Virus record (IMG/VR): IMGVR_UViG_3300025467_000526
Span: 64,001 to 120,433 of that record
Strand: one strand, 5' to 3'
DNA from: a virus
DNA length: 56,433 nucleotides
In this document: piece after piece, positions 1 through 56,433 of the stretch
Layout of the letters: every line of letters starts with the position of its first letter
Numbering within the stretch: position 1 is the stretch's first letter
Notes under the pieces: model-generated
What the model saw: only the letters and a program-made list of their open reading frames with translations
Told to the model about the DNA's origin: nothing
Databases searched by the model: none
Translations under genes and position numbers: made by a program

Positions 1-1092
1 CGTGTAAGTGCAACAACCAATATTCCTAACGATACATTATTATACACACTGACTGGCGGAAGTTTACCTCCAGGACTAACTTTGACACTAGATGGTGAAA
101 TTGTAGGAATTCCTAATCAATATTATAATTCTACTACAGGCCAATTAGGTTTAACTACGTTCGACGGCGGATTGACTACATTTGATTTCAAAGAAACAAC
201 AAGCGATTTAACATATAATTTTACAGTGACCGTTAGCGATCAGTATGAATATAGTGCATTACCTCAAACATTTACTATAACATTGAGTGCTCCTAATAGT
301 GTTCCTTACAGTAATATTACTTGCCAACCTTTCTTGGCACCCGCACAACGAAGTGTATGGAAGGCATTTATTAATAATCCTACAATTTTTATACCTAGTG
401 ATATCTATCGAATCAATGATCCTAATTTTGGAATACAAAGCAACTTAAACATGTTAGTTTATGCAGGTATTCAAACAGAGGTAGCCGGTGCGTATGTAGG
501 TGCCATAGGACTAGGATTCAAACGTAAACAATTTAAATTTGGTAGTTTAAAAACTGCCATTGCTACTGATCCTATTACTAATGAAACTGTATATGAAGTA
601 GTTTATGTGCAGATGATTGATCCAAGAGAATCAAATGGAAATCACTTACCTCTAAATTTCAAGACTACCAGTTTAGAACCTAATGTTATAACTGTAGACG
701 AAAGCATAATAAATGCTAAACCTTTATACAATATAACTGTAGATAGTAAAGGATATTTGGTAAGTAATCCAAATACTGACGAATATTACCCAAACAGTAT
801 CACTAATTGGCAAACTAGATTGAGCGGAGTGGGCCTAACTGAACGTAATTATTTGCCGCTATGGATGCGTAGTATTCCGTTAGGGCAAAAAGCTCAACTA
901 GGATATGTGTTATGTGTACCACTTTGCTTCTGTAAGCCTGGAACTAGTAACGACATACTTTTAAATATTGAACACAGTGGGTTCAATTTTAACACAATAG
1001 ATTATACCGTAGACAGATTCATCATCTCTGCTGTCACCGGTTACGCAAGCGATAAATACCTTGTATTCAGAAACGATAGGATAACCGTATGA
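1..1092 (+). CDS. Virion surface/tail protein, 5'-truncated by the window, with putative Ig (He_PIG-like) domain
   Basis: The reading frame is open from the first base, so the N-terminus lies outside the window; a TTG at 82 is only an internal codon. The visible start carries a putative-Ig signature (SLPPGLTL, then GEIVGIP), the usual pattern of He_PIG cadherin-like domains in bacterial and phage surface proteins. The rest is rich in Asn, Thr and Ser with no recognised enzyme motif, and includes a cluster CVPLCFCKPG near the C-terminus. It overlaps the next structural gene by four bases. A tail or fibre-associated role is inferred from composition and neighbour. Confidence 0.75.
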   Translation, partial: RVSATTNIPNDTLLYTLTGGSLPPGLTLTLDGEIVGIPNQYYNSTTGQLGLTTFDGGLTTFDFKETTSDLTYNFTVTVSDQYEYSALPQTFTITLSAPNSVPYSNITCQPFLAPAQRSVWKAFINNPTIFIPSDIYRINDPNFGIQSNLNMLVYAGIQTEVAGAYVGAIGLGFKRKQFKFGSLKTAIATDPITNETVYEVVYVQMIDPRESNGNHLPLNFKTTSLEPNVITVDESIINAKPLYNITVDSKGYLVSNPNTDEYYPNSITNWQTRLSGVGLTERNYLPLWMRSIPLGQKAQLGYVLCVPLCFCKPGTSNDILLNIEHSGFNFNTIDYTVDRFIISAVTGYASDKYLVFRNDRITV

Positions 1093-2753
1093 CCAGTGCA
1101 ATTAACCCAAACACCATTTCGACAACTTTTCCCATAGAAGGACAAGATAATCCTAGCCAAGGATTTCGTACTAATTTTGCCGCGATTGCTGGTAATTTTA
1201 CAACTGCTTATAACGAAATAACAGATTTACAATCTAAAGCGTTAGTTTCTACACAACTAGGAACAGGAGTTAGTACACCCGCAGTTAATAATTTGCTGGG
1301 TGCTACTATTAGCAATGGTTTATATCAATTGTTTTCTGGAACTTATTATAGTGCCACTAATGTTAGCGGTGCTGTAAATATTGATCTAAGTCAAGGTGCT
1401 GTACAAAAATTTATTCTATCAGGTAATACTACATTTACATTTAGTTTAACTGGCGGTACAACAGGATTTCCAACTTATCCAGGTACAACAGGATTATATT
1501 CAAGTGCTATTATTTTAATACAAAGCACTGGAACTGCTGTATGTTCTCCTACATTTGCAACAACAGCAGGAACTATTTCTTACGATAATAATTTTCCAAT
1601 CAGTCCAAGTACAGGCACTTCTGGATTTGTAGTAGGTGGTGAAGGTGTTTCTTCTATTGTGGTATCTAATGCAGGATCGGGTTATACTAGCCCTGCTACT
1701 ATTTCTTTTACCGGTGGTAGTCCAATTACTAATGCTATTACACCAGTAGCAAGTGCAACTTATACTATTGTCAATGCTGGAACTTCATCCCTTACTCCAT
1801 TAACTAACAATACAACATTTGCAACATCAGTTGCTGTAACTGCAACTAGTGGAACAGGTTCTACTGTTACATTAACTTTTGCTCAAAACACACAGGCAAG
1901 TGGTATTACGCCATACACTATTGGTCAAACTATTGTTGTTTCAGGATTAGTTCCTGCTGGTTACAACGGAGTTTGGACTGTTACTGGTGGTAGTGCTACC
2001 ACAGTAACTTATAATTGTACAGCTACTGGTAATATGACTAGCAGTGCTGGTGCAGGAATTATTCAAGGTGGCATTGGCGGTAAAGGATATGCACTTGGCG
2101 ATCTTGTACAAATTGCAGGAGTTTCTAATACTACTTTTGCTGTGGCATCAATCGCAAATACATTTGTAGGAACTGTTAGTAATTCTTCATCTTCTATGAC
2201 TGTTTATGATTTTACTAATATTGCATCTGGAATGTCTATAACTACAACTACTGCTGGATTGATTCCAGCTGGTACATACATTGGAACTGTTACTCCTGGA
2301 TTTCCAGGATCTATTACACTAGTAGCCAGCAATGGTTCAACTCCTGTAGTGACCACCGGAGCAGGAACTGCTATATTCACATATAATCCTGCAAGTGGAA
2401 CTACTGTTGGCCCAATCGCAACATTAACCAGTTTCCCACAAGGAACACTTACAAGTCCTATTTCGTTAACTACATCATTGCGTAATATTATTACAGTTAG
2501 TGGTGGTGGAAGCGGAGCACGTTTAGCAGTTAGTTGCGGTATTGGTGCTATTAATGTTACTACTCCTGGTAAAGGTTATACATCGACAGCACCAACTGTT
2601 GTTATATCAAGCAACGGTAATCATACTGGTACTGACAATGCGGCAGGTACTGCTACATTAACCAGTGGCACAAGTCTTCAAACTACAAAAATACTAGCAT
2701 GGACTGTTAATAACGGCAGTAATGTTTATTTAAGATACGAAGGTCAATTCTAA
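1089..2753 (+). CDS. Fibre-like structural protein with repetitive Gly/Thr/Ser-rich beta modules
   Basis: The first 60 residues (FPIEGQDNPSQGFRTNFAAI) match an N-terminal block I recall from structural proteins of marine T4-like phages. The rest is low-complexity Gly/Thr/Ser sequence, probably beta-rich. It contains repeated GSGYTSPATISF- and GKGYTSTAPTVV-type units, and a GTVSNSSSSMTVYDF module that resembles those in the minus-strand tail genes at the other end of the window. The start overlaps the upstream gene (ATGA). There is no catalytic motif. I infer a fibre or virion decoration; receptor binding is possible but not shown. Confidence 0.8.
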   Translation: MTSAINPNTISTTFPIEGQDNPSQGFRTNFAAIAGNFTTAYNEITDLQSKALVSTQLGTGVSTPAVNNLLGATISNGLYQLFSGTYYSATNVSGAVNIDLSQGAVQKFILSGNTTFTFSLTGGTTGFPTYPGTTGLYSSAIILIQSTGTAVCSPTFATTAGTISYDNNFPISPSTGTSGFVVGGEGVSSIVVSNAGSGYTSPATISFTGGSPITNAITPVASATYTIVNAGTSSLTPLTNNTTFATSVAVTATSGTGSTVTLTFAQNTQASGITPYTIGQTIVVSGLVPAGYNGVWTVTGGSATTVTYNCTATGNMTSSAGAGIIQGGIGGKGYALGDLVQIAGVSNTTFAVASIANTFVGTVSNSSSSMTVYDFTNIASGMSITTTTAGLIPAGTYIGTVTPGFPGSITLVASNGSTPVVTTGAGTAIFTYNPASGTTVGPIATLTSFPQGTLTSPISLTTSLRNIITVSGGGSGARLAVSCGIGAINVTTPGKGYTSTAPTVVISSNGNHTGTDNAAGTATLTSGTSLQTTKILAWTVNNGSNVYLRYEGQF

Positions 2754-2983
2754 TGCATCCATTAGTTGGCGATTTAAAAGATTTAAAAGATTCTGAAATT
2801 GACAGTAAGATTAATGATCTTACTCAAAAATACTTTATGACTAGAAACCCTGGACTGCAAGCTCAAATGGTTGCTGTTTTGGAAACTTATAAAGAAGAAC
2901 AGCGAAAAAGACAAAAATTGGCTTTAGAAAAAATGATGGCCAATCGCGATAAAACACTTGACAAACTAGTCAAGGTCAGTTAA
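2753..2983 (+). CDS. Small helical conserved phage protein, function unknown
   Basis: A 76-residue charged protein, mostly helical by composition: an acidic N-terminal part (GDLKDLKDSEID) followed by a Lys/Arg-rich amphipathic stretch likely to form a coiled coil. It starts on the stop codon of the fibre-like gene. Similar small proteins occur in T4-like marine phages as far as I recall, always unassigned. Nothing here indicates an enzyme. Confidence 0.75.
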   Translation: MHPLVGDLKDLKDSEIDSKINDLTQKYFMTRNPGLQAQMVAVLETYKEEQRKRQKLALEKMMANRDKTLDKLVKVS

Positions 2984-2986
2984 AGT
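2957..2986 (+). promoter_or_regulatory. Possible weak sigma70-type promoter with small hairpin over the -35
   Basis: TTGACA at 2958-2963 is followed after 17 bases by TAAAGT, which matches four of six -10 positions. CTTGAC and GTCAAG form a 6-bp inverted repeat around the -35 with a 6-base loop. It lies inside the end of the preceding gene and would serve the DnaE-like gene. The -10 is poor, so confidence is low. Confidence 0.3.
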
Positions 2987-2993
2987 ATAGGCT

Positions 2994-3503
2994 ATGCGCC
3001 TAGATAAATTCGGTAATCCTATTTTTAATTCACAAGATATATTCAAATTCCTTTATCAAGGAAAACTTACCAACCTCAAAGATATCACAGTAGACTATAC
3101 TGAAGAAATTGGAGAGTTGGAACAAACTGCTGGATTTACATTCCAAAGATTTAACGAACAGCTTGAATCTATCGATATTGCAGATTTCGATAGTGCATTA
3201 CAAAGTGACTGGTTCATGCCTCCCGAATATAGAGATTTCAATGTAGAAGAATGGTGTCTTGCCAAATGTACCACTCAGCAACAAAAAGACAGAGTGTTAG
3301 ATGAAATGAATGCTTACAACGAAAGAGGCATGTTACCGTTACTGCAATGGACTAAACATTTTGTGGACACTTGTAACGAAAATGGTATAGTTTGGGGTGT
3401 AGGACGAGGTTCTAGTGTAGCCAGTTTTGTACTGTATTTGCTAGGTGTACATCAAATAGATTCGGTCAAATATAATTTAGACTGGCAGGAATTCCTGAGA
3501 TAA
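2994..3503 (+). CDS. DnaE-like (Pol III alpha) fragment carrying the GRGS motif but no catalytic aspartates
   Basis: The last 40 residues read VWGVGRGSSVASFVLYLLGV and continue into a KYNLDWQEFL block. This matches the region of bacterial DNA polymerase III alpha where GRGS precedes the family's fingers/palm core. In DnaE the next element is PD(F/I)D(V/I)DF with two catalytic Asp; this 169-residue protein ends just before it, so it cannot be a polymerase. The first 120 residues are acidic and not recognised. I recall such truncated proteins in T4-like cyanophages, so it is probably a maintained family rather than a fresh truncation. A nucleotide- or DNA-binding accessory role is a guess. Confidence 0.75.
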   Translation: MRLDKFGNPIFNSQDIFKFLYQGKLTNLKDITVDYTEEIGELEQTAGFTFQRFNEQLESIDIADFDSALQSDWFMPPEYRDFNVEEWCLAKCTTQQQKDRVLDEMNAYNERGMLPLLQWTKHFVDTCNENGIVWGVGRGSSVASFVLYLLGVHQIDSVKYNLDWQEFLR

Positions 3504-3530
3504 GTAGTAGTATATTAAGGAGAGTTAAAA

Positions 3531-3830
3531 ATGGCTCAAAAACAAATTTATAAATCAGCTCGCGGTAAAGAAGTCGATATGCTTAAACTTATGAAGCAGA
3601 ACGAAATGACTGTTGCTGTCGGCAATGCCAAAGTTAATGCTCGTGGAGATAAACTTGGAGTAAACGGAGAAATTATCAAGCGTAGAGAAGAGATCATAGC
3701 AGAAGGTGCAGGTGCTACTATTCCTAATCAAGTTAATGTTCGTCCCCAAGAAGAAAAAATTGTGCCAGCAGTGACAACAATTCCTACCAAAAAAGACATT
3801 AAAAATCAAGATCCGGAAGGGAACGAATAA
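3531..3830 (+). CDS. Conserved small phage protein, function unknown
   Basis: A 99-residue, highly charged protein starting YKSARGKEVDMLKLMKQNE, then a VNARGDKLG block and a low-complexity C-terminus rich in Pro, Val and Thr. It is preceded by a strong ribosome-binding site (AAGGAGAG) and its stop overlaps the start of the GroES-like gene. I recognise the family as recurring in marine T4-like phages but know no function. It lacks membrane segments and cysteines. Confidence 0.75.
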   Translation: MAQKQIYKSARGKEVDMLKLMKQNEMTVAVGNAKVNARGDKLGVNGEIIKRREEIIAEGAGATIPNQVNVRPQEEKIVPAVTTIPTKKDIKNQDPEGNE

Positions 3831-4264
3831 TGGATTTAAAAGGTATTGGTCACGAAGGTATTAAACCTAAAGTACGAGGCAAACTTATCCCGATACGTAA
3901 CAATGTTCTTGTTACTGATATGGATTTTGGAGAAAGAAAACTGGGTATGTTTATTTTACCTAGCGATGATGGCAAAGCCGAGGGTGTACGTCATCGTTGG
4001 TGTCGAGTTTGGGCAGTAGGCCCTGAACAAAAAGATGTCAAAGTCGGAGAATGGATCTTATTAGAACATGGTCGTTGGACTCGTGGTGTTACTGTTGTAG
4101 AAGATGACGGTACTGAAATCATCATTCGTCGTGCTGACGTAAACGCCATTCTAATGGTAAGTGATGATAAACCGGAAGAAAAATACCTAAATACATATGG
4201 CGCACACTCTAAAGTGCAACATCAAGAATGGGATCCCGCCCAGTTTGCCGGACCTCAATTTTAA
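3830..4264 (+). CDS. GroES-like co-chaperonin (T4 gp31 analogue)
   Basis: Cpn10 proteins cap the GroEL cavity; T4 gp31 replaces host GroES for folding the major capsid protein. The core here follows the GroES order: LIPIRNNVLVTDMDF (first strand), a possible mobile loop around residues 33-45, then RVWAVGPEQKDVKVGEWILL (matching the AVG...DVKVGD block of GroES), and a C-terminal ADVNAILMV like GroES DILAIVE. The 144 residues exceed the usual 95-110 because of extra residues at both ends. It ends just before the terminator/promoter element upstream of the clamp loader. Together with the phage DnaJ and ClpA it suggests a broad proteostasis programme. Confidence 0.75.
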   Translation: MDLKGIGHEGIKPKVRGKLIPIRNNVLVTDMDFGERKLGMFILPSDDGKAEGVRHRWCRVWAVGPEQKDVKVGEWILLEHGRWTRGVTVVEDDGTEIIIRRADVNAILMVSDDKPEEKYLNTYGAHSKVQHQEWDPAQFAGPQF

Positions 4265-4285
4265 AATTAATTTTACCAAACTACT

Positions 4286-4312
4286 ACAGGACTCTAGACA
4301 AGTCCTGTTTTT
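4286..4312 (+). terminator. Rho-independent terminator after the GroES-like gene
   Basis: A perfect 8-bp stem, ACAGGACT paired with AGTCCTGT, closes a 7-base loop and is followed by a short T run. It would end the leftmost operon. The loop and 3' arm are shared with the promoter of the clamp loader gene. Confidence 0.8.
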
Positions 4313-4323
4313 ACCTGTACAAT
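4295..4323 (+). promoter_or_regulatory. Sigma70-type promoter for clamp loader, nested in the terminator
   Basis: TAGACA lies in the terminator loop. TACAAT follows after exactly 17 bases, the spacer being the terminator's 3' arm plus its T run. Each element matches five of six consensus bases. Expected start is near 4330, leaving a short leader with AAAGGA before the ATG at 4344. Confidence 0.55.
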
Positions 4324-4343
4324 AAGCAAAACAAAGGAATCTT

Positions 4344-5261
4344 ATGAAAGAACTATGGGTAGAAAAATATCGTCCTAAAACAATCGATGGATATGTTTTT
4401 AGAGATACACATCAAAGAGAACAAATTGAAAGCTGGATTAAACAAGGAAGTATCCCTCATCTGTTATTCAGCGGTAATGCAGGAATTGGTAAAACTACCT
4501 TAGCTAAGATTCTACTAAATGAGTTAGAAGTAAATGATTTAGATGTATTAGAAATTAATGCAAGCCGTACCAACTCAGTTGAGGATGTACGTGATAAAAT
4601 TGTAAGTTTTGTCCAAATGATTCCGTTTGGCGACTTTAAGGTGGTGTTGTTAGATGAAGCAGATTATTTGTCTCCAAATGCTCAAGCGGCATTGCGTGGA
4701 GTTATGGAAGAGTATCACACTACTGCACGTTTTGTTCTTACTTGTAACTATCCTAATCGTATTATTCCTGCCTTACATAGTAGATGTCAAGGATTCCATA
4801 TTGAAAGGGTGGACATTACAGAGTTTACTGCTCGTGTTGCTACTATCCTAGTAGAAGAAAATGTCGATTTTGATTTAGATACACTAGATTCTTTTGTCAA
4901 AGGAACTTATCCAGATTTGCGTAAATGTATTAATACTGTACAGATGAATAGTATGGAAGGTAAATTGCATACACCCGAAAAGGCAGATACAGGGCAAGCT
5001 GATTATAAAATTCAAATGGTTGATTTATTTAAAGCAGGAAAGATTAGCGAAGCAAGAAAACTAGTATGTAGTCAAGCACGACCAGAAGAGATGGAAGAAA
5101 TTTACAGATGGTTGTATGACAATGTCGAGATATTCGGCGACGATGCTACACAAGAAAAAGCTATACTACGAATAAAACAAGGTTTAGCCGACAACACTCT
5201 TGTGAGTGATCCCGAAATAAACCTTGCCGCAACGTTAATTCATTTGAGTCATTTGGTGTAA
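4344..5261 (+). CDS. 44: Sliding-clamp loader ATPase subunit, T4 gp44-like (AAA+ RFC family)
   Basis: Clamp loaders use ATP to open and load the sliding clamp at primer ends for the replicative polymerase. The protein opens with the RFC signature LWVEKYRPKTID, has Walker A GNAGIGKTT (residues 44-52), Walker B VVLLDEADYL with the DEAD-like box, sensor 1 region FVLTCNYP and the arginine-finger SRC motif (HSRCQGF). Its 305 residues are close to the 319 of T4 gp44. The start has a good AAAGGA site. A gp62 partner was not found here, while a probable clamp and the polymerase lie 20 kb downstream. It converges with phoH, with only 7 bases between the stops. Confidence 0.95.
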   Translation: MKELWVEKYRPKTIDGYVFRDTHQREQIESWIKQGSIPHLLFSGNAGIGKTTLAKILLNELEVNDLDVLEINASRTNSVEDVRDKIVSFVQMIPFGDFKVVLLDEADYLSPNAQAALRGVMEEYHTTARFVLTCNYPNRIIPALHSRCQGFHIERVDITEFTARVATILVEENVDFDLDTLDSFVKGTYPDLRKCINTVQMNSMEGKLHTPEKADTGQADYKIQMVDLFKAGKISEARKLVCSQARPEEMEEIYRWLYDNVEIFGDDATQEKAILRIKQGLADNTLVSDPEINLAATLIHLSHLV

Positions 5262-5268
5262 TAATACA

Positions 5269-5988
5269 CTAATCTCCATACACAGCTAACACCTCCTTCA
5301 CTGCGTTATGGCGTTCTATGTCTCTGGCATCGAATTCTACTATATCTAAATGTTTTAGAATTGGATGCTCTTGTAATAAATTACAAAAATCCATCAAGCC
5401 ATTGTCTTTTAAACGATCGGCTTGATTTAAATCTCCTGTCACTACCATTTTACTTCCCTCGCCTAAACGAGTCAACAGCATTTTCATTTGATTTACTGTA
5501 GCATTTTGCATTTCGTCTGCTACTATATATGCGTTTTTGAATGTACGGCCACGCATATAGGCCAATGGACTTATCTCAATAACACCTTCCTCTAGCATTT
5601 TTGCTATGTCTTTTTGATGATAATAGTCCGCAAATACATCAAATATAGGTCTTGTCCACGGTGCCATTTTTTCATTTAATGTACCTGGTAAGAATCCTAG
5701 ATCTTCATCTACGGACACGGCGGGTCTTGTCACTACGATTTTGTCCACAATCCCTTCTTGCAACATCTTAATACCATGCTGAACCGCTAGCATAGTTTTA
5801 CCTGTACCGGCAGGACCGATAGCAAATACTATACTTTTAGTTTCATCTTGGAGTTTTTGGACGTATGTGGCCTGATTAGAGTTACGTGGGTAAAGACTCA
5901 CTCTCGGCTTTTTCGCGGGAAGATACTGCGGAAAATCTATAATGTTAACTTCTGATGTAAAACGCTTTTTCACTCGTTGTTTACTCAT
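5269..5988 (-). CDS. phoH: PhoH-like P-loop ATPase
   Basis: PhoH-family proteins are cytosolic ATPases related to the helicase domain of superfamily 1 and are very common in marine phages; their phage role is unsettled (RNA metabolism and phosphate stress have both been proposed). Walker A GPAGTGKT is near residue 58 and Walker B reads YIVADEMQNAT, with the sensor-like MVVTGDLNQ after it. The length of 239 residues fits the short phage form without PIN or KH domains. It is the only minus-strand gene in the left three quarters of the window, with its own promoter and a leader that can adopt two exclusive structures. Confidence 0.93.
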   Translation of the reverse strand: MSKQRVKKRFTSEVNIIDFPQYLPAKKPRVSLYPRNSNQATYVQKLQDETKSIVFAIGPAGTGKTMLAVQHGIKMLQEGIVDKIVVTRPAVSVDEDLGFLPGTLNEKMAPWTRPIFDVFADYYHQKDIAKMLEEGVIEISPLAYMRGRTFKNAYIVADEMQNATVNQMKMLLTRLGEGSKMVVTGDLNQADRLKDNGLMDFCNLLQEHPILKHLDIVEFDARDIERHNAVKEVLAVYGD

Positions 5989-5996
5989 TAAGTTGC

Positions 5997-6057
5997 TCCT
6001 ACTTTACTGTTAAAGTAGGACTTGTAGTGACCGCCTTTGATAACTACAGAGGTCCTA
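5997..6057 (-). promoter_or_regulatory. Structured phoH leader with two mutually exclusive hairpins, one hiding the ribosome-binding site
   Basis: Read on the minus strand, hairpin A pairs TAGGAC with GTCCTA and, inside it, GTAGT with ACTAC. Hairpin B pairs TCCTACTTTA with TAAAGTAGGA around a 4-base loop (10 bp). The two share the CCTA segment (6016-6020), so only one can form. The ribosome-binding site TAGGAG begins in the 3' arm of hairpin B, eight bases before the ATG. This is the layout of a translational switch; no known riboswitch class was recognised. Confidence 0.55.
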
Positions 6058-6061
6058 CACT

Positions 6062-6090
6062 ATTATTTAACGTATTCCTAGAAAAGTAAA
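6062..6090 (-). promoter_or_regulatory. Candidate sigma70-type promoter for phoH
   Basis: On the minus strand TTTACT is followed after 17 bases by AATAAT (four and five matches). The predicted start, near 6055, falls at the beginning of hairpin A, so whether the full 5' arm is transcribed depends on the exact start site. Confidence 0.4.
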
Positions 6091-6141
6091 CTAATACGTT
6101 ATGATTTTGAACCAGCTAAATAAGTATAGAGAATTCTAGGA
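6076..6141 (+). promoter_or_regulatory. T4-type late promoter inside a ribosome-binding-site-sequestering inverted repeat
   Basis: TCCTAGAA (6076-6083) is complementary to TTCTAGGA (6134-6141), whose AGGA is the ribosome-binding site of the gene at 6149. Between them GCTAAATA (6115-6122) resembles the T4 late promoter TATAAATA. Late RNA would start near 6128 and lack the upstream arm, freeing the ribosome-binding site. Confidence 0.5.
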
Positions 6142-6148
6142 TCAATAC

Positions 6149-6760
6149 ATGCACCACGACATATTAGATGTTATTAAAAACATACAAGAACTATACGAAA
6201 ACAATTCTAGCCTTGCGGTTTTGAAGGACTTTGAACGTGTTTTTGAAGAGATGGACGTATACGTCTATGAAAACTGGATCGATGGTGAATTAGCATACGG
6301 CCCTAAAGTGGACCGTCATTGGATTACAGCCGGCTTTATGTGGCCTAAAGACAAGATGCCTAATCCGACTGCTGGCAAGCGTTTAATGGAATTAGGTTGT
6401 AAAGTTACATATCAAAAGAGTCATTTGCTAGAACCACGCAAAATTAAAAGTCCCCAGGACCTACGTCCAGGAAGTAAAAAAGGTAAACTAGATCGTAAAC
6501 CTATTTGGATTGTAGAAGTACAGATGCCTAAACATATTGCTTTTGAAATTTATCAAGGCTACATGTTTAAGATGAAAGGTAAAGATAAAGACCATATGTT
6601 AACTAACGATCAAGGTAGTGCGCCAGCACCAGCACCGCAAGCACCAGGTGGTGGAATGCCTCCACCAGCACCAGGCGGAGCACCGGCACCAGGAGCCGCA
6701 CCAGGAGCCGCACCAGGCGGGGTAACTCCAGGCGGAGCACCAGGCGGAGTAGCACAATGA
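6149..6760 (+). CDS. Conserved late phage protein with Pro/Gly/Ala-rich tail, probably virion-associated
   Basis: The first 155 residues form a compact conserved domain (LKDFERVFEEMDVYVYENW, later KPIWIVEVQMPK) that I recognise from marine T4-like phages without an assigned function. The last 45 residues are a Pro/Gly/Ala repeat of APGGAP type, flexible and collagen-like. A late-type promoter with an RNA block precedes it, which argues for a structural or assembly role. The next gene overlaps its stop by four bases, and the pair may work together. Confidence 0.85.
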   Translation: MHHDILDVIKNIQELYENNSSLAVLKDFERVFEEMDVYVYENWIDGELAYGPKVDRHWITAGFMWPKDKMPNPTAGKRLMELGCKVTYQKSHLLEPRKIKSPQDLRPGSKKGKLDRKPIWIVEVQMPKHIAFEIYQGYMFKMKGKDKDHMLTNDQGSAPAPAPQAPGGGMPPPAPGGAPAPGAAPGAAPGGVTPGGAPGGVAQ

Positions 6761-7488
6761 AATTAGATGAAAATTTGCGAGCTGGAGATCTGAGAAACTT
6801 AGTTAAAAAAGTTTTTGAAATTGACAGTTATAAAAGTAAAATCGGTGATGATGAAGATATTTGTGTATTAAGTTTTACCGTAGACACTGAGGAACCTGCT
6901 AAAGATTTAGAAAATTTCTTTGAGATGGGTTATAGCTTTGTTTTGGATTCGGATGTTACTCCAGGTGAATTAGACGATGGTAAATATCGTGTATATGTTG
7001 AAATTGAAAGATCAAGACATATTGGCGAACAAATTTTTGAATTAATTGAAGGTGTTAAAAAATTAACAGGCATGGAAGACATGCGTTTTAGATATTTCAA
7101 AAGTTTTAAAAGCGAGCCTGCTACCGTCGAAAGTTTAAGTGCAATAGTACCTAAGGATAAAAATTCTTACAAAATTGCTACTCAAGAAAACAAACTAAAT
7201 AATTTTAGTGAATTTTTTAAACGTAGTTATGCTGACAACATAGTTGTCTTAGATGAAAGTATTACATTCAAAAGAGTGTACAGTGGTGAAGTAACATTTA
7301 ATATTGTAGAAAGTGGACCTAAAGATATAATTCACAATATGATCAAAGGTCCAATTTTATTAGAAAACAAAGACATGGCAGAAGTTATGTTTTTAACTAA
7401 AGTTATTGGTAACTATAACATTGTTAAAGTTGGCAAGACATTTATATTTGAAAATACAAACTGGGCTGTAGCCCTTGAAAGGAAATAA
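6757..7488 (+). CDS. Conserved phage protein paired with the upstream late gene, function unknown
   Basis: A 243-residue protein with a mixed alpha/beta first half (ENFFEMGYSFVLDSDVTPGE, RVYVEIERSRHIGEQI, FRYFKSFK) and an Asn/Lys-rich second half. I recall the same family next to the upstream gene in other T4-like phages. No catalytic motif, signal or membrane segment is visible. Four-base overlaps on both sides suggest translational coupling from the late gene through to the endolysin. Confidence 0.85.
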   Translation: MKLDENLRAGDLRNLVKKVFEIDSYKSKIGDDEDICVLSFTVDTEEPAKDLENFFEMGYSFVLDSDVTPGELDDGKYRVYVEIERSRHIGEQIFELIEGVKKLTGMEDMRFRYFKSFKSEPATVESLSAIVPKDKNSYKIATQENKLNNFSEFFKRSYADNIVVLDESITFKRVYSGEVTFNIVESGPKDIIHNMIKGPILLENKDMAEVMFLTKVIGNYNIVKVGKTFIFENTNWAVALERK

Positions 7489-8123
7489 TGATGGCAGACG
7501 GATTTACATTTGATTTTAGTTTAACAAAGTGTACAGCTATACTTGGAAATAACCCATACAGCGAACATTGGTATGAAGCATTGTGCAAAGTATTGCCCGA
7601 TTACGATATCAACACACCAGAGCGTGTAGCCTGTTTCTTAGGCCAGACCATGGTAGAATCAGCAGGCTATACAGCTATTGTTGAAAATCTAAACTATCGT
7701 CCAGAAACACTTATGAAAGTGTGGCCACACTATTTTCCTACAATGGAAATAGCAAATCAATATGCTCACCAACCAGAAAAGATTGCTAATCGTGCTTATG
7801 GCGGACGTATGGGCAATGGTCCTGAAGAATCAGGAGACGGTTTTAAATATTGCGGCCGTGGACTAATTCAATTGACTGGTAAAAGCAATTACGAACGTTT
7901 TGCAGAAAGCATTGATACTCCGCTAGAAGAAGTTCCAGAATTTTTAACAACATTTGAAGGCTGTGTACAATCAGCTTGCTGGTTCTGGGAAGCAAACAAT
8001 TTAAATGCACTAGCAGATCAAATTGATGTACTTGGATTAACTAAGAAAATTAATGGCGGTACATTAGGTCTACAAGAACGTCAACAACATACTGCTAACG
8101 CACAACAAGTATTACAGGGATAA
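7488..8123 (+). CDS. GH19 chitinase-like endolysin
   Basis: Family 19 glycosidases in phages cut the glycan strands of peptidoglycan during lysis. Catalytic-region signatures are clear: FLGQTMVESAGY with the proton-donor Glu, VENLNYRPETL, YGGRMGNGPEESGDG with the second acidic site, and YCGRGLIQLTGKSNY. The length of 211 residues is that of a single catalytic domain without a cell-wall-binding domain. No Sec signal is seen, so export needs the holin at 8871. Two adjacent ATGs (7488 and 7491) could both start it. The spanin genes follow directly. Confidence 0.93.
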   Translation: MMADGFTFDFSLTKCTAILGNNPYSEHWYEALCKVLPDYDINTPERVACFLGQTMVESAGYTAIVENLNYRPETLMKVWPHYFPTMEIANQYAHQPEKIANRAYGGRMGNGPEESGDGFKYCGRGLIQLTGKSNYERFAESIDTPLEEVPEFLTTFEGCVQSACWFWEANNLNALADQIDVLGLTKKINGGTLGLQERQQHTANAQQVLQG

Positions 8124-8124
8124 T

Positions 8125-8577
8125 ATGTGGCAATTTCAATGGATGATGAGTCTAATACCTGATGCAATATTAAACTGGATTTACTGGGCTATAATTGCAG
8201 TAGGACTTACAGGTATGGTTGCAAGTTGGATTGGAAAATTTATTCCGTTCTACGGCAAATATGTAAGAATATTAAAACCTGTTGGAATTGCACTAGTAAT
8301 TTTAGGTGTATGGTTACGCGGCGGCTACGATGTCGAGATGGCGTGGAAAGCAAAAACAGCAGATCTCGAGTCTAAAGTAGCTGTGTCTGAAAAGCAAAGT
8401 AAGGATGCCAACAATCAATTACAAGATGCATTAAAAGGAAAAACTAAAGTTATCCACAATGTACAAGTTGTTGTCAAAGAACATATTGTACACGATGCTT
8501 CGGCCATAGATGCAGAATGTAAACTTGCTCCAGAAGCAATTAAGGATCTTAATGATGCCGCAGGAGTAATCAAATGA
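8125..8577 (+). CDS. Inner-membrane spanin-like protein (membrane anchor plus periplasmic coiled coil)
   Basis: Two hydrophobic segments (around residues 12-38 and 48-66) precede a charged, Ala/Lys/Gln-rich helix (residues 72-110) typical of the periplasmic coiled coil of i-spanins. The four-base overlap with a lipoprotein gene downstream is the usual i-spanin/o-spanin order; together they fuse inner and outer membranes after peptidoglycan is cut. The extra transmembrane segment compared with lambda Rz leaves open that it also has a holin-like part. Confidence 0.7.
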   Translation: MWQFQWMMSLIPDAILNWIYWAIIAVGLTGMVASWIGKFIPFYGKYVRILKPVGIALVILGVWLRGGYDVEMAWKAKTADLESKVAVSEKQSKDANNQLQDALKGKTKVIHNVQVVVKEHIVHDASAIDAECKLAPEAIKDLNDAAGVIK

Positions 8578-8843
8578 AAAGATTACTAATTTTATCAATT
8601 ATTGTTTTACTTGCAGGATGCAGTACAGCAGTTCCTGTTCAAAGACATTTTCCAGATGTACCTGCTGATATGAAGGTAGCGTGTCCAGATTTAAAATTAA
8701 TCGATCCAAATACAAGCAAACTAAGCGATTTAATTTTAGTAGTCAGTGATAATTACGAACAATATAAAGAATGCAAAATTAAAATAGACGCATGGATTGA
8801 ATGGTATAATACTCAGGAAAAAATATTCGATAGCGTCAAATAA
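8574..8843 (+). CDS. Outer-membrane lipoprotein, o-spanin-like
   Basis: The N-terminus has a lipoprotein signal peptide: two basic residues, a hydrophobic core and the lipobox LLAGCS, so the mature protein starts with a lipidated Cys at about residue 16. The remaining 73 residues contain two further Cys and a short helical end. Position right after the membrane-anchored coiled-coil gene, with a four-base overlap, supports an outer-membrane spanin partner. It shows that the host has an outer membrane. Confidence 0.75.
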   Translation: MKRLLILSIIVLLAGCSTAVPVQRHFPDVPADMKVACPDLKLIDPNTSKLSDLILVVSDNYEQYKECKIKIDAWIEWYNTQEKIFDSVK

Positions 8844-8846
8844 ATA
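8839..8846 (+). promoter_or_regulatory. T4-type late promoter for holin gene
   Basis: AATAAATA matches seven of eight bases of the T4 late element TATAAATA. It overlaps the lipoprotein stop codon and lies 25 bases before the holin ATG, which has a good AGGAG site. Confidence 0.55.
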
Positions 8847-8870
8847 GTAGTACAACAAATAGGAGCGACT

Positions 8871-9347
8871 ATGTCAATGAGTCAGAGCGAAAAGAAAAAA
8901 GAAGATTGGATGAACAGTAAATGGCGTCCAATGATGGGCTGGATGTATATGCTAGTCTGTACTATGGATTTTGTAGGATTTCCAGTCCTATGGAGTTTAT
9001 TACAAGCCATGTCCCATGGGCAAGTTAATAGCCAATGGCAACCATTAACACTTCAAGGCGCCGGTTTATTCCATATCGCAATGGGTGCCATTATTGGTGT
9101 AAGTGCATACGGTCGTACACAGGAAAAATTAAACGGTGCTAACAACGGCGGATTAAGTATGCCAACTAATGTTGGAACAACATATACTCCACCTGCTCCA
9201 ATAACAACTCCTGTGCCAGCAGTAACACCAGTAGCAACTCCTGTAACAGCAGTAACACCAGTAGCAACTCCTGTAACAGCAGTAACACCAGCAGTAAACG
9301 CAAGCGGTAAGAAAGTTATTCCAACATTTTCGCAACCAGCACTATAA
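8871..9347 (+). CDS. 3TM holin (GTA-type holin family) with Thr/Pro/Val-repeat tail
   Basis: The segment WRPMMGWMYMLVCTMDFVGF, then PVLWSLLQA, and later LTLQGAGLFHIAMGAIIGV-AYGRTQEK match my memory of the three-transmembrane holin family found in gene transfer agents and many proteobacterial phages. Holins form inner-membrane lesions that release the endolysin. The C-terminal 60 residues are a Pro/Thr/Val/Ala repeat (AVTPVATPVT units) encoded by an exact tandem DNA repeat, probably a disordered cytoplasmic tail. It belongs to the lysis cluster and has its own late promoter. Confidence 0.82.
   Translation: MSMSQSEKKKEDWMNSKWRPMMGWMYMLVCTMDFVGFPVLWSLLQAMSHGQVNSQWQPLTLQGAGLFHIAMGAIIGVSAYGRTQEKLNGANNGGLSMPTNVGTTYTPPAPITTPVPAVTPVATPVTAVTPVATPVTAVTPAVNASGKKVIPTFSQPAL
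9219..9299 (+). repeat. 30-bp perfect tandem repeat inside the holin gene
   Basis: A 30-base unit occurs at 9219-9248 and again without change at 9249-9278, followed by a partial third copy. It is in frame (10 codons per unit) and encodes the AVTPVATPVT repeat, so copy-number change would alter only the tail length. Confidence 0.9.
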
Positions 9348-9358
9348 GGAAAAATAAA

Positions 9359-9535
9359 ATGAAAAAAATATTAGCATTAGTAATTTCGGCATGTGTACTA
9401 GCTAGTACTCCTGCATTTGCAGAAACTAAAAAGCCAGCACCAAAAAAAGAAGTTAAACATCATAAAAAGGCAGAAGGTACAGAAATCGCAGGTACCAAAC
9501 CCGATACAGTAGTTCAAAAGAAAAAGAAAAAGTAA
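9359..9535 (+). CDS. Small secreted lysine-rich peptide
   Basis: This 58-residue gene has a clear Sec signal peptide: MKK, the hydrophobic stretch ILALVISACVLA, and STPAFA before the cleavage site at about residue 21. The mature 37 residues contain 13 Lys and two His and end in five consecutive Lys. It has an AAGGA site 11 bases after the holin stop. Its place at the end of the lysis cluster and its strong positive charge suggest it acts in the periplasm, perhaps on the outer membrane as proposed for phage disruptins, or as a lysis modulator. It also resembles acid-shock-like host proteins in composition. Confidence 0.7.
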   Translation: MKKILALVISACVLASTPAFAETKKPAPKKEVKHHKKAEGTEIAGTKPDTVVQKKKKK

Positions 9536-9544
9536 TTCAAATCT

Positions 9545-9599
9545 TTGACAGGCTCCGTTTAAGATAGTATAATTACTATTATTAATTGGAGCCTTTTTT
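9545..9599 (+). promoter_or_regulatory. Consensus sigma70 promoter nested inside an intrinsic terminator, driving dnaJ-def-clpA
   Basis: TTGACA (9545-9550) and TATAAT (9568-9573) are separated by 17 bases, a perfect match. The arms AGGCTCC (from 9550) and GGAGCCT (from 9588) enclose the -10, with an inner palindrome ATAGTA-TAAT-TACTAT, and six T follow. Read-through RNA can fold a terminator; RNA started here (near 9580) contains only the 3' arm and cannot. Confidence 0.75.
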
Positions 9600-9605
9600 A
9601 CGACC

Positions 9606-10484
9606 ATGACTGATTATTACCAAACATTAGGTGTTAGCGAAACAGCTAGCCCAGAAGAAATTAAAAAAGCATACCGAAGCTTGGCTAATAAACATCATCC
9701 AGACAAGGGTGGAGATCAAGCCAAATTCAAAGATATCAGCGTTGCTTATGATACATTAAGTGATGCTCAAAAGAAAGCCGAATACGACCACCAACGACAG
9801 TTTGGAAACGGACAACAATTCCATTTTCATACAGGCAATCCGTTTGGAGGACAACCTGGGTTCGATCCGTTTGGTGGTATATTTGGTCAACAATTTCCGC
9901 AAGGTCACCCATTTGGGGATATTTTTGGACACATGCGCCGTGGACAACCTCAGCGTAATAGAGATTTAAACATTCAATGTACAATTAGTTTTTTAGATAG
10001 TTATACAGGCAAACAACTTGAAGCCAGCTATCAATTACCTAGCGGTAAGAAACAAAACGTAGTTATTAGTGTACCAGCAGGCGTTAATAATGGAGACACT
10101 ATTCGATATCAAGGGCTGGGCGATGACAGTATGCCTGGACCACGCGGTAATCTTAATGTTACAATTTTAGTTCAAGCAGAACCCGGTTATGAACGTAGAG
10201 GGGATGATATATTCCATGCTGTGGATATTACTCCCATCGAAGCAATGATCGGTTGCAGAAAACATGTAAAAAATTTATCAGGCACTGTATTAGATTTAGA
10301 TATCAGAGCTGGTATAGAACATGGTGCAGAATTTGCTAGTAACGGGCACGGGTTTCCAAATGTAAATAATGGATACAAAGGAAGATTTGTTACAGTAATC
10401 AAAATTAAACCAACTCCTGTAACCGACTCCGGAATTATTCAACAATTAAAAGATATCGATGCTAAAATTAATCAAAGAAACTGA
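9606..10484 (+). CDS. dnaJ: DnaJ/CbpA-type J-domain co-chaperone
   Basis: J-domain proteins stimulate the ATPase of DnaK and deliver substrates. Residues 3-60 are a J domain (DYYQTLGVSETASPEEIKKA) with the essential HPD motif followed by KGGD. A Gly/Phe-rich linker (residues 75-115, with repeated NPFGG/DPFGG units) precedes two beta-sandwich substrate domains. The Cys-rich zinc domain of class A DnaJ is absent, making it CbpA-like. No phage DnaK is present in the window, so it would act on host DnaK. The promoter is strong but the nearest GGAG lies 14 bases from the ATG, so translation may be modest. Confidence 0.93.
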   Translation: MTDYYQTLGVSETASPEEIKKAYRSLANKHHPDKGGDQAKFKDISVAYDTLSDAQKKAEYDHQRQFGNGQQFHFHTGNPFGGQPGFDPFGGIFGQQFPQGHPFGDIFGHMRRGQPQRNRDLNIQCTISFLDSYTGKQLEASYQLPSGKKQNVVISVPAGVNNGDTIRYQGLGDDSMPGPRGNLNVTILVQAEPGYERRGDDIFHAVDITPIEAMIGCRKHVKNLSGTVLDLDIRAGIEHGAEFASNGHGFPNVNNGYKGRFVTVIKIKPTPVTDSGIIQQLKDIDAKINQRN

Positions 10485-10965
10485 TCCCATATTAAAACAA
10501 CGTGCTGAAGATTGGGACTTTGGGTTAGATTCTAACGCAGATCAACTTGAAGATGAAATGATTGACATAATGATTGCCAACAATGGAATTGGGTTGGCGG
10601 CAAACCAAGTTGGCTTACTCAAGCGAGTATTTGTTATTAAGTTAGATAACGGTCGTAGGCTAGGAATGTTTAATCCAAGATTAATCAAATCTAGCGAAGA
10701 AATACAAATAGCTGAAGAAGGTTGTTTAAGTTTTCCAGATTTATTTCTAGATATTCCCCGTCCTCAACAAATCGACGTTGCATTTCTTGACAAAAATGCA
10801 CAAGAGTGTACAATGACATTATCAGGCATTACTGCTAGATGTTTCCTCCATGAATTGGATCATTTAAACGGTATATGTTTCACTGATAACATTAGTGTAT
10901 TGAAATTAGCAATGGCTCGTAAACGACAAAACAAGATAAGGAACAGTAATGGTCGAACCAAGTGA
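10459..10965 (+). CDS. def: Peptide deformylase
   Basis: Removes the formyl group from nascent N-terminal methionine. All three active-site motifs are intact: GIGLAANQ (residues 43-50), EGCLSFP with metal ligand Cys89, and HELDH with His131, Glu132 and His135. The length of 168 residues is normal for a full deformylase, whereas many phage versions are shorter. It starts inside the end of dnaJ (26-base overlap) and ends inside clpA, so the three proteins are translationally linked. A role in speeding maturation of phage or host-redirected proteins is plausible. Confidence 0.95.
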   Translation: MLKLIKETDPILKQRAEDWDFGLDSNADQLEDEMIDIMIANNGIGLAANQVGLLKRVFVIKLDNGRRLGMFNPRLIKSSEEIQIAEEGCLSFPDLFLDIPRPQQIDVAFLDKNAQECTMTLSGITARCFLHELDHLNGICFTDNISVLKLAMARKRQNKIRNSNGRTK

Positions 10966-13228
10966 TAACCTACAAGCAGTTTTTGAAAAAGCAATTGATA
11001 CTGCTAAGAAACTACATCACGAATATCTAACAATAGAACATTTATTGTTTGCGATGTTATCCGATGAAGGGTTTACTACTACGATAACAGGGTTTGGTAG
11101 TAATCCTGATGCCCTTAAAATTAATTTAGAAGATTATTTGAATAATAAATGCAAAGAAATCGTACTGAATGAAGTAGTAATTAAACCTAAAAAGACTCAG
11201 AGTGTTGAACGTGTACTTAATCGTGCGTTCACTCAGGTATTATTTAATGGGCGTCAAAAAATTGAACCAACTGATGTGTTCCTTGCTATGATAGGCGAAA
11301 AACGTAGTTGGGCGTATTTTTATATTCATCAAGCTGGTATAGATAAAGATAAATTTGCAGAGTATCTTACAAATACTTCCGAAGAAGAATTTGAAGAATC
11401 TGGTCCACAAGAAGGTACAAGTAGAGCACTAGCGGCATTTACAACTAATTTAAATGAAGAAGTTACTAAGAAAAAGATTGATCCAGTAATTGGTCGTATC
11501 GATGAACTAGAAAACATTGCCCTGGCTTTAGGTCGTCGTAGTAAAAATAACGTAATCCTTGTAGGAGATCCAGGTGTTGGCAAAACTGCTATAGCAGAGG
11601 GGCTTGCCTATAATATCGTAAATGGTGCGGTCCCTGAGTTCTTAAAAGAATACAAGGTTTATAGTTTAGATATTTCAGCTATGCTAGCTGGTAGTAAGTA
11701 TCGTGGCGACTTTGAAGAACGTTTTAAACAAGTACTCAAAGGCCTAGCAAAGAAAGGCAAGACTGTGCTGTTTATCGATGAAGCACACATGATTAGCGGT
11801 GCTGGAAGTGCTAGCAATAGTGCCAACGATCTTGCCAATATGATGAAACCTGCTCTAAGCAAAGGCAACATCAAGGTTATAGCATCAACTACGTGGGAAG
11901 AATATCGTAAACACTTTGAAAAGGATCGTGCATTAATGCGTCGTTTCCAACGCATTACAGTTGATGAACCTACTCAAGAAGTTACACTACAAATTCTTAA
12001 AGGTATTAAGAAGTATTATGAACAATTCCATAATACAAAGATCAAAGACGATGCACTTAATGCCGCTATTAAACTGTCGGTTAAATATCAAACAGACAAA
12101 AAATTACCAGATAAGGCAATCGATTTGATTGACTTGGCATGTAGTCGTTTTAATTTAAAATTAGTTGAAGATCGTATTATTTCTGAACGCGAAATTCAAT
12201 TTGAATTAAGTAAATTGGTTAATATGCCTGAAGAAAAGATTATGGAAACAGAGTCTAGCAATATTGCTAGTTTGCAAACTAATCTTGAAAAAGAAGTGTA
12301 TGGACAAGACATGGCTCTTACAGAAATTGTTGACAAGATTATTGTTGCACAAGCTGGTCTTAAGACAGAAAACAAACCAGTTGGTAGCTTTGTATTCATG
12401 GGTCCTACAGGAACAGGTAAAACTGAAACTGCTAAATCGCTTGCTAAACACTTGGGTGTTAAACTATTGCGTTTTGATATGAGTGAATATCAAGAGAAAC
12501 ACAGTATTAGTAAGTTAATTGGTAGCCCACCAGGATATGTTGGCTTTGAAGAAGATGCTGGACAGTTGATTACACAAATTCAAGAAGCACCTAACGCTGT
12601 TCTGTTGCTAGACGAAGTTGAAAAGGCTCATCCAGATGTGATGACTGTACTGTTGCAACTAATGGACAATGGCTTTATTACCGGATCTAATGGTAAGAAA
12701 GCAGATTGCCGTAACATTATCCTTATTCTTACTACTAATGCTGGCGCAAATTCTGCAGAAAAGAACGCAATTGGGTTTGGTAAACAAGAAAAAGACTATA
12801 GTGATGCAGACTTGAAGAAGTTCCTGACTCCAGAGTTCCGTAATCGTTTGGACGGTGTTGTTACATTCAATAAACTCGGTAAAGATACTATGGTTAAGAT
12901 TGTTAACAAGTTTATTGACGAACTTAAAGAACAGGTTAAAGATAAAGCAGTACGTATTAAAATCAACAAAGAAGCAATTGAATGGTTGATTACTAAAGGA
13001 TTTGATCCTAAGATGGGTGCTCGTCCAGTACAACGAGTAATCGATAAAGAGATCAAACGCAATCTTGCTAAGATGATGTTGTTTGGAGAATTGAAGAATG
13101 GTGGCTGGGCTACTATTACACTCGATAATGATCAATTAGCGATTGTTGCTAAAGCAAAAGAATCTAAAGTACCCTTGCTAACTGTAGACTCTACTACTCC
13201 TTTAGTTGAAATACCAGATGCTGTATAA
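10949..13228 (+). CDS. clpA: ClpA-type AAA+ unfoldase with ClpP-binding loop
   Basis: ClpA unfolds proteins and feeds them to ClpP. The order is complete: Clp_N repeats (residues 1-145), D1 with Walker A GDPGVGKT, Walker B VLFIDEAHM and pore loop YRGDFEER, then D2 with Walker A GPTGTGKTE, pore loop GYVGFEE and Walker B AVLLLDEVEKAHP. There is no ClpB/ClpC middle domain. An IGF tripeptide (residues 608-610), where E. coli ClpA has IGL, should dock into ClpP. The 759 residues equal host ClpA length. No ClpP is visible here, so it likely redirects host ClpP. The last 30 residues are an extra tail. Confidence 0.95.
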   Translation: MVEPSDNLQAVFEKAIDTAKKLHHEYLTIEHLLFAMLSDEGFTTTITGFGSNPDALKINLEDYLNNKCKEIVLNEVVIKPKKTQSVERVLNRAFTQVLFNGRQKIEPTDVFLAMIGEKRSWAYFYIHQAGIDKDKFAEYLTNTSEEEFEESGPQEGTSRALAAFTTNLNEEVTKKKIDPVIGRIDELENIALALGRRSKNNVILVGDPGVGKTAIAEGLAYNIVNGAVPEFLKEYKVYSLDISAMLAGSKYRGDFEERFKQVLKGLAKKGKTVLFIDEAHMISGAGSASNSANDLANMMKPALSKGNIKVIASTTWEEYRKHFEKDRALMRRFQRITVDEPTQEVTLQILKGIKKYYEQFHNTKIKDDALNAAIKLSVKYQTDKKLPDKAIDLIDLACSRFNLKLVEDRIISEREIQFELSKLVNMPEEKIMETESSNIASLQTNLEKEVYGQDMALTEIVDKIIVAQAGLKTENKPVGSFVFMGPTGTGKTETAKSLAKHLGVKLLRFDMSEYQEKHSISKLIGSPPGYVGFEEDAGQLITQIQEAPNAVLLLDEVEKAHPDVMTVLLQLMDNGFITGSNGKKADCRNIILILTTNAGANSAEKNAIGFGKQEKDYSDADLKKFLTPEFRNRLDGVVTFNKLGKDTMVKIVNKFIDELKEQVKDKAVRIKINKEAIEWLITKGFDPKMGARPVQRVIDKEIKRNLAKMMLFGELKNGGWATITLDNDQLAIVAKAKESKVPLLTVDSTTPLVEIPDAV

Positions 13229-13805
13229 AATCACTACAAAATTATTTAGAGGAAAATACCAGTACAAAATTGTACTGGTATGCAGTGTTTCTGCATGGTT
13301 CCGTTCGGGGGACATGCCTGAAACTATACAGCGAATTAAAGAATTAGACTCACCCAAACGTCAAGATGCTAAAGAATACGGTCTTAAGATAGCTTTAGAA
13401 CTTCTAAACCATCAAGATGTTGACGTTCGTGTAGAAAGTCCTTGGATTAGTGTATATACTAATGATAAAAAACTAATAGATCGTCTAGCTAAGATTGATA
13501 AAAATAATGTTAAGTACATTAGCGAACCAGCTGGTTCCCTAGAAGAAAATACTATTTTAATGCCCAAGATGAATTTTGATTATCGTATTACCCTGGGTAA
13601 AACTACTCAAGAACACAGTTCATTTATTGCATGGGCGGAATCTAACCCTAAATTAAAACTAACCCCAAGTTGCAAAAAGGATCTATTAAAGGAACGCACT
13701 TGGGGAGGCAAGCATTTTTATCTCACCGGAGATAACAATTTGCTATTGGCTAAGATGCATTTAGGTGGTAGTATAGCTAAAATCGAACGCATTGTTAAAA
13801 AATAA
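13218..13805 (+). CDS. Conserved T4-like phage protein, function unknown
   Basis: The 195-residue protein begins MLYKITTKLFRGKYQYKIVL and contains a strongly conserved-looking middle (VESPWISVYTND, then ILMPKMNFDYRITLGKTTQE) and end (WGGKHFYLTGDNNLLLAKMH). I recall this family from other T4-like marine phages but no function. It begins inside the end of clpA, so it is co-expressed with the proteostasis genes. ATG 13218 was chosen over an in-frame ATG 12 bases upstream because its sequence fits the family start I recall. A perfect inverted repeat lies at codons 13-22. Confidence 0.85.
   Translation: MLYKITTKLFRGKYQYKIVLVCSVSAWFRSGDMPETIQRIKELDSPKRQDAKEYGLKIALELLNHQDVDVRVESPWISVYTNDKKLIDRLAKIDKNNVKYISEPAGSLEENTILMPKMNFDYRITLGKTTQEHSSFIAWAESNPKLKLTPSCKKDLLKERTWGGKHFYLTGDNNLLLAKMHLGGSIAKIERIVKK
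13256..13281 (+). repeat. Perfect 10-bp inverted repeat near the start of a coding region
   Basis: ATACCAGTAC and GTACTGGTAT flank AAAATT. In RNA this is a 10-bp hairpin (12 bp if the outer loop bases pair) about 40 bases into the gene. It could slow translation or protect the clpA 3' end, or be a protein-binding palindrome in DNA. No T run follows, so it is not a standard terminator. Confidence 0.6.
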
Positions 13806-13820
13806 ACTCGTTACAAAAGC

Positions 13821-13828
13821 GATAAATA
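13821..13828 (+). promoter_or_regulatory. T4-type late promoter upstream of the internal head protein block
   Basis: GATAAATA followed by CT matches seven of eight positions of the T4 late element. It lies 47 bases before the next ATG; a small hairpin (GCAGA with TCTGC, 13837-13850) lies between. Confidence 0.6.
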
Positions 13829-13874
13829 CTCTAACCGCAGAGATTTCTGCTGATTTATTAAAACGGGCTTAAAA

Positions 13875-14249
13875 ATGCGTATACGTGAACTATTTGAAGG
13901 TAATTTTTTTAAAGATGCCGATTATGTACAAGCTAAAGAAGGTGGCGAGCGTGAAATTAACTACGATTTAGTTGATGATATAGCACACTTTATGGAACAA
14001 GACGATCACTGCTATCGTCGATTCTTTCATCCTGCATTGGATCGATTCCTTCATGTCAGAGAAAATAAAAAAGATCCTAAGCCTGAAATCTTTAAAGAAG
14101 CTGTCAAAGAATGTTATAAAATATACGTTCAAAAATTTCCCATCCGTGAACTACCAGATGAATTAGATGAAGATACACTAGGTCAAGTTTGTGAAAAATT
14201 GTATGATGAACACAGTACACATCATGCTGATGGCAAATACAAGGATTAA
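13875..14249 (+). CDS. Probable packaged head protein with capsid-targeting-like N-terminus
   Basis: A 124-residue acidic protein of unknown fold. Its start MRIRELFEG resembles the T4 capsid-targeting sequence of internal proteins (MKTYQEFIAE type), where the prohead protease cuts after (I/L)-x-E; here the site would be LFE|G at residue 8. The body contains an aromatic, acidic helical part (HFMEQDDHCYRRFFHPALDR). It is the first gene after a late promoter and is followed after two bases by the giant internal protein. The targeting role is inferred. Confidence 0.8.
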   Translation: MRIRELFEGNFFKDADYVQAKEGGEREINYDLVDDIAHFMEQDDHCYRRFFHPALDRFLHVRENKKDPKPEIFKEAVKECYKIYVQKFPIRELPDELDEDTLGQVCEKLYDEHSTHHADGKYKD

Positions 14250-14251
14250 TA

Positions 14252-17200
14252 GTGTTTCTTAGAGAATTATTTTATCGTAACCACTCTGCTTTAAACGAAG
14301 GCGGAAACCTTAGCATTGGCGATGCAGACAGTGGTGAACCAGTACACTATGCAGACAAGATAGATTTAGCAGTACATAATCGTACGTACATGGTTGGACT
14401 TTTAAATAAGTTATTGCATGACATTAATCTAGCATTTCATAAACAAACTAGAAAAAATTTATGGGAACCTAACCTACTAAAGAGCAAAGAATTCCTAAGC
14501 GGTAGTAGTTTGCATTTCTTTAACACTGAAGGTATTAGTGATGAGGAATTTGCCAAACATAAACCACGTGTGGGCGATATCGATACACAATGCAATAGAG
14601 ATTTAGAACCACAAGTTAAAGAATTCTTAACAAAATATACAAACAAACAGATCGGCGACACTACATTGCTAGGATTTGGTAGTGGTAATGAACAGTATAA
14701 CGCATTATTCCAATTTGCAAATCCTCCAATCAAAATACAAATCGATTTTGAATTTGGCGAGTATGAAGGCGGAGTTCCTAACGATTGGTTTAAATTTAGC
14801 CATAGCTCAGAGTGGAACGATGTTTCAAACAATATTAAAGGTGTGTTCCACAAATATTTGTATAGAGCATTAGCAGGTTCAATTAAAGTACATGCACATC
14901 TAAAATCATCGGAAGGTCGAGGCAAAGCCAAAGTAACTACAGTAACTCCCGATCATCTTTCAAAATATTCATTTGGGGTATCAGGTAAACAAGGCGGTGG
15001 TCTAAGTGAACCATACAGTCCAGTAGTGGGAGACAATGACGAGCCGCAAGAATTACCACATCCAGAAAATCCGCAACAACAGTTGCCAGTAATGCAAGTG
15101 GCAAAACCAGAAACTCGTGTATACGATCAGCATCTACATAGTCAATTTAAAAAACTATTTCTACGAAATAATCCTAATGCAGAACCTACTCCAGAAGATT
15201 TAAAATTACAATGGAGTTTCTTAGGTACTGTTGACTTAATAGGCAAATATCTATCTAAACAAGAACAACACGAAACAGTAAAACGTTTCTTTGAAATTTG
15301 TTTCGAACCTGGCAGTCAGATGATCGAGCGTGATGATCCTAAAAGTGATGCCGATATTAAATTTGCCGCTATTGATCAAATGTTAGAAAAATTGAATCTA
15401 ACAAATATGAGATCATTAGCAGTTGACATGGCAAAAGAATACGAGGGAGAATTTTTAGATTTAGAAAAATTTAAAAAGAGCTATCAGCGTACTCCAGACC
15501 AAGCTGGTAAAAAAATACAATACGGTAGACATAGAAAAGATGCTATTGCCGGCGGTACATGGCCAGATTGGCGTAAAAACTCAACCGAACAAATATTTGA
15601 AGCAGAAGTCAAAGCTCAACTTAGAAAAAATATGCCGCATATGAAAGATCTAAAAGCCATAGACTTTTTAGATCTAGTAGATGAATTACACGACAATGGT
15701 AAATTTCAACTAAAAAATATTCCATTAAATGTTAAAATAGATGGATTTGGTGGGCGGTTTGGTAAAGACTCGGAAGGTAAACCTTTCATGGGTACTAGTA
15801 ATACTCCTCCTAGATACGAAGCTGGTTTTTTAAAATATCATCAGGCAAAGGGCACACAGGATCCAGAAATACTAGGTCGTGCTAAAAAATTCGACGATTT
15901 ATTTAATGAAATGATCAAGGCAGTTAAACTAGTCGACGATGCCGCAGGTCCAGAGTTGCTTATGAATAAACAAGTAACTTGTGAAGTTTTATTTTTACCA
16001 TTTGCTACAGAAACTGAAGAAGGCAAATTAAAATTTGTTGGTATCCATTACAATAAATTACCAAGAGGTGTACAGTTAGCCTTAGTTCCATTCCGTGTAG
16101 CAGATGCAACTACTGGAGAAGATGTACCAGATGCGGCGAAGATTATTAAAACTATTACTAGCATTGGACAACAAGGTAGTATTATGTTTATCAGTAACGC
16201 ATTAACACAAAATAAACCGTTAGACGTAACTGAAATTATCAATGTTTTAGATAATATCGACGAACTTAAACGCATCGTTTCAGATACGCATGGTAAACGT
16301 GATCGTGCCAGTGTACAGTTAAGAAAAGAAGTTGAAGAAAAACTAGCACCAGTTAAACTTGAATTAGAAAAAGCTATTATTAATGATCCTAACATTGTTG
16401 GAAAAGATTTGCTAGGTAAAGACTACGAAGGTATTGTCATTAATAGTCGACTGGGTCCTATTAAAATTACTAGTCAAGAACAGCGAGATGTTATTAGTGC
16501 CAAAATGGCGGCTAAGGCAAGTGCAAGAACCGAACGTCCTCGTGAAAATTCTAACAAAACGGCTGTAGTTGCTATCGGTAGCTTTGTAGGCCACATCGGG
16601 CATGAGCAATTATTTGACTATACTATTAAAAAAGCACAACAAGTAGGAGGTGATCCTTATTTGTTTATTGGAAATGCTGAAGGCAAAAACGATCCTATCC
16701 CACCAAATGTTAAAGTTCAAACATGGCATAAAATGTATCCAAATTATGCCGCTAATATTAGTACAGTAACACACGAAGGCGGTACGCTAATTCAAAAAAT
16801 TAAACATGAATTAATTAATCCGTTACCGGGCAAGCCTCCACGATACGATAATATTATTATTATGGTAGGTGAAGATCAAGCAGGGTTGAATATGCCAGCC
16901 GCTTTAATGAAGGCAGTTAATAAGTTTCAAGGGTACGAACATGTAAAAGTTAGTTTAGAAACTACACCTCGTGGAACCGGTATGAGCTTTACTCAGTTGC
17001 GTAATATTCTTAAAGATCCAAAAGCTACTCCGCAACAACAGTTGGCGTTATGGGAAAAAGGGTTTGATGTTAACAAATTAGGCAGAGCATGGATTCAACA
17101 TCTAATGGATTTGACACGTAAGGGTATGGGAATTACAACACCAAAACATACACATCATGTTCAGAAACCTGCTATTCCTGCACCAGAACAAGAACCGCTA

Positions 17201-17653
17201 AATATAAAAGAAGCAAATTATTGGATTAGAAAAATGCGAGCAAACGAATTTATAAAAAAACAGTTGTCCGAAGGCGATATTCCAGCTAACGGTAAGAAAT
17301 TTGACAAAAGCGAAATGGATGCAGTTCGTGGAGCATTGAGTATGCCGGGCATCAGTATTAACAAAGCTAACGGTAATCCTTATTCTGGATATCGTTTTGG
17401 TATTGCTATGGCTGGCGCACACAGTAAAGCCAATCACGAACACCATCAAATAACTCCGCCAGCAGGACCTATGGCTGGGGATCCTTTGTTAACTGTGTTT
17501 GCTGATGAAGAATATGATATCATTAAAAATGCCGCTAAAATGGTAATGGCTGGTCCTATTGTTCAGCTTAGTGACATGCGTAGTCATGAATTACCCACAA
17601 CCAACAAAACAAGTCCTGTGGCTAATAAAAAACGTAACAAGTACGGTGTATAA
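14252..17653 (+). CDS. Giant (1133 aa) probable internal head protein with three nucleotidyl-transfer-like regions
   Basis: It starts at GTG. The N-terminus MFLRELFYR-x6-LNE|GG looks like a capsid-targeting leader with a protease site. Around residue 109 a GDIDTQ motif in an alpha/beta context resembles Pol-beta-type nucleotidyltransferases. A central region fits the covalent nucleotidyltransferase (ATP-dependent ligase) superfamily: KIDG (lysine 495, motif I), EVLFLPF, YEGIVI (Glu726, motif IV) and PIKI (motif V-like). At residues 781-784 HIGH, in VGHIGHEQLFDYTIKKA, is the signature of cytidylyltransferase/NMN-adenylyltransferase folds. The last 139 residues are homologous to the next gene and begin with an internal MRANEFIKKQLSEG, as if a formerly separate gene was fused. 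Activity is unproven. Confidence 0.8.
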   Translation: MFLRELFYRNHSALNEGGNLSIGDADSGEPVHYADKIDLAVHNRTYMVGLLNKLLHDINLAFHKQTRKNLWEPNLLKSKEFLSGSSLHFFNTEGISDEEFAKHKPRVGDIDTQCNRDLEPQVKEFLTKYTNKQIGDTTLLGFGSGNEQYNALFQFANPPIKIQIDFEFGEYEGGVPNDWFKFSHSSEWNDVSNNIKGVFHKYLYRALAGSIKVHAHLKSSEGRGKAKVTTVTPDHLSKYSFGVSGKQGGGLSEPYSPVVGDNDEPQELPHPENPQQQLPVMQVAKPETRVYDQHLHSQFKKLFLRNNPNAEPTPEDLKLQWSFLGTVDLIGKYLSKQEQHETVKRFFEICFEPGSQMIERDDPKSDADIKFAAIDQMLEKLNLTNMRSLAVDMAKEYEGEFLDLEKFKKSYQRTPDQAGKKIQYGRHRKDAIAGGTWPDWRKNSTEQIFEAEVKAQLRKNMPHMKDLKAIDFLDLVDELHDNGKFQLKNIPLNVKIDGFGGRFGKDSEGKPFMGTSNTPPRYEAGFLKYHQAKGTQDPEILGRAKKFDDLFNEMIKAVKLVDDAAGPELLMNKQVTCEVLFLPFATETEEGKLKFVGIHYNKLPRGVQLALVPFRVADATTGEDVPDAAKIIKTITSIGQQGSIMFISNALTQNKPLDVTEIINVLDNIDELKRIVSDTHGKRDRASVQLRKEVEEKLAPVKLELEKAIINDPNIVGKDLLGKDYEGIVINSRLGPIKITSQEQRDVISAKMAAKASARTERPRENSNKTAVVAIGSFVGHIGHEQLFDYTIKKAQQVGGDPYLFIGNAEGKNDPIPPNVKVQTWHKMYPNYAANISTVTHEGGTLIQKIKHELINPLPGKPPRYDNIIIMVGEDQAGLNMPAALMKAVNKFQGYEHVKVSLETTPRGTGMSFTQLRNILKDPKATPQQQLALWEKGFDVNKLGRAWIQHLMDLTRKGMGITTPKHTHHVQKPAIPAPEQEPLNIKEANYWIRKMRANEFIKKQLSEGDIPANGKKFDKSEMDAVRGALSMPGISINKANGNPYSGYRFGIAMAGAHSKANHEHHQITPPAGPMAGDPLLTVFADEEYDIIKNAAKMVMAGPIVQLSDMRSHELPTTNKTSPVANKKRNKYGV

Positions 17654-18177
17654 TGAGAGCGAAAGAATTCATAGTTGAACAATCTGTAAAACCAACAGAT
17701 TCTCCTGCCAAGGCTTCTAAAAAAGCCAAACAAACCCAGGTTGTCAAACCCTACGTGGCTAAAGATTTTCCTATGAAGAAAAAATTAGGCGATTTTGGTC
17801 TAGATCCACACGAAGCACATAGTCAAAGTCAAAGCAACACCGAATATGGTAGTACTAAAGGAGATGTACCTATAGAGGCCGTAGCGGCTATGCCGGGTGC
17901 ATTTAGTGTTCAAGATATTCCTAGCGATTTCTACAGCATGTATCGTATTGGAGTAGCTATTGCCGGCGGTGAAAGAAACGTGGCTTCAAAAGATAATTTT
18001 GGTAAGCATCCATTCTTTATGCCTTTTTCAGAACAAGAACATGCTAAAATTACCAAAGATATTAAACGTATCGGTCACGACATTGAATTACGAACAACTC
18101 CTGAAAGTTTAGAATTGTCGACTGTAAACCAAAAAAGTCCAGTAGCTAAACGCAAGCCAAACAAATACGGTGTATAA
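17653..18177 (+). CDS. Paralogue of the giant protein's C-terminal domain, probable packaged protein
   Basis: The N-terminus MRAKEFIVEQ matches the internal MRANEFIKKQ of the preceding protein and the T4 capsid-targeting pattern, with a protease site IVE|Q. The C-terminal half aligns with the end of the giant protein: MYRIGVAIAGGERN versus YRFGIAMAGAHSK, then SPVAKRKPNKYGV versus SPVANKKRNKYGV. So the two arose by duplication. The function of the domain is unknown. Start and stop codons overlap with both neighbours (TAATG), consistent with coupled late expression. Confidence 0.8.
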   Translation: MRAKEFIVEQSVKPTDSPAKASKKAKQTQVVKPYVAKDFPMKKKLGDFGLDPHEAHSQSQSNTEYGSTKGDVPIEAVAAMPGAFSVQDIPSDFYSMYRIGVAIAGGERNVASKDNFGKHPFFMPFSEQEHAKITKDIKRIGHDIELRTTPESLELSTVNQKSPVAKRKPNKYGV

Positions 18178-18617
18178 TGGAACATAACAAATATCATTTA
18201 GCCCTTAAAACAGCATTTGCCAGTGAATTTAGTTTTTATCTAAAAGCACACAACTTTCATTGGAACGTAGAAGGTCCATTGTTTGAAAGTCTACATGCAT
18301 TGTTTGAAAGAATTTATTTAGAAGTATACGGTAGTATCGACACATTTGCAGAACATTTACGTGCATTACAAATTTATGCACCAGGAAGTTTACAAAAGTT
18401 TAGTATGTTAACTAATGTACGTGATGAAAATGATGTTCCAGGATTTCACGAGATGCTGAGCGAATTGTTACAAGACAGCGAAAAAATGGCTAATATTTTC
18501 CGTATTACTTTTGAAATGGCAGAACAAAATGGCGATCATGGATTAAGCAATTTCTTAGCCGACCGTCAAGATGCACATAAAAAGCATAGCTGGATGTTAA
18601 GAGCGAGCTTGAAGTAA
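18177..18617 (+). CDS. dps: Dps-family ferritin-like DNA-protection protein
   Basis: Dps proteins form 12-subunit shells that oxidise and store iron and protect DNA from peroxide. The family core is present: KAHNFHWNVEGPLFESLHAL, then SIDTFAEHLRAL. The inter-subunit ferroxidase ligands of E. coli Dps (His51, His63, Asp67, Asp78, Glu82) correspond to His28, His40, Glu44, Asp55 and Glu59. At 146 residues it lacks the Lys-rich N-terminal tail used by E. coli Dps to bind DNA. It sits inside the block of probable head proteins, which raises the chance that it protects packaged DNA or works late in infection. Confidence 0.9.
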   Translation: MEHNKYHLALKTAFASEFSFYLKAHNFHWNVEGPLFESLHALFERIYLEVYGSIDTFAEHLRALQIYAPGSLQKFSMLTNVRDENDVPGFHEMLSELLQDSEKMANIFRITFEMAEQNGDHGLSNFLADRQDAHKKHSWMLRASLK

Positions 18618-18847
18618 TGGATGAACTAGCACGTCTTAAGAAGTTGGCAGGCATTAATGAATTTAAGGGCTTGCAACCTTATGGCGGAAGTAACATCAGT
18701 ATAACTGGTACAGAGAAACGCATTATCGAACGTGAACAAAATATACAACCTGGAACTGAAGAATGGTTCAAACTATGGTTTAGTTTACCTAAATTTATGG
18801 GTGGAGAACGTGCAGTAGGTAATGGGTTTAGAGGAATCAAAAAATGA
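18617..18847 (+). CDS. Small probable packaged protein
   Basis: A 76-residue basic protein beginning MDELARLKKLAGINEFKG; the amphipathic helix and the possible protease site INE|F fit the leader pattern of its neighbours. The remainder has Gly-rich stretches and an aromatic patch (EEWFKLWFSLPKFMGG). I recall similar short MxELxRLxxLAGI starts in marine T4-like phages. Its start overlaps the dps stop and its stop overlaps the next start, so it is part of one late operon. Confidence 0.7.
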   Translation: MDELARLKKLAGINEFKGLQPYGGSNISITGTEKRIIEREQNIQPGTEEWFKLWFSLPKFMGGERAVGNGFRGIKK

Positions 18848-19422
18848 AAATTAAAGAATTGTTAGAAGGCCCTTATGAAGATGGCGTAAATGATGGTAAA
18901 CGAGGTCATCGAAATCCACGTGCCAGTTCTATATATGGTCCTTCATCAGATCATTATGAAAAAGGTTACCAACACGGCGTCACCTTAGGAAAAAAAGAAG
19001 GTGAAGCAAACGTAAGAAGATATGAAGAGTGGCTTAAACCTTTTTCACATCTGTCAAATGAAGAACTTCACGACCTAGCAGAAAAATTTAGACGTAGTCC
19101 AGAAGATAGAATGGCAAATGGACAACCGTATCCATATAACAGTAAATTTCAAGCAATACATCAAGTATTAGGTCAGCGAAGACACAATCCAAATTATGGG
19201 TTAGATGCTAAACATGGTGTAGCGGAATCAGCTAGTGCAGGTGCTACAAGTAGTGCTAGTATTGCCAGTGTTCCTAACCCTAATTACGCCAATAATGCTA
19301 ATAAAAAACCTGTAAAAAGCGTTAGTGCCCTTGATCAAAATAGTGTAAGTTTATTTGGCGCACCTATGGAAACCATGAAAAACAAAACAGGTAAAAAGTT
19401 AGCAATAATCAAAAGACGCTAA
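18844..19422 (+). CDS. Probable packaged head protein with leader MKIKELLEG
   Basis: The N-terminus MKIKELLEG repeats the capsid-targeting-like pattern with a possible cut LLE|G. Residues 10-60 contain Gly-Tyr/Gly-rich units (DGVNDGKRG, KGYQHGVTLGKKEGE), then a helical charged part, and a low-complexity Ala/Ser/Asn linker (SAGATSSASIAS) seen in other phage internal proteins. A second possible cut is VAE|S before the linker. The C-terminus is basic (KKLAIIKRR). The structural role is inferred from pattern and position. Confidence 0.75.
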   Translation: MKIKELLEGPYEDGVNDGKRGHRNPRASSIYGPSSDHYEKGYQHGVTLGKKEGEANVRRYEEWLKPFSHLSNEELHDLAEKFRRSPEDRMANGQPYPYNSKFQAIHQVLGQRRHNPNYGLDAKHGVAESASAGATSSASIASVPNPNYANNANKKPVKSVSALDQNSVSLFGAPMETMKNKTGKKLAIIKRR

Positions 19423-19425
19423 ATA
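19418..19425 (+). promoter_or_regulatory. T4-type late promoter for the Lys/Glu-rich core protein
   Basis: GCTAAATA followed by TATAA resembles the late element TATAAATA (six of eight). It overlaps the upstream stop codon. A CGGAG ribosome-binding site lies between it and the ATG at 19451. Confidence 0.5.
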
Positions 19426-19450
19426 TATAAAGATAACGGAGTTACATAAC

Positions 19451-20935
19451 ATGTCAGATTTAGATCAATTGAACCCAGGAATGGGCACAGCAGAAGCAGG
19501 GGCAGAAATGCCAGGCGATACTGCCGGTGGTCAAGAGCATCATCTAGAACTATCCCCTGAAGACAAACAGCAACAGGGCAAAATGGCCAAGGCCGATTTA
19601 TATAAATTAGCCAGCTATTCACACAAATTATTCAAACAGTTACACGATGATGACGAATTAGAAAACTGGGTTGAAGCCAAGATTACTAAAGCGGCAGACT
19701 ATATTGCTACTGTATATCACTATTTAGAATATGAAATGAAAGTAAACGAATTCGGCAAACATTTGAATGATGCTGAGATCACCAATGAGCAACGTGCTCA
19801 TATGGAAACTATGCTATCGGAGGCAAAAATGAAGATTGCTGAATTAAAGAAAACTCAAGCTGTTAAAATGTTAATGCGTGAAGAAAAATCATCAACTGGT
19901 GGAGATATTGATCGTTCAAAGCCAGGTGTAGTAAAACACAAACATAATCCAGATCGTTTCAGTGATGAGCCACACTCTGAGCCAGCAAGCAAAGCCAAAG
20001 GTCAATCAAGTGCTGAAAAGAAAGCTGGTCGTGATATGGATAAAGAAGAAAACAAACGTGGTAAAGAATGGGAAAAGAAATATCCTGGATCACGTCATAT
20101 TTACAAAGCTAAAGATGACAGTGATGATGGCATTGATGAAAGCATGGAAGATTGCGAGCATTGTGGCGGTTCAGGACAAGTTGCAAAAACTCCTCCTAAA
20201 GCACATCCAGATCATGCAGAAAAAATTAACAAGTATAAAACATTAAAGAACGCTGTTAAAGCTATTGTAAACGATCATAGCGAAGATGGTGAAATGGTTC
20301 CAGAAGGTAAAAAATCTAAGCCAGACTTTTTAGATTTAGACAAAGACGGTAACAAAAAAGAGCCAATGAAGAAGGCTGCCGCTGACAAGAAAAAAATGTC
20401 AGAAGCTAAAGCTAAGTGTTGCTGTGAAGAAAAAGGTAAAGCTAAATGCCCAGTTCACGGTAAAGTTGAAGAAAGCAAACCAAGTGCTGGATTGAGTGCC
20501 GCTAAGAAATCTGCTACAGTTAAGAAAGCTAAGTCCGGTGGAGACATTGGTAAACCAGGTAAGAACTTTGATAAGCTAGCTAAGAAAGCTGGTGGTGGTG
20601 AGAAAGGTGAAAAGATTGCCGCTGCCGCTATGTGGAAGAACATCAAAGAAACTACTGCATATATCGAAGAAAAGAAAGCAATTGAAAAGAAAGCTGACAA
20701 AGATTACGATGGAGATGGCAAAGTAGAATCTCCTAAAGATGAAGTTTGGGGTTCACGTGCAAAAGCCGCCGCTAAAGCAGGACATCCATTTGGTAAAAAA
20801 GAAACTGTTAAAGAATCTACAGAAGTAGATCGTATGCGTGAATTAACAGGTCGTCTGAATCGTAATGAAAACATTATCAACGAATCACGCGAAGCTGATA
20901 CTTTCCGTAAATTAACAAACATTCTTAAAGGGTAA
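19451..20935 (+). CDS. Lys/Glu-rich head core or internal virion protein with EF-hand-like loops and Cys clusters
   Basis: The 494-residue protein is dominated by Lys, Glu, Asp and Ala. Residues 45-115 form a helical domain (ADLYKLASYSHKLFKQLHDD, AADYIATVYHYLEYEM) that I recall from marine T4-like phages. Two calcium-loop-like segments are seen, DLDKDGNKKEP and DKDYDGDGKVESPKDE, plus CEHCGGSGQ (a DnaJ-like zinc knuckle half) and a CCCEEKGKAKCPVHG cluster. Several (I/L/M)xE|(S/A) sites (MLSE|A, IINE|S, KMSE|A) suit prohead protease processing. This suggests a scaffold/core or packaged DNA-binding protein. Confidence 0.85.
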   Translation: MSDLDQLNPGMGTAEAGAEMPGDTAGGQEHHLELSPEDKQQQGKMAKADLYKLASYSHKLFKQLHDDDELENWVEAKITKAADYIATVYHYLEYEMKVNEFGKHLNDAEITNEQRAHMETMLSEAKMKIAELKKTQAVKMLMREEKSSTGGDIDRSKPGVVKHKHNPDRFSDEPHSEPASKAKGQSSAEKKAGRDMDKEENKRGKEWEKKYPGSRHIYKAKDDSDDGIDESMEDCEHCGGSGQVAKTPPKAHPDHAEKINKYKTLKNAVKAIVNDHSEDGEMVPEGKKSKPDFLDLDKDGNKKEPMKKAAADKKKMSEAKAKCCCEEKGKAKCPVHGKVEESKPSAGLSAAKKSATVKKAKSGGDIGKPGKNFDKLAKKAGGGEKGEKIAAAAMWKNIKETTAYIEEKKAIEKKADKDYDGDGKVESPKDEVWGSRAKAAAKAGHPFGKKETVKESTEVDRMRELTGRLNRNENIINESREADTFRKLTNILKG

Positions 20936-20940
20936 TACCC

Positions 20941-22650
20941 GTGGACATGAAGCGTATCCTACAGGCTATGGATGGAGTTGCTACCAAGCCTGTAGTAGGC
21001 GCTAATGAAATGTCTAAATTTCTTCGTATTGTTAACGAAGACCCATATCAACGTTCAGGCGAATACGTCGACCTCGACGATCCTAAATACAAAAATGCTG
21101 TAGATGCAAGAGGCGGCCAAGTTCAAGGCGGTTCCGGCGAATGGGGCATGCAACAAATGTATCATGGATTCGGTTATTGTACTCAAGATAGTACAATGCG
21201 AGCTCAAGAACTTGCTAAGGCTATGAAAATAGACTGGAACAAAATTGGGCAGGAACTAGATGCATACAATAAGGACCATGTTAAAAAAGGTTCTAGATAT
21301 GTACGATATGCAACTTTAAACACAATACCAACTGAGCTCCTTGTCGATGGCGAATGGATTCCTATTCCTAAAAATCTTTATACTGGCGCTGAACGTGAAG
21401 TATTAGCAATGGGCGGTAGTACTGAACTTGATAGAATTGGAATGGATGATCCTGGAGTGGGTTGCGAGGACGATGCCCCGTTAGGGAAAGCACATCCTCT
21501 ACGTGGCAATCGTTATATCAAACCAGGAACTAAATTATTTTCCAAAGATCAAAATGGGCAACCTAATCAAAGTGCATCACCTACCGGTACTACTGCTCCG
21601 GCAGATCCTAAGATCATGCAGTTACAAAAAGAATTAATATCCGCGGGAGAACGCGGAAAACTAGGTCCATTTGGACCAAATCATGATGGAGTCGATGGAG
21701 TAATGGGAAAATATACTAAGGCCGCTATAAGTCGTCATCCTGATATTGCAAAGAAATATTTTCCAACAAGTACAGATGAAAGTATAAACAAATTTTTATC
21801 TATCATTGACAAAAATGATGTCAAAATTTTAAAAGAAGAAGTTAACAATAACACAGTTTTAAACGAAGGTGCCAATCCTCATAAAGTGTCATTGCCGGTA
21901 CAAATGGCGATGCAACACTATCAAGCACCGAAAGAAACTGTTATTTCAAAACCAACTGTTCTTAAATCTTATTTTAAAGAAGTTGAAGACCAACATTTAG
22001 AAGCTGTTACAGAAAAGAAACAACTAATGCGTCAGTACGCTAGCCATATTGCCGAACGTGTTTTAATGAAAGAATCCGCTAGTTCTAAAAAGCAGGATGT
22101 AGCAGAAGTTAAACAACGATTAGATGCTAAATGCTGGACAGGCAAACACAAAGAAGGCACCAAGATTAAAGGCGGTGTTCGTGTTAATAACTGTGTACCA
22201 AACGAAAGTGTTATTAGTGAAAAAAGTACTACAGAAAAACAAGCACGTACTATGGCCGCTGCCGCACATAATCCAGAGTTTGCTAAAAAATTAGGTATTA
22301 AATCTAGTGTTGCTAAAGAGTTTAATAAAGCCGATACAGGTACTAAAAAACTAAGCAATGCTATGAAGCATAAGAAGAAAGTTAAAGAAGATCAAAATTC
22401 AGATCACAGAATAGGGTTCGATCCTATGGGAGCAACTCCAGGAGTAATGGATGCAAAAGATGCTACACCAAGCGGCGGACATCTTAATTTAGAAGACGCT
22501 CAGTCAAAACTACATCCAACCAAACGTTATCGTATGATGCGCCGATTGAGCAAAAAAGGCGGTTACGATTTAAGTCATTTAGAACTTGCAAGCGATGAAG
22601 AACTACATCATCTATACGCACAGCATGGTTTAAAAGAAATCAGAAAATAA
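20941..22650 (+). CDS. Probable processed internal virion protein with peptidoglycan-binding-like segment
   Basis: A modular 569-residue protein. The N-terminal part contains KFLRIVNEDPY, a leader-like sequence, near residue 30. Residues 225-265 (LQKELISAG, then DGVDGVMGKYTKAAI) resemble PG_binding_1 domains, which could help wall attachment during entry. Later come a KGGVRVNNCVP motif, a KQARTMAAAAHNPEFAKKLG motif and a C-terminal helical pair, all recurring in phage internal proteins. Candidate protease cuts include VLNE|G and VISE|K. Start is GTG 20941 or ATG 20947; neither has a clear ribosome-binding site. Injection with DNA is a hypothesis. Confidence 0.8.
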   Translation: MDMKRILQAMDGVATKPVVGANEMSKFLRIVNEDPYQRSGEYVDLDDPKYKNAVDARGGQVQGGSGEWGMQQMYHGFGYCTQDSTMRAQELAKAMKIDWNKIGQELDAYNKDHVKKGSRYVRYATLNTIPTELLVDGEWIPIPKNLYTGAEREVLAMGGSTELDRIGMDDPGVGCEDDAPLGKAHPLRGNRYIKPGTKLFSKDQNGQPNQSASPTGTTAPADPKIMQLQKELISAGERGKLGPFGPNHDGVDGVMGKYTKAAISRHPDIAKKYFPTSTDESINKFLSIIDKNDVKILKEEVNNNTVLNEGANPHKVSLPVQMAMQHYQAPKETVISKPTVLKSYFKEVEDQHLEAVTEKKQLMRQYASHIAERVLMKESASSKKQDVAEVKQRLDAKCWTGKHKEGTKIKGGVRVNNCVPNESVISEKSTTEKQARTMAAAAHNPEFAKKLGIKSSVAKEFNKADTGTKKLSNAMKHKKKVKEDQNSDHRIGFDPMGATPGVMDAKDATPSGGHLNLEDAQSKLHPTKRYRMMRRLSKKGGYDLSHLELASDEELHHLYAQHGLKEIRK

Positions 22651-22662
22651 TCTAGTCTCTTT

Positions 22663-22685
22663 CATACACTGATAATTAGTGTATG
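22663..22685 (+). promoter_or_regulatory. 8-bp hairpin that encloses the start codon of the following gene
   Basis: CATACACT (22663-22670) pairs perfectly with AGTGTATG (22678-22685), and the last three bases are the ATG of the oxygenase gene. No ribosome-binding site is seen upstream of that ATG. It may be a translational block or simply a terminator-like end of the previous transcript, though no T run follows. Confidence 0.5.
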
Positions 22686-23282
22686 TACAAGAAAATCTCC
22701 AATAACACATATCAACGTTTACGCTATTTCCCAACCTATGCGTTGGACGATACTGTTTTTACGCTAAAAGAATTAGATCAAATTATAGAGCATACTTCCA
22801 AATTAGGATTAATGCCAGGAATAGATCGAGGAAACGTAAGAAAGAGTGATATAAATTTTATGCATCCTAACAAAGATAACTATTGGATCTTTGAAAGATT
22901 CAACGATGCACTGGATTATATGAATGAAAAATATTTCAATTTTGACATAAACGGTTACGAGTTCATACAATATTCAACTTATGAAGCTGATAAAGATGGA
23001 AGATATGATTTTCACATAGACATGGCGTTAGGTGAAATGATGAAAGATTGGCATGAAAATAGAAAATTGTCCATGACATTATTATTAAACGAACCTGGAG
23101 TCGATTTTGAAGGCGGAGATTTTGAATTTAATACATGTGGGGATAATAGAACCGAAAGACCAAAAATGCGTAAAGGTGCTTTGATTTTATTTCCAAGTTT
23201 TATGATGCATCGTGTTACACCCGTTACAAAGGGTATTAGAAAAAGTTTAGTTATTTGGTTAACCGGACCAAAATTTAAATAA
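22683..23282 (+). CDS. 2OG-Fe(II) oxygenase, prolyl-4-hydroxylase-like
   Basis: These enzymes use Fe(II), 2-oxoglutarate and oxygen to hydroxylate proteins or nucleobases. The double-stranded beta-helix signature is intact: HID (iron ligands His and Asp) in YDFHIDMALGEM, a distal His in FMMHRVTPVT and the 2-oxoglutarate-binding Arg in KGIRKSLVIWLTGP. The 199 residues fit a single PKHD-type domain. The substrate is unknown. The start codon is buried in a hairpin, and this gene stands between the head block and dsbA, so it may be controlled separately. Confidence 0.85.
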   Translation: MYKKISNNTYQRLRYFPTYALDDTVFTLKELDQIIEHTSKLGLMPGIDRGNVRKSDINFMHPNKDNYWIFERFNDALDYMNEKYFNFDINGYEFIQYSTYEADKDGRYDFHIDMALGEMMKDWHENRKLSMTLLLNEPGVDFEGGDFEFNTCGDNRTERPKMRKGALILFPSFMMHRVTPVTKGIRKSLVIWLTGPKFK

Positions 23283-23302
23283 AAAAAGTGTTGCTCTTAA
23301 GC

Positions 23303-23319
23303 AATAAATACTTTATAAT
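23303..23319 (+). promoter_or_regulatory. Late promoter with adjacent -10-like sequence for the dsbA-like gene
   Basis: AATAAATACT matches the T4 late element in seven of eight bases. A perfect TATAAT follows at 23314-23319 with only a weak -35 (TTGCTC) 17 bases before it, so early and late RNA polymerase might both start here. TTGCT and AGCAA also form a short hairpin just upstream. Confidence 0.5.
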
Positions 23320-23339
23320 AGGCATATAAGGAGAGAACT

Positions 23340-23597
23340 ATGGCAGGCAGAAATTATGGCGCAGAAGAAAAAGCAAAATTAGAACGACTAATTAGCGAGG
23401 GTTCTACTGTATTACGTGAAGTAGAAGATTTGCAAGAAGGCTTAAAAGAAACTGTTAAAGCAGTTGCCGAAGAATTACAAATTAAACCTAGCGTTATTAA
23501 CAAGGCTATCAAGATTGCTCATAAAGGCGATTGGCAACAATATAACGAAGACTGGGAAGAAATTGAAGCAATTTTGGATATTACAAAACGTATTTAA
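23340..23597 (+). CDS. dsbA: DsbA-like double-stranded DNA-binding protein
   Basis: T4 DsbA is a small dsDNA-binding protein (89 residues) that stimulates late transcription. This 85-residue protein has the same size and charge pattern and contains LKETVKAVAEELQIKPSVIN, which resembles the DsbA-like proteins of cyanophages as I recall them (DIKPAVLNKAI). A late-type promoter and a strong AAGGAG site precede it. The body is likely all helical. The resemblance is by eye, and direct alignment to T4 DsbA is weak. Confidence 0.7.
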   Translation: MAGRNYGAEEKAKLERLISEGSTVLREVEDLQEGLKETVKAVAEELQIKPSVINKAIKIAHKGDWQQYNEDWEEIEAILDITKRI

Positions 23598-23599
23598 AT

Positions 23600-24121
23600 A
23601 TGCGAGTAGTACAACAGCCCAGTGCATTTTTAATTACTAAACTAGATCAGCACGAACTAATTAAAGAACACTTGCTTGAATCAATTAGTAAGTTAGGTGA
23701 ACATAGTATTATTGAAGAGAATGGATTGATTCCACAACGTATTTCAAATACTGACTGGGGTCAATCATTAAATTCGACATATTTTAATATAATGAGTCCG
23801 TTGCTCAAAGAGCATTGTAGACAAGTTAAAAATATGTTAAAATTACCATTTAATATTGATTGTATCGATTATTGGTTTCAACAATATCGTACAGGAGATT
23901 ATCACAGTTGGCATAGTCATGCTAATTGTCTATATTCGAATGTATACTATTTAGATTTACCAGAAGGCTCAAGTAAAACAACTTTTAAATTTATTGACGA
24001 AGAATTCGAAGTAGAAGTAACCGAAGGCGATATATTAACTTTTCCAGGGTCAGTGCTACATTGTAGTAAACCAAATAAAAGTGAACAGACAAAAACTGTT
24101 ATTGCTTTCAACACAAGATAA
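23600..24121 (+). CDS. 2OG-Fe(II) oxygenase-like (cupin-fold) protein
   Basis: A 173-residue beta-helix protein of the family I know as 2OG-FeII_Oxy_5: WFQQYRTGDYHSWHSHAN, then SNVYYLDLP, EGDILTFPGSVLHCS with the distal His, and KTVIAFN at the usual place of the Arg/Lys strand. The proximal motif is HSH rather than the classical H-x-D, as in other members of this family, so metal binding by two or three His is likely but the reaction is unknown. It begins two bases after dsbA. Phages often carry several such enzymes; substrate unknown. Confidence 0.75.
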   Translation: MRVVQQPSAFLITKLDQHELIKEHLLESISKLGEHSIIEENGLIPQRISNTDWGQSLNSTYFNIMSPLLKEHCRQVKNMLKLPFNIDCIDYWFQQYRTGDYHSWHSHANCLYSNVYYLDLPEGSSKTTFKFIDEEFEVEVTEGDILTFPGSVLHCSKPNKSEQTKTVIAFNTR

Positions 24122-24156
24122 AGGTCCAGCGAGCCAACAAATCGCACATGGGTATT

Positions 24157-24174
24157 TGCAAGCCTTAAATTGCA
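24157..24174 (+). promoter_or_regulatory. Hairpin shaped like the T4 gp43 autogenous translational operator
   Basis: TGCAA pairs with TTGCA (5 bp) around the 8-base loop GCCTTAAA, and the hairpin ends one base before GGAG, the polymerase ribosome-binding site. The T4/RB69 gp43 operator is also a 5-bp stem with an 8-base loop next to the ribosome-binding site, although its loop sequence differs. Repression of translation by the polymerase is inferred. Confidence 0.5.
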
Positions 24175-24189
24175 TGGAGAAAAAAATTT

Positions 24190-26856
24190 ATGTCTTATGT
24201 AGACGCATGGTTTGACCGCGAGAACGATATTATAAAAATCGTTGAGCGAAATAAAGATGGCAAAAGAGTATTTAGAGATATTCCTGTACGCCATACATTT
24301 TATGTTAAAGACCCTAAGGGTAAACATACTTCAATTTACGGTGAGCAACTCACTCGTATCATTTGTAAAAACACAAAAGAACTACGCAAAGAACAAGCCA
24401 TCAATAGTGGCAAGGAAATGTACGAAGCAGACATTAATCCAATCTTTGTTACACTAAGCGAACACTATATTAATCAAGATGCTCCAAAGTTAAATGTAGC
24501 ATTTTTTGATATTGAGGTAGACTTTGATCCAGAACGTGGTTATGCAAGTCCAGACGATGCATTCATGCCAATTACTGCGATTGCTGTCTACCTACAATGG
24601 TTAGAAACTATGGTATGTATGGCTATTCCTCCTAAGGGTCTTGAGATGGAAGAAGCTAAAGAAATGGTCAAAGACTTTCCTAATACATACTTGTTTGATA
24701 ACGAAGCAGATTTGTTGGATATGTTTTTGGATCTAATTAAAGATGCTGATGTTATTAGCGGTTGGAACTCAGAAGGATTTGATATTCCTTACACAACTAA
24801 TCGCGTGACAAAAGTATTGAGTAAAGAAGACACAAGACGTTTTTGTTTGTTTGATCAATTTCCAAAACGTAGAGAATATGAAAAGTTTGGTCGAAATAGT
24901 GTAACCTATGACTATATTGGTCGCGTTCATTTAGACTATCTCGAATTGTACCGCAAGTATACGTATGAAGAACGCCACAGTTATAGACTTGATGCGATTG
25001 CAGAATATGAGCTAGGCAAACGTAAAACACAATATGAAGGTACACTAGATCAATTATACAACAATGATTTTAAAACATTCGTTGAATACAACATCAATGA
25101 CTGTAAACTTCTTGACGATTTAGATAAAAAATTAAAATTCATGGATTTAGCCAATACACTGGCACATGAAAATACAGTATTGCTACAAACTACAATGGGT
25201 GCCGTGGCTGTAACTGAACAAGCTATTATTAACGAAGCACATCGTAGAGGTATGCAAGTTCCTAATCGAACAAAAATGAGTGAACGTGAGGATACTGCGG
25301 CTGCCGGTGCTTATGTTGCTGTTCCTAAAGAAGGTATTGTGGACTGGGTTGGATCATTAGACATTAACAGTCTTTATCCAAGTGCTATTCGTGCATTAAA
25401 TATGGGACCGGAAACTATTATTGGTCAACTACGTCAAACTAAAACAGAAGAATACATTGAACTTCAAATGGCCAAAGGCAAATCATTTGCGGCTAGTTGG
25501 GAAGGTAAATTTGGTAGTGATGAATACGAAGCTGTAATGAATCAAGAAATTGGTACTGATATTACAATTGACTGGGAAAATGGCGACGTTGATGTATTAA
25601 GTGCGGCAGAAGTATATAGATTAATTTACGAAAGCAATCAGCCTTGGATGCTTTCGGCAAATGGTACTATCTTCACCTATGAAATTGAAGGTATAATTCC
25701 AGGGCTATTGAAAAGGTGGTATGCAGAACGCAAGGAAATGCAGGCCAAATTAAAAGATGCAATTAAAGCTGGAAACAAAGTTGAAGAAGAATACTGGGAC
25801 AAACGACAACTTGTTAAGAAGATTAATCTTAACAGTCTGTATGGCGCTATTCTTAATAGCGGTTGTAGATTCTTTGATAAACGAATTGGACAATCGACCA
25901 CACTCACAGGACGTCAGATTGTCCGGCATATGGCGGCCAAAGTAAACGAGATTATCACAGGCGAATATGATTACAGAGGAAAGGCAATTATATATGGTGA
26001 CACTGATAGTTGTTATTTTAGTGCTTATCGCACTTTACAGAAGGACATCGAAGCGGGATTGATTCCTTGGAGTAAAGAGAATGTAATTTCATTATACGAT
26101 CAAATTGGGGAAGAAGTTAATCAAACATTTCCACAATTTATGTTAGATACTTTTCATTGTCCAAAGACTCGTGGAGAAGTTATTCGTGCCGGTCGTGAAA
26201 TTGTTGGCAGTAAAGCCCTTTTTATTACTAAGAAACGCTATGCTGTTCTTTACTATGATAAAGAAGGTAAACGTGCAGACATAGATGGCAAAGCAGGAAA
26301 GATTAAAGCCATGGGGTTGGATCTGAAACGTAGTGATACTCCAGAATTTATTCAAGACTTCTTAAGCGATGTTCTTGAAATGGTATTGATGGGTAAACCT
26401 GAACAAGAAGTTCTGGATCATATTAGTGAATTCCGTATTCGTTTCAAAGCTCGTCCAGGATGGGAAAAAGGTAGTCCCAAACGTGCTAATAATATTACTG
26501 ATTATGGTGCTAAAGAAAAGAAACAAGGTAAGACCAATATGCCAGGGCATGTCCGTGCTAGTATCAATTGGAATACATTAAAACGTATGTATGACGACAA
26601 GTATAGCATGGCTATTACAGACGGTGCTAAGGTTATTGTTTGTAAACTTAAACCTAATCCGTTAGGTTATACATCGGTTGCTTATCCAGTAGATGAACTG
26701 AGATTACCACAGTGGTTCAAAGATTTACCTTTTGATCATGCTGAAATGGAGGCAACAATTATCGACAATAAGTTAGATAATTTAATTGGTGTACTAAAGT
26801 GGGACCTAAATAGTACCGAAGAAAAAAATACTTTTAATAGTTTATTTGAGTTTTAA
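24190..26856 (+). CDS. 43: Family-B replicative DNA polymerase, T4 gp43-like
   Basis: Replicates phage DNA with a 3'-5' proofreading exonuclease. Exonuclease motifs: FFDIEV (Asp107, Glu109), NSEGFDIPY and YNINDCKLLDD. Polymerase motifs: SLDINSLYPSAI (motif A), KKINLNSLYGAILN (motif B) and YGDTDS (motif C). At 888 residues it almost equals T4 gp43 (898). The C-terminus ends NTFNSLFEF, an aromatic tail that in T4-like polymerases contacts the sliding clamp. ATG 24190 follows GGAG by ten bases, with the operator-like hairpin before it. Confidence 0.97.
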   Translation: MSYVDAWFDRENDIIKIVERNKDGKRVFRDIPVRHTFYVKDPKGKHTSIYGEQLTRIICKNTKELRKEQAINSGKEMYEADINPIFVTLSEHYINQDAPKLNVAFFDIEVDFDPERGYASPDDAFMPITAIAVYLQWLETMVCMAIPPKGLEMEEAKEMVKDFPNTYLFDNEADLLDMFLDLIKDADVISGWNSEGFDIPYTTNRVTKVLSKEDTRRFCLFDQFPKRREYEKFGRNSVTYDYIGRVHLDYLELYRKYTYEERHSYRLDAIAEYELGKRKTQYEGTLDQLYNNDFKTFVEYNINDCKLLDDLDKKLKFMDLANTLAHENTVLLQTTMGAVAVTEQAIINEAHRRGMQVPNRTKMSEREDTAAAGAYVAVPKEGIVDWVGSLDINSLYPSAIRALNMGPETIIGQLRQTKTEEYIELQMAKGKSFAASWEGKFGSDEYEAVMNQEIGTDITIDWENGDVDVLSAAEVYRLIYESNQPWMLSANGTIFTYEIEGIIPGLLKRWYAERKEMQAKLKDAIKAGNKVEEEYWDKRQLVKKINLNSLYGAILNSGCRFFDKRIGQSTTLTGRQIVRHMAAKVNEIITGEYDYRGKAIIYGDTDSCYFSAYRTLQKDIEAGLIPWSKENVISLYDQIGEEVNQTFPQFMLDTFHCPKTRGEVIRAGREIVGSKALFITKKRYAVLYYDKEGKRADIDGKAGKIKAMGLDLKRSDTPEFIQDFLSDVLEMVLMGKPEQEVLDHISEFRIRFKARPGWEKGSPKRANNITDYGAKEKKQGKTNMPGHVRASINWNTLKRMYDDKYSMAITDGAKVIVCKLKPNPLGYTSVAYPVDELRLPQWFKDLPFDHAEMEATIIDNKLDNLIGVLKWDLNSTEEKNTFNSLFEF

Positions 26857-26857
26857 T

Positions 26858-27634
26858 ATGAAAAAAATTATAATTGCGGGTCACGGATTTGTTGGCAAAG
26901 CAGTAGCCAACTCATTGAAAGAAACTATAATACACGTTGTCGATCCAAAATATACAACTGGAGAAATAAAACACTACCCAGATGCAGACGGGGTTATTAT
27001 TTGTGTTGGTACTCCTAGTACACAATTAGGAGATTGTGATGTTAGTCAAATCTATAGTGTAATGGAACAAGTTCCCGAATCTATGCCGGTATTGATCAAA
27101 TGTACCGTACGTCCAGACTATTTGAATAAGATTGTAACAGATTTTCCTAAACATAGTATTGCGTATAGTCCAGAATTTTTACGTGCGGTAAGTGCTAACG
27201 AAGACTTTGCTAATCAAGAATATATGATTTTAGGCGGTGCTAACCCCAACAATATTTGGAGTGAATTATTTACTAGTTCACTTAAAAACCTAAATACAAT
27301 TGAATATTGCACACTGACAGAAGCAAGTATGTTGAAATATACCACTAATTGTTTCCTAAGTGTCAAGGTAGCGTTCTTTAATCAAATTTATGATATGTGT
27401 CAATTAAATGGTGCAGATTATAATACAATTATTGAACTGTTAAAGTTGGATGAGCGTATGGGTAGTAGCCATATGCAAGTTCCAGGTTCCGACGGCAGTA
27501 GAGGATTTGGTGGTGCTTGTTTCCCCAAGGATACAAATGCATTTATACATTATGCTGATAGTGTACAAATATCTCACACATTGGTAGAATCGGCAGTAAA
27601 ATACAATAAACGAGTTAGAAAAACATTGACATAG
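26858..27634 (+). CDS. UDP-glucose/GDP-mannose dehydrogenase family protein lacking the C-terminal domain
   Basis: UDP-glucose dehydrogenases oxidise the sugar to the uronic acid in two NAD-dependent steps. This 258-residue version has the Rossmann start KKIIIAGHGFVGKAVANSL, VICVGTPS, the conserved YSPEFLRAVSANEDF block and the catalytic Cys in GGACFPKDTNAF. Family members usually have 380-450 residues; the C-terminal substrate-binding domain is missing. I recall such short forms in T4-like phages. The ATG was chosen one base after the polymerase stop. It could feed UDP-sugar acids to the glycosyltransferases or bind another substrate. Confidence 0.85.
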   Translation: MKKIIIAGHGFVGKAVANSLKETIIHVVDPKYTTGEIKHYPDADGVIICVGTPSTQLGDCDVSQIYSVMEQVPESMPVLIKCTVRPDYLNKIVTDFPKHSIAYSPEFLRAVSANEDFANQEYMILGGANPNNIWSELFTSSLKNLNTIEYCTLTEASMLKYTTNCFLSVKVAFFNQIYDMCQLNGADYNTIIELLKLDERMGSSHMQVPGSDGSRGFGGACFPKDTNAFIHYADSVQISHTLVESAVKYNKRVRKTLT

Positions 27635-27653
27635 TCACAAAAACCTATATAAT
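27626..27653 (+). promoter_or_regulatory. Sigma70 promoter for the sliding clamp-like gene
   Basis: TTGACA (27626-27631) is followed after 16 bases by TATAAT (27648-27653). The -35 overlaps the stop of the dehydrogenase gene. The stretch AAACCTATATAATAA is shared exactly with the folE promoter. Confidence 0.8.
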
Positions 27654-27673
27654 AAACAAACATGGAGAATCAT

Positions 27674-28405
27674 ATGAAAGACTTTTTACAAGACCTAGTA
27701 GCACATACACACAGCCTGGGCTTTTTGCCGTTGGTTAGAGTTAGTTCTACTACTAAAGAAACTAAGATAGAATCGATTGCCGAAGATCGTTCGGTTATTG
27801 TTGATGCAAAAACACATAACCCAATCGACCAGTTGGAAGGCGTATTTGGTATGCCGGATCTTAATAAACTAGATTTGCATTTAAAATGCCCAGAATATAA
27901 AGAAGGTGCCGGTATCAGTGTAGTTAAACAAGACCGTAACGGCGAAATTATTCCAACAGGACTACATTTTCAAAATGCATTAGGCGACTTTGAAAATGAT
28001 TATCGTTTTATGAATGAACAGATCATTAACGAAAAATTAAAGAGTGCTAAATTCAAAGGAACTACATGGGATGTTGAATTTGAACCAGCAGTTGCCAGTA
28101 TTCAGAAATTAAAATATCAAGCGGCAGCCCACACAGAAGAAAAAACATTTCAAGTTAAAACTGAAAATGGAAATTTAGTATTTTATTTTGGCGATGCTAA
28201 TACACACGCAGGTAGCTTTATATTCCAATCAGGTGTTACTGGTAAATTAAAACAAATGTGGGCATGGCCTGTGAACGCTGTACAAGCAATTTTGGCACTA
28301 TCAGGTGACAAGACTATGCGTATTGCAGATGCAGGTGCATTACAAATTACAGTAGATAGCGGTATCGCAGTTTACAATTATATCTTACCAGCACAGAGCA
28401 AATAA
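27674..28405 (+). CDS. 45: Probable sliding clamp (T4 gp45-like processivity factor)
   Basis: The 243-residue protein follows the DNA polymerase block and has clamp-like features: alternating strand pattern, a LEGVFGMPDLNKLDLHLKC segment comparable to the T4 gp45 region YDLNGFLGILSL, a linker, and a C-terminal strand pair (SGIAVYNYILPAQ) like the end of gp45. T4 gp45 has 228 residues. It has its own strong promoter. ATG 27674 is preferred over 27662 because GGAG lies six bases before it. The assignment is by pattern and position; a decorated beta protein is the alternative. Confidence 0.55.
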   Translation: MKDFLQDLVAHTHSLGFLPLVRVSSTTKETKIESIAEDRSVIVDAKTHNPIDQLEGVFGMPDLNKLDLHLKCPEYKEGAGISVVKQDRNGEIIPTGLHFQNALGDFENDYRFMNEQIINEKLKSAKFKGTTWDVEFEPAVASIQKLKYQAAAHTEEKTFQVKTENGNLVFYFGDANTHAGSFIFQSGVTGKLKQMWAWPVNAVQAILALSGDKTMRIADAGALQITVDSGIAVYNYILPAQSK

Positions 28406-28406
28406 T

Positions 28407-28760
28407 ATGACACAGGATCAAATACTGCTAGCATGCGGTGTATGGCTAATACTAATGGTTATTAGCTATACACATAGCGGTTGGCACAATATGCGTGACT
28501 GCTATATGATGTGGTTTACAAAAGAGTATTGGACTGCTTATAATACAGTCGAGTTTATCAGCTGGTTAGCTAAGGCAATTATTATTATTCCTGGATTAAT
28601 TTTTGGTATTCAAATTTGGGAACTATATTATTTGACCTTATTAACCAGTGTAACCCTTATTTGGGCCAGCCGTAAAAAGGCATTGCCAACACTTGTAGGT
28701 TTTAATACCATGTGGGCTTGGTTAAGTCTTATGGTTCTAGCACAACATTGGATAAAATGA
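28407..28760 (+). CDS. Multi-pass membrane protein, function unknown
   Basis: The 117-residue protein has three to four hydrophobic helices: residues 6-22, 46-64, 70-88 and 96-113. A charged, aromatic loop (HNMRDCYMMWFTKEYW) lies between the first two. It begins one base after the clamp-like gene and overlaps the transglycosylase start by four bases. No holin or transporter family was recognised. Insertion in the inner membrane during early infection is implied by its operon. Confidence 0.7.
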   Translation: MTQDQILLACGVWLILMVISYTHSGWHNMRDCYMMWFTKEYWTAYNTVEFISWLAKAIIIIPGLIFGIQIWELYYLTLLTSVTLIWASRKKALPTLVGFNTMWAWLSLMVLAQHWIK

Positions 28761-30460
28761 ATAAAAATTTAACAGCTACTCAGAATGATTATGCGTACTT
28801 CCTGCCGGCAACGTCGGGATTCTTTAGTACATACATAGGTAAACAACGGTATGGCAACTATGTTGATCCTGCACGTATTCCTGCTAGCTTTGGACCCATG
28901 GGGGTTGAAGCAATGAACTATCTAAATCCCAAAGCGGCATTTTACTTTGACCATTGTTTGTACTCAGCTGGACATGCTAATTTAGATTTGACTAAACCTG
29001 ATCCAAGCGAAGATATGTTTCGCAATAGAGATCGTAGTACTAGTTGGGTACTAGGAGATTCAGGCGGATTCCAAATTGGTAAAGGTGTGTGGGCCGGTGA
29101 ATGGCGAGATCCGCTTGGACCAGAAGTTGCGGCCAAATGGATAGAAGTTAATGCAAAAGGTGTTGAGCTCGTTCCACAACTAGATGCCACAGGTAATCCT
29201 AAATTAGACAAGAATGGAAATCCTAAAATGTCTAAAATTGATCATCCAAAATTGTATCAAGCACAGTTAGATGCGGCACAAAAGAAACGTGAACAAGTTC
29301 TTGCTTGGATGGACGCCTTAATGGATTATGGCATGGTACTTGATATTCCTGCATGGGTTGAACGTAGTCCTGTTGGACGTGCGGCCACTGGTATTGAAAG
29401 TTATCAACAGGCTGTAGCGGCAACCAAGTATAACAATGAATATTTCATTAAACATCGCACAGGTGCTTGTAAATTCTTAAATGTATTACAAGGTGAAAAT
29501 CACGCACAGGCAGAAGACTGGTATCAACAAATGAAAGACTTTTGCGATCCTAAGAAATATGACAAACCATTTAATGGTTGGGCTATGGGCGGACAAAATA
29601 TGTGCGATATTCACTTGACGTTAAAACGTCTAGTGGCGTTACGCTTTGATGGACTTCTTGAAAAAGGACATCAGGACTGGATGCATTTCTTGGGCACCAG
29701 TAAGTTAGAGTGGGCATTAATTTTAACCGACATACAACGTGCTATAAGGAAATATCATAATGAAAACTTTACCATCTCTTTTGATTGCGCCTCGCCGTTC
29801 CTTGCAACAGCAAATGGACAAATCTATGTCCAAACAGAAATTACCGATAGAGAAAAATGGCTCTACCGCATGTTGCCGTCTCTTGATGACAAAAAGTACG
29901 CTCAAGACACAAGACTCTTCCAAGACGTAGTAGTACAAGACGGACATTTTGATAGTTTTACCACAAGCCCTATCATGGATGGTGTCAAAGTTAACGAAAT
30001 TTGTATCTATGGTCCAAATGATATGAATAAAATTGGTAAGATTGGCAAGACTAGTTGGGATAGTTTTACCTATGCTATCATGATGGGACATAATGTTTGG
30101 ATGCATATCAATGCTGTACAGGAAGCCAATCGTCAATATGATGCAGGTAAGTGTCCGACTATGCTGGTACAAGAAAAATTTGATAGGCTTTATGCTAAAG
30201 ATGTAATCGAAGCTATATTTGCTACAGATGATCGAGATACTGCCAACGCTATTATTGATGAATTTAGTAAATTTTGGATGGCTATTCCCGGAACACGTGG
30301 CTATACTGGTAAAAAGACAGTTAATGCTACTACCAAATATTTCGAATTGTTTGACGAAGTAGACGCAACGAGTGTACAATTAGAAGATGAACCAGACTTT
30401 TCTGAAGAAGTTAGTGACAAACTTGACGAACTCGAGGCCAGTGTACATGACATTACCTGA
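28757..30460 (+). CDS. dpdA: TGT/DpdA-like 7-deazaguanine transglycosylase
   Basis: tRNA-guanine transglycosylases and their DNA counterpart DpdA swap guanine for a 7-deazaguanine base. The 567-residue protein has DSGGFQ (Asp101) as in TGT base-binding motifs, and ISFDCASPF-x5-NGQIYV, matching the TGT segment FDCVxPTRxGRxGQ that carries the nucleophilic Asp (here Asp343). The C-terminal zinc cluster (CxCxxC...H) of tRNA TGTs was not found, which favours a DNA-acting phage DpdA over a tRNA enzyme. QueD-like, FolE and QueE genes lie downstream on the same strand. ATG 28757 overlaps the upstream stop. Confidence 0.8.
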   Translation: MNKNLTATQNDYAYFLPATSGFFSTYIGKQRYGNYVDPARIPASFGPMGVEAMNYLNPKAAFYFDHCLYSAGHANLDLTKPDPSEDMFRNRDRSTSWVLGDSGGFQIGKGVWAGEWRDPLGPEVAAKWIEVNAKGVELVPQLDATGNPKLDKNGNPKMSKIDHPKLYQAQLDAAQKKREQVLAWMDALMDYGMVLDIPAWVERSPVGRAATGIESYQQAVAATKYNNEYFIKHRTGACKFLNVLQGENHAQAEDWYQQMKDFCDPKKYDKPFNGWAMGGQNMCDIHLTLKRLVALRFDGLLEKGHQDWMHFLGTSKLEWALILTDIQRAIRKYHNENFTISFDCASPFLATANGQIYVQTEITDREKWLYRMLPSLDDKKYAQDTRLFQDVVVQDGHFDSFTTSPIMDGVKVNEICIYGPNDMNKIGKIGKTSWDSFTYAIMMGHNVWMHINAVQEANRQYDAGKCPTMLVQEKFDRLYAKDVIEAIFATDDRDTANAIIDEFSKFWMAIPGTRGYTGKKTVNATTKYFELFDEVDATSVQLEDEPDFSEEVSDKLDELEASVHDIT

Positions 30461-30707
30461 TGAACGCTTTAGAAGTATACAGCGAACAGAAGAATTTTTA
30501 CAGGATTTAATGAATCCTCAAAAGACTCCACGTATTCCAAAAGAAGTACGTGAGCAAGCTCGTTGGTGTTTGCGTCATTATCCTAGCTATCATAATTTAA
30601 AAGAAATCGAACGTGCGGCTCCAGAAGTTATAACCGAACGGATGGAAGATGTACAACGTATGATTAAGTATTGGGAAGAAGGGAAGAAGTTTACAAATGA
30701 AAACTAG
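30447..30707 (+). CDS. Small conserved protein, BPSL0761-like
   Basis: The 86-residue protein starts MTLPDERFRSIQRTEEFLQD and contains KTPRIPKEVREQARWCLRHY followed by PSYHNLKEIE. This pattern matches a family I recall as BPSL0761-like, found in proteobacteria and their phages and of unknown function. ATG 30447 lies inside the end of the transglycosylase gene; an upstream in-frame start would overlap by 74 bases and is less likely. It may be host-derived. Confidence 0.7.
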   Translation: MTLPDERFRSIQRTEEFLQDLMNPQKTPRIPKEVREQARWCLRHYPSYHNLKEIERAAPEVITERMEDVQRMIKYWEEGKKFTNEN

Positions 30708-31578
30708 TCTTGTTGTAGGCATGGGTATTGGCAATCTATATGCTACCGTATTAGGTAAACTTGGTCACGGTATTGTTACTGTAGATAGCGATCCTGCTAA
30801 AGGTGCAGACTTTTTAACAGTGGATGCGGCTATTGTAGCATGTCATATGTTTGATACAGTACATATTTGTACTCCTAATTTTACACACTTTGATATTGCT
30901 ACTAAGGTTGCTAAATGTTCTAGTATGGTGTTTATCGAAAAACCTGGCGTCAGCACTAGTAATATATGGTATACCTTAGTTAAGACATTTCCAAGTACAC
31001 GCTTTATGATGGTTAAAAACAATATGTGGCGTAGTAATATTACCGAATTATCAGAATCAGCAAGGCGAGCTAAGTCCGTAAATATCGAATGGACACGTAA
31101 GAACTGTATACCTAGTCCCGGCAGTTGGTTTACTACACGCAAACTGGCTTTTGGCGGAGTTAGTCGAGACTTAATGCCTCACTTGCTAAGTCTATATATT
31201 GCTATGAATCCTGATTGGCGCAAGGATCAAGTAAATGGTCGAGGCGCACAGATGATGTGGGAACTAAAAGACATAGATAGTACAGAGTATGGCGTTGTTA
31301 ATCCGAATGGCACATACGATGTGGATGACAAGTGTAATATAAACTTTGGTAATAAATGGCATTGTAGTGCTAATTGGCGAAGTATGGACTATGAAAATAG
31401 TGCCATAGAGTTTATAATGCAAGATAACACAGTAGAACGTTTTGATTTAGGTTGGTGTCCGGAAGATGCTTACCTAAATATGATTAAAGATGCTGTTGAA
31501 AACCTAAATAACGATAACTTCTGGCAAAAACAACTAGAACAAGATATATGGATACACAAACAAATCGAAGTTTTATGA
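30697..31578 (+). CDS. Gfo/Idh/MocA-family NAD(P)-dependent oxidoreductase
   Basis: The family oxidises or reduces sugars and sugar nucleotides. The N-terminal Rossmann domain reads SLVVGMGIGNLYATVLGKLG, with VHICTPNFTHFDIA and the family hallmark EKP in MVFIEKPGVS. A C-terminal alpha/beta domain (GGVSRDLMPHLLSLYIAMN) would bind the substrate; HLLSL is at the position of the catalytic His. The length of 293 residues is a little short. It overlaps the BPSL0761-like gene and the MDR gene by a few bases; the pair recalls fused MDR-Gfo/Idh proteins of surface polysaccharide clusters. Confidence 0.8.
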   Translation: MKTSLVVGMGIGNLYATVLGKLGHGIVTVDSDPAKGADFLTVDAAIVACHMFDTVHICTPNFTHFDIATKVAKCSSMVFIEKPGVSTSNIWYTLVKTFPSTRFMMVKNNMWRSNITELSESARRAKSVNIEWTRKNCIPSPGSWFTTRKLAFGGVSRDLMPHLLSLYIAMNPDWRKDQVNGRGAQMMWELKDIDSTEYGVVNPNGTYDVDDKCNINFGNKWHCSANWRSMDYENSAIEFIMQDNTVERFDLGWCPEDAYLNMIKDAVENLNNDNFWQKQLEQDIWIHKQIEVL

Positions 31579-32480
31579 TGGTTAAATGTTTACAAACTGT
31601 CGGCGACGGTGTATTCAAAGAAGTAGATTATGCCAAAAACGATATAGCATTTAACGAAATTGAAGTTAAAGCAGTTATGACTGGTGTTTGTCGCAGTGAC
31701 ATCGACATGATGATGGGCGATTTCGGGCCACTACCATTGCACATGCAAGGGCACGAAGGTATCGGTCAAGTGACTAATATTGGTTCTCAAGTACGAACAG
31801 TTAATATCGGTGACTTTGTTGCTACACGTGGTGAACCGGCCTATGCCGACTACTACAATGTTAAAGAAGATGAATATGTTAAAATTCCCGAAGCACATCC
31901 TCGTTACATTTTAGAACCTGTAGCTTGTGGCATTAATCTTATTAATCAATCTAAGACGTATTTCCAGGACAAGCAAGGCAGAAATGAAAATAACAGAGTA
32001 CTAATTATTGGCAGTGGGTTTCTTGCCTGGGTAGCTTATCATACACTACGGCTAAATGGTTATATCTTCCACGTGGATGTGCTAGGACATAGTAATCGAG
32101 CCCTATGGAAGGATAAACTATTGTCCAGTACTATTGAAAACTATGATATTGTTATCGATCTAAGTGGTAACTATGAGCTAGGTACACAGATTAACCTAAA
32201 TAACAATGCGGTCATTATCGACGGAGTTGGCAAGGCTGTTAGCAAACAAGAAGCACAGGCTCAACTTTGGAAGGCTGTTACTACCATCAAACCAAGTCCA
32301 CGCAATCCAGAATTTATAGATTGTATGCATATGGCAAAATATTGGATTGAAAAAGGCTACTTAGAGGTTGATTCTTTTTGGACAAGATGTTACAATCGTA
32401 CTACAGAATGGCAACAAGCGTTTGCGGACGGCGTTAATCGTCCGAAGGGTTACAGCAGAGGTTATATCAAATGGGATTAA
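31575..32480 (+). CDS. Zinc-dependent medium-chain dehydrogenase-like protein
   Basis: The catalytic zinc site of alcohol/threonine/sorbitol dehydrogenases is visible: TGVCRSDIDMMMGDF with Cys39, and QGHEGIGQV with His60 and Glu61. The structural four-Cys zinc lobe is missing. A Rossmann segment VLIIGSGFLAWVAYHTL follows. At 301 residues it is shorter than the usual 340-350. The four-base overlap with the Gfo/Idh gene suggests the two act on one substrate, perhaps a nucleotide sugar. Direction and substrate are unknown. Confidence 0.8.
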   Translation: MMVKCLQTVGDGVFKEVDYAKNDIAFNEIEVKAVMTGVCRSDIDMMMGDFGPLPLHMQGHEGIGQVTNIGSQVRTVNIGDFVATRGEPAYADYYNVKEDEYVKIPEAHPRYILEPVACGINLINQSKTYFQDKQGRNENNRVLIIGSGFLAWVAYHTLRLNGYIFHVDVLGHSNRALWKDKLLSSTIENYDIVIDLSGNYELGTQINLNNNAVIIDGVGKAVSKQEAQAQLWKAVTTIKPSPRNPEFIDCMHMAKYWIEKGYLEVDSFWTRCYNRTTEWQQAFADGVNRPKGYSRGYIKWD

Positions 32481-33010
32481 ACACAGAAGAACGACAAGGT
32501 GTCGTTTACTTTACAGGTTATGAAGTAGAGCATACTATTTGTCATGGCATGTTTACATTATTTGTTGTAGGCACGCCACCTGTAGAAGATATCCTGCGTA
32601 TTGCCGATGACAGTCAAGCAATGTTAGATGAATCTAAACGTATCAAGCATATCTATTTTGGTACTAGCCAAAGTTTTAATCCTAAAGCAATTAGCCACGA
32701 AGAATATCGAGCGTGGGATAATGTTATTATTCCATGTTTAAAGAAAGACTACTGGGTGACTTTAGATTTTGATGTCAGTCACTCTGAAGGTGTACTTGAA
32801 TCTGGATACAGTGAATATCCGAGATTCGTACCTATGATTAGTGTTAAGTTACCTTACATTAATCAACACAACTATAACGCCACACTTAAACTGGATGATC
32901 GCACTTGGGGTGCTACAAATCCAGGTGTGTGGACACATCAACTACATGATCTAATGAGTATGGACAAATATACTCACTGGGATCAGTATACACAAGACAC
33001 ATCATTATGA
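32471..33010 (+). CDS. Conserved T4-like marine phage protein, function unknown
   Basis: A 179-residue protein whose start MGLNTEERQGVVYFTGYEVE and inner segments FGTSQSFNPKAIS, WVTLDFDVSHSEG and RFVPMISVKLPYINQHNYNA I recognise as a strongly conserved family in marine T4-like phages. It is rich in aromatic residues and has a probable alpha/beta fold. No known catalytic motif stands out. It sits between the sugar dehydrogenases and the nuclease/QueD-like pair with short overlaps, so a link to DNA-base modification is possible but unproven. Confidence 0.85.
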   Translation: MGLNTEERQGVVYFTGYEVEHTICHGMFTLFVVGTPPVEDILRIADDSQAMLDESKRIKHIYFGTSQSFNPKAISHEEYRAWDNVIIPCLKKDYWVTLDFDVSHSEGVLESGYSEYPRFVPMISVKLPYINQHNYNATLKLDDRTWGATNPGVWTHQLHDLMSMDKYTHWDQYTQDTSL

Positions 33011-33609
33011 ATACACAAATTCGACAACTTATAGAACAGCAGATTTGTCAACCATTAGTCGGACTTATAGTTCCAACTAACCAAGGAGGAAAAGCTGGTC
33101 GCCATGTTGAACTTATACTACGAAATATGGGCGTTCCTATCCAACCCGGAGAAGGTGCCGATTTTACGTTAGTACTTAATTTATTTAATATTACATACTA
33201 TGTAGAAGTTAAGACTAGAGATGTATCTGCTACAAGTCCTCATACTATTGGAACTATACATCCTTCAAAAGTTGCCAATACATTATATGAAGATTCAAGC
33301 ATTTGGCAAAAATTACAATATCAGATAAGAGTTACTACAGAAAATTTTAAAATTATCAAAGCTGAATTATTTGATTTTACAGTTCCACATATTCAACAAA
33401 AATTTAAAGAAGCATTTATTCACGGAAAAGATCAAATTGTTTCTAACACAGCCTTAAGTTGTACACATGTCAAAGGTCATTGGGGATATTTTGAAAAATG
33501 TAATTCTAGATCCGATAGTTTTTACTTTAGATTAAGTAAAGATGATATGCCAGCAATAGAAAGAATGTCCCGTTCAAATTATCAAAACCTTTTTGAGGAA
33601 ACTATATGA
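33007..33609 (+). CDS. PD-(D/E)XK-type endonuclease-like protein
   Basis: The first 75 residues show the restriction-endonuclease/MutH core: GKAGRHVELILRNMGV with Glu35 in the first helix, GEGADFTLVLNL with Asp52 and TYYVEVKTRD with Glu67-x-Lys69. This fits the order E, D-x14-E-x-K of the nuclease site. A SPHTIG segment follows, and the C-terminal half (KVANTLYEDSSIWQKLQYQI) may give DNA specificity. Overlaps of four bases with both neighbours place it in one operon with the QueD-like gene. I infer a DNA nuclease; nicking versus cutting, and target, are unknown. Confidence 0.65.
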   Translation: MNTQIRQLIEQQICQPLVGLIVPTNQGGKAGRHVELILRNMGVPIQPGEGADFTLVLNLFNITYYVEVKTRDVSATSPHTIGTIHPSKVANTLYEDSSIWQKLQYQIRVTTENFKIIKAELFDFTVPHIQQKFKEAFIHGKDQIVSNTALSCTHVKGHWGYFEKCNSRSDSFYFRLSKDDMPAIERMSRSNYQNLFEETI

Positions 33610-34004
33610 CACAAAGTACACTACGTCAAGACTGGCGACCAAACAAGATGATCTGGGTCACCTTCCAAAAAGAAGGCATCCATGCTTATCCAGCGGCCGC
33701 AACTGATCCAAACTTAGCAACAGGAGATGAATATGATGTATCGTTTTTGGCTACTCCTCATCGTCATATATTCCATTTTCGTGTTTGGCTTTCAGTTACC
33801 CACAACGACCGTGATGTCGAATTCATCCAGTTCAAACGCTGGTTGGAAAATTTATACAAAGACAGTATACTAAAACTGGATTATAAAAGTTGCGAGATGA
33901 TGTCAGACGATTTGTATGACATGATTTCACAAAAGTATCCAAGCCGTGAGGTTTGGATTGAGGTCTCCGAAGACGGAGAAAATGGTTCATTTATTAAATA
34001 TTAA
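33606..34004 (+). CDS. queD: QueD-like 6-pyruvoyl/6-carboxytetrahydropterin synthase family protein
   Basis: QueD converts dihydroneopterin triphosphate, the FolE product, to 6-carboxytetrahydropterin, the QueE substrate. The 132-residue protein has three His suited to bind zinc: His26 in EGIHAYP and His52/His54 in TPHRHIFHFRVWL, matching the AAH and HGH positions of the family. VEFIQFKRWLENLY and LKLDYKSCEM resemble the DF-x-x-LK and LDH-x-x-LN blocks, and EDGENGS the C-terminal glutamate motif. It overlaps the nuclease stop. Divergence is high, so the reaction should be treated as likely, not certain. Confidence 0.65.
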   Translation: MTQSTLRQDWRPNKMIWVTFQKEGIHAYPAAATDPNLATGDEYDVSFLATPHRHIFHFRVWLSVTHNDRDVEFIQFKRWLENLYKDSILKLDYKSCEMMSDDLYDMISQKYPSREVWIEVSEDGENGSFIKY

Positions 34005-34015
34005 GGAAAGCTATA

Positions 34016-34273
34016 ATGGCTAAGAATTACAAGGACTTTAGTTATTTCGAAACACGTCCCGATATTGTTAAATTATTTGATGATCTCGAGGCATTCCATG
34101 ATTGGTGCCGTACAGAACTCTGCGAGTTTAACGAAGCTCACCTCTACAACAGAGAAAGCTGGCAGTGGCGTAACTTCGACAAGACACGTCGTCCTAAGAA
34201 GCCTTTCACAGGCGAACGTAAACCTTATCTAGGTAAAAATCCGAGATACAATAATGACCGTATTTCTAATTGA
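34016..34273 (+). CDS. Small conserved basic/aromatic phage protein
   Basis: The 85-residue protein has an acidic first part (FDDLEAFHDWCRTELCEFNE) and a basic Arg/Lys/Pro-rich end (TRRPKKPFTGERKPYLG), with several Trp. I recall related small proteins in cyanophages, with no function. It is preceded by AAGGAAAG and overlaps the glycosyltransferase start. DNA or RNA binding is possible from the charged tail. Confidence 0.75.
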   Translation: MAKNYKDFSYFETRPDIVKLFDDLEAFHDWCRTELCEFNEAHLYNRESWQWRNFDKTRRPKKPFTGERKPYLGKNPRYNNDRISN

Positions 34274-35354
34274 TTTAGAAGCTGTTGAAACTAGGTACAC
34301 GGGTCAATGGAAGACTCATGTACCTGCTCTCTTACGAAAGGCAGGACACAATGTTCAAATTATATCTGGGCCTACGGATATTCCTACAGCCACTACTCCT
34401 GGTGCTTTTCTTAATTTTGGCGGCACCAATATATATAAGTCTCGACAAGTGGAACAAATGGGGCGTCTATTTTGCTCCGGATCAGTTCAGCCTGGCGATC
34501 ATTTCATCTTCACTGATGCTTGGCACCCTGGTATCATAAACTTAAAGTATATGAGTGAGTTGTTGCAAATTCCTGTAACAACACACGGCCTATGGCATGC
34601 TGGCAGTTATGATCCTCAAGATTTCTTAGGACGTCTAGTCGGTGCTAAACCTTGGGTTAGACACGCTGAACAAAGTTTTTATCATGCGTTTGATCATAAT
34701 TACTTTGCTACTAAATTTCATATGGAATTATTCTTTAGAGAATTACTCAACGGAGGATTTCAAAATGAAAATCCTTGGTATGAAGAAGATTTAGCCGAAG
34801 TATTAGACAGTAAATTTCCCAAGATGCAACAAACAGGGTGGCCGATGGAGTATATGGAAGATATACTACTCATGTATAAGAACATGCCCAAGCGTAATCT
34901 AATTCTTTTCCCTCATCGCATCGCACCCGAGAAGCAAGTTGAGATTTTCAGAGACTTAGCTACGCATTTACCGCAGTATGAATTTGTAGTGTGTCAGGAT
35001 CAACAGCTAACAAAAAATGAATATCATAACTTGTTAGGCGAAGCAAAGATGGTGTTTAGTGCTAACTTACAAGAAACACTAGGCATTAGTTGCTATGAAG
35101 GTGCGGTAGTTGATGCTATTCCGCTAGTACCCGATAGACTTAGTTACAGCGAAATGTATTATGAAGGATTTAAATATCCAAGCAAATGGACAGAAGATTT
35201 TAATGCTTATACTGTATATCGTCCCGATCTGTGTCGTAAGATTATAGAGTTAATGGACAATCATACACGCATGATTCCCACTGTTCGAAAACAAACAAAG
35301 GACTTACATGACAACTTCTTCAGTGCTAACAAACTCCTTCAATTGGTCAAGTGA
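34254..35354 (+). CDS. GT-B glycosyltransferase (GT4-like)
   Basis: GT4-type enzymes transfer sugar from a nucleotide donor. The 366-residue protein has the C-terminal donor-binding lobe: LILFPHRIAPEKQVEIFRDL, YEFVVCQDQQLTKNEY and FSANLQETLGISCYEGAVVD, where the two Glu follow the family's E-x7-E pattern. The N-terminal acceptor lobe (HVPALLRKAGHNVQIISG) is also visible. No signal peptide, so it acts in the cytoplasm. Near the sugar dehydrogenases and DpdA it could glycosylate DNA bases or virion proteins; acceptor unknown. Confidence 0.8.
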   Translation: MTVFLIDLEAVETRYTGQWKTHVPALLRKAGHNVQIISGPTDIPTATTPGAFLNFGGTNIYKSRQVEQMGRLFCSGSVQPGDHFIFTDAWHPGIINLKYMSELLQIPVTTHGLWHAGSYDPQDFLGRLVGAKPWVRHAEQSFYHAFDHNYFATKFHMELFFRELLNGGFQNENPWYEEDLAEVLDSKFPKMQQTGWPMEYMEDILLMYKNMPKRNLILFPHRIAPEKQVEIFRDLATHLPQYEFVVCQDQQLTKNEYHNLLGEAKMVFSANLQETLGISCYEGAVVDAIPLVPDRLSYSEMYYEGFKYPSKWTEDFNAYTVYRPDLCRKIIELMDNHTRMIPTVRKQTKDLHDNFFSANKLLQLVK

Positions 35355-35742
35355 TTCTGTTGGTATAACAGCTCAAGAAATACAACCGTTAACGTCTGAT
35401 CAAATATCTGCCCTAAGTAATATTACTATTAATAGTACTACAGGGTCTAGTTATTACTATACAGGTGCAGGAATATCGAGTGGTAATGCTTTTACCATTA
35501 GTAGTACTGGTGCTGTTTCAGGTACTATCGGTTCGGGTCCTACTATTACTCTTACAGGTTCAGCAGGCTACGAATATAAGATGCCTATAGAATTTGTAGA
35601 TACATTGCCCGATATAAGTAGAATACAAAAAATGTGCGATGAATATCCTGGATTAAAAATAGCATTTGAAAAATTTAAAACAACTTATCAACTAGTGAAA
35701 GACCATTATGATACTCCAGAAGATCAAAGACCTCGTCCTTAA
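35308..35742 (+). CDS. Small structural-like protein with repetitive N-terminus
   Basis: Residues 1-95 are a Ser/Thr/Gly/Ile-rich, beta-type sequence (NSTTGSSYYYTGAG, GAVSGTIGSGPTITLTGS). Residues 95-144 are a conserved helical block, FVDTLPDISRIQKMCDEYPG followed by LKIAFEKFKTTYQLVKDHYD, which I recall in T4-like marine phages. The start, with AAGGA before it, lies 47 bases inside the glycosyltransferase end. A related architecture is seen in the gene at 36177, suggesting two fibre-like or attachment proteins of the virion. Confidence 0.75.
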   Translation: MTTSSVLTNSFNWSSDSVGITAQEIQPLTSDQISALSNITINSTTGSSYYYTGAGISSGNAFTISSTGAVSGTIGSGPTITLTGSAGYEYKMPIEFVDTLPDISRIQKMCDEYPGLKIAFEKFKTTYQLVKDHYDTPEDQRPRP

Positions 35743-36199
35743 TTGGCTTGAACGCCATGACCGTAAACGCATCATTATGGATCGTGCAGAGAACGAACCA
35801 TATCTCGAACGTTACTATGTTCTATTCAAAGAACGTGTAACATTCCCTTACAACGTATTTTTACACAAGTTCTTAAAATCAGATCCAGATGATGTTCATG
35901 ATCATCCTTGGAACTATTTTACTATTATTCTTGCTGGCGGCTACTATGAGTGGATCGCTCAATTTAACGAAGATGGTACAAAGAACTGTGAAGTAAGAGT
36001 ATGGCGTGGCCCCGGCAGTTTCCGTTTTGGTAACACACATACCTTCCATCGTATTGAATTAAAAGAAGGCGTTACTCCATGGACATTGTTCTTTGTGGGC
36101 AAACGCCAACGCGAGTGGGGATTTATTGTAGAAAATAAATGGATCCACTTTGAAAAATATTTAAGTGATAGAAAGAATGGCCTACTTCCCAACAATTAA
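35708..36199 (+). CDS. Cupin-fold protein
   Basis: The 163-residue protein has cupin-type metal motifs: DDVHDHPWNYFTIILAGGYYEW (HxH followed by a Gly-rich turn) and GSFRFGNTHTFHRIEL (second motif with His), then PWTLFFVGKRQREWGF. Cupins include sugar epimerases, dioxygenases and isomerases, and this phage form is common next to structural genes in T4-like marine phages. The nearby sugar-nucleotide genes make a sugar epimerase or isomerase tempting, but nothing fixes the substrate. Overlaps with both neighbours. Confidence 0.75.
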   Translation: MILQKIKDLVLNWLERHDRKRIIMDRAENEPYLERYYVLFKERVTFPYNVFLHKFLKSDPDDVHDHPWNYFTIILAGGYYEWIAQFNEDGTKNCEVRVWRGPGSFRFGNTHTFHRIELKEGVTPWTLFFVGKRQREWGFIVENKWIHFEKYLSDRKNGLLPNN

Positions 36200-36569
36200 T
36201 ACAACTGCTACTTCAGTATATACTAATGGTACCAGCACAGCTACTATACCAAATGGTGGTTATTTAACGTCGACTGGAACTAACACTGTCTGGACTACTG
36301 GTACTAGTGTTGCCAATCCTTATGATGCCGCACTGACAATCAGTCAATCCAACCCGCCTACATTAGATGTCAAAGGTAATCTTGTAATAAATGGCCGCGA
36401 TCTGGAAGAACGGCTAAAGACAATTGAAAAAGTCTTGCAAATTCCAGAAAGAGATGTTACACTAGAACGTAAACATCCAAAGCTAAAGAAGTTATATGAT
36501 GACTACATCAATGCTTTGGGCAAATATAGAACATTTGAAGCAATTAAAGGAGATGAAGATGCAAGTTGA
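36177..36569 (+). CDS. Small structural-like protein with conserved C-terminal helix block
   Basis: The N-terminal 60 residues are Thr/Ser/Gly-rich (NTTATSVYTNGTSTATIPNG), probably beta or fibrous. Residues 60-125 hold LDVKGNLVINGRDLEERLKT and then IPERDVTLERKHPKLKKLYD, a block I recall from T4-like marine phages. ATG 36177 is preferred over GTG 36165. It resembles the gene at 35308 in having a beta part followed by a helical block, so the pair may form one virion component. Overlaps both neighbours. Confidence 0.75.
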   Translation: MAYFPTINTTATSVYTNGTSTATIPNGGYLTSTGTNTVWTTGTSVANPYDAALTISQSNPPTLDVKGNLVINGRDLEERLKTIEKVLQIPERDVTLERKHPKLKKLYDDYINALGKYRTFEAIKGDEDAS

Positions 36570-36798
36570 ACAATTACACGAATCAATTAAAGATACCTAC
36601 AAAGAAATAGTTATCAAAGAACAAGAAGGTTTTCGACTTGTGTTAAAGAAACACGAAGTACTTGCTCCAAAAGGTTTGTTTGCTCTTGATTTAGAACAGC
36701 AACATTTAAAAGATGGCGAAGTTGTTGACTCACAAACATATAATTTCTTTATGACTAAGGAAGAATGCCAAACATTGGCAAGTGGCCTAACAGCATGA
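36559..36798 (+). CDS. Small conserved phage protein, function unknown
   Basis: A 79-residue protein, acidic at the start (MQVEQLHESIKDTYKEIVIK), followed by alternating strands (FRLVLKKHEVLAPKGLFALD). ATG 36559 is chosen because GGAG lies six bases before it; a longer version would run 74 bases into the preceding gene. It overlaps the phosphoribosyltransferase start by four bases. No motif is recognised. Confidence 0.7.
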   Translation: MQVEQLHESIKDTYKEIVIKEQEGFRLVLKKHEVLAPKGLFALDLEQQHLKDGEVVDSQTYNFFMTKEECQTLASGLTA

Positions 36799-37286
36799 AA
36801 AAAATCCACTACACTTGGCAACAAGTCGAAGGAGCGGTATTAGATATCGCTCGCCAAATGTCGGCACACTATTGGCGTCCCGACTATATTGTAGGTATAA
36901 CCCGCGGTGGACTTGTGCCAGCTAATTTATTAAGTCAGTATACCGGTATTCCGATGAAATCGTTAGACGTAAGTCTACGCGACGGAGGAGATTGTGTTAG
37001 TAACTGTAATATGGCCGAAGATGCTTATGAAGGTAAACGGATTCTTGTTGTTGATGACATCAATGATCAAGGATCTACTGTCGCTTGGATTAAAAAAGAT
37101 TGGCAATCTAGTTGTTTACCCGGTGAGACCCAATGGCAATATGTTTGGGGCGATACAGTTCGCTTTGCAGTTTTAACACACAACCTCAGCAGTGAATTCA
37201 AAGACCCAGACTATTATGTTTGGTCTGTAAACAAAGCAGAAGAAGACTGCTGGTTAGTTTATCCTTGGGAGGATTTTTGGTTATGA
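36795..37286 (+). CDS. Phosphoribosyltransferase (purine PRTase fold)
   Basis: Type I PRTases transfer ribose phosphate from PRPP to a base. The PRPP-binding loop is clear, GKRILVVDDINDQGSTVAWI (two Asp followed by D-Q-G-S-T), and the N-terminal strand has YIVGITRGGLVPANLLSQY as in xanthine-guanine and hypoxanthine PRTases. Length (163 residues) matches those enzymes. A gene of this type in a phage that may make deazaguanine precursors could salvage guanine or a deazapurine to the nucleotide level; this link is inferred. Confidence 0.88.
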   Translation: MKKIHYTWQQVEGAVLDIARQMSAHYWRPDYIVGITRGGLVPANLLSQYTGIPMKSLDVSLRDGGDCVSNCNMAEDAYEGKRILVVDDINDQGSTVAWIKKDWQSSCLPGETQWQYVWGDTVRFAVLTHNLSSEFKDPDYYVWSVNKAEEDCWLVYPWEDFWL

Positions 37287-37480
37287 CTATGACTTCAGCA
37301 TTAATAAAACTTACATTTGGTATTGCATTTATTGTAATTGCAGTTGTATTTGGACCCCTTGTAGGTATTTGGAGTTTGAATACTTTATTTCCAGTATTAA
37401 ATATCCCATTTACTTGGCAAACTTGGTTAGCTTTCAATGTATTATTTGGAGGCAGTCTTGCTACGAGGTTAAAGAAATGA
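37283..37480 (+). CDS. Small two-pass membrane protein
   Basis: The 65-residue protein contains two hydrophobic helices (residues 7-32, with VIAVVFGPLVGIWSLNTLF, and 44-60), joined by a short loop. ATG 37283 overlaps the PRTase stop and the stop overlaps the next gene. I recall very similar small proteins in T4-like marine phages. No function is known; superinfection or holin-like roles would be guesses. Confidence 0.7.
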   Translation: MTMTSALIKLTFGIAFIVIAVVFGPLVGIWSLNTLFPVLNIPFTWQTWLAFNVLFGGSLATRLKK

Positions 37481-37635
37481 ATGAGTTAACTGTTTCAGAA
37501 ATTGAAGATAAGATTAAAAAAGTCGAAGAAGATTTGAGATCTGCCGATACAGAAAATGCACGTATGGCACTAACTAGCTACATTGATTATCTTCAAGATG
37601 AATTAAAAGAAGCAAAATTAAATGGACGTTACTGA
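37477..37635 (+). CDS. Very small coiled-coil protein
   Basis: The 52 residues (VSEIEDKIKKVEEDLRSADT and onwards) form one or two charged helices with heptad-like spacing of Ile, Val and Leu. The ATG overlaps the upstream stop (ATGA), which supports this start against a longer frame that would run through the membrane protein gene. A dimerising small protein or adaptor is likely; function unknown. Confidence 0.65.
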   Translation: MNELTVSEIEDKIKKVEEDLRSADTENARMALTSYIDYLQDELKEAKLNGRY

Positions 37636-37840
37636 TATCCTTTGGGAAATCAAAGTACCTTGGCAGGGTCAAAAAGAATATTGGTGGAATGAATTATGTG
37701 CCGATATTGTAGAAGTGTTTGGATTGCCCGGTGATAGATATACTAGTCATCCCCATACTAATTGTATGTTTTTTCGTTTTAAATCAAAAAAAGATTACCA
37801 TTTATGCAAAATACTTTTATCAGACAAAATTGGGATGTAA
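37622..37840 (+). CDS. Small conserved phage protein, function unknown
   Basis: A 72-residue protein with many aromatic residues (LWEIKVPWQGQKEYWWNELC) and the block VFGLPGDRYTSHPH followed by DYHLCKILLSD. I recall this pattern from cyanophage proteins of unknown role. It begins inside the preceding gene and its end overlaps the start of the next. Confidence 0.7.
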   Translation: MDVTDILWEIKVPWQGQKEYWWNELCADIVEVFGLPGDRYTSHPHTNCMFFRFKSKKDYHLCKILLSDKIGM

Positions 37841-38007
37841 TCACAATCCTTATTATAGCATTAACTGCCTGCATCTATACAGCATGGTATGTAACTGTAC
37901 ATCCTGCCATTACTGTAAAATATGATTGTTCAATTTCGGAAATTAGTCCTGACTATCCTATACCTGTTAAAGAAGCATGCCGTAAACTTCGAGCACAAAA
38001 TAATTGA
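37804..38007 (+). CDS. Small single-pass membrane protein
   Basis: The 67-residue protein has one hydrophobic segment (residues 10-31, VITILIIALTACIYTAWYVT) followed by a 36-residue tail with two Cys and mixed charge. It overlaps the upstream gene by 37 bases and its end overlaps the folE promoter. The ribosome-binding site is weak, so expression is less certain than for its neighbours. Confidence 0.55.
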   Translation: MQNTFIRQNWDVITILIIALTACIYTAWYVTVHPAITVKYDCSISEISPDYPIPVKEACRKLRAQNN

Positions 38008-38033
38008 CAACGACCTAAATAAACCTATATAAT
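38004..38033 (+). promoter_or_regulatory. Sigma70 promoter for folE
   Basis: TTGACA (38004-38009) and TATAAT (38028-38033) with an 18-base spacer. The -10 context AAACCTATATAATAA is identical to that of the clamp-like gene promoter. AGGAG follows before the folE ATG. Confidence 0.75.
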
Positions 38034-38050
38034 AACACATAGGAGTAATA

Positions 38051-38821
38051 ATGACTGAATCCAGAATATACGAACACGAAAACATTCTTGCTGGCGCAGA
38101 ACAGCAAGGCGATGATGACAAAAATTATAAAGAATGTAATCTAGCAGATGTTATCCGCTTTCAAATGAAACGACGAGGCAAACGTTTTTGGGCCGGTGAC
38201 AACATTAGCGAGTTTGTCGACGAAGAACAAAAAGAAGTCTTAATCGAAGAAGCTACTAAGGCTTTTGAAAAAGTATTAGATTGTTTGCTTATTGATCGTG
38301 AAAATGATCCTAATAGCAAAGGTACAGCCAAGCGATTAGCTAAAATGTATTTCAACGAAATAATGAGTGGCAGATATGAACCAGCACCAGACGCAACAGC
38401 ATTTCCCAACGACTCGGTGGATCGATACGAAGGTATGTTGGTGGTACGTAGTGAGCTCCGCTCTATGTGCAGTCATCATCATCAGCCCGTTACTGGTGTC
38501 GCTTACATTGGCATCATCGCCGCACAAAAACTTATTGGTTTGTCTAAGTACACTCGTATTGCTCAGTGGTGTGCTCGTCGCGGGACTCTCCAGGAAGAGT
38601 TGTGTAACGATATTGCTAGGGAAATCCAAAAAGCTACAGGAGCCATGGATTTAGGTGTGTATATTCAAGCTACACATGGTTGCTGTGAGAATCGCGGTAT
38701 TATGGCCAAGAGTAGTTTAACACAGACCACAGTACTCAAAGGTGCGTTTACTAATGATGCTGGCACAAAGAAAGAATTCTTTGACAATATTAAAATGCAA
38801 CAGGAGTATGCTTCTAAATGA
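38051..38821 (+). CDS. folE: GTP cyclohydrolase I
   Basis: Converts GTP to dihydroneopterin triphosphate, the first step of both folate and 7-deazaguanine synthesis. The zinc site is intact: SMCSHHHQPVTG (Cys and His) and a second Cys in ATHGCCENRG. The segment LIGLSKYTRIAQWCARRGTL-QEEL is the family's substrate-binding signature. The 256 residues include a 60-residue N-terminal extension compared with the ~220 of E. coli FolE. It has its own strong promoter. Together with QueD-like and QueE genes it should supply precursor for the DpdA-like enzyme. Confidence 0.95.
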   Translation: MTESRIYEHENILAGAEQQGDDDKNYKECNLADVIRFQMKRRGKRFWAGDNISEFVDEEQKEVLIEEATKAFEKVLDCLLIDRENDPNSKGTAKRLAKMYFNEIMSGRYEPAPDATAFPNDSVDRYEGMLVVRSELRSMCSHHHQPVTGVAYIGIIAAQKLIGLSKYTRIAQWCARRGTLQEELCNDIAREIQKATGAMDLGVYIQATHGCCENRGIMAKSSLTQTTVLKGAFTNDAGTKKEFFDNIKMQQEYASK

Positions 38822-39186
38822 CTGACCTAAGAATACAAGTACCAGCTGAAGGTATTATGCAAACTAACGACTGGGGTAAGAGTAAAGTCTACCGAGTTGC
38901 CTGTGAGTGTGGTGCTTCTGAGCACGATCATCATGTATGGGTAGAAGCTGACGATCATGGCGAAGTCAGTGTTACTGTTTATACAACTGTAAGAAGCAAT
39001 TGGTGGAGCAAGGATCGCTGGCATCATATTTGGACATTGTTAACTAAAGGCTATATCGATACAGAGTCTACCCTAGTTATGCGTAAACAACAAGCATTTA
39101 ACTATGCTCATACACTATTAAGTGCTGTTGAAGATGTTGAAAAATTCAAAGAGGAACGAGATGCAGAACGCCAAACAAATAACTGA
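38818..39186 (+). CDS. Conserved T4-like phage protein with Cys/His-rich N-terminal part
   Basis: A 122-residue protein with YRVACECGASEHDHHVWVEA near the start, a possible metal site, then strands (VSVTVYTTVRSNWWSKDRWH) and a helical end. I recall this family in marine T4-like phages without function. Start overlaps the folE stop by four bases; the end overlaps the next gene. Its constant company with folE/queE-type genes here is worth noting but not conclusive. Confidence 0.8.
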   Translation: MTDLRIQVPAEGIMQTNDWGKSKVYRVACECGASEHDHHVWVEADDHGEVSVTVYTTVRSNWWSKDRWHHIWTLLTKGYIDTESTLVMRKQQAFNYAHTLLSAVEDVEKFKEERDAERQTNN

Positions 39187-39391
39187 TGAATTAATTCACC
39201 GTATGAAAACTACAGACCTAAATAAGTTTGAGATCAAACGTGAAGTCGGTGACAATTGGATTCCTAATGGAACTGTTCCTTTTGATATTAGTGCTAGTAA
39301 AGGTATCGCTACATTTACAGTATGGGCAGAAAGTATACAAGATGCAGAAGATCAAGTAAGTCAATATTTAGAGAAAGATGAAGATGAGTAA
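39161..39391 (+). CDS. Small acidic phage protein, function unknown
   Basis: The 76-residue protein (MQNAKQITDELIHRMKTTDL and onwards) has an N-terminal helix, a beta-type middle (GIATFTVWAESIQDAEDQV) and an acidic C-terminus. ATG 39161 was chosen because GAGGAACGAG lies just upstream; a longer frame would overlap the preceding gene by 65 bases. It ends inside queE's ribosome-binding region. Confidence 0.65.
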   Translation: MQNAKQITDELIHRMKTTDLNKFEIKREVGDNWIPNGTVPFDISASKGIATFTVWAESIQDAEDQVSQYLEKDEDE

Positions 39392-40229
39392 AATTAAAAT
39401 TGCAGAATTATTTTATAGTGTACAGGGCGAGGGTAGATATATGGGAGTACCTAGCGTGTTCCTTAGAACTTTTGGCTGCAATTTTTCTTGTAAGGGCTTC
39501 GGTATGCCACGTGGTGAGTTAAGTACGGAAGCAGAAGATATTTCAGAAGTAGTACATTTATATAACAAGTATGAAGAACTTCCGTTAGTTTCTACTGGTT
39601 GCGATAGTTATGCTAGCTGGCATCCTAGTTTTAAAGATCTAAGTCCAATGCTTACTAGTGAAGCTATCACAGATCGTATTATGGAAATTATTCCACATGG
39701 TGAATGGCACGACGAGCATTTAGTTATTACAGGCGGTGAACCTTTACTAGGTTGGCAACGTGCTTATCCAGACTTATTGAACAATCCTAAAATGAAGGCA
39801 TTAAAAGAGATCACGTTTGAAACAAACGGTACTCAGAAACTTACGCCAGAGTTTAAAGGATACTTGACTAAATGGAATAGTGAAGTAGGTAAAGAACTTA
39901 CATTCAGTGTAAGTGCTAAACTTCCGGCTAGTGGTGAAAAGTGGGAGGAAGCTATTCTCCCAGAAGTTGTTTGTGAATATGAACAAGTTGGAACAACGTA
40001 TTTGAAATTTGTAGTAGCAACAGAAGAGGATGTTAAAGATGCAGAACGAGCAGTTAAACAATTTAGAGAAGCGGGTTTTAAAGGTCACGTATATCTTATG
40101 CCTGTCGGTGGTGTTGAGTCTGTTTATAATCTCAATGCTAAAGCCATTGCCCTTGCCGCAATGAAGCGTGGCTGGCGTTATAGCGATAGATTGCAAGTTC
40201 CATTATTTAAAAACGAATGGGGTACCTAA
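39384..40229 (+). CDS. queE: 7-carboxy-7-deazaguanine synthase (radical SAM), QueE-like
   Basis: QueE converts 6-carboxytetrahydropterin to 7-carboxy-7-deazaguanine. The start IKIAELFYSVQGEGRYMG and VPSVFLRTFGCNFSC are diagnostic for the family, and VITGGEPLLGWQ is the GGEP S-adenosylmethionine site. The cluster Cys are at 32 and 36, but the usual third Cys (C-x3-C-x2-C) is replaced by Phe; the next Cys is at 73 (STGCDSYASW), after a 36-residue insertion. I recall this arrangement in other phage QueE proteins. ATG 39384 is preferred over 39378. It overlaps its downstream small gene by one base. Confidence 0.9.
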   Translation: MSKIKIAELFYSVQGEGRYMGVPSVFLRTFGCNFSCKGFGMPRGELSTEAEDISEVVHLYNKYEELPLVSTGCDSYASWHPSFKDLSPMLTSEAITDRIMEIIPHGEWHDEHLVITGGEPLLGWQRAYPDLLNNPKMKALKEITFETNGTQKLTPEFKGYLTKWNSEVGKELTFSVSAKLPASGEKWEEAILPEVVCEYEQVGTTYLKFVVATEEDVKDAERAVKQFREAGFKGHVYLMPVGGVESVYNLNAKAIALAAMKRGWRYSDRLQVPLFKNEWGT

Positions 40230-40369
40230 TGTTAGAGATGATTGTTGCATTACTTTTAGTAGCAGTTTTAATAGGAGTGATTATGATTAATACTCCTAAA
40301 AATAATACGGCATGTACTGGTAATTGCCGACAAGGTAGACTTTGTGATTGTAAGGATAAAAATGATTAA
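40229..40369 (+). CDS. Tiny Cys-rich peptide, possibly membrane-anchored
   Basis: A 46-residue frame starting on the queE stop codon encodes a hydrophobic N-terminus (MIVALLLVAVLIGVIM) followed by ACTGNCRQGRLCDCKDKND with four Cys. An internal ATG at 40283 with AGGAG upstream would give a 28-residue soluble version keeping all Cys. I recall short NCNQGRxC-type peptides in proteobacterial phages. It may bind zinc. Function unknown. Confidence 0.6.
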   Translation: MLEMIVALLLVAVLIGVIMINTPKNNTACTGNCRQGRLCDCKDKND

Positions 40370-40790
40370 ACTATTAAAAAAATGGATGGGAATTGATAAG
40401 TTAGAAGCAAACTTAGAAAATCTTAAAAAACAAGAAGCCGATGCTATTGCATCAACAGCTACAGCTCAACAAGCTGAACAAAAAGCAAAGATGACTCCAA
40501 AAGAACGTGCCACTGCCAAAGGTGAGCCGTGGGTAGCTGTTTTGGACACCCATGTTAATAAAGATAATATTAGAAATGGATTCTTTGAGCTTGACTGGAA
40601 CCCAGAATTTATTGTACAATTAAAGCAAGAGGGCTACGGATTTGAAGGTGATCCAGAAGAGGAAATTGTGGATCGTTGGTTCCGAGATTTGGCAAGAAAC
40701 ATGTTAGCCGAAGAAGGACAAGACACAAGTCGTGGCATGGGTTATATTAACGTAAGTAAATTGCCTAATGGCAGAGCACAAATAGAATGA
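40362..40790 (+). CDS. Conserved T4-like phage protein, function unknown
   Basis: The 142-residue protein has a helical N-terminal half with a coiled coil (EANLENLKKQEADAIAST) and a conserved second half (EPWVAVLDTHVNKDNIRNGF, FELDWNPEFIVQLKQEGYG). I recall this family from T4-like phages. ATG 40362 has AAGGA seven bases upstream and overlaps the tiny gene. It overlaps the RNase H-like gene by four bases. Confidence 0.8.
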   Translation: MIKLLKKWMGIDKLEANLENLKKQEADAIASTATAQQAEQKAKMTPKERATAKGEPWVAVLDTHVNKDNIRNGFFELDWNPEFIVQLKQEGYGFEGDPEEEIVDRWFRDLARNMLAEEGQDTSRGMGYINVSKLPNGRAQIE

Positions 40791-41782
40791 CATACATTAT
40801 AGTAGATACTGCTAACACTTTCTTTCGTGCTAGACACGTTGTTCAAGGCAGTGCCGATATCAAACTTGGCATGGCCTTTCATATTACACTCAACAGTATC
40901 AAAAAAGCATGGCAAGATTTTAACGGTAGTCATATTGTTTTCTGCCTCGAAGGTCGCTCGTGGCGTAAGGACTACTACAAGCCTTACAAAGCAAATAGGC
41001 AAGAAACTCGTGCGGCTATGACGCAGAAAGAACAAGATGAAGACAAGTTATTCTGGGAAGCATTTGACGAGTTTAAAAATTTCATTACAGAAAAGACCAA
41101 TGCTACTGTAATGCAACATCCTAATCTAGAAGCTGACGATTTAATTGCTGGTTGGATACAGGCGCATCCAGATGCAAAACACGTTATTGTTTCAACAGAT
41201 GGAGATTTTGCACAACTTATCGGTCCTAATGTAAGTCAGTACAACGGTGTAGGTGATTTACATATTACACACGAAGGAACATTCGATGCCAAAGGTAAAC
41301 CCGTTAAAGACAAAAAGACAGGCGAGCCTAAACCAGCACAAGACCCAGAGTGGATGCTGTTCGAAAAATGCATGCGTGGTGATACCAGTGATAATGTCTT
41401 CTCGGCGTATCCAGGTGTGCGTACTAAAGGTTCTAAAAACAAAGTTGGTCTTACTGAAGCGTTCGAAGACCGTAAAAGCAAAGGATTTGCGTGGAACAAT
41501 CTCATGCTTCAGAGATGGGTTGACCACAATGGAGTCGAACACAGAGTTTTAGAAGATTATCATCGTAATGTTCAATTATGCGATCTTACAGCACAACCAG
41601 AAGATATTAAAGTTAAAATTAGAGAAACTATCGAAGCTAATGCAAAACCTAAAACAGTAGATCAGGTTGGTATCCGTATGCTAAAATTCTGCAATGCATG
41701 GGATATGAAGAAAATTGCAGACAACATTCAGCAGTATGCAGAACCGTTCCAAGCAAAGTATCCAGAAAAGGAAACAGTATAA
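40787..41782 (+). CDS. rnh: 5'-3' exonuclease / RNase H (FEN-1 family, T4 RNase H-like)
   Basis: T4 RNase H removes RNA primers from Okazaki fragments with 5'-nuclease activity. The metal-binding acids are in family positions: IIVDTANTFFRA at the N-terminus, NLEADDLIAGW, and VSTDGDFAQLIG followed by DTSDNVFSAYPGV (helix-hairpin-helix region). WRKDYYKPYKANRQ is the basic DNA-binding patch. Length 331 residues versus 305 in T4. It belongs to the replication set with polymerase, clamp and clamp loader. Confidence 0.9.
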   Translation: MTYIIVDTANTFFRARHVVQGSADIKLGMAFHITLNSIKKAWQDFNGSHIVFCLEGRSWRKDYYKPYKANRQETRAAMTQKEQDEDKLFWEAFDEFKNFITEKTNATVMQHPNLEADDLIAGWIQAHPDAKHVIVSTDGDFAQLIGPNVSQYNGVGDLHITHEGTFDAKGKPVKDKKTGEPKPAQDPEWMLFEKCMRGDTSDNVFSAYPGVRTKGSKNKVGLTEAFEDRKSKGFAWNNLMLQRWVDHNGVEHRVLEDYHRNVQLCDLTAQPEDIKVKIRETIEANAKPKTVDQVGIRMLKFCNAWDMKKIADNIQQYAEPFQAKYPEKETV

Positions 41783-42699
41783 TGGCAACTAGAGAAGAAA
41801 AACAAGAATTGATGGAAATTCTTAAATTTACACCACGTACTTATAAAATCTCAATGTGGGGTTACGGTGGTGAAAAAGTCATGGGTACCGTAGATCGAAA
41901 GATTTATGATTACTTTAAACAACGTAGGCTTGATCTAAGCGACTATTGCTGGAACAGTGACTATGCAGAAGATCATAACATTCCTGAAGACATGCAACCT
42001 TTTCCTTCTGGTAGCTGGTACGAAGGCGACGGCATGGGTCATGCAGGTGGAGTAAGTCGTAGTGCTGGCACACTACAGATTGAAGACGAAAACGGTAATA
42101 CTGTCTTTGAACGCAGTTTAGAAGATATGGACGGCGGCAGCGATGACAGTGTAGAATGGGAATGTAACGATGAAGTCTGGATTGGTAGTCAACCTGACGG
42201 TACTGTGGTATTCCTTGGTAACTCAAATGAAAAAGGTACATTCTTTGAAGCAGACTTAGAATTAAAAATGCCTTTTGATATTACTAAATTAACACTAGGC
42301 TACGATGAAATTGACGGTGAAGAAATTGTTAATGCTGTAAAATACGATGGCGAGGATATTGACAACTGGGGCGGCAGTACTGATGGCAAAAGTAGTGACT
42401 TTGGTTTCTATATTGCCGGCAGTAAAGATGCTACGGGCAAGTGGGAAAAGTACACCAACATGGATGATATTGAATATCCCATGACCGAATGGTTCCCTAA
42501 AAAGAGCAAACCTGTCCGTGTAGGCAATTACATGATTAAAACCGCAGGTAAAAAGTCCTGGACTCATCGAGGGCTTTGGACTGGTACAAAATGGGTAAGC
42601 TCATGGACCGAAGAATCAGAATTTGACACAGCAGAAGAAATCAAAATTAAAGAATGGCAAGGACTTGCCATTGATCCAGATGCAGAGGCATCGGTATAA
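41782..42699 (+). CDS. Acidic conserved phage protein, function unknown
   Basis: A 305-residue very acidic protein. The N-terminal 60 residues (FTPRTYKISMWGYGGEKVMG, then KIYDYFKQRRLDLSDYCWNS) look folded; the middle is rich in Asp, Glu and Gly; the end is Trp-rich (KSWTHRGLWTGTKWVSSW). No motif of an enzyme is recognised. The start codon shares one base with the RNase H stop. An acidic protein of this kind can act as a DNA mimic or structural component, but there is no direct evidence. Confidence 0.8.
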   Translation: MATREEKQELMEILKFTPRTYKISMWGYGGEKVMGTVDRKIYDYFKQRRLDLSDYCWNSDYAEDHNIPEDMQPFPSGSWYEGDGMGHAGGVSRSAGTLQIEDENGNTVFERSLEDMDGGSDDSVEWECNDEVWIGSQPDGTVVFLGNSNEKGTFFEADLELKMPFDITKLTLGYDEIDGEEIVNAVKYDGEDIDNWGGSTDGKSSDFGFYIAGSKDATGKWEKYTNMDDIEYPMTEWFPKKSKPVRVGNYMIKTAGKKSWTHRGLWTGTKWVSSWTEESEFDTAEEIKIKEWQGLAIDPDAEASV

Positions 42700-43436
42700 T
42701 GTTATTTTTCTTTAAACCATCTGTTATTACTGTAGATTGTTTCTGTAATGATGAAATTATTTTTAGTAATTTCAAACCTGACAGGGCAAATAAATTTGTC
42801 CCTGAATATTGGAAATCTTTACCAGCTTATTTAGAACAATCTGTAAGAGGTAATAATTCCGATAGTCAGTTAAAAATACAAGTAGGAACATTGAAAAAAT
42901 GTAACGGCTTTACTGACTTGTTTAGTAACGGATTTATTATTCCTAGTTGGGGTGATTTTCAAATAGAAGTATTAAAAGATGGTAAGTTTATAGTTGCAGG
43001 GCATCAAACTACAGAACCAAATGTTAGAGTATCCAACCATAGTAAGCTACAATATGGATACGAACTTTATAAAAACTCAGGACATGTTAAAATAGAAAGT
43101 CCTTGGTTTTTAAAAGAAAAGACAGGTGTTAAATTTGTTTGGAATGGGTGCAGTTGGCATAATACAGATAATTTAGAAAATTTCTATGTTCTGTCAGCAA
43201 TCGTAGACTACAAATATCAGGCAGGAACTAATATCAATGCATTCCAGCGTAAGAATACTATAGTAAAATTCAATGCCGGCGATCCGTTGGTACATGTTAT
43301 TCCTATGAGTGAAAAGAAACTTAAAATGAAACATCATCTAGTTAGTAGAGATGAATATGAAAAAATGTTGACTAAAGAACAGTCAACCGTACATTATCAC
43401 AATGCAAGAGAATTAAGAGCTAAATGTCCAATCTAA
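42699..43436 (+). CDS. Conserved phage protein, function unknown
   Basis: The 245-residue protein contains KFVPEYWKSLPAYLEQ, LKKCNGFTDLFSNGFIIPSW and SPWFLKEKTGVKFVWNGC, followed by a His-containing C-terminal half (MKHHLVSRDEYEKM). I recall similar proteins in T4-like marine phages, all unassigned. The order resembles single-domain beta-rich enzymes such as the 2OG oxygenase-like family, but no clear H-x-D is present. It starts on the stop of the preceding gene. Confidence 0.78.
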   Translation: MLFFFKPSVITVDCFCNDEIIFSNFKPDRANKFVPEYWKSLPAYLEQSVRGNNSDSQLKIQVGTLKKCNGFTDLFSNGFIIPSWGDFQIEVLKDGKFIVAGHQTTEPNVRVSNHSKLQYGYELYKNSGHVKIESPWFLKEKTGVKFVWNGCSWHNTDNLENFYVLSAIVDYKYQAGTNINAFQRKNTIVKFNAGDPLVHVIPMSEKKLKMKHHLVSRDEYEKMLTKEQSTVHYHNARELRAKCPI

Positions 43437-43444
43437 GGAAAAAT

Positions 43445-43927
43445 ATGATGACAGAGATACACGCAAAACCAATTGTAGATGGAAAATTTTGGATCGTTGA
43501 ACAAGACGGAACTAAAATTGCTACACTACATAAAAAAGAAAACAATAAATTTGTCTTGAGTAGTACTAAAGGCGAAGTGATGTTTAATAAAAAAGATGAT
43601 TTGACTAAACAATTCGGTACTGAGTTCTTCTTGTCTAGTACCAAAGTTAAAGTTACAGCATCAGACGTACACGAGTGTCATGGTTATCCTACTAGTGTTA
43701 AACCTTACAATGCCATGTACGATATAAGACATAAACTACCATTATTCACTAAAAGCAATGCTAGTAAAAGTTTGTATTGTGCAGGTTATTACACAATTCA
43801 ATTTAACAAAGGTTGGGTCAAATCATTTTGTCCTAAACTAATTACATTAGAACGTAATCCTTATAAAGGTCCGTTTAAAACTGAATTTGAAATGAAACAG
43901 GTGCTTGCTAATGCAAAATCAGATTAA
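43445..43927 (+). CDS. Conserved phage protein, function unknown
   Basis: The 160-residue protein starts with a beta-type domain (FWIVEQDGTKIATLHKKENN) and ends with a strongly conserved-looking block GWVKSFCPKLITLERNPYKG followed by PFKTEFEMKQVL. I recall this block from cyanophage and other marine T4-like genomes, with no function. The first ATG with an AAGGA at the right distance is used; an upstream start would overlap the previous gene. Confidence 0.8.
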   Translation: MMTEIHAKPIVDGKFWIVEQDGTKIATLHKKENNKFVLSSTKGEVMFNKKDDLTKQFGTEFFLSSTKVKVTASDVHECHGYPTSVKPYNAMYDIRHKLPLFTKSNASKSLYCAGYYTIQFNKGWVKSFCPKLITLERNPYKGPFKTEFEMKQVLANAKSD

Positions 43928-44156
43928 TTTAACTCCCATTACACAATTTATTCAGGTACTCCGTAGTGCAGAACTTGCTCAACAAAAAGAAATAAAAATA
44001 CCTATTCAAACTGCCAGGTTGCTAAGTTTGGCACTTAATGAAATACAAGATAAGTTACTGCAAGATTACGAAAGTATGTATAATACGCTTAAACGTAGTC
44101 AAGAAACCGAAATTGTACAAGTTCAACTAGATGGTGGTGGGTTCGAAGACAAATAA
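43911..44156 (+). CDS. Small helical phage protein, function unknown
   Basis: The 81-residue protein (MQNQINLTPITQFIQVLRSA and onwards) is mostly helical with a Leu-rich middle (TARLLSLALNEIQDKLLQDY) and a Gly-rich end. It overlaps the previous gene by 17 bases and its stop precedes a late promoter/hairpin element. No motif is recognised. Confidence 0.7.
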   Translation: MQNQINLTPITQFIQVLRSAELAQQKEIKIPIQTARLLSLALNEIQDKLLQDYESMYNTLKRSQETEIVQVQLDGGGFEDK

Positions 44157-44157
44157 G

Positions 44158-44191
44158 TATAAATATACGTAGTTAATTGGATACGTATATT
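44158..44191 (+). promoter_or_regulatory. Perfect T4 late promoter overlapping the 5' arm of a translation-blocking hairpin
   Basis: TATAAATA (44158-44165) is identical to the T4 late consensus. AATATACGTA (44162-44171) and TACGTATATT (44182-44191) form a perfect 10-bp hairpin ending directly at the ATG. A late start near 44171 would remove the 5' arm. Early read-through RNA would keep the hairpin over the initiation region. Confidence 0.65.
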
Positions 44192-44476
44192 ATGTCAAGA
44201 CCTAAACCACGAATACTGTTAGATTACACTAACAAAAAAACTTATAAGACAGAGCAGGTTTTAGAAGCTGACGCCATTTGGGCTGTATTCTATAAAAACG
44301 AGCCTTTCAATTTGAAAAGTTTTAATAGCCTTACAAGTTATCCAGGACCAAAATATAAAAAAGTTTCATTCAGTAATCCTGGACATGCACGTAACTTGGC
44401 AAAAAAACTAAACGCAATTTTTGGTGTCGATGATTTCGAAGTTGTCAAGCTAACACAAGGTACTGTTGTAAAATGA
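44192..44476 (+). CDS. Conserved late T4-like phage protein, function unknown
   Basis: The 94-residue basic protein starts MSRPKPRILLDYTNKKTYKT and contains NSLTSYPGPKYKKVSFSNPG with a Lys-rich surface, consistent with nucleic-acid binding. I recall an almost identical pattern in many marine T4-like phages, with no function. An in-frame TTG at 44177 is possible, but ATG 44192 fits the family start. It is the one gene here with a perfect late promoter. It overlaps the next gene by four bases. Confidence 0.8.
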   Translation: MSRPKPRILLDYTNKKTYKTEQVLEADAIWAVFYKNEPFNLKSFNSLTSYPGPKYKKVSFSNPGHARNLAKKLNAIFGVDDFEVVKLTQGTVVK

Positions 44477-44880
44477 TAACAAGAGATGCCCTTACAAAGA
44501 TTTTTTTACAGCAATGGGGCAAAAGTACAGACGATGTAAATTTTAAAATTTATAGTCGTAAATGGTGGCAAAGTAATCGAGCCGGTAAACAAACTGCATT
44601 TCGACTAACCGACGAAGGTTATGAGTTTTTGATAAAAGAATTGGAATTGAAAGACTACGAAATTCCATTTACCGAACCAATTGAACTTAGTCCTCAAACT
44701 ATTGTATTTTTGGAAAGGTATGTAGACTGTCCTTACTACCTTACCAATATGTCAATTACAGTATTTTCCGAACGCAAAAGTTTTGAACTGTATTTGTTCT
44801 CAGATGACATACGCAAATTTGGACTAATTAAGGCTATGAATGAGCGTGAAAAAGAACTAGCAACGCCTAAAGACAGTTGA
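44473..44880 (+). CDS. Conserved phage protein, function unknown
   Basis: The 135-residue protein contains WWQSNRAGKQTAFRLTDEGY, a winged-helix-like end of a strand-helix pair, then VFLERYVDCPYYLTNMSITV and FELYLFSDDIRKFGL. This pattern I recall from T4-like phages as an unassigned protein; DNA-binding by a winged-helix fold is possible. Its last codons overlap the -35 of the moxR promoter. Confidence 0.75.
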   Translation: MITRDALTKIFLQQWGKSTDDVNFKIYSRKWWQSNRAGKQTAFRLTDEGYEFLIKELELKDYEIPFTEPIELSPQTIVFLERYVDCPYYLTNMSITVFSERKSFELYLFSDDIRKFGLIKAMNEREKELATPKDS

Positions 44881-44905
44881 CACATCCTGCTTCCTAACGT
44901 ATAAT
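44877..44905 (+). promoter_or_regulatory. Consensus sigma70 promoter for the moxR-like gene
   Basis: TTGACA and TATAAT are separated by 17 bases, a perfect match, with the upstream stop codon inside the -35. The region after the -10, ACATACATACAG, is nearly identical to that of the promoter at 46066. Confidence 0.85.
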
Positions 44906-44960
44906 ACATACATACAGCGTTAATTCAACAACACTTTTTTTAATTAAGATAGGAAGCAAA

Positions 44961-46049
44961 ATGGCAGAAATCGTCAGTCGCACAGTGGGCCCAAGCGGTG
45001 CCAAAAAATCTTTGCGTAAAGCATTTAAAAATCAGCGTCCACTGTTCCTTTGGGGTCCCCCAGGCATTGGTAAGTCTGACATTATTAAACAACTTGGCAC
45101 TGAGCTAGATGCTCACGTGATCGATGTTCGTTTAAGTCTTTGGGAACCTACTGATATTAAAGGTATTCCATATTTTGATTCTAACGATGGCACAATGCGT
45201 TGGGCTCCGCCAAGTGAGTTGCCAAGCAAGACATTTGCCGCAAATCATAAACAAATTATCCTATTCTTGGATGAAATGAACTCTGCGGCACCTAGTGTAC
45301 AGGCCGCGGCTTATCAACTAATTTTGAATCGTCGTGTTGGCGCATACGAATTGCCAGACAATGTTGTAATTGTTGCGGCTGGTAACCGTGAAACTGATAA
45401 GGGTGTTACATTCCGTATGCCTGCTCCGTTGGCAAACCGGTTTGTTCACTTGGAAATGCAAGTTGATTGGGCTGACTGGTTCGACTGGGCTGTGGACAAT
45501 AAGATTCACAAAGACGTAGTTGGTTATTTGACCTTTGCTAAAAAGGACTTGTACGATTTTGATCCAAAAAGCTCAAGCCGTGCATTTGCTACTCCACGTA
45601 GCTGGTCTTTTGTAAGCGAATTACTTACAGATGATGACACGGATGTGGATACACTTACCGATTTAACTTGTGGTTCAATCGGTGAAGGATTGGCTATTAA
45701 GTTTATGGCTCACCGTAAACATGCATCTAAAATGCCTAATCCAACCGAAATCTTAAATGGTAAGGTTAAAAAGATGGAATCCAAAGAAATTTCAGCTATG
45801 TACTCTTTGACTGTGTCACTGTGCTACGAATTGAAAGATGCTTGCGATAAAAAAGCTAAAACTTGGAATGACATGACTAATAACTTCTTCGAATTTATGA
45901 TGAATAATTTCGAAACAGAATTGGTTATTATGGGTACTAAGTTGGCATTGTCGACTTACAAGTTGCCTTTGGACCCAGATGAGATCAAATGCTTTGACGA
46001 TTTCCATGCCAAATACGGCAAATACATTAGCCAAGCTACTGAAAAGTAA
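44961..46049 (+). CDS. MoxR-family AAA+ ATPase
   Basis: MoxR ATPases act as chaperones or assembly factors and usually work with a VWA-domain partner. The 362-residue protein has Walker A GPPGIGKSD (residues 32-40), Walker B IILFLDEMNSA, sensor 1 VIVAAGNRETDKG and RMPAPLANRFVHLEM with the arginine finger region. The lid domain follows. It has a consensus promoter and a strong ribosome-binding site (ATAGGAAGC). The partner gene, with metallopeptidase and VWA domains, is next. The target of the pair in infection is unknown. Confidence 0.92.
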   Translation: MAEIVSRTVGPSGAKKSLRKAFKNQRPLFLWGPPGIGKSDIIKQLGTELDAHVIDVRLSLWEPTDIKGIPYFDSNDGTMRWAPPSELPSKTFAANHKQIILFLDEMNSAAPSVQAAAYQLILNRRVGAYELPDNVVIVAAGNRETDKGVTFRMPAPLANRFVHLEMQVDWADWFDWAVDNKIHKDVVGYLTFAKKDLYDFDPKSSSRAFATPRSWSFVSELLTDDDTDVDTLTDLTCGSIGEGLAIKFMAHRKHASKMPNPTEILNGKVKKMESKEISAMYSLTVSLCYELKDACDKKAKTWNDMTNNFFEFMMNNFETELVIMGTKLALSTYKLPLDPDEIKCFDDFHAKYGKYISQATEK

Positions 46050-46065
46050 TTAAATTTGGTACTAT

Positions 46066-46094
46066 TTGACAGGACCTTCGGGTCCTGTTATAAT
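46066..46094 (+). promoter_or_regulatory. Consensus sigma70 promoter whose spacer is a UUCG-capped hairpin
   Basis: TTGACA (46066-46071), a 17-base spacer and TATAAT (46089-46094). ACAGGACC and GGTCCTGT form an 8-bp stem closed by TTCG, filling the spacer. RNA coming from moxR would fold this very stable hairpin, while RNA started at the promoter would not contain it. The stem shares ACAGGAC with the terminator at 4286. Confidence 0.8.
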
Positions 46095-46119
46095 ATATAC
46101 ATACAGTAAAGGAGCATTC

Positions 46120-47304
46120 ATGTCACATACAGATCCAATTATCGACAAAATTATCGTAGCCCGTGTGGGTCTACTACTTCGCCATCCATTCTTTGGTAAT
46201 TTGGCTACTCGTTTACAAATCAAAGAAGGCACAGATTGGTTACCGACAGCCGCTACAGACGGACGTCATATCTATTTTAATCGCGATTTCTTTAGTAATT
46301 TGTCTATTAAACAAGTAGAATTTGTTATTGCACACGAAATCTTGCACAATGTATTTGATCATATGGGACGTCGAGAAGGACGTGATCCACAAATTTTTAA
46401 CATTGCCGCTGACTATTGTGTTAACGGACAAATTGTGCGTGATCGCATCGGAGAGCACAACATCGATGGCATCAAAATCTTTCATGATCCAAAATACTAT
46501 GGCTGGGGTGCAGAACAGGTTTACGATGAGATTTACGAAAAGTACAGTGAAGAACAACTTAAACAGTTGGGTCAATTATTGGACGAACATATTGACTGGG
46601 GTGAGAACGGTAAAGACGGTCAGCCAAAGTATAGTAAAGAAGAACTAAAACAGATTCGTGACGAAATGCGTGAAGCTACAATGCAGGCCGCACAGGCCGC
46701 AGGTGCAGGTAATGTTCCTGAAAGTGTAGCACGTATGATTAAAGATTTTACAGAACCTAAGATGAATTGGCGTGAAATTTTGCGTCAACAAATCCAAAGT
46801 GTTATTAAGAATGACTTTAGTTTTATGCGTCCTAATCGTAAAGGTTGGCATATGAATGCTATCCTACCAGGTCAACAATTCCAAGAAACTATCGATATCT
46901 GTGTAGCAATTGACATGTCAGGCTCAATCGGTGACGAGCAGGCCAAAGACTTCTTGTCAGAGATTAAGGGTATTATGCAAGAGTATAAAGACTTTAAGAT
47001 TAAAGTATGGTGCTTTGACACTCGAGTGTATAATGAGGCAGACTTTGACGGTTACAACATTGACGAGTTTGATGAATATGAACCAATGGGCGGTGGCGGA
47101 ACTGAGTTCGATGCCAACTGGGAATACATGAAGGAACATGACATTCAACCTAAAAAGTTTATCATGTTTACAGACGGTTATCCTTGGGGTAGCTGGGGCG
47201 ATGAAAACTACTGTGATACAGTATTCATTATTCACGGCAATGACAAGATTGTTCCTCCATTTGGAGAACATGCTTATTACGATTTTGCAAAGGCAACAGC
47301 ATAA
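46120..47304 (+). CDS. Metallopeptidase-like/VWA-domain partner of the MoxR ATPase (DUF2201-like)
   Basis: The N-terminal domain carries a zinc-peptidase signature: VIAHEILHNVFDHMGR with His72, Glu73 and His76, then FNIAADYCVN where a third ligand may lie. The C-terminal VWA-like domain has a complete metal-ion-dependent adhesion site: IDMSGSIGDE (Asp265), GGGGTEFDANW and MFTDGYPWGSW. A charged helical linker separates them. This pairing with MoxR is known in bacteria and phages; a protein substrate remodelled by the ATPase is expected. ATG 46120 follows AAAGGAG. It has its own promoter, though it would also be read from moxR. Confidence 0.88.
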   Translation: MSHTDPIIDKIIVARVGLLLRHPFFGNLATRLQIKEGTDWLPTAATDGRHIYFNRDFFSNLSIKQVEFVIAHEILHNVFDHMGRREGRDPQIFNIAADYCVNGQIVRDRIGEHNIDGIKIFHDPKYYGWGAEQVYDEIYEKYSEEQLKQLGQLLDEHIDWGENGKDGQPKYSKEELKQIRDEMREATMQAAQAAGAGNVPESVARMIKDFTEPKMNWREILRQQIQSVIKNDFSFMRPNRKGWHMNAILPGQQFQETIDICVAIDMSGSIGDEQAKDFLSEIKGIMQEYKDFKIKVWCFDTRVYNEADFDGYNIDEFDEYEPMGGGGTEFDANWEYMKEHDIQPKKFIMFTDGYPWGSWGDENYCDTVFIIHGNDKIVPPFGEHAYYDFAKATA

Positions 47305-47582
47305 TGGCATTAAAATCAGGCAAACCTAATCCTTTAAATTATTTCAATTTACGCAGGGTTGAGTTTGCCTGCCCGCATTTTAAATACACTACTATAAGCA
47401 AATTTAATCCAAGTCTAGCTAAAAGCCTAGATAGTTGGATTAGGCAAAATCTTAACAATAGATATTACATAGGACAGGGTTTAGAACTAGATAATACCAA
47501 TACTATAGTATACAATACTACTATTGGATTTGAGTCAGAAAAAGAACTAAGTTTTTTCACAATTGCCTGTCCATATCTTTAA
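47304..47582 (+). CDS. Small conserved phage protein, function unknown
   Basis: A 92-residue basic protein (NYFNLRRVEFACPHFKYTTI, SWIRQNLNNRYYIGQGLELD) rich in Asn and Tyr. It starts on the VWA gene stop. I recognise no domain; two Cys and aromatic residues suggest a compact fold. Its place after the VWA gene may link it to that system. Confidence 0.7.
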   Translation: MALKSGKPNPLNYFNLRRVEFACPHFKYTTISKFNPSLAKSLDSWIRQNLNNRYYIGQGLELDNTNTIVYNTTIGFESEKELSFFTIACPYL

Positions 47583-47619
47583 AGAAGATAATTAAGTATG
47601 TACTTTAAAGGAGATACTA

Positions 47620-47880
47620 ATGACAGATACAGTACAACAACCACAACAAGAAAGCACAGATCTTACCATTAACGATTTGAACGCATTAAAGACAATCATC
47701 GATATTGCTAGCTCACGTGGTGCATTTAAACCAAATGAAATGGTAGCAGTTGGTCAAACTTATACTAAATTAGATACGTTCTTGGCAACAGTTGCTAAAC
47801 AACAACAAGCCGCCCAAGCTCAACAACCAGCTCAAACCCCAGCCGATCAAGCAGTTGCTAATACGGTAGCAGGAGTCTAA
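47620..47880 (+). CDS. Small conserved phage protein with Gln/Ala-rich tail
   Basis: The 86-residue protein has a helical core (DLTINDLNALKTIIDIASSR-GAFKPNEM, then VGQTYTKLDTFLATV) which I recall in many phages, and a low-complexity tail (QQQAAQAQQPAQTPADQ). A strong AAAGGAG site precedes it. It ends one base before the next gene. Function unknown; possibly virion-associated. Confidence 0.75.
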   Translation: MTDTVQQPQQESTDLTINDLNALKTIIDIASSRGAFKPNEMVAVGQTYTKLDTFLATVAKQQQAAQAQQPAQTPADQAVANTVAGV

Positions 47881-47881
47881 T

Positions 47882-48523
47882 ATGGCCGAACTCAAACACG
47901 TAGGCCGTGTTAAAGCCACTAACAAAAAATGTTTAGTGGCTTATCGCACGTTACCTGGCGATGCATACTATTGTCTAGTTATTCCGACAGAAAATTTACC
48001 AGACATCTATCACGATGCTTTGATCAATTTAGTCGAGAGTACATCTGGACAAGATGCATACGAATTTGCAGAAGCATTGGATCGTACACAATTTCCAGAC
48101 GGCAGTAACATGCTACGTAACTTACATGCAAGTGGAAGATTGATCAAAGTTGGAACAAGTGATATTGAAATGACTCCTACTACAGGATTTTCAATTCAAT
48201 TATCTGAACTTAATCAACTTATTGCCGAACAGCGTGGTCTATCAGTTGACGACTTATCTTTAAAATCTAGCACAGATCCAAAAGATAATGCAGTTCCAAA
48301 AGTTACAGATGAACAATTAGTTAAAAACGACAAAGCCGTTGAAACTAAAAAAGCAGATGCTAAACCAACTGCTACAGTAACTACAACTCCGAAAGCAGAT
48401 GCTAGTCCAGAAGAACAAGCAAAATTCTTCCGTAGTCAAGCAGACAAGTTAGCTAAAGAAGCTGCCGAGATGCGTCGCAAAGCAGAGGAATTGGTTCCGA
48501 CCAAGAAAAAAATAGTTAAATGA
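47882..48523 (+). CDS. Conserved T4-like phage protein, function unknown
   Basis: The first 115 residues (GRVKATNKKCLVAYRTLPGD, YCLVIPTENLPDIYHDALIN, FPDGSNMLRNLHASGRLIKV) are a pattern I remember well from marine T4-like phages. The remainder is a Lys/Ala/Thr linker and a C-terminal coiled coil (EQAKFFRSQADKLAKEAAEM). No enzyme motif. It sits between two other conserved unknown genes, and the three may form one virion or replication-linked unit. Confidence 0.8.
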   Translation: MAELKHVGRVKATNKKCLVAYRTLPGDAYYCLVIPTENLPDIYHDALINLVESTSGQDAYEFAEALDRTQFPDGSNMLRNLHASGRLIKVGTSDIEMTPTTGFSIQLSELNQLIAEQRGLSVDDLSLKSSTDPKDNAVPKVTDEQLVKNDKAVETKKADAKPTATVTTTPKADASPEEQAKFFRSQADKLAKEAAEMRRKAEELVPTKKKIVK

Positions 48524-48840
48524 AGCCTAGGGGAAGAGTTCTTCCCAAGGATGTCATAGCAAACTGGCCAGAAGTATTCGGAGACGTACATCTAAACGTG
48601 TTACCTTTAGGGTATCTCCACTCCGTTTTGGTCAATTTTAAGGATGGCAAAACTTGGGAAATTAAAATAACACAGCAAACCAAACGTGGTGGATGGTCCA
48701 CTTTTGAAAAAAATCTGTCCGAGTTAGTTAAAAATTACGAAGAAAAAATCGATAATATAGATTTTAAATTAGATACAACCCGTGTTAGAAAAGATATAGA
48801 AAAATCAACCCAAAAATTCCTTAAGAAAAAGAAGTTATAA
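48520..48840 (+). CDS. Conserved basic T4-like phage protein, function unknown
   Basis: The 106-residue protein begins RGRVLPKDVIANWPEVFGDV, continues HLNVLPLGYLHSVLVNFKDG-KTWEI and ends in a helix with a Lys-rich tail. I recall this as a nearly universal small protein of marine T4-like phages, unassigned. It overlaps the preceding stop by four bases and precedes thyX. Basic charge may indicate nucleic-acid binding. Confidence 0.8.
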   Translation: MKPRGRVLPKDVIANWPEVFGDVHLNVLPLGYLHSVLVNFKDGKTWEIKITQQTKRGGWSTFEKNLSELVKNYEEKIDNIDFKLDTTRVRKDIEKSTQKFLKKKKL

Positions 48841-48843
48841 ATA

Positions 48844-49530
48844 ATGCATGTTCGATTACTTAGTTTCTCTCAGCCAACAGAAGAGTTTGCATCAATGGGC
48901 ATTGAAGACGCACAGGAACTCATTGCGTATTGTGCCCGTGTCAGCAATCCCTCCAACCAACTTAACACCGAAACATCAGCAAAACTCATACAATACCTCA
49001 TCCGACACCAACATTGGAGCCCGCTCGAAATGGTGTCAGCCTGTATTGAAATCACCACTACCAGAGATATTGCCCGTCAAATACTTAGACACAGAAGTTT
49101 CAGTTTCCAAGAATTCAGTCAGCGATATGCTGACCCTACTAAAGACTTGTCGTTTGTATTGCGAGATGCACGAAAACAAGATAACAAAAATAGACAAAAC
49201 AGTATAGAACTTGATATTCATAATAACGATGAAGATCGATTCCTTGCCTATCAATGGGAACGTATGCAAGAGTTAGTTATTAAACAAAGCCGTGATGCAT
49301 ACGAATGGGCGATTAATAAAGGTATTGCTAAAGAACAAGCTCGTGCTGTATTGCCAGAAGGACTTATTGAAAGTCGATTATATATGAACGGCACACTACG
49401 CAGTTGGATTCATTTTATTGAATTACGGTCGGCTAATGGTACACAAAAAGAACATCAAGAAGTTGCTATAGCTTGTGCTCAAGTGATAGCTCAGATATTC
49501 CCGCTTGCCACTGATCTTTTAGCCAAGTAA
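48844..49530 (+). CDS. thyX: FAD-dependent thymidylate synthase
   Basis: ThyX makes dTMP from dUMP with methylene-tetrahydrofolate and NADPH. The diagnostic motif RHRSFSFQEFSQRY (RHR-x2-S-x4-S-x-R) is complete, and ALDTYPE substrate elements (LPEGLIESRLYMNGTLRSWI) follow. The 228 residues match the family. Phages use it to secure dTTP for replication. Its last 65 bases overlap the end of the minus-strand glycosyltransferase, and its terminator lies inside that gene. Confidence 0.95.
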   Translation: MHVRLLSFSQPTEEFASMGIEDAQELIAYCARVSNPSNQLNTETSAKLIQYLIRHQHWSPLEMVSACIEITTTRDIARQILRHRSFSFQEFSQRYADPTKDLSFVLRDARKQDNKNRQNSIELDIHNNDEDRFLAYQWERMQELVIKQSRDAYEWAINKGIAKEQARAVLPEGLIESRLYMNGTLRSWIHFIELRSANGTQKEHQEVAIACAQVIAQIFPLATDLLAK

Positions 49531-50158
49531 AATCATTTATCCTAGCAAGTGCCTCCGGATTGGAGGCATTTTTTTCTCCGTACATTTTACCAGAAATAGC
49601 ACCCATATAAGCATATCCGCCAAATGATGCATTGTTGTTTAGTTGTGTCCAAAAATATAATCTAGTAATGGATTCTTCATTATTAATTACTGCCAATTTG
49701 CAACACTCTCTAAATGCACTACGCCAAGTAGTAAATGGATCTGTATTGAATGCTGTAATATTACTAGCCTGATCTATTGCTTTAAATTTTGTACTAATAT
49801 TGGTAGTCATATCTACTGTATCTGTACTCATATTCATTGTGAGAAATTTTGGTAATAATTTAACTCCGCCATAACCATATGTTAGACTATTAATAGGATT
49901 AATACTACGCCATACGTGAACAACATCTAAATCCCATTCACTTACTTCATAGTCAAAATTGAAATCATTTAATATAACAGCGTCTGCATCGACTGCCCAA
50001 AACATTTTAGTCATAGCTTTTTTGGCAGCCGAAATGTGTGCTTGATGTATACCTTTAATTCCATGTACACGTTTTGCAAGAGGAAAACGTTCTTTTAAAC
50101 TGGCAAAGTTTTCATCTGCATTTTCTTCATCGTATGAAATAAAAATAATATCGTACAT
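49466..50158 (-). CDS. GT-A-type glycosyltransferase-like protein, phage pair member 1
   Basis: The 230-residue protein starts IIFISYDEENADENFASLKE, has KRVHGIKGIHQAHISAAKKA and FWAVDADAVILNDF with a D-x-D metal motif, and TWRSAFRECCKLAV later. It is paralogous to its upstream neighbour at 50158. I recall this family in marine phages next to tail genes. The donor and acceptor are unknown; glycosylation of tail proteins or of host lipopolysaccharide is possible. Its 3' end overlaps thyX. Confidence 0.7.
   Translation of the reverse strand: MYDIIFISYDEENADENFASLKERFPLAKRVHGIKGIHQAHISAAKKAMTKMFWAVDADAVILNDFNFDYEVSEWDLDVVHVWRSINPINSLTYGYGGVKLLPKFLTMNMSTDTVDMTTNISTKFKAIDQASNITAFNTDPFTTWRSAFRECCKLAVINNEESITRLYFWTQLNNNASFGGYAYMGAISGKMYGEKNASNPEALARINDFTWLKDQWQAGISELSLEHKL
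49550..49575 (+). terminator. Rho-independent terminator of thyX lying inside the opposite-strand gene
   Basis: TGCCTCC and GGAGGCA (7 bp) enclose GGATT and are followed by seven T. It ends the plus-strand transcript only, and forms the coding sequence for ASNPEAL on the minus strand. Confidence 0.85.
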
Positions 50159-51057
50159 TATTTGCGTCTTCCAATAATGCGTGGAGTATTAAGATATACA
50201 GTTTTGAAAAACTTACTGCCTGCACCGTCTAAATTAGCAATTTCTAATCCGCCATGCTTGTTTAATTCTTTACCTAAAAAATTAATGTATTTTGTCATTT
50301 CTTCCGGGTCTGCTAGTTCATGCGTAGTTTCCCAGAAGTTAGTTAACCATTCAAAATCACGTACCTGGCTATAATCCCAATCAGTAAACATTGTCTTATA
50401 ACAGCCTTCTCTGGCACCTAGTATTGACCAAATACCGTGTTCTACATCTGCGCCAACACTACACCAAATCAATAATCTGTGATAATTTTGCCACCAGATT
50501 TTTTTAAGGTCATTTGTTTTTCCGCCCTGCTCTAATGACATTTTTACCCCTTCTCTAAAGCCTGCTCTCCATGCTTGAAACGGTGTAGCATTAGTAAAGC
50601 TCTCGCTATAGTTTTCATTAAATTGGTAGTATCGATGATCAAAACAAAATTCAACACGACCTTTTACATCCATTGGATCCGAGTTTTCATGTGTACGCAT
50701 TTCATTGACAAATTTACGTGTCCATAATTTAAGTCCGCCATTACCATACATAAGTCCGTTAACATGAACTTTACCACACCAACTAAAAACATTTTCGCTA
50801 GTAAGACCCAACGCATCTAAATCAATTTCTACATTTAAAAATTCTGGGCTAACGATATTATCAGCATCTACTGTAACAAAATATTCAGTTTCACTTAGTG
50901 CCGCACAAGCCTTATGTGCCGCATCACTACCTTTAACACCATGTACACGTTTTGCCCAAGGCATTTTTGTTAGTAAATCTGCATAATTTTTTTCGGCGTT
51001 TGGCTCATCATAACTGAGAAATATGATGTCCTGATCAATAATTTTAATTTTATCCAT
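50158..51057 (-). CDS. GT-A-type glycosyltransferase-like protein, phage pair member 2
   Basis: The 299-residue protein shares with its neighbour the start IIFLSYDEPNAEKNYADLLT, the KRVHGVKGSDAAHKACAAL block and YFVTVDADNIVSPEF with D-x-D, then FQAWRAGFREGVKMSL. It is longer at the C-terminus (PEEMTKYINFLGKELNKHGG). The two are a tandem duplication. Start ATG at 51057; no close ribosome-binding site. Likely a nucleotide-sugar-dependent enzyme acting in the cytoplasm. Confidence 0.72.
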   Translation of the reverse strand: MDKIKIIDQDIIFLSYDEPNAEKNYADLLTKMPWAKRVHGVKGSDAAHKACAALSETEYFVTVDADNIVSPEFLNVEIDLDALGLTSENVFSWCGKVHVNGLMYGNGGLKLWTRKFVNEMRTHENSDPMDVKGRVEFCFDHRYYQFNENYSESFTNATPFQAWRAGFREGVKMSLEQGGKTNDLKKIWWQNYHRLLIWCSVGADVEHGIWSILGAREGCYKTMFTDWDYSQVRDFEWLTNFWETTHELADPEEMTKYINFLGKELNKHGGLEIANLDGAGSKFFKTVYLNTPRIIGRRK

Positions 51058-51637
51058 TTTTAATTAGTCCGTAACTTTGAAAATATATCCTAGAGGATAT
51101 CGATATCTTATCTATTTGAGTTTCTATTTTACTAGTGAAAGGAATACGCACTTCGGGTTCTTCCATTAATTCCTTAACATTAACTAGCATAGTTCTTATT
51201 AAGAAATCAAAATCATTTTTAAGCATTATAAAAAATACTGCATTACTAGTTATGCTATCTGCAAGTCTTGTTTTAGCTTTTTGTGAAAGAGTAAAAATCC
51301 AAGTTTGGTTTTCTAAATTCCATTCAACTGTTAGTTCTGTTGTTTTTGTTGGAGGGTTTTTAATCCATTGAAATATGTTATTTCTAAATCCGTATAACTG
51401 ATTAGATACTTGTATTAAAGATAGTTCAGTTTTACCTGTAACACCTTTAGTATATCCAATTACATAGTCCCGTGTGTACTTTTCTTTTTCTAAAAACGAC
51501 ACATACTCTTCTGCCGATATTTCGTAAGCATATTTTTCAGCAGGATCTTTTTGATTAGTAAGACTAGTTATAATTCCTGTTTTTTTATCATACACTAGGT
51601 AATATTTTTGAGGAGGCGTAAATTTAAACTTTGGCAT
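51050..51637 (-). CDS. Protein of unknown function within the glycosyltransferase cluster
   Basis: The 195-residue basic protein (KYYLVYDKKTGIITSLTNQK, LTVEWNLENQTWIFTLSQKA) seems beta-rich in its first half and helical later (FLIRTMLVNVKELMEE). It overlaps both neighbours by 8 and 14 bases. Nothing marks it as an enzyme; position suggests a virion or glycan-related role. I do not recognise the family. Confidence 0.65.
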   Translation of the reverse strand: MPKFKFTPPQKYYLVYDKKTGIITSLTNQKDPAEKYAYEISAEEYVSFLEKEKYTRDYVIGYTKGVTGKTELSLIQVSNQLYGFRNNIFQWIKNPPTKTTELTVEWNLENQTWIFTLSQKAKTRLADSITSNAVFFIMLKNDFDFLIRTMLVNVKELMEEPEVRIPFTSKIETQIDKISISSRIYFQSYGLIKNG

Positions 51638-52475
51638 CGATTAACTCCTCTAGCTGAGATATAATTTCTTTTGATAAGAAATCTTTTTCAACATAATGAA
51701 ATAATTGCGGTTGTTTAATATTACCTACAACTAGTTCTCCTTTATTGTTCAGTACAAAAGGTACAATATCCTGCCATCTATCTGCACCAGATGGCCACCC
51801 TTGTAATGGAATTTTCATATGAACAAATTTCATAGGGTTTAATCTATCTATTGCAGTCTGTTGTAGTCCTGTTATTTCAATAGTAATGGCAGCGGCCAAA
51901 TCCATACTAAGCCATTTTTGATAGTAATCTGGGGCATATATAGTGTAGCATGCTTCCCAGTTATTACAAACAAATTCTAGTACTTTGTAAAAATCGTAAG
52001 CAATATCTGATTTTTTAAAATAATGACATGCAAAATACGGGTTAGTTAATCGATTTGCAATAAAAGTTTTTCTATGAAAAGTATCTAACGGAATATGTTC
52101 TTGTTTATAATTATTAATATGTGAGCAAAATTTAATGTCAAAATTACTACAATATGTCCACCAATCACTGATATCACCGGACATTAACATGTCTGTATCC
52201 AACACTATTGTTTCATGATAAGGTGTTACGTGATAAAATTTCCAACGGTGTTCTGCCGCTAACGGGCTATTACCAATTTCTTCAAACCATGGAATAGGAA
52301 TTATTTGATCAAATGCTCGTAGATATTTTTTAGGAACTGTGTTGTTAGTAATTAAAGAAACATTGGTTATTTCTTTTTGACTATTTTTAATACTTAACGC
52401 CAGTGCATAGGCCTGTTGAACATAGTCAACTGTGTCGGTATTTTGTGCAAATAATAAAAATCCTTTAGACACCAT
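51624..52475 (-). CDS. GT8-like glycosyltransferase (DTD motif)
   Basis: The 283-residue protein has a GT-A pattern: KGFLLFAQNTDTVDYVQQAY, then ETIVLDTDMLMSGDISDWW with the D-T-D metal motif, and QTAIDRLNPMKFVHMKIPLQ. It is a paralogue of the next upstream gene (52465). This suggests a second tandem duplication beside the YDE-type pair. Overlaps with neighbours are 11-14 bases. Cytoplasmic enzyme acting on a nucleotide sugar is inferred. Confidence 0.7.
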   Translation of the reverse strand: MVSKGFLLFAQNTDTVDYVQQAYALALSIKNSQKEITNVSLITNNTVPKKYLRAFDQIIPIPWFEEIGNSPLAAEHRWKFYHVTPYHETIVLDTDMLMSGDISDWWTYCSNFDIKFCSHINNYKQEHIPLDTFHRKTFIANRLTNPYFACHYFKKSDIAYDFYKVLEFVCNNWEACYTIYAPDYYQKWLSMDLAAAITIEITGLQQTAIDRLNPMKFVHMKIPLQGWPSGADRWQDIVPFVLNNKGELVVGNIKQPQLFHYVEKDFLSKEIISQLEELIDAKV

Positions 52476-53313
52476 AACCTCCGTCGATGTAACGATTTAA
52501 ACTAAATTTATTCATTACATGGACATCCAATCCTGTAGTCTTAATAAGAGTATATTCGCCTAGATGACTTTTCTTTTCAATTAAGAATTTCATTTTATTA
52601 TCATCTGTACTTACTAAAACATCCTTATCGGATGTATATGTCATTTGTCCAGGTAATTCAATTACAAAATTACCTTCTGTTTTTCCATTAAAAATATGTA
52701 TAGCAATACTGAACGCATAATCATTTCTAAAAGTGTTTGTCTCAATAGCATATAGAGTTCTGAAATAAACCCAATTATTTTTAATGTATTCAATCATATC
52801 AAAAAAAGATTGCATTAATATATTTTTATCAAATATAAAAACACTTGCCCAATAAAAAGGAATGCTATAGGGATTTATTCTCTTAAATGCATCTTCATTT
52901 CTATCCGATGCTAGATCAAAACTTTTTCTGTATATTTGAAATTCGTATTGATTATGTAACGCAGGTTTTAAAATACTAGAATTTAAAATATAATCTGTAT
53001 CCATGACCAATGTGCGATCGTAAGGCGATAAATTATAAACACTGGTACGACTAAAATTTTTCCATTCGGACGTTACTCCTGTAATAGATCCGTCGAAAAA
53101 TTTTCTTGTTTGGATTGGTCCTGTTGTGTCTAGTTCTATAACTTGATCAAACCCGTGATTAGGATAATTACTAGACAACCATCGTGTATTATCTGTAATT
53201 AAACTAACAGGAATATCTAAATATTTTTTAATTCTACTAGCGGCAAAAATTGCCATTTTGATGTAATCAATTTTAGAATTATTCTGTGCAATTAGTACAG
53301 CACCTATTGTCAT
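52465..53313 (-). CDS. GT8-like glycosyltransferase (DTD motif), paralogue
   Basis: The 282-residue protein matches its neighbour in order: AVLIAQNNSKIDYIKMAIFA, PVSLITDN, then RTLVMDTDYILNSSILK with D-T-D, and a C-terminal VHVMNKFSLNRYIDGG. The sequence pair is clearly divergent. It begins four bases inside the end of the small gene at 53310, so the five downstream genes are translated from one transcript. Confidence 0.7.
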   Translation of the reverse strand: MTIGAVLIAQNNSKIDYIKMAIFAASRIKKYLDIPVSLITDNTRWLSSNYPNHGFDQVIELDTTGPIQTRKFFDGSITGVTSEWKNFSRTSVYNLSPYDRTLVMDTDYILNSSILKPALHNQYEFQIYRKSFDLASDRNEDAFKRINPYSIPFYWASVFIFDKNILMQSFFDMIEYIKNNWVYFRTLYAIETNTFRNDYAFSIAIHIFNGKTEGNFVIELPGQMTYTSDKDVLVSTDDNKMKFLIEKKSHLGEYTLIKTTGLDVHVMNKFSLNRYIDGGYGV

Positions 53314-53660
53314 AATTCAACTATGTCCGCAATCTTTCTTTTACGTTTTAATTCATTATACTTTGCCGCATAATCGTTAGTTGATTCAAAATATACAAAT
53401 ACAATATCATTTAAAAATTTCTGTACGTCTTCAATTAGTACAGGCAAATCATTAGAGTCGACAAATACTGCATCAGTTGTATATCCTAGATCAATAACTG
53501 TTTTAATAAACGTAATTAATTCAGAATTTATTTTGAATGCCGCACCGTTGGTATAATATACCAATTTTTGATTGTATTCTTCTAGTATTATTCTGCGTTG
53601 ATTTGAAAGTGTAGCAGTATAATTGGCTACAGCAAACGCTTTTTCAATTCTCTCATCCAT
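53310..53660 (-). CDS. Small conserved T4-like phage protein, function unknown
   Basis: A 116-residue protein starting MDERIEKAFAVANYTATLSN, with QRRIILEEYNQKLVYYTNGA, ELITFIKTVIDLG and FLNDIVFVYFESTNDYAAKY. I recall this family in T4-like marine phages. It is largely helical. GGAG lies seven bases before the ATG, so the in-frame TTG two codons upstream is not used as start. First gene of the glycosyltransferase operon. Confidence 0.75.
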   Translation of the reverse strand: MDERIEKAFAVANYTATLSNQRRIILEEYNQKLVYYTNGAAFKINSELITFIKTVIDLGYTTDAVFVDSNDLPVLIEDVQKFLNDIVFVYFESTNDYAAKYNELKRKRKIADIVEL

Positions 53661-53681
53661 AAACAAACTCCGTAGTGTACT

Positions 53682-53710
53682 ATATTACACTAGTATAATT
53701 AGCTTGTCAA
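53682..53710 (-). promoter_or_regulatory. Sigma70-type promoter for the glycosyltransferase operon with overlapping inverted repeat
   Basis: On the minus strand TTGACA is followed after 17 bases by TAATAT. TAGTGTA and TACACTA (plus-strand 53673-53679 and 53686-53692) form a 7-bp inverted repeat covering the -10 and the expected start, an operator-like layout. Confidence 0.55.
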
Positions 53711-53714
53711 TGAT

Positions 53715-55553
53715 TTAGAATGATGAAACTTGGGCAACTGTCGGCAAATAACTATAAGTATTGATACCAGTTGTTTGGTTAGCTGTTACATGGCTGCCTG
53801 ATGCATACGTGATATTGACTTGAGCGGCTACTGTGCCAGTAACGTCCTCATCTATATCAAAGGTATTTCCGCTACTCTTGTAAGTGTCTTCCGTTGCGGC
53901 TGTCGACAAATCTTGCAATTCAATTTTAAATGTTAATACACTACCGCCAGCATCTAATTTTGCCAATATGTCATATTGGTTTGGTGCATATAACACAGAT
54001 CCTGAACTGCCTAAACTAGCTGTATATATAGTAACATATGAACCGCCTTTATTTGCTAAAAAATAATTCCAGCCATTACTAGTATTTCCAGCAGTTGTTG
54101 TAGCAGAACGTGTGCCAGTTAAACCAAAAGAAATAGTTCCCATGTTGTTTAACAATGTGTACCAGGAATCATTTTTATTTGCAGGTACAACTGTTGCAGG
54201 AGGATAAGTTGCAGGTATTGTTGCACTAGCAGTTGATGTTCCTGCTTCACTCATACTGGCAGTAAATTGTATTAGTCCGCCCGAATTAAAGAAATACTGT
54301 GCGGCTTGTGCGGCAGTATATGAACCTCCACCGCCGTATGTACCACCATTCCATGTCACTGTGAACACATTATTAATTGTTTGAATATTACTTTCAATAA
54401 CGTTAAGATTGTACGTCATTGTCGTTGTAGCAACTGATTGAGATATGTTAACTGAGTAACTTGTAGCAATAAATGGACGACTTGGAGAAGGTAATCCTGG
54501 TCCTCCCACTGACTGACTTAAATTGACATACCATTGAGATCCGCCGGCAAAGCCATTAATAATTGTACCTTGCGTAACACCTCCGTAAGCATCTCCTGTT
54601 CCGCCGCCATACAACATCATATTAACAGCAAGAGTACCGCTTGTAATACTAGTAATAGTTAATGTACTATTGACAATATATCCTGAAAAAACACAAGTGT
54701 TTACCGATGTGATCTTTGTGCCAGATGCAACTCCAGAACCTGTTACTGTCATGCCTGCAACAAGAGATGCACTTGGAAATGCAGTTGTTGTCATTATATT
54801 TCCAACAATATATGCACTTGCTGTAGGGTTTGGGTTTGGATTTGTTATAGTTGATCCACCCCAAGGATACGATGAACCTACTCTATACGCAGTATACGGA
54901 AAATTATTTAAAGGAGAAGATAATCCTGTAGTGCTAGCTAGCATTGTGCCTGGAGGTGTTGCATAACATCCAGGATACGTGACTCCGTTCACAGTAGTAC
55001 TACTAGAATTAGCTAATGCTGATGCTATTACACCATATGCTATTTTATCAACTTCTCGAATGTCTGTGCTTGTTGTAGGTATTGTAAGAGCAGGACTAGT
55101 AGCTACACCTAACTGATGATAATTTAAATTTGTAATATCTAAATATAAATTATTCCAATCGCTTACTTTAACTTTACCTCCGGCACCTGCTAACTGAGAA
55201 CTATTTAAAATTTGCCCGTAACCGGGATACACGCCACCACCCGAAGTATACACGCTCATAATATTATATACTATTGTTTGAATAGCATTATAATCTTCAT
55301 AAACAATTGGTATCACAGTACCTGTGAACGTTGTTGGAGAACCCGAACTTCCTACTGTTTGACTAGTGCTAACAGTATAAGTTCCTGTACCTCCAGTTCC
55401 TGTACCTTGAGCAAGTATATAAGTACTATTTGCACCAGCATTCCATGTAATAAGCATTGGCACTATTACAGGTTGGTTGGCAGTAACAGAGGTAACAGTT
55501 AATGTTGTCCCTGAAATATAACCAGAAAATGTTTCAGCTGTTGGAAAAGTCAT
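53715..55553 (-). CDS. Tail/fibre-type structural protein with repeated GT-rich beta modules
   Basis: The 612-residue protein starts with FSGYISGTTLTVTSVTANQP, a module common in phage tail proteins (GTGGTGTYTVSTSQTV ending), and has another near residue 290 (FSGYIVNSTLTITSITSGTL). Between them, VIPIVYEDYNAIQTIVYNIM and YPGYGQILNSSQLAGAGGKV lead to KVSDWNNLYLDITNLNYHQL, a block I know from tail proteins of many myoviruses. The C-terminal 200 residues are homologous to the neighbouring gene. Expected location is the tail or baseplate. Confidence 0.82.
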   Translation of the reverse strand: MTFPTAETFSGYISGTTLTVTSVTANQPVIVPMLITWNAGANSTYILAQGTGTGGTGTYTVSTSQTVGSSGSPTTFTGTVIPIVYEDYNAIQTIVYNIMSVYTSGGGVYPGYGQILNSSQLAGAGGKVKVSDWNNLYLDITNLNYHQLGVATSPALTIPTTSTDIREVDKIAYGVIASALANSSSTTVNGVTYPGCYATPPGTMLASTTGLSSPLNNFPYTAYRVGSSYPWGGSTITNPNPNPTASAYIVGNIMTTTAFPSASLVAGMTVTGSGVASGTKITSVNTCVFSGYIVNSTLTITSITSGTLAVNMMLYGGGTGDAYGGVTQGTIINGFAGGSQWYVNLSQSVGGPGLPSPSRPFIATSYSVNISQSVATTTMTYNLNVIESNIQTINNVFTVTWNGGTYGGGGSYTAAQAAQYFFNSGGLIQFTASMSEAGTSTASATIPATYPPATVVPANKNDSWYTLLNNMGTISFGLTGTRSATTTAGNTSNGWNYFLANKGGSYVTIYTASLGSSGSVLYAPNQYDILAKLDAGGSVLTFKIELQDLSTAATEDTYKSSGNTFDIDEDVTGTVAAQVNITYASGSHVTANQTTGINTYSYLPTVAQVSSF

Positions 55554-55554
55554 A

Positions 55555-56433
55555 TTAGAGAGGATTTACTGTTGTAATGTTTGGCAAATAATTATAAACG
55601 TTTTGTCCGGTAGCATTTACCATAGTTACATAATTACCAGAAGCGTAAGATATGTTTACTTCACTGGATAATGTTCCTGTAACATCCTCATCGATATCAT
55701 AAGGATTAGTACCGCCTGAACCAAATGCAACTTGTTTATAGTAATCTTCAGTTCCTGCCGCTTGGAAAGATGTTCCAGATAATGTAGCTGTAATTAAATT
55801 ACTAATTACAATGGGTGTGGCTGCCGTAGCATTATTATAACTAGTGGCTAGTGTAACACTATTGTTACCGGCATTTACACTTGCTACATAATAAGTTGTT
55901 GCTGAAGATCCTGTGCCTCCAGTCAATCCATTTCCGCCAGTACCTGTTAATATAATAATTGTTCCTTGTAGTATGCTTGAAATATTGCCTTGCGAAATAT
56001 TTAAAAATACTGAGCTAGGAGCACCTGTACTGGAAACTGTTCCTGTTACTGTAGGGAAACTACTTGATAAATCTTCAAAATCAATCTGGAATGTCAATTG
56101 ATTTGCTTGAGCATTTAATTGTGCCCAAATTGTATATTGGTTCGGTGCATATAAATTGGTACCTGGAGTACCTGCACTCTGTACAAATATTGGAGTAAAT
56201 TGATTTCCAGCCTGTGATAGGAAATATTGCCAACCATAACTAGTTCCAGTACCGCCCGATCCACTTTGTGTAACACCATAATAACTAAAATTAATAGTAC
56301 CCATGTTGTTTAACAAGGTATACCATGAATAATTTTTAGTACCAGTAGTAGGAATAGCACCGGCACTGGTAGGAATTGTAGGTGTTAATGTTCCTGGACT
56401 ACTCATGCTGGCATTAAACTGTATACTACCACC
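55555..56433 (-). CDS. Paralogous tail/fibre-type protein, N-terminus outside the window
   Basis: The frame stays open to the right edge: before the ATG at 56406 the codons encode GGSIQFNAS, matching GGLIQFTAS in the neighbour, so the true start lies beyond. The shared module is YSWYTLLNNMGTINF, the APNQYTIWAQLNA block and a C-terminal DIDEDVTGTLSSEVNISYAS ending in YLPNITTV. The neighbour lacks the inserted repeat of about 70 residues around GTVSSTGAPSSVFLNISQGN. A tail protein is inferred. Confidence 0.8.
   Translation of the reverse strand, partial: GGSIQFNASMSSPGTLTPTIPTSAGAIPTTGTKNYSWYTLLNNMGTINFSYYGVTQSGSGGTGTSYGWQYFLSQAGNQFTPIFVQSAGTPGTNLYAPNQYTIWAQLNAQANQLTFQIDFEDLSSSFPTVTGTVSSTGAPSSVFLNISQGNISSILQGTIIILTGTGGNGLTGGTGSSATTYYVASVNAGNNSVTLATSYNNATAATPIVISNLITATLSGTSFQAAGTEDYYKQVAFGSGGTNPYDIDEDVTGTLSSEVNISYASGNYVTMVNATGQNVYNYLPNITTVNPL

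Follow-up and report, generated by a model that had tools for sequence, protein, structure and literature searches.

A dnaJ-def-clpA operon with a candidate role in a phage-encoded protein-quality system

Four overlapping genes encoding a DnaJ, a peptide deformylase, a ClpA and a conserved 195-aa protein were analysed in a 56 kb stretch of DNA from a large phage (the window, which spans positions 64001-120433 of a virus record of 120433 bases). With moderate confidence, we read this operon as supplying the unfoldase and the co-chaperone, one half of a protein-quality system encoded by the phage, the other parts of which would lie elsewhere in the same genome. These phages probably carry most of their own protein-quality machinery rather than borrow that of the host: a ClpP gene is encoded on the same record, and long relatives encode their own DnaK and ClpS. 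The features are collected in Table 1.

Table 1. Position of the operon, its control elements and the associated genes (window coordinates unless the whole record or the relative G017 is named)
Feature	Position	Strand	Description
Sigma-70-type promoter	9545-9573	+	TTGACA-17-TATAAT, perfect match
Terminator-like hairpin and T run	9550-9599	+	AGGCTCC 9550-9556 / GGAGCCT 9588-9594, T run 9595-9599
dnaJ	9606-10484	+	292 aa; class B (CbpA-like) J-domain protein
def	10459-10965	+	168 aa; peptide deformylase, all three motifs
clpA	10949-13228	+	759 aa; Clp_N, D1, D2, IGF loop
Conserved gene without assigned function	13218-13805	+	195 aa counted from ATG
GroES-like gene (probable), outside operon	3830-4264	+	PF00166 19.2 bits, cut-off 21.1; phrog_3188 E 5e-4
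clpP	record 32212-32802	same strand as clpA	196 aa; 42 kb upstream of clpA
dnaK-hsp20-clpS cassette	G017 300172-302924 and just beyond		

As described in an earlier note on this DNA, the four genes lie behind one consensus promoter, with successive overlaps of 26, 17 and 11 bases according to the ORF coordinates. The fourth gene is counted here from the ATG at 13218, whereas the ORF caller chose the TTG at 13206. The identities of dnaJ, def and clpA are concordant in Pfam, PHROGs and NCBIfam. DnaJ matches the Pfam families DnaJ (PF00226, 78 bits) and DnaJ_C (PF01556, 98 bits); a motif scan found HPD at residue 31 but no zinc-finger repeats, which, with the C-terminal domain, is the composition of a class B (CbpA-like) protein, and residues 2-291 align to the CbpA model PRK10266 of NCBIfam at a score below its equivalog cut-off. 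The deformylase (Pep_deformylase, PF01327, 151 bits) is full length with all motifs, again as first described, these being GIGLAANQ at 43, EGCLS at 87 and HELDH at 131, and it scores above the equivalog cut-off of TIGR00079 in NCBIfam (142 versus 104 bits).

The intact motifs, the linkage of the genes, their conservation and the promoter can all be read directly from the sequence. Gene order is retained in relatives with ClpA identities of 57-100%, with dnaJ present in 64/64 relatives, def in 51/64 (it is missing from 13) and the 195-aa gene in 82 of the 83 that have enough downstream sequence, which bears out the earlier view of the fourth gene as a conserved one. Across the contigs compared, this conservation of order exceeds chance. 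The dN/dS values (0.01-0.24) indicate purifying selection, and such selection across many related contigs suggests that the kit matters to these phages.

ClpA is composed of Clp_N (PF02861), two AAA modules (PF00004 and PF07724) and ClpB_D2-small (PF10431) in Pfam. Walker A motifs are located at 206 and 485, both Walkers being found in 83 of 84 loci, and the pore loops are KYRG and GYVG. The N-domain and the IGF loop previously reported were both recovered, the loop exactly at 608-610, where it aligns with the E. coli IGL; it is kept in 81/84 loci. Alignment to the solved E. coli ClpA (1ksf) gives 653 bits across 12-729. The protein misses the NCBIfam equivalog cut-off of TIGR02639 (867 versus 993 bits), although this is still the best of all models, and it is therefore described as ClpA-like but diverged from host ClpA.

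A ClpP-family search of the whole record returned one strong match, at 32251-32793. The encoded protein belongs to the S14 family (PF00574, 254 bits) and has the triad Ser98/His123/Asp174, a Ser-His-Asp triad that is intact in 80/80 ClpP proteins of relatives; its N-terminus begins at the mature E. coli LVPMVIEQ, with the propeptide absent. That clpA and clpP are non-adjacent speaks against a joint system. In all 14 records holding both genes, the window's own among them, clpP precedes clpA and shares its strand, at a distance of 16-57 kb (worked out by hand from the search coordinates). Each of the 11 records that extend 57 kb or more upstream of clpA, again counting the window's own, has ClpP. 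The survey covered 26 records obtained through ClpA or ClpP relatives and 20 through DnaK or ClpS relatives; clpA-bearing records lacking ClpP are too short to judge, and G001, which is almost identical to the window's record, does not count as an independent case.

This ClpP is over the cut-off of the canonical ClpP model NF001368 (295.5 versus 249 bits), under that of the ClpP-related head protease family NF045542 (106.6 versus 120 bits) and under that of the equivalog TIGR00493 (277.6 versus 308.6 bits), and by these model scores it is far closer to canonical ClpP than to the head protease family. The comparison bears on whether the kit mainly aids virion assembly, with ClpA unfolding or disaggregating proteins but not degrading them, ClpP maturing heads, and DnaJ, DnaK and Hsp20 folding very large structural proteins. 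The operon is near predicted structural genes, that of phage PA5oct is beside such genes, a 4167-aa protein is encoded on the window's record, and some database records label related ClpPs 'head maturation protease'. Given the canonical character of ClpP, the retention of the ClpP-docking loop in nearly all ClpA loci and a ClpS adaptor of no obvious use in assembly, we regard such a role as doubtful.

Five relatives of 102-383 kb (G017, G027, G029, G030 and G034) hold ClpA, ClpP, DnaK and ClpS on one record. The DnaK of G017, a relative of 345 kb, is full length (848 bits) and above the DnaK equivalog cut-off (TIGR02350, 900 versus 823 bits), and its gene is adjoined by those for Hsp20, ClpS and heme oxygenase. 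ClpS in this relative scores 101 bits to PF02617 (cut-off 23) and has the N-degron pocket residues NDD, TPMEF and IMLxxH when aligned with solved ClpS. Among viral contig stretches longer than 9 kb found via DnaK, dnaK, hsp20 and clpS occur together in 63/63. In G017 and G027 some 115-117 kb separate the cassette from clpA, which follows it; the distance is about 112 kb in G029, assuming a circular genome, and about 78-80 kb in G030 and G034, which are less closely related. DnaK and ClpS were not found in the window's own record, which has 75 kb upstream of clpA; as the record ends before the expected cassette site, this absence is uninformative. From the relatives, we infer that the window's own phage would also carry dnaK and clpS. 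DnaK contigs that share the window's IMG sample numbers are separate fragments.

In a quick tree with a midpoint root, the 55 phage DnaKs all group to one side of a branch that has a support of 100. The bacterial DnaKs nearest to them are mostly betaproteobacterial, which may point to hosts in this group. These bacterial neighbours, among them Limnohabitans and Polynucleobacter, and the usual origin of such sample sets indicate that the phage lineage is probably a freshwater one. Two further observations concern the cassette. A heme oxygenase gene is found beside it in 62 of the 63 contig stretches, and in the 67 kb relative G040 dnaK-hsp20-clpS occurs with clpP and a 408-aa frame within about 7-12 kb, this frame being weakly similar to ClpA and perhaps a ClpX.

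The earlier note had proposed that the phage captures host ClpP and host DnaK, and had named beforehand a ClpP gene nearby as a finding against this. Such a gene is now identified on the record, and relatives encode a full-length DnaK of their own, so neither part of the proposal is supported. The inference failed as it rested on absence from the 56 kb window: the statement that ClpP and DnaK are not present is correct for the window, but not for the record, which holds ClpP. That phage ClpA and DnaJ chiefly redirect host ClpP and host DnaK to chosen proteins is, in light of these phage-encoded partners, unlikely, even though the IGF loop and HPD motif are preserved. Precedents for an action on host DnaK come from Rki of RB43, a J-domain protein that targets host DnaK and stabilises sigma-32 (PMC3486835), and from a survey of jumbo phages which predicts that phage DnaJs recruit host HSP70 (PMC7824862). 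Rki is, however, reportedly no generic co-chaperone, and is thus a weak analogue for a full-length class B DnaJ. The phage proteins may also form mixed complexes with the ClpP or DnaK of the host.

The kit that had been called unusually complete is fuller than first described, with ClpP on the record and DnaK and ClpS in relatives. Its GroES-like member is retained as probable: the window's own protein scores below the PF00166 cut-off, yet those of four relatives exceed it. GrpE and GroEL were not found in the ten records searched, the 345 kb G017 included, and the kit is therefore not self-sufficient but needs supply from the host.

In the phage-encoded quality system that we favour, phage ClpA would dock on phage ClpP via its IGF loops and feed it unfolded proteins, and ClpS, which is seen in the relatives' cassette and presumed for the window's phage, would deliver proteins whose N-terminal residue is bulky and exposed. 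DnaJ, together with a phage-type DnaK and Hsp20, would act in the folding of bulk phage proteins or in holding them for degradation, with the host supplying GroEL, and GrpE for nucleotide exchange. The deformylase would deformylate the surge of newly made phage proteins. That phage ClpA assembles with phage ClpP is a prediction drawn from sequence, as are the substrates and the timing. More tentatively, a phage-dedicated ClpS-ClpA-ClpP N-degron protease and a DnaK-DnaJ-Hsp20 set could reshape the survival of host and phage proteins largely independently of the host, although we would not yet bet on it. The question then shifts from the recruitment of host ClpP and DnaK to the role of a ClpAPS protease and an Hsp70 set that belong to the phage.

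Genes that counter host defences are usually patchy in their distribution, and the conservation of this kit in nearly every relative makes it improbable that its function is to degrade or misdirect proteins of the host's stress response and immunity, such as NLR-type sensors using DnaJ. Such counter-defence was proposed for the chaperones of moraphages, citing DnaJ-dependent sensing by bNACHT25 (PMC12619734).

The 195-aa protein has no significant Pfam match, and its gene is single copy, with no paralogue in the window's record or in G017. It evolves faster than ClpA (54-64% versus 80-88% identity). The AlphaFold2 model (pLDDT 94) consists of two ferredoxin-like (ACT/RRM-like) halves. Clear fold matches are confined to proteins of uncultured Caudovirales and a single protein of Atu_ph07, and the best solved structures are short ferredoxin-like domains with weak scores (Z <6); this arrangement is common and gives no function. 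The idea of a ClpS-like adaptor found no support in sequence or fold: there is no PF02617 match and no ClpS among the fold matches listed, although a missing fold match leaves ClpS possible, and the modelled protein, with its two ferredoxin-like halves, does not look like ClpS. Our guess from the model is a small regulator that binds a ligand, RNA or protein.

The promoter of the operon scores 12/12 in 43 of 59 relatives, whereas shuffled upstream regions score at most 11/12. Perfect consensus promoters number five in the window, and there are dozens of near matches in G017; that of the operon is thus ordinary in itself and special only in its position within a terminator-like hairpin, between whose arms lie the -10 box and the predicted start of transcription. 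These arms covary across relatives, in which 20 distinct 5' arms occur: of 7 positions, 6.6 are paired on average when each 5' arm is matched to its own partner, versus 5.68 with swapped arms (maximum 6.25 in 500 swaps), in a test that ignores kinship among relatives. On the simplest reading the hairpin would be the terminator of the upstream lysis genes, holding the next promoter within it. Readthrough RNA from the lysis genes would fold the hairpin and terminate, whereas RNA begun inside it would lack the 5' arm and transcription would go on into the operon. A host-type RNA polymerase would read the operon, the expression of which would thus be separate from that of the lysis genes. The 3' arm (GGAG) may serve also as a ribosome-binding site (window 9545-9605).

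A dnaJ-(def)-clpA arrangement with distant clpP and clpS is already known from the cultured jumbo phages Atu_ph07, Phosso and PA5oct; the new features here are its combination, within a single lineage, with a DnaK and ClpS cassette of the phage's own, and the gene for the 195-aa protein. The Sinorhizobium phage Phosso (PV764938) has dnaJ-def-clpA on one strand, arranged as in the window, and it carries its own clpP, and hsp20-tk-clpS, both elsewhere in the genome. It differs in that clpS does not adjoin dnaK, the window ClpA is 44% identical to its ClpA, it is absent among the best 30 of 44 DnaK matches, and no sequence match to the 195-aa gene was found in it or in any other cultured phage. 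For the Agrobacterium phage Atu_ph07, the part of the 2018 description used here reports ClpA (gp292), DnaJ (gp293), ClpP, ClpS, ClpX and ClpB, for which its authors proposed roles in aggregate removal (PMC6102473). As in the window, dnaJ adjoins clpA, and ClpP and ClpS are also encoded; unlike the window, the operon is without def, ClpX and ClpB are extra, and DnaK is not among the proteins reported in that part. The Pseudomonas phage PA5oct and close phages (Wroclawvirus) share with the window the order phoH, structural gene, dnaJ, clpA, and encode ClpP and ClpS as do the window's relatives, but their operon has neither def nor the 195-aa gene and ClpA is 43% identical. As PA5oct and Phosso are culturable and have ClpA, ClpP, ClpS and DnaJ, substrates can be searched for directly.

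Moraphages are aquatic jumbo phages which widely share ClpA and in some cases have DnaK, DnaJ and Hsp20 (PMC12619734). Their predicted hosts and most of their DnaKs are Bacteroidota, in contrast to the mostly betaproteobacterial DnaKs nearest to the window's lineage, and ClpP and ClpS, both present in that lineage, are not mentioned in the part of their description used here. The E. coli ClpAPS resembles the phage set in domain layout, catalytic triad, docking loop and ClpS pocket residues; the phage loop is IGF rather than IGL, the phage ClpP has no propeptide and clpS of the relatives does not adjoin clpA. ClpP, ClpS, ClpA and DnaJ are each reported from parts of the jumbo phages surveyed (PMC7824862). 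In AP-J-162, the deformylase (gp154) is numbered next to DnaJ (gp155), and GroES, six Clp proteins and Hsp20 are also listed. 'Acinetobacter phage MD-2021a', with adjacent clpS and clpA, was discarded as bacterial sequence on account of its neighbours argC, aroF and fadH.

Elsewhere on the record, a dense run of radical-SAM-looking proteins, one of them confirmed by Pfam, is found among apparent oxygenase-like proteins at 2249-21856. At 45681-46031 lies the gene for a protein of iron-sulphur cluster assembly (PF01521, 79 bits), and G017 also encodes a NifU_N protein. An SPFH/Band 7 membrane protein (105 bits) is encoded at 29494-30426, about 2 kb upstream of clpP.
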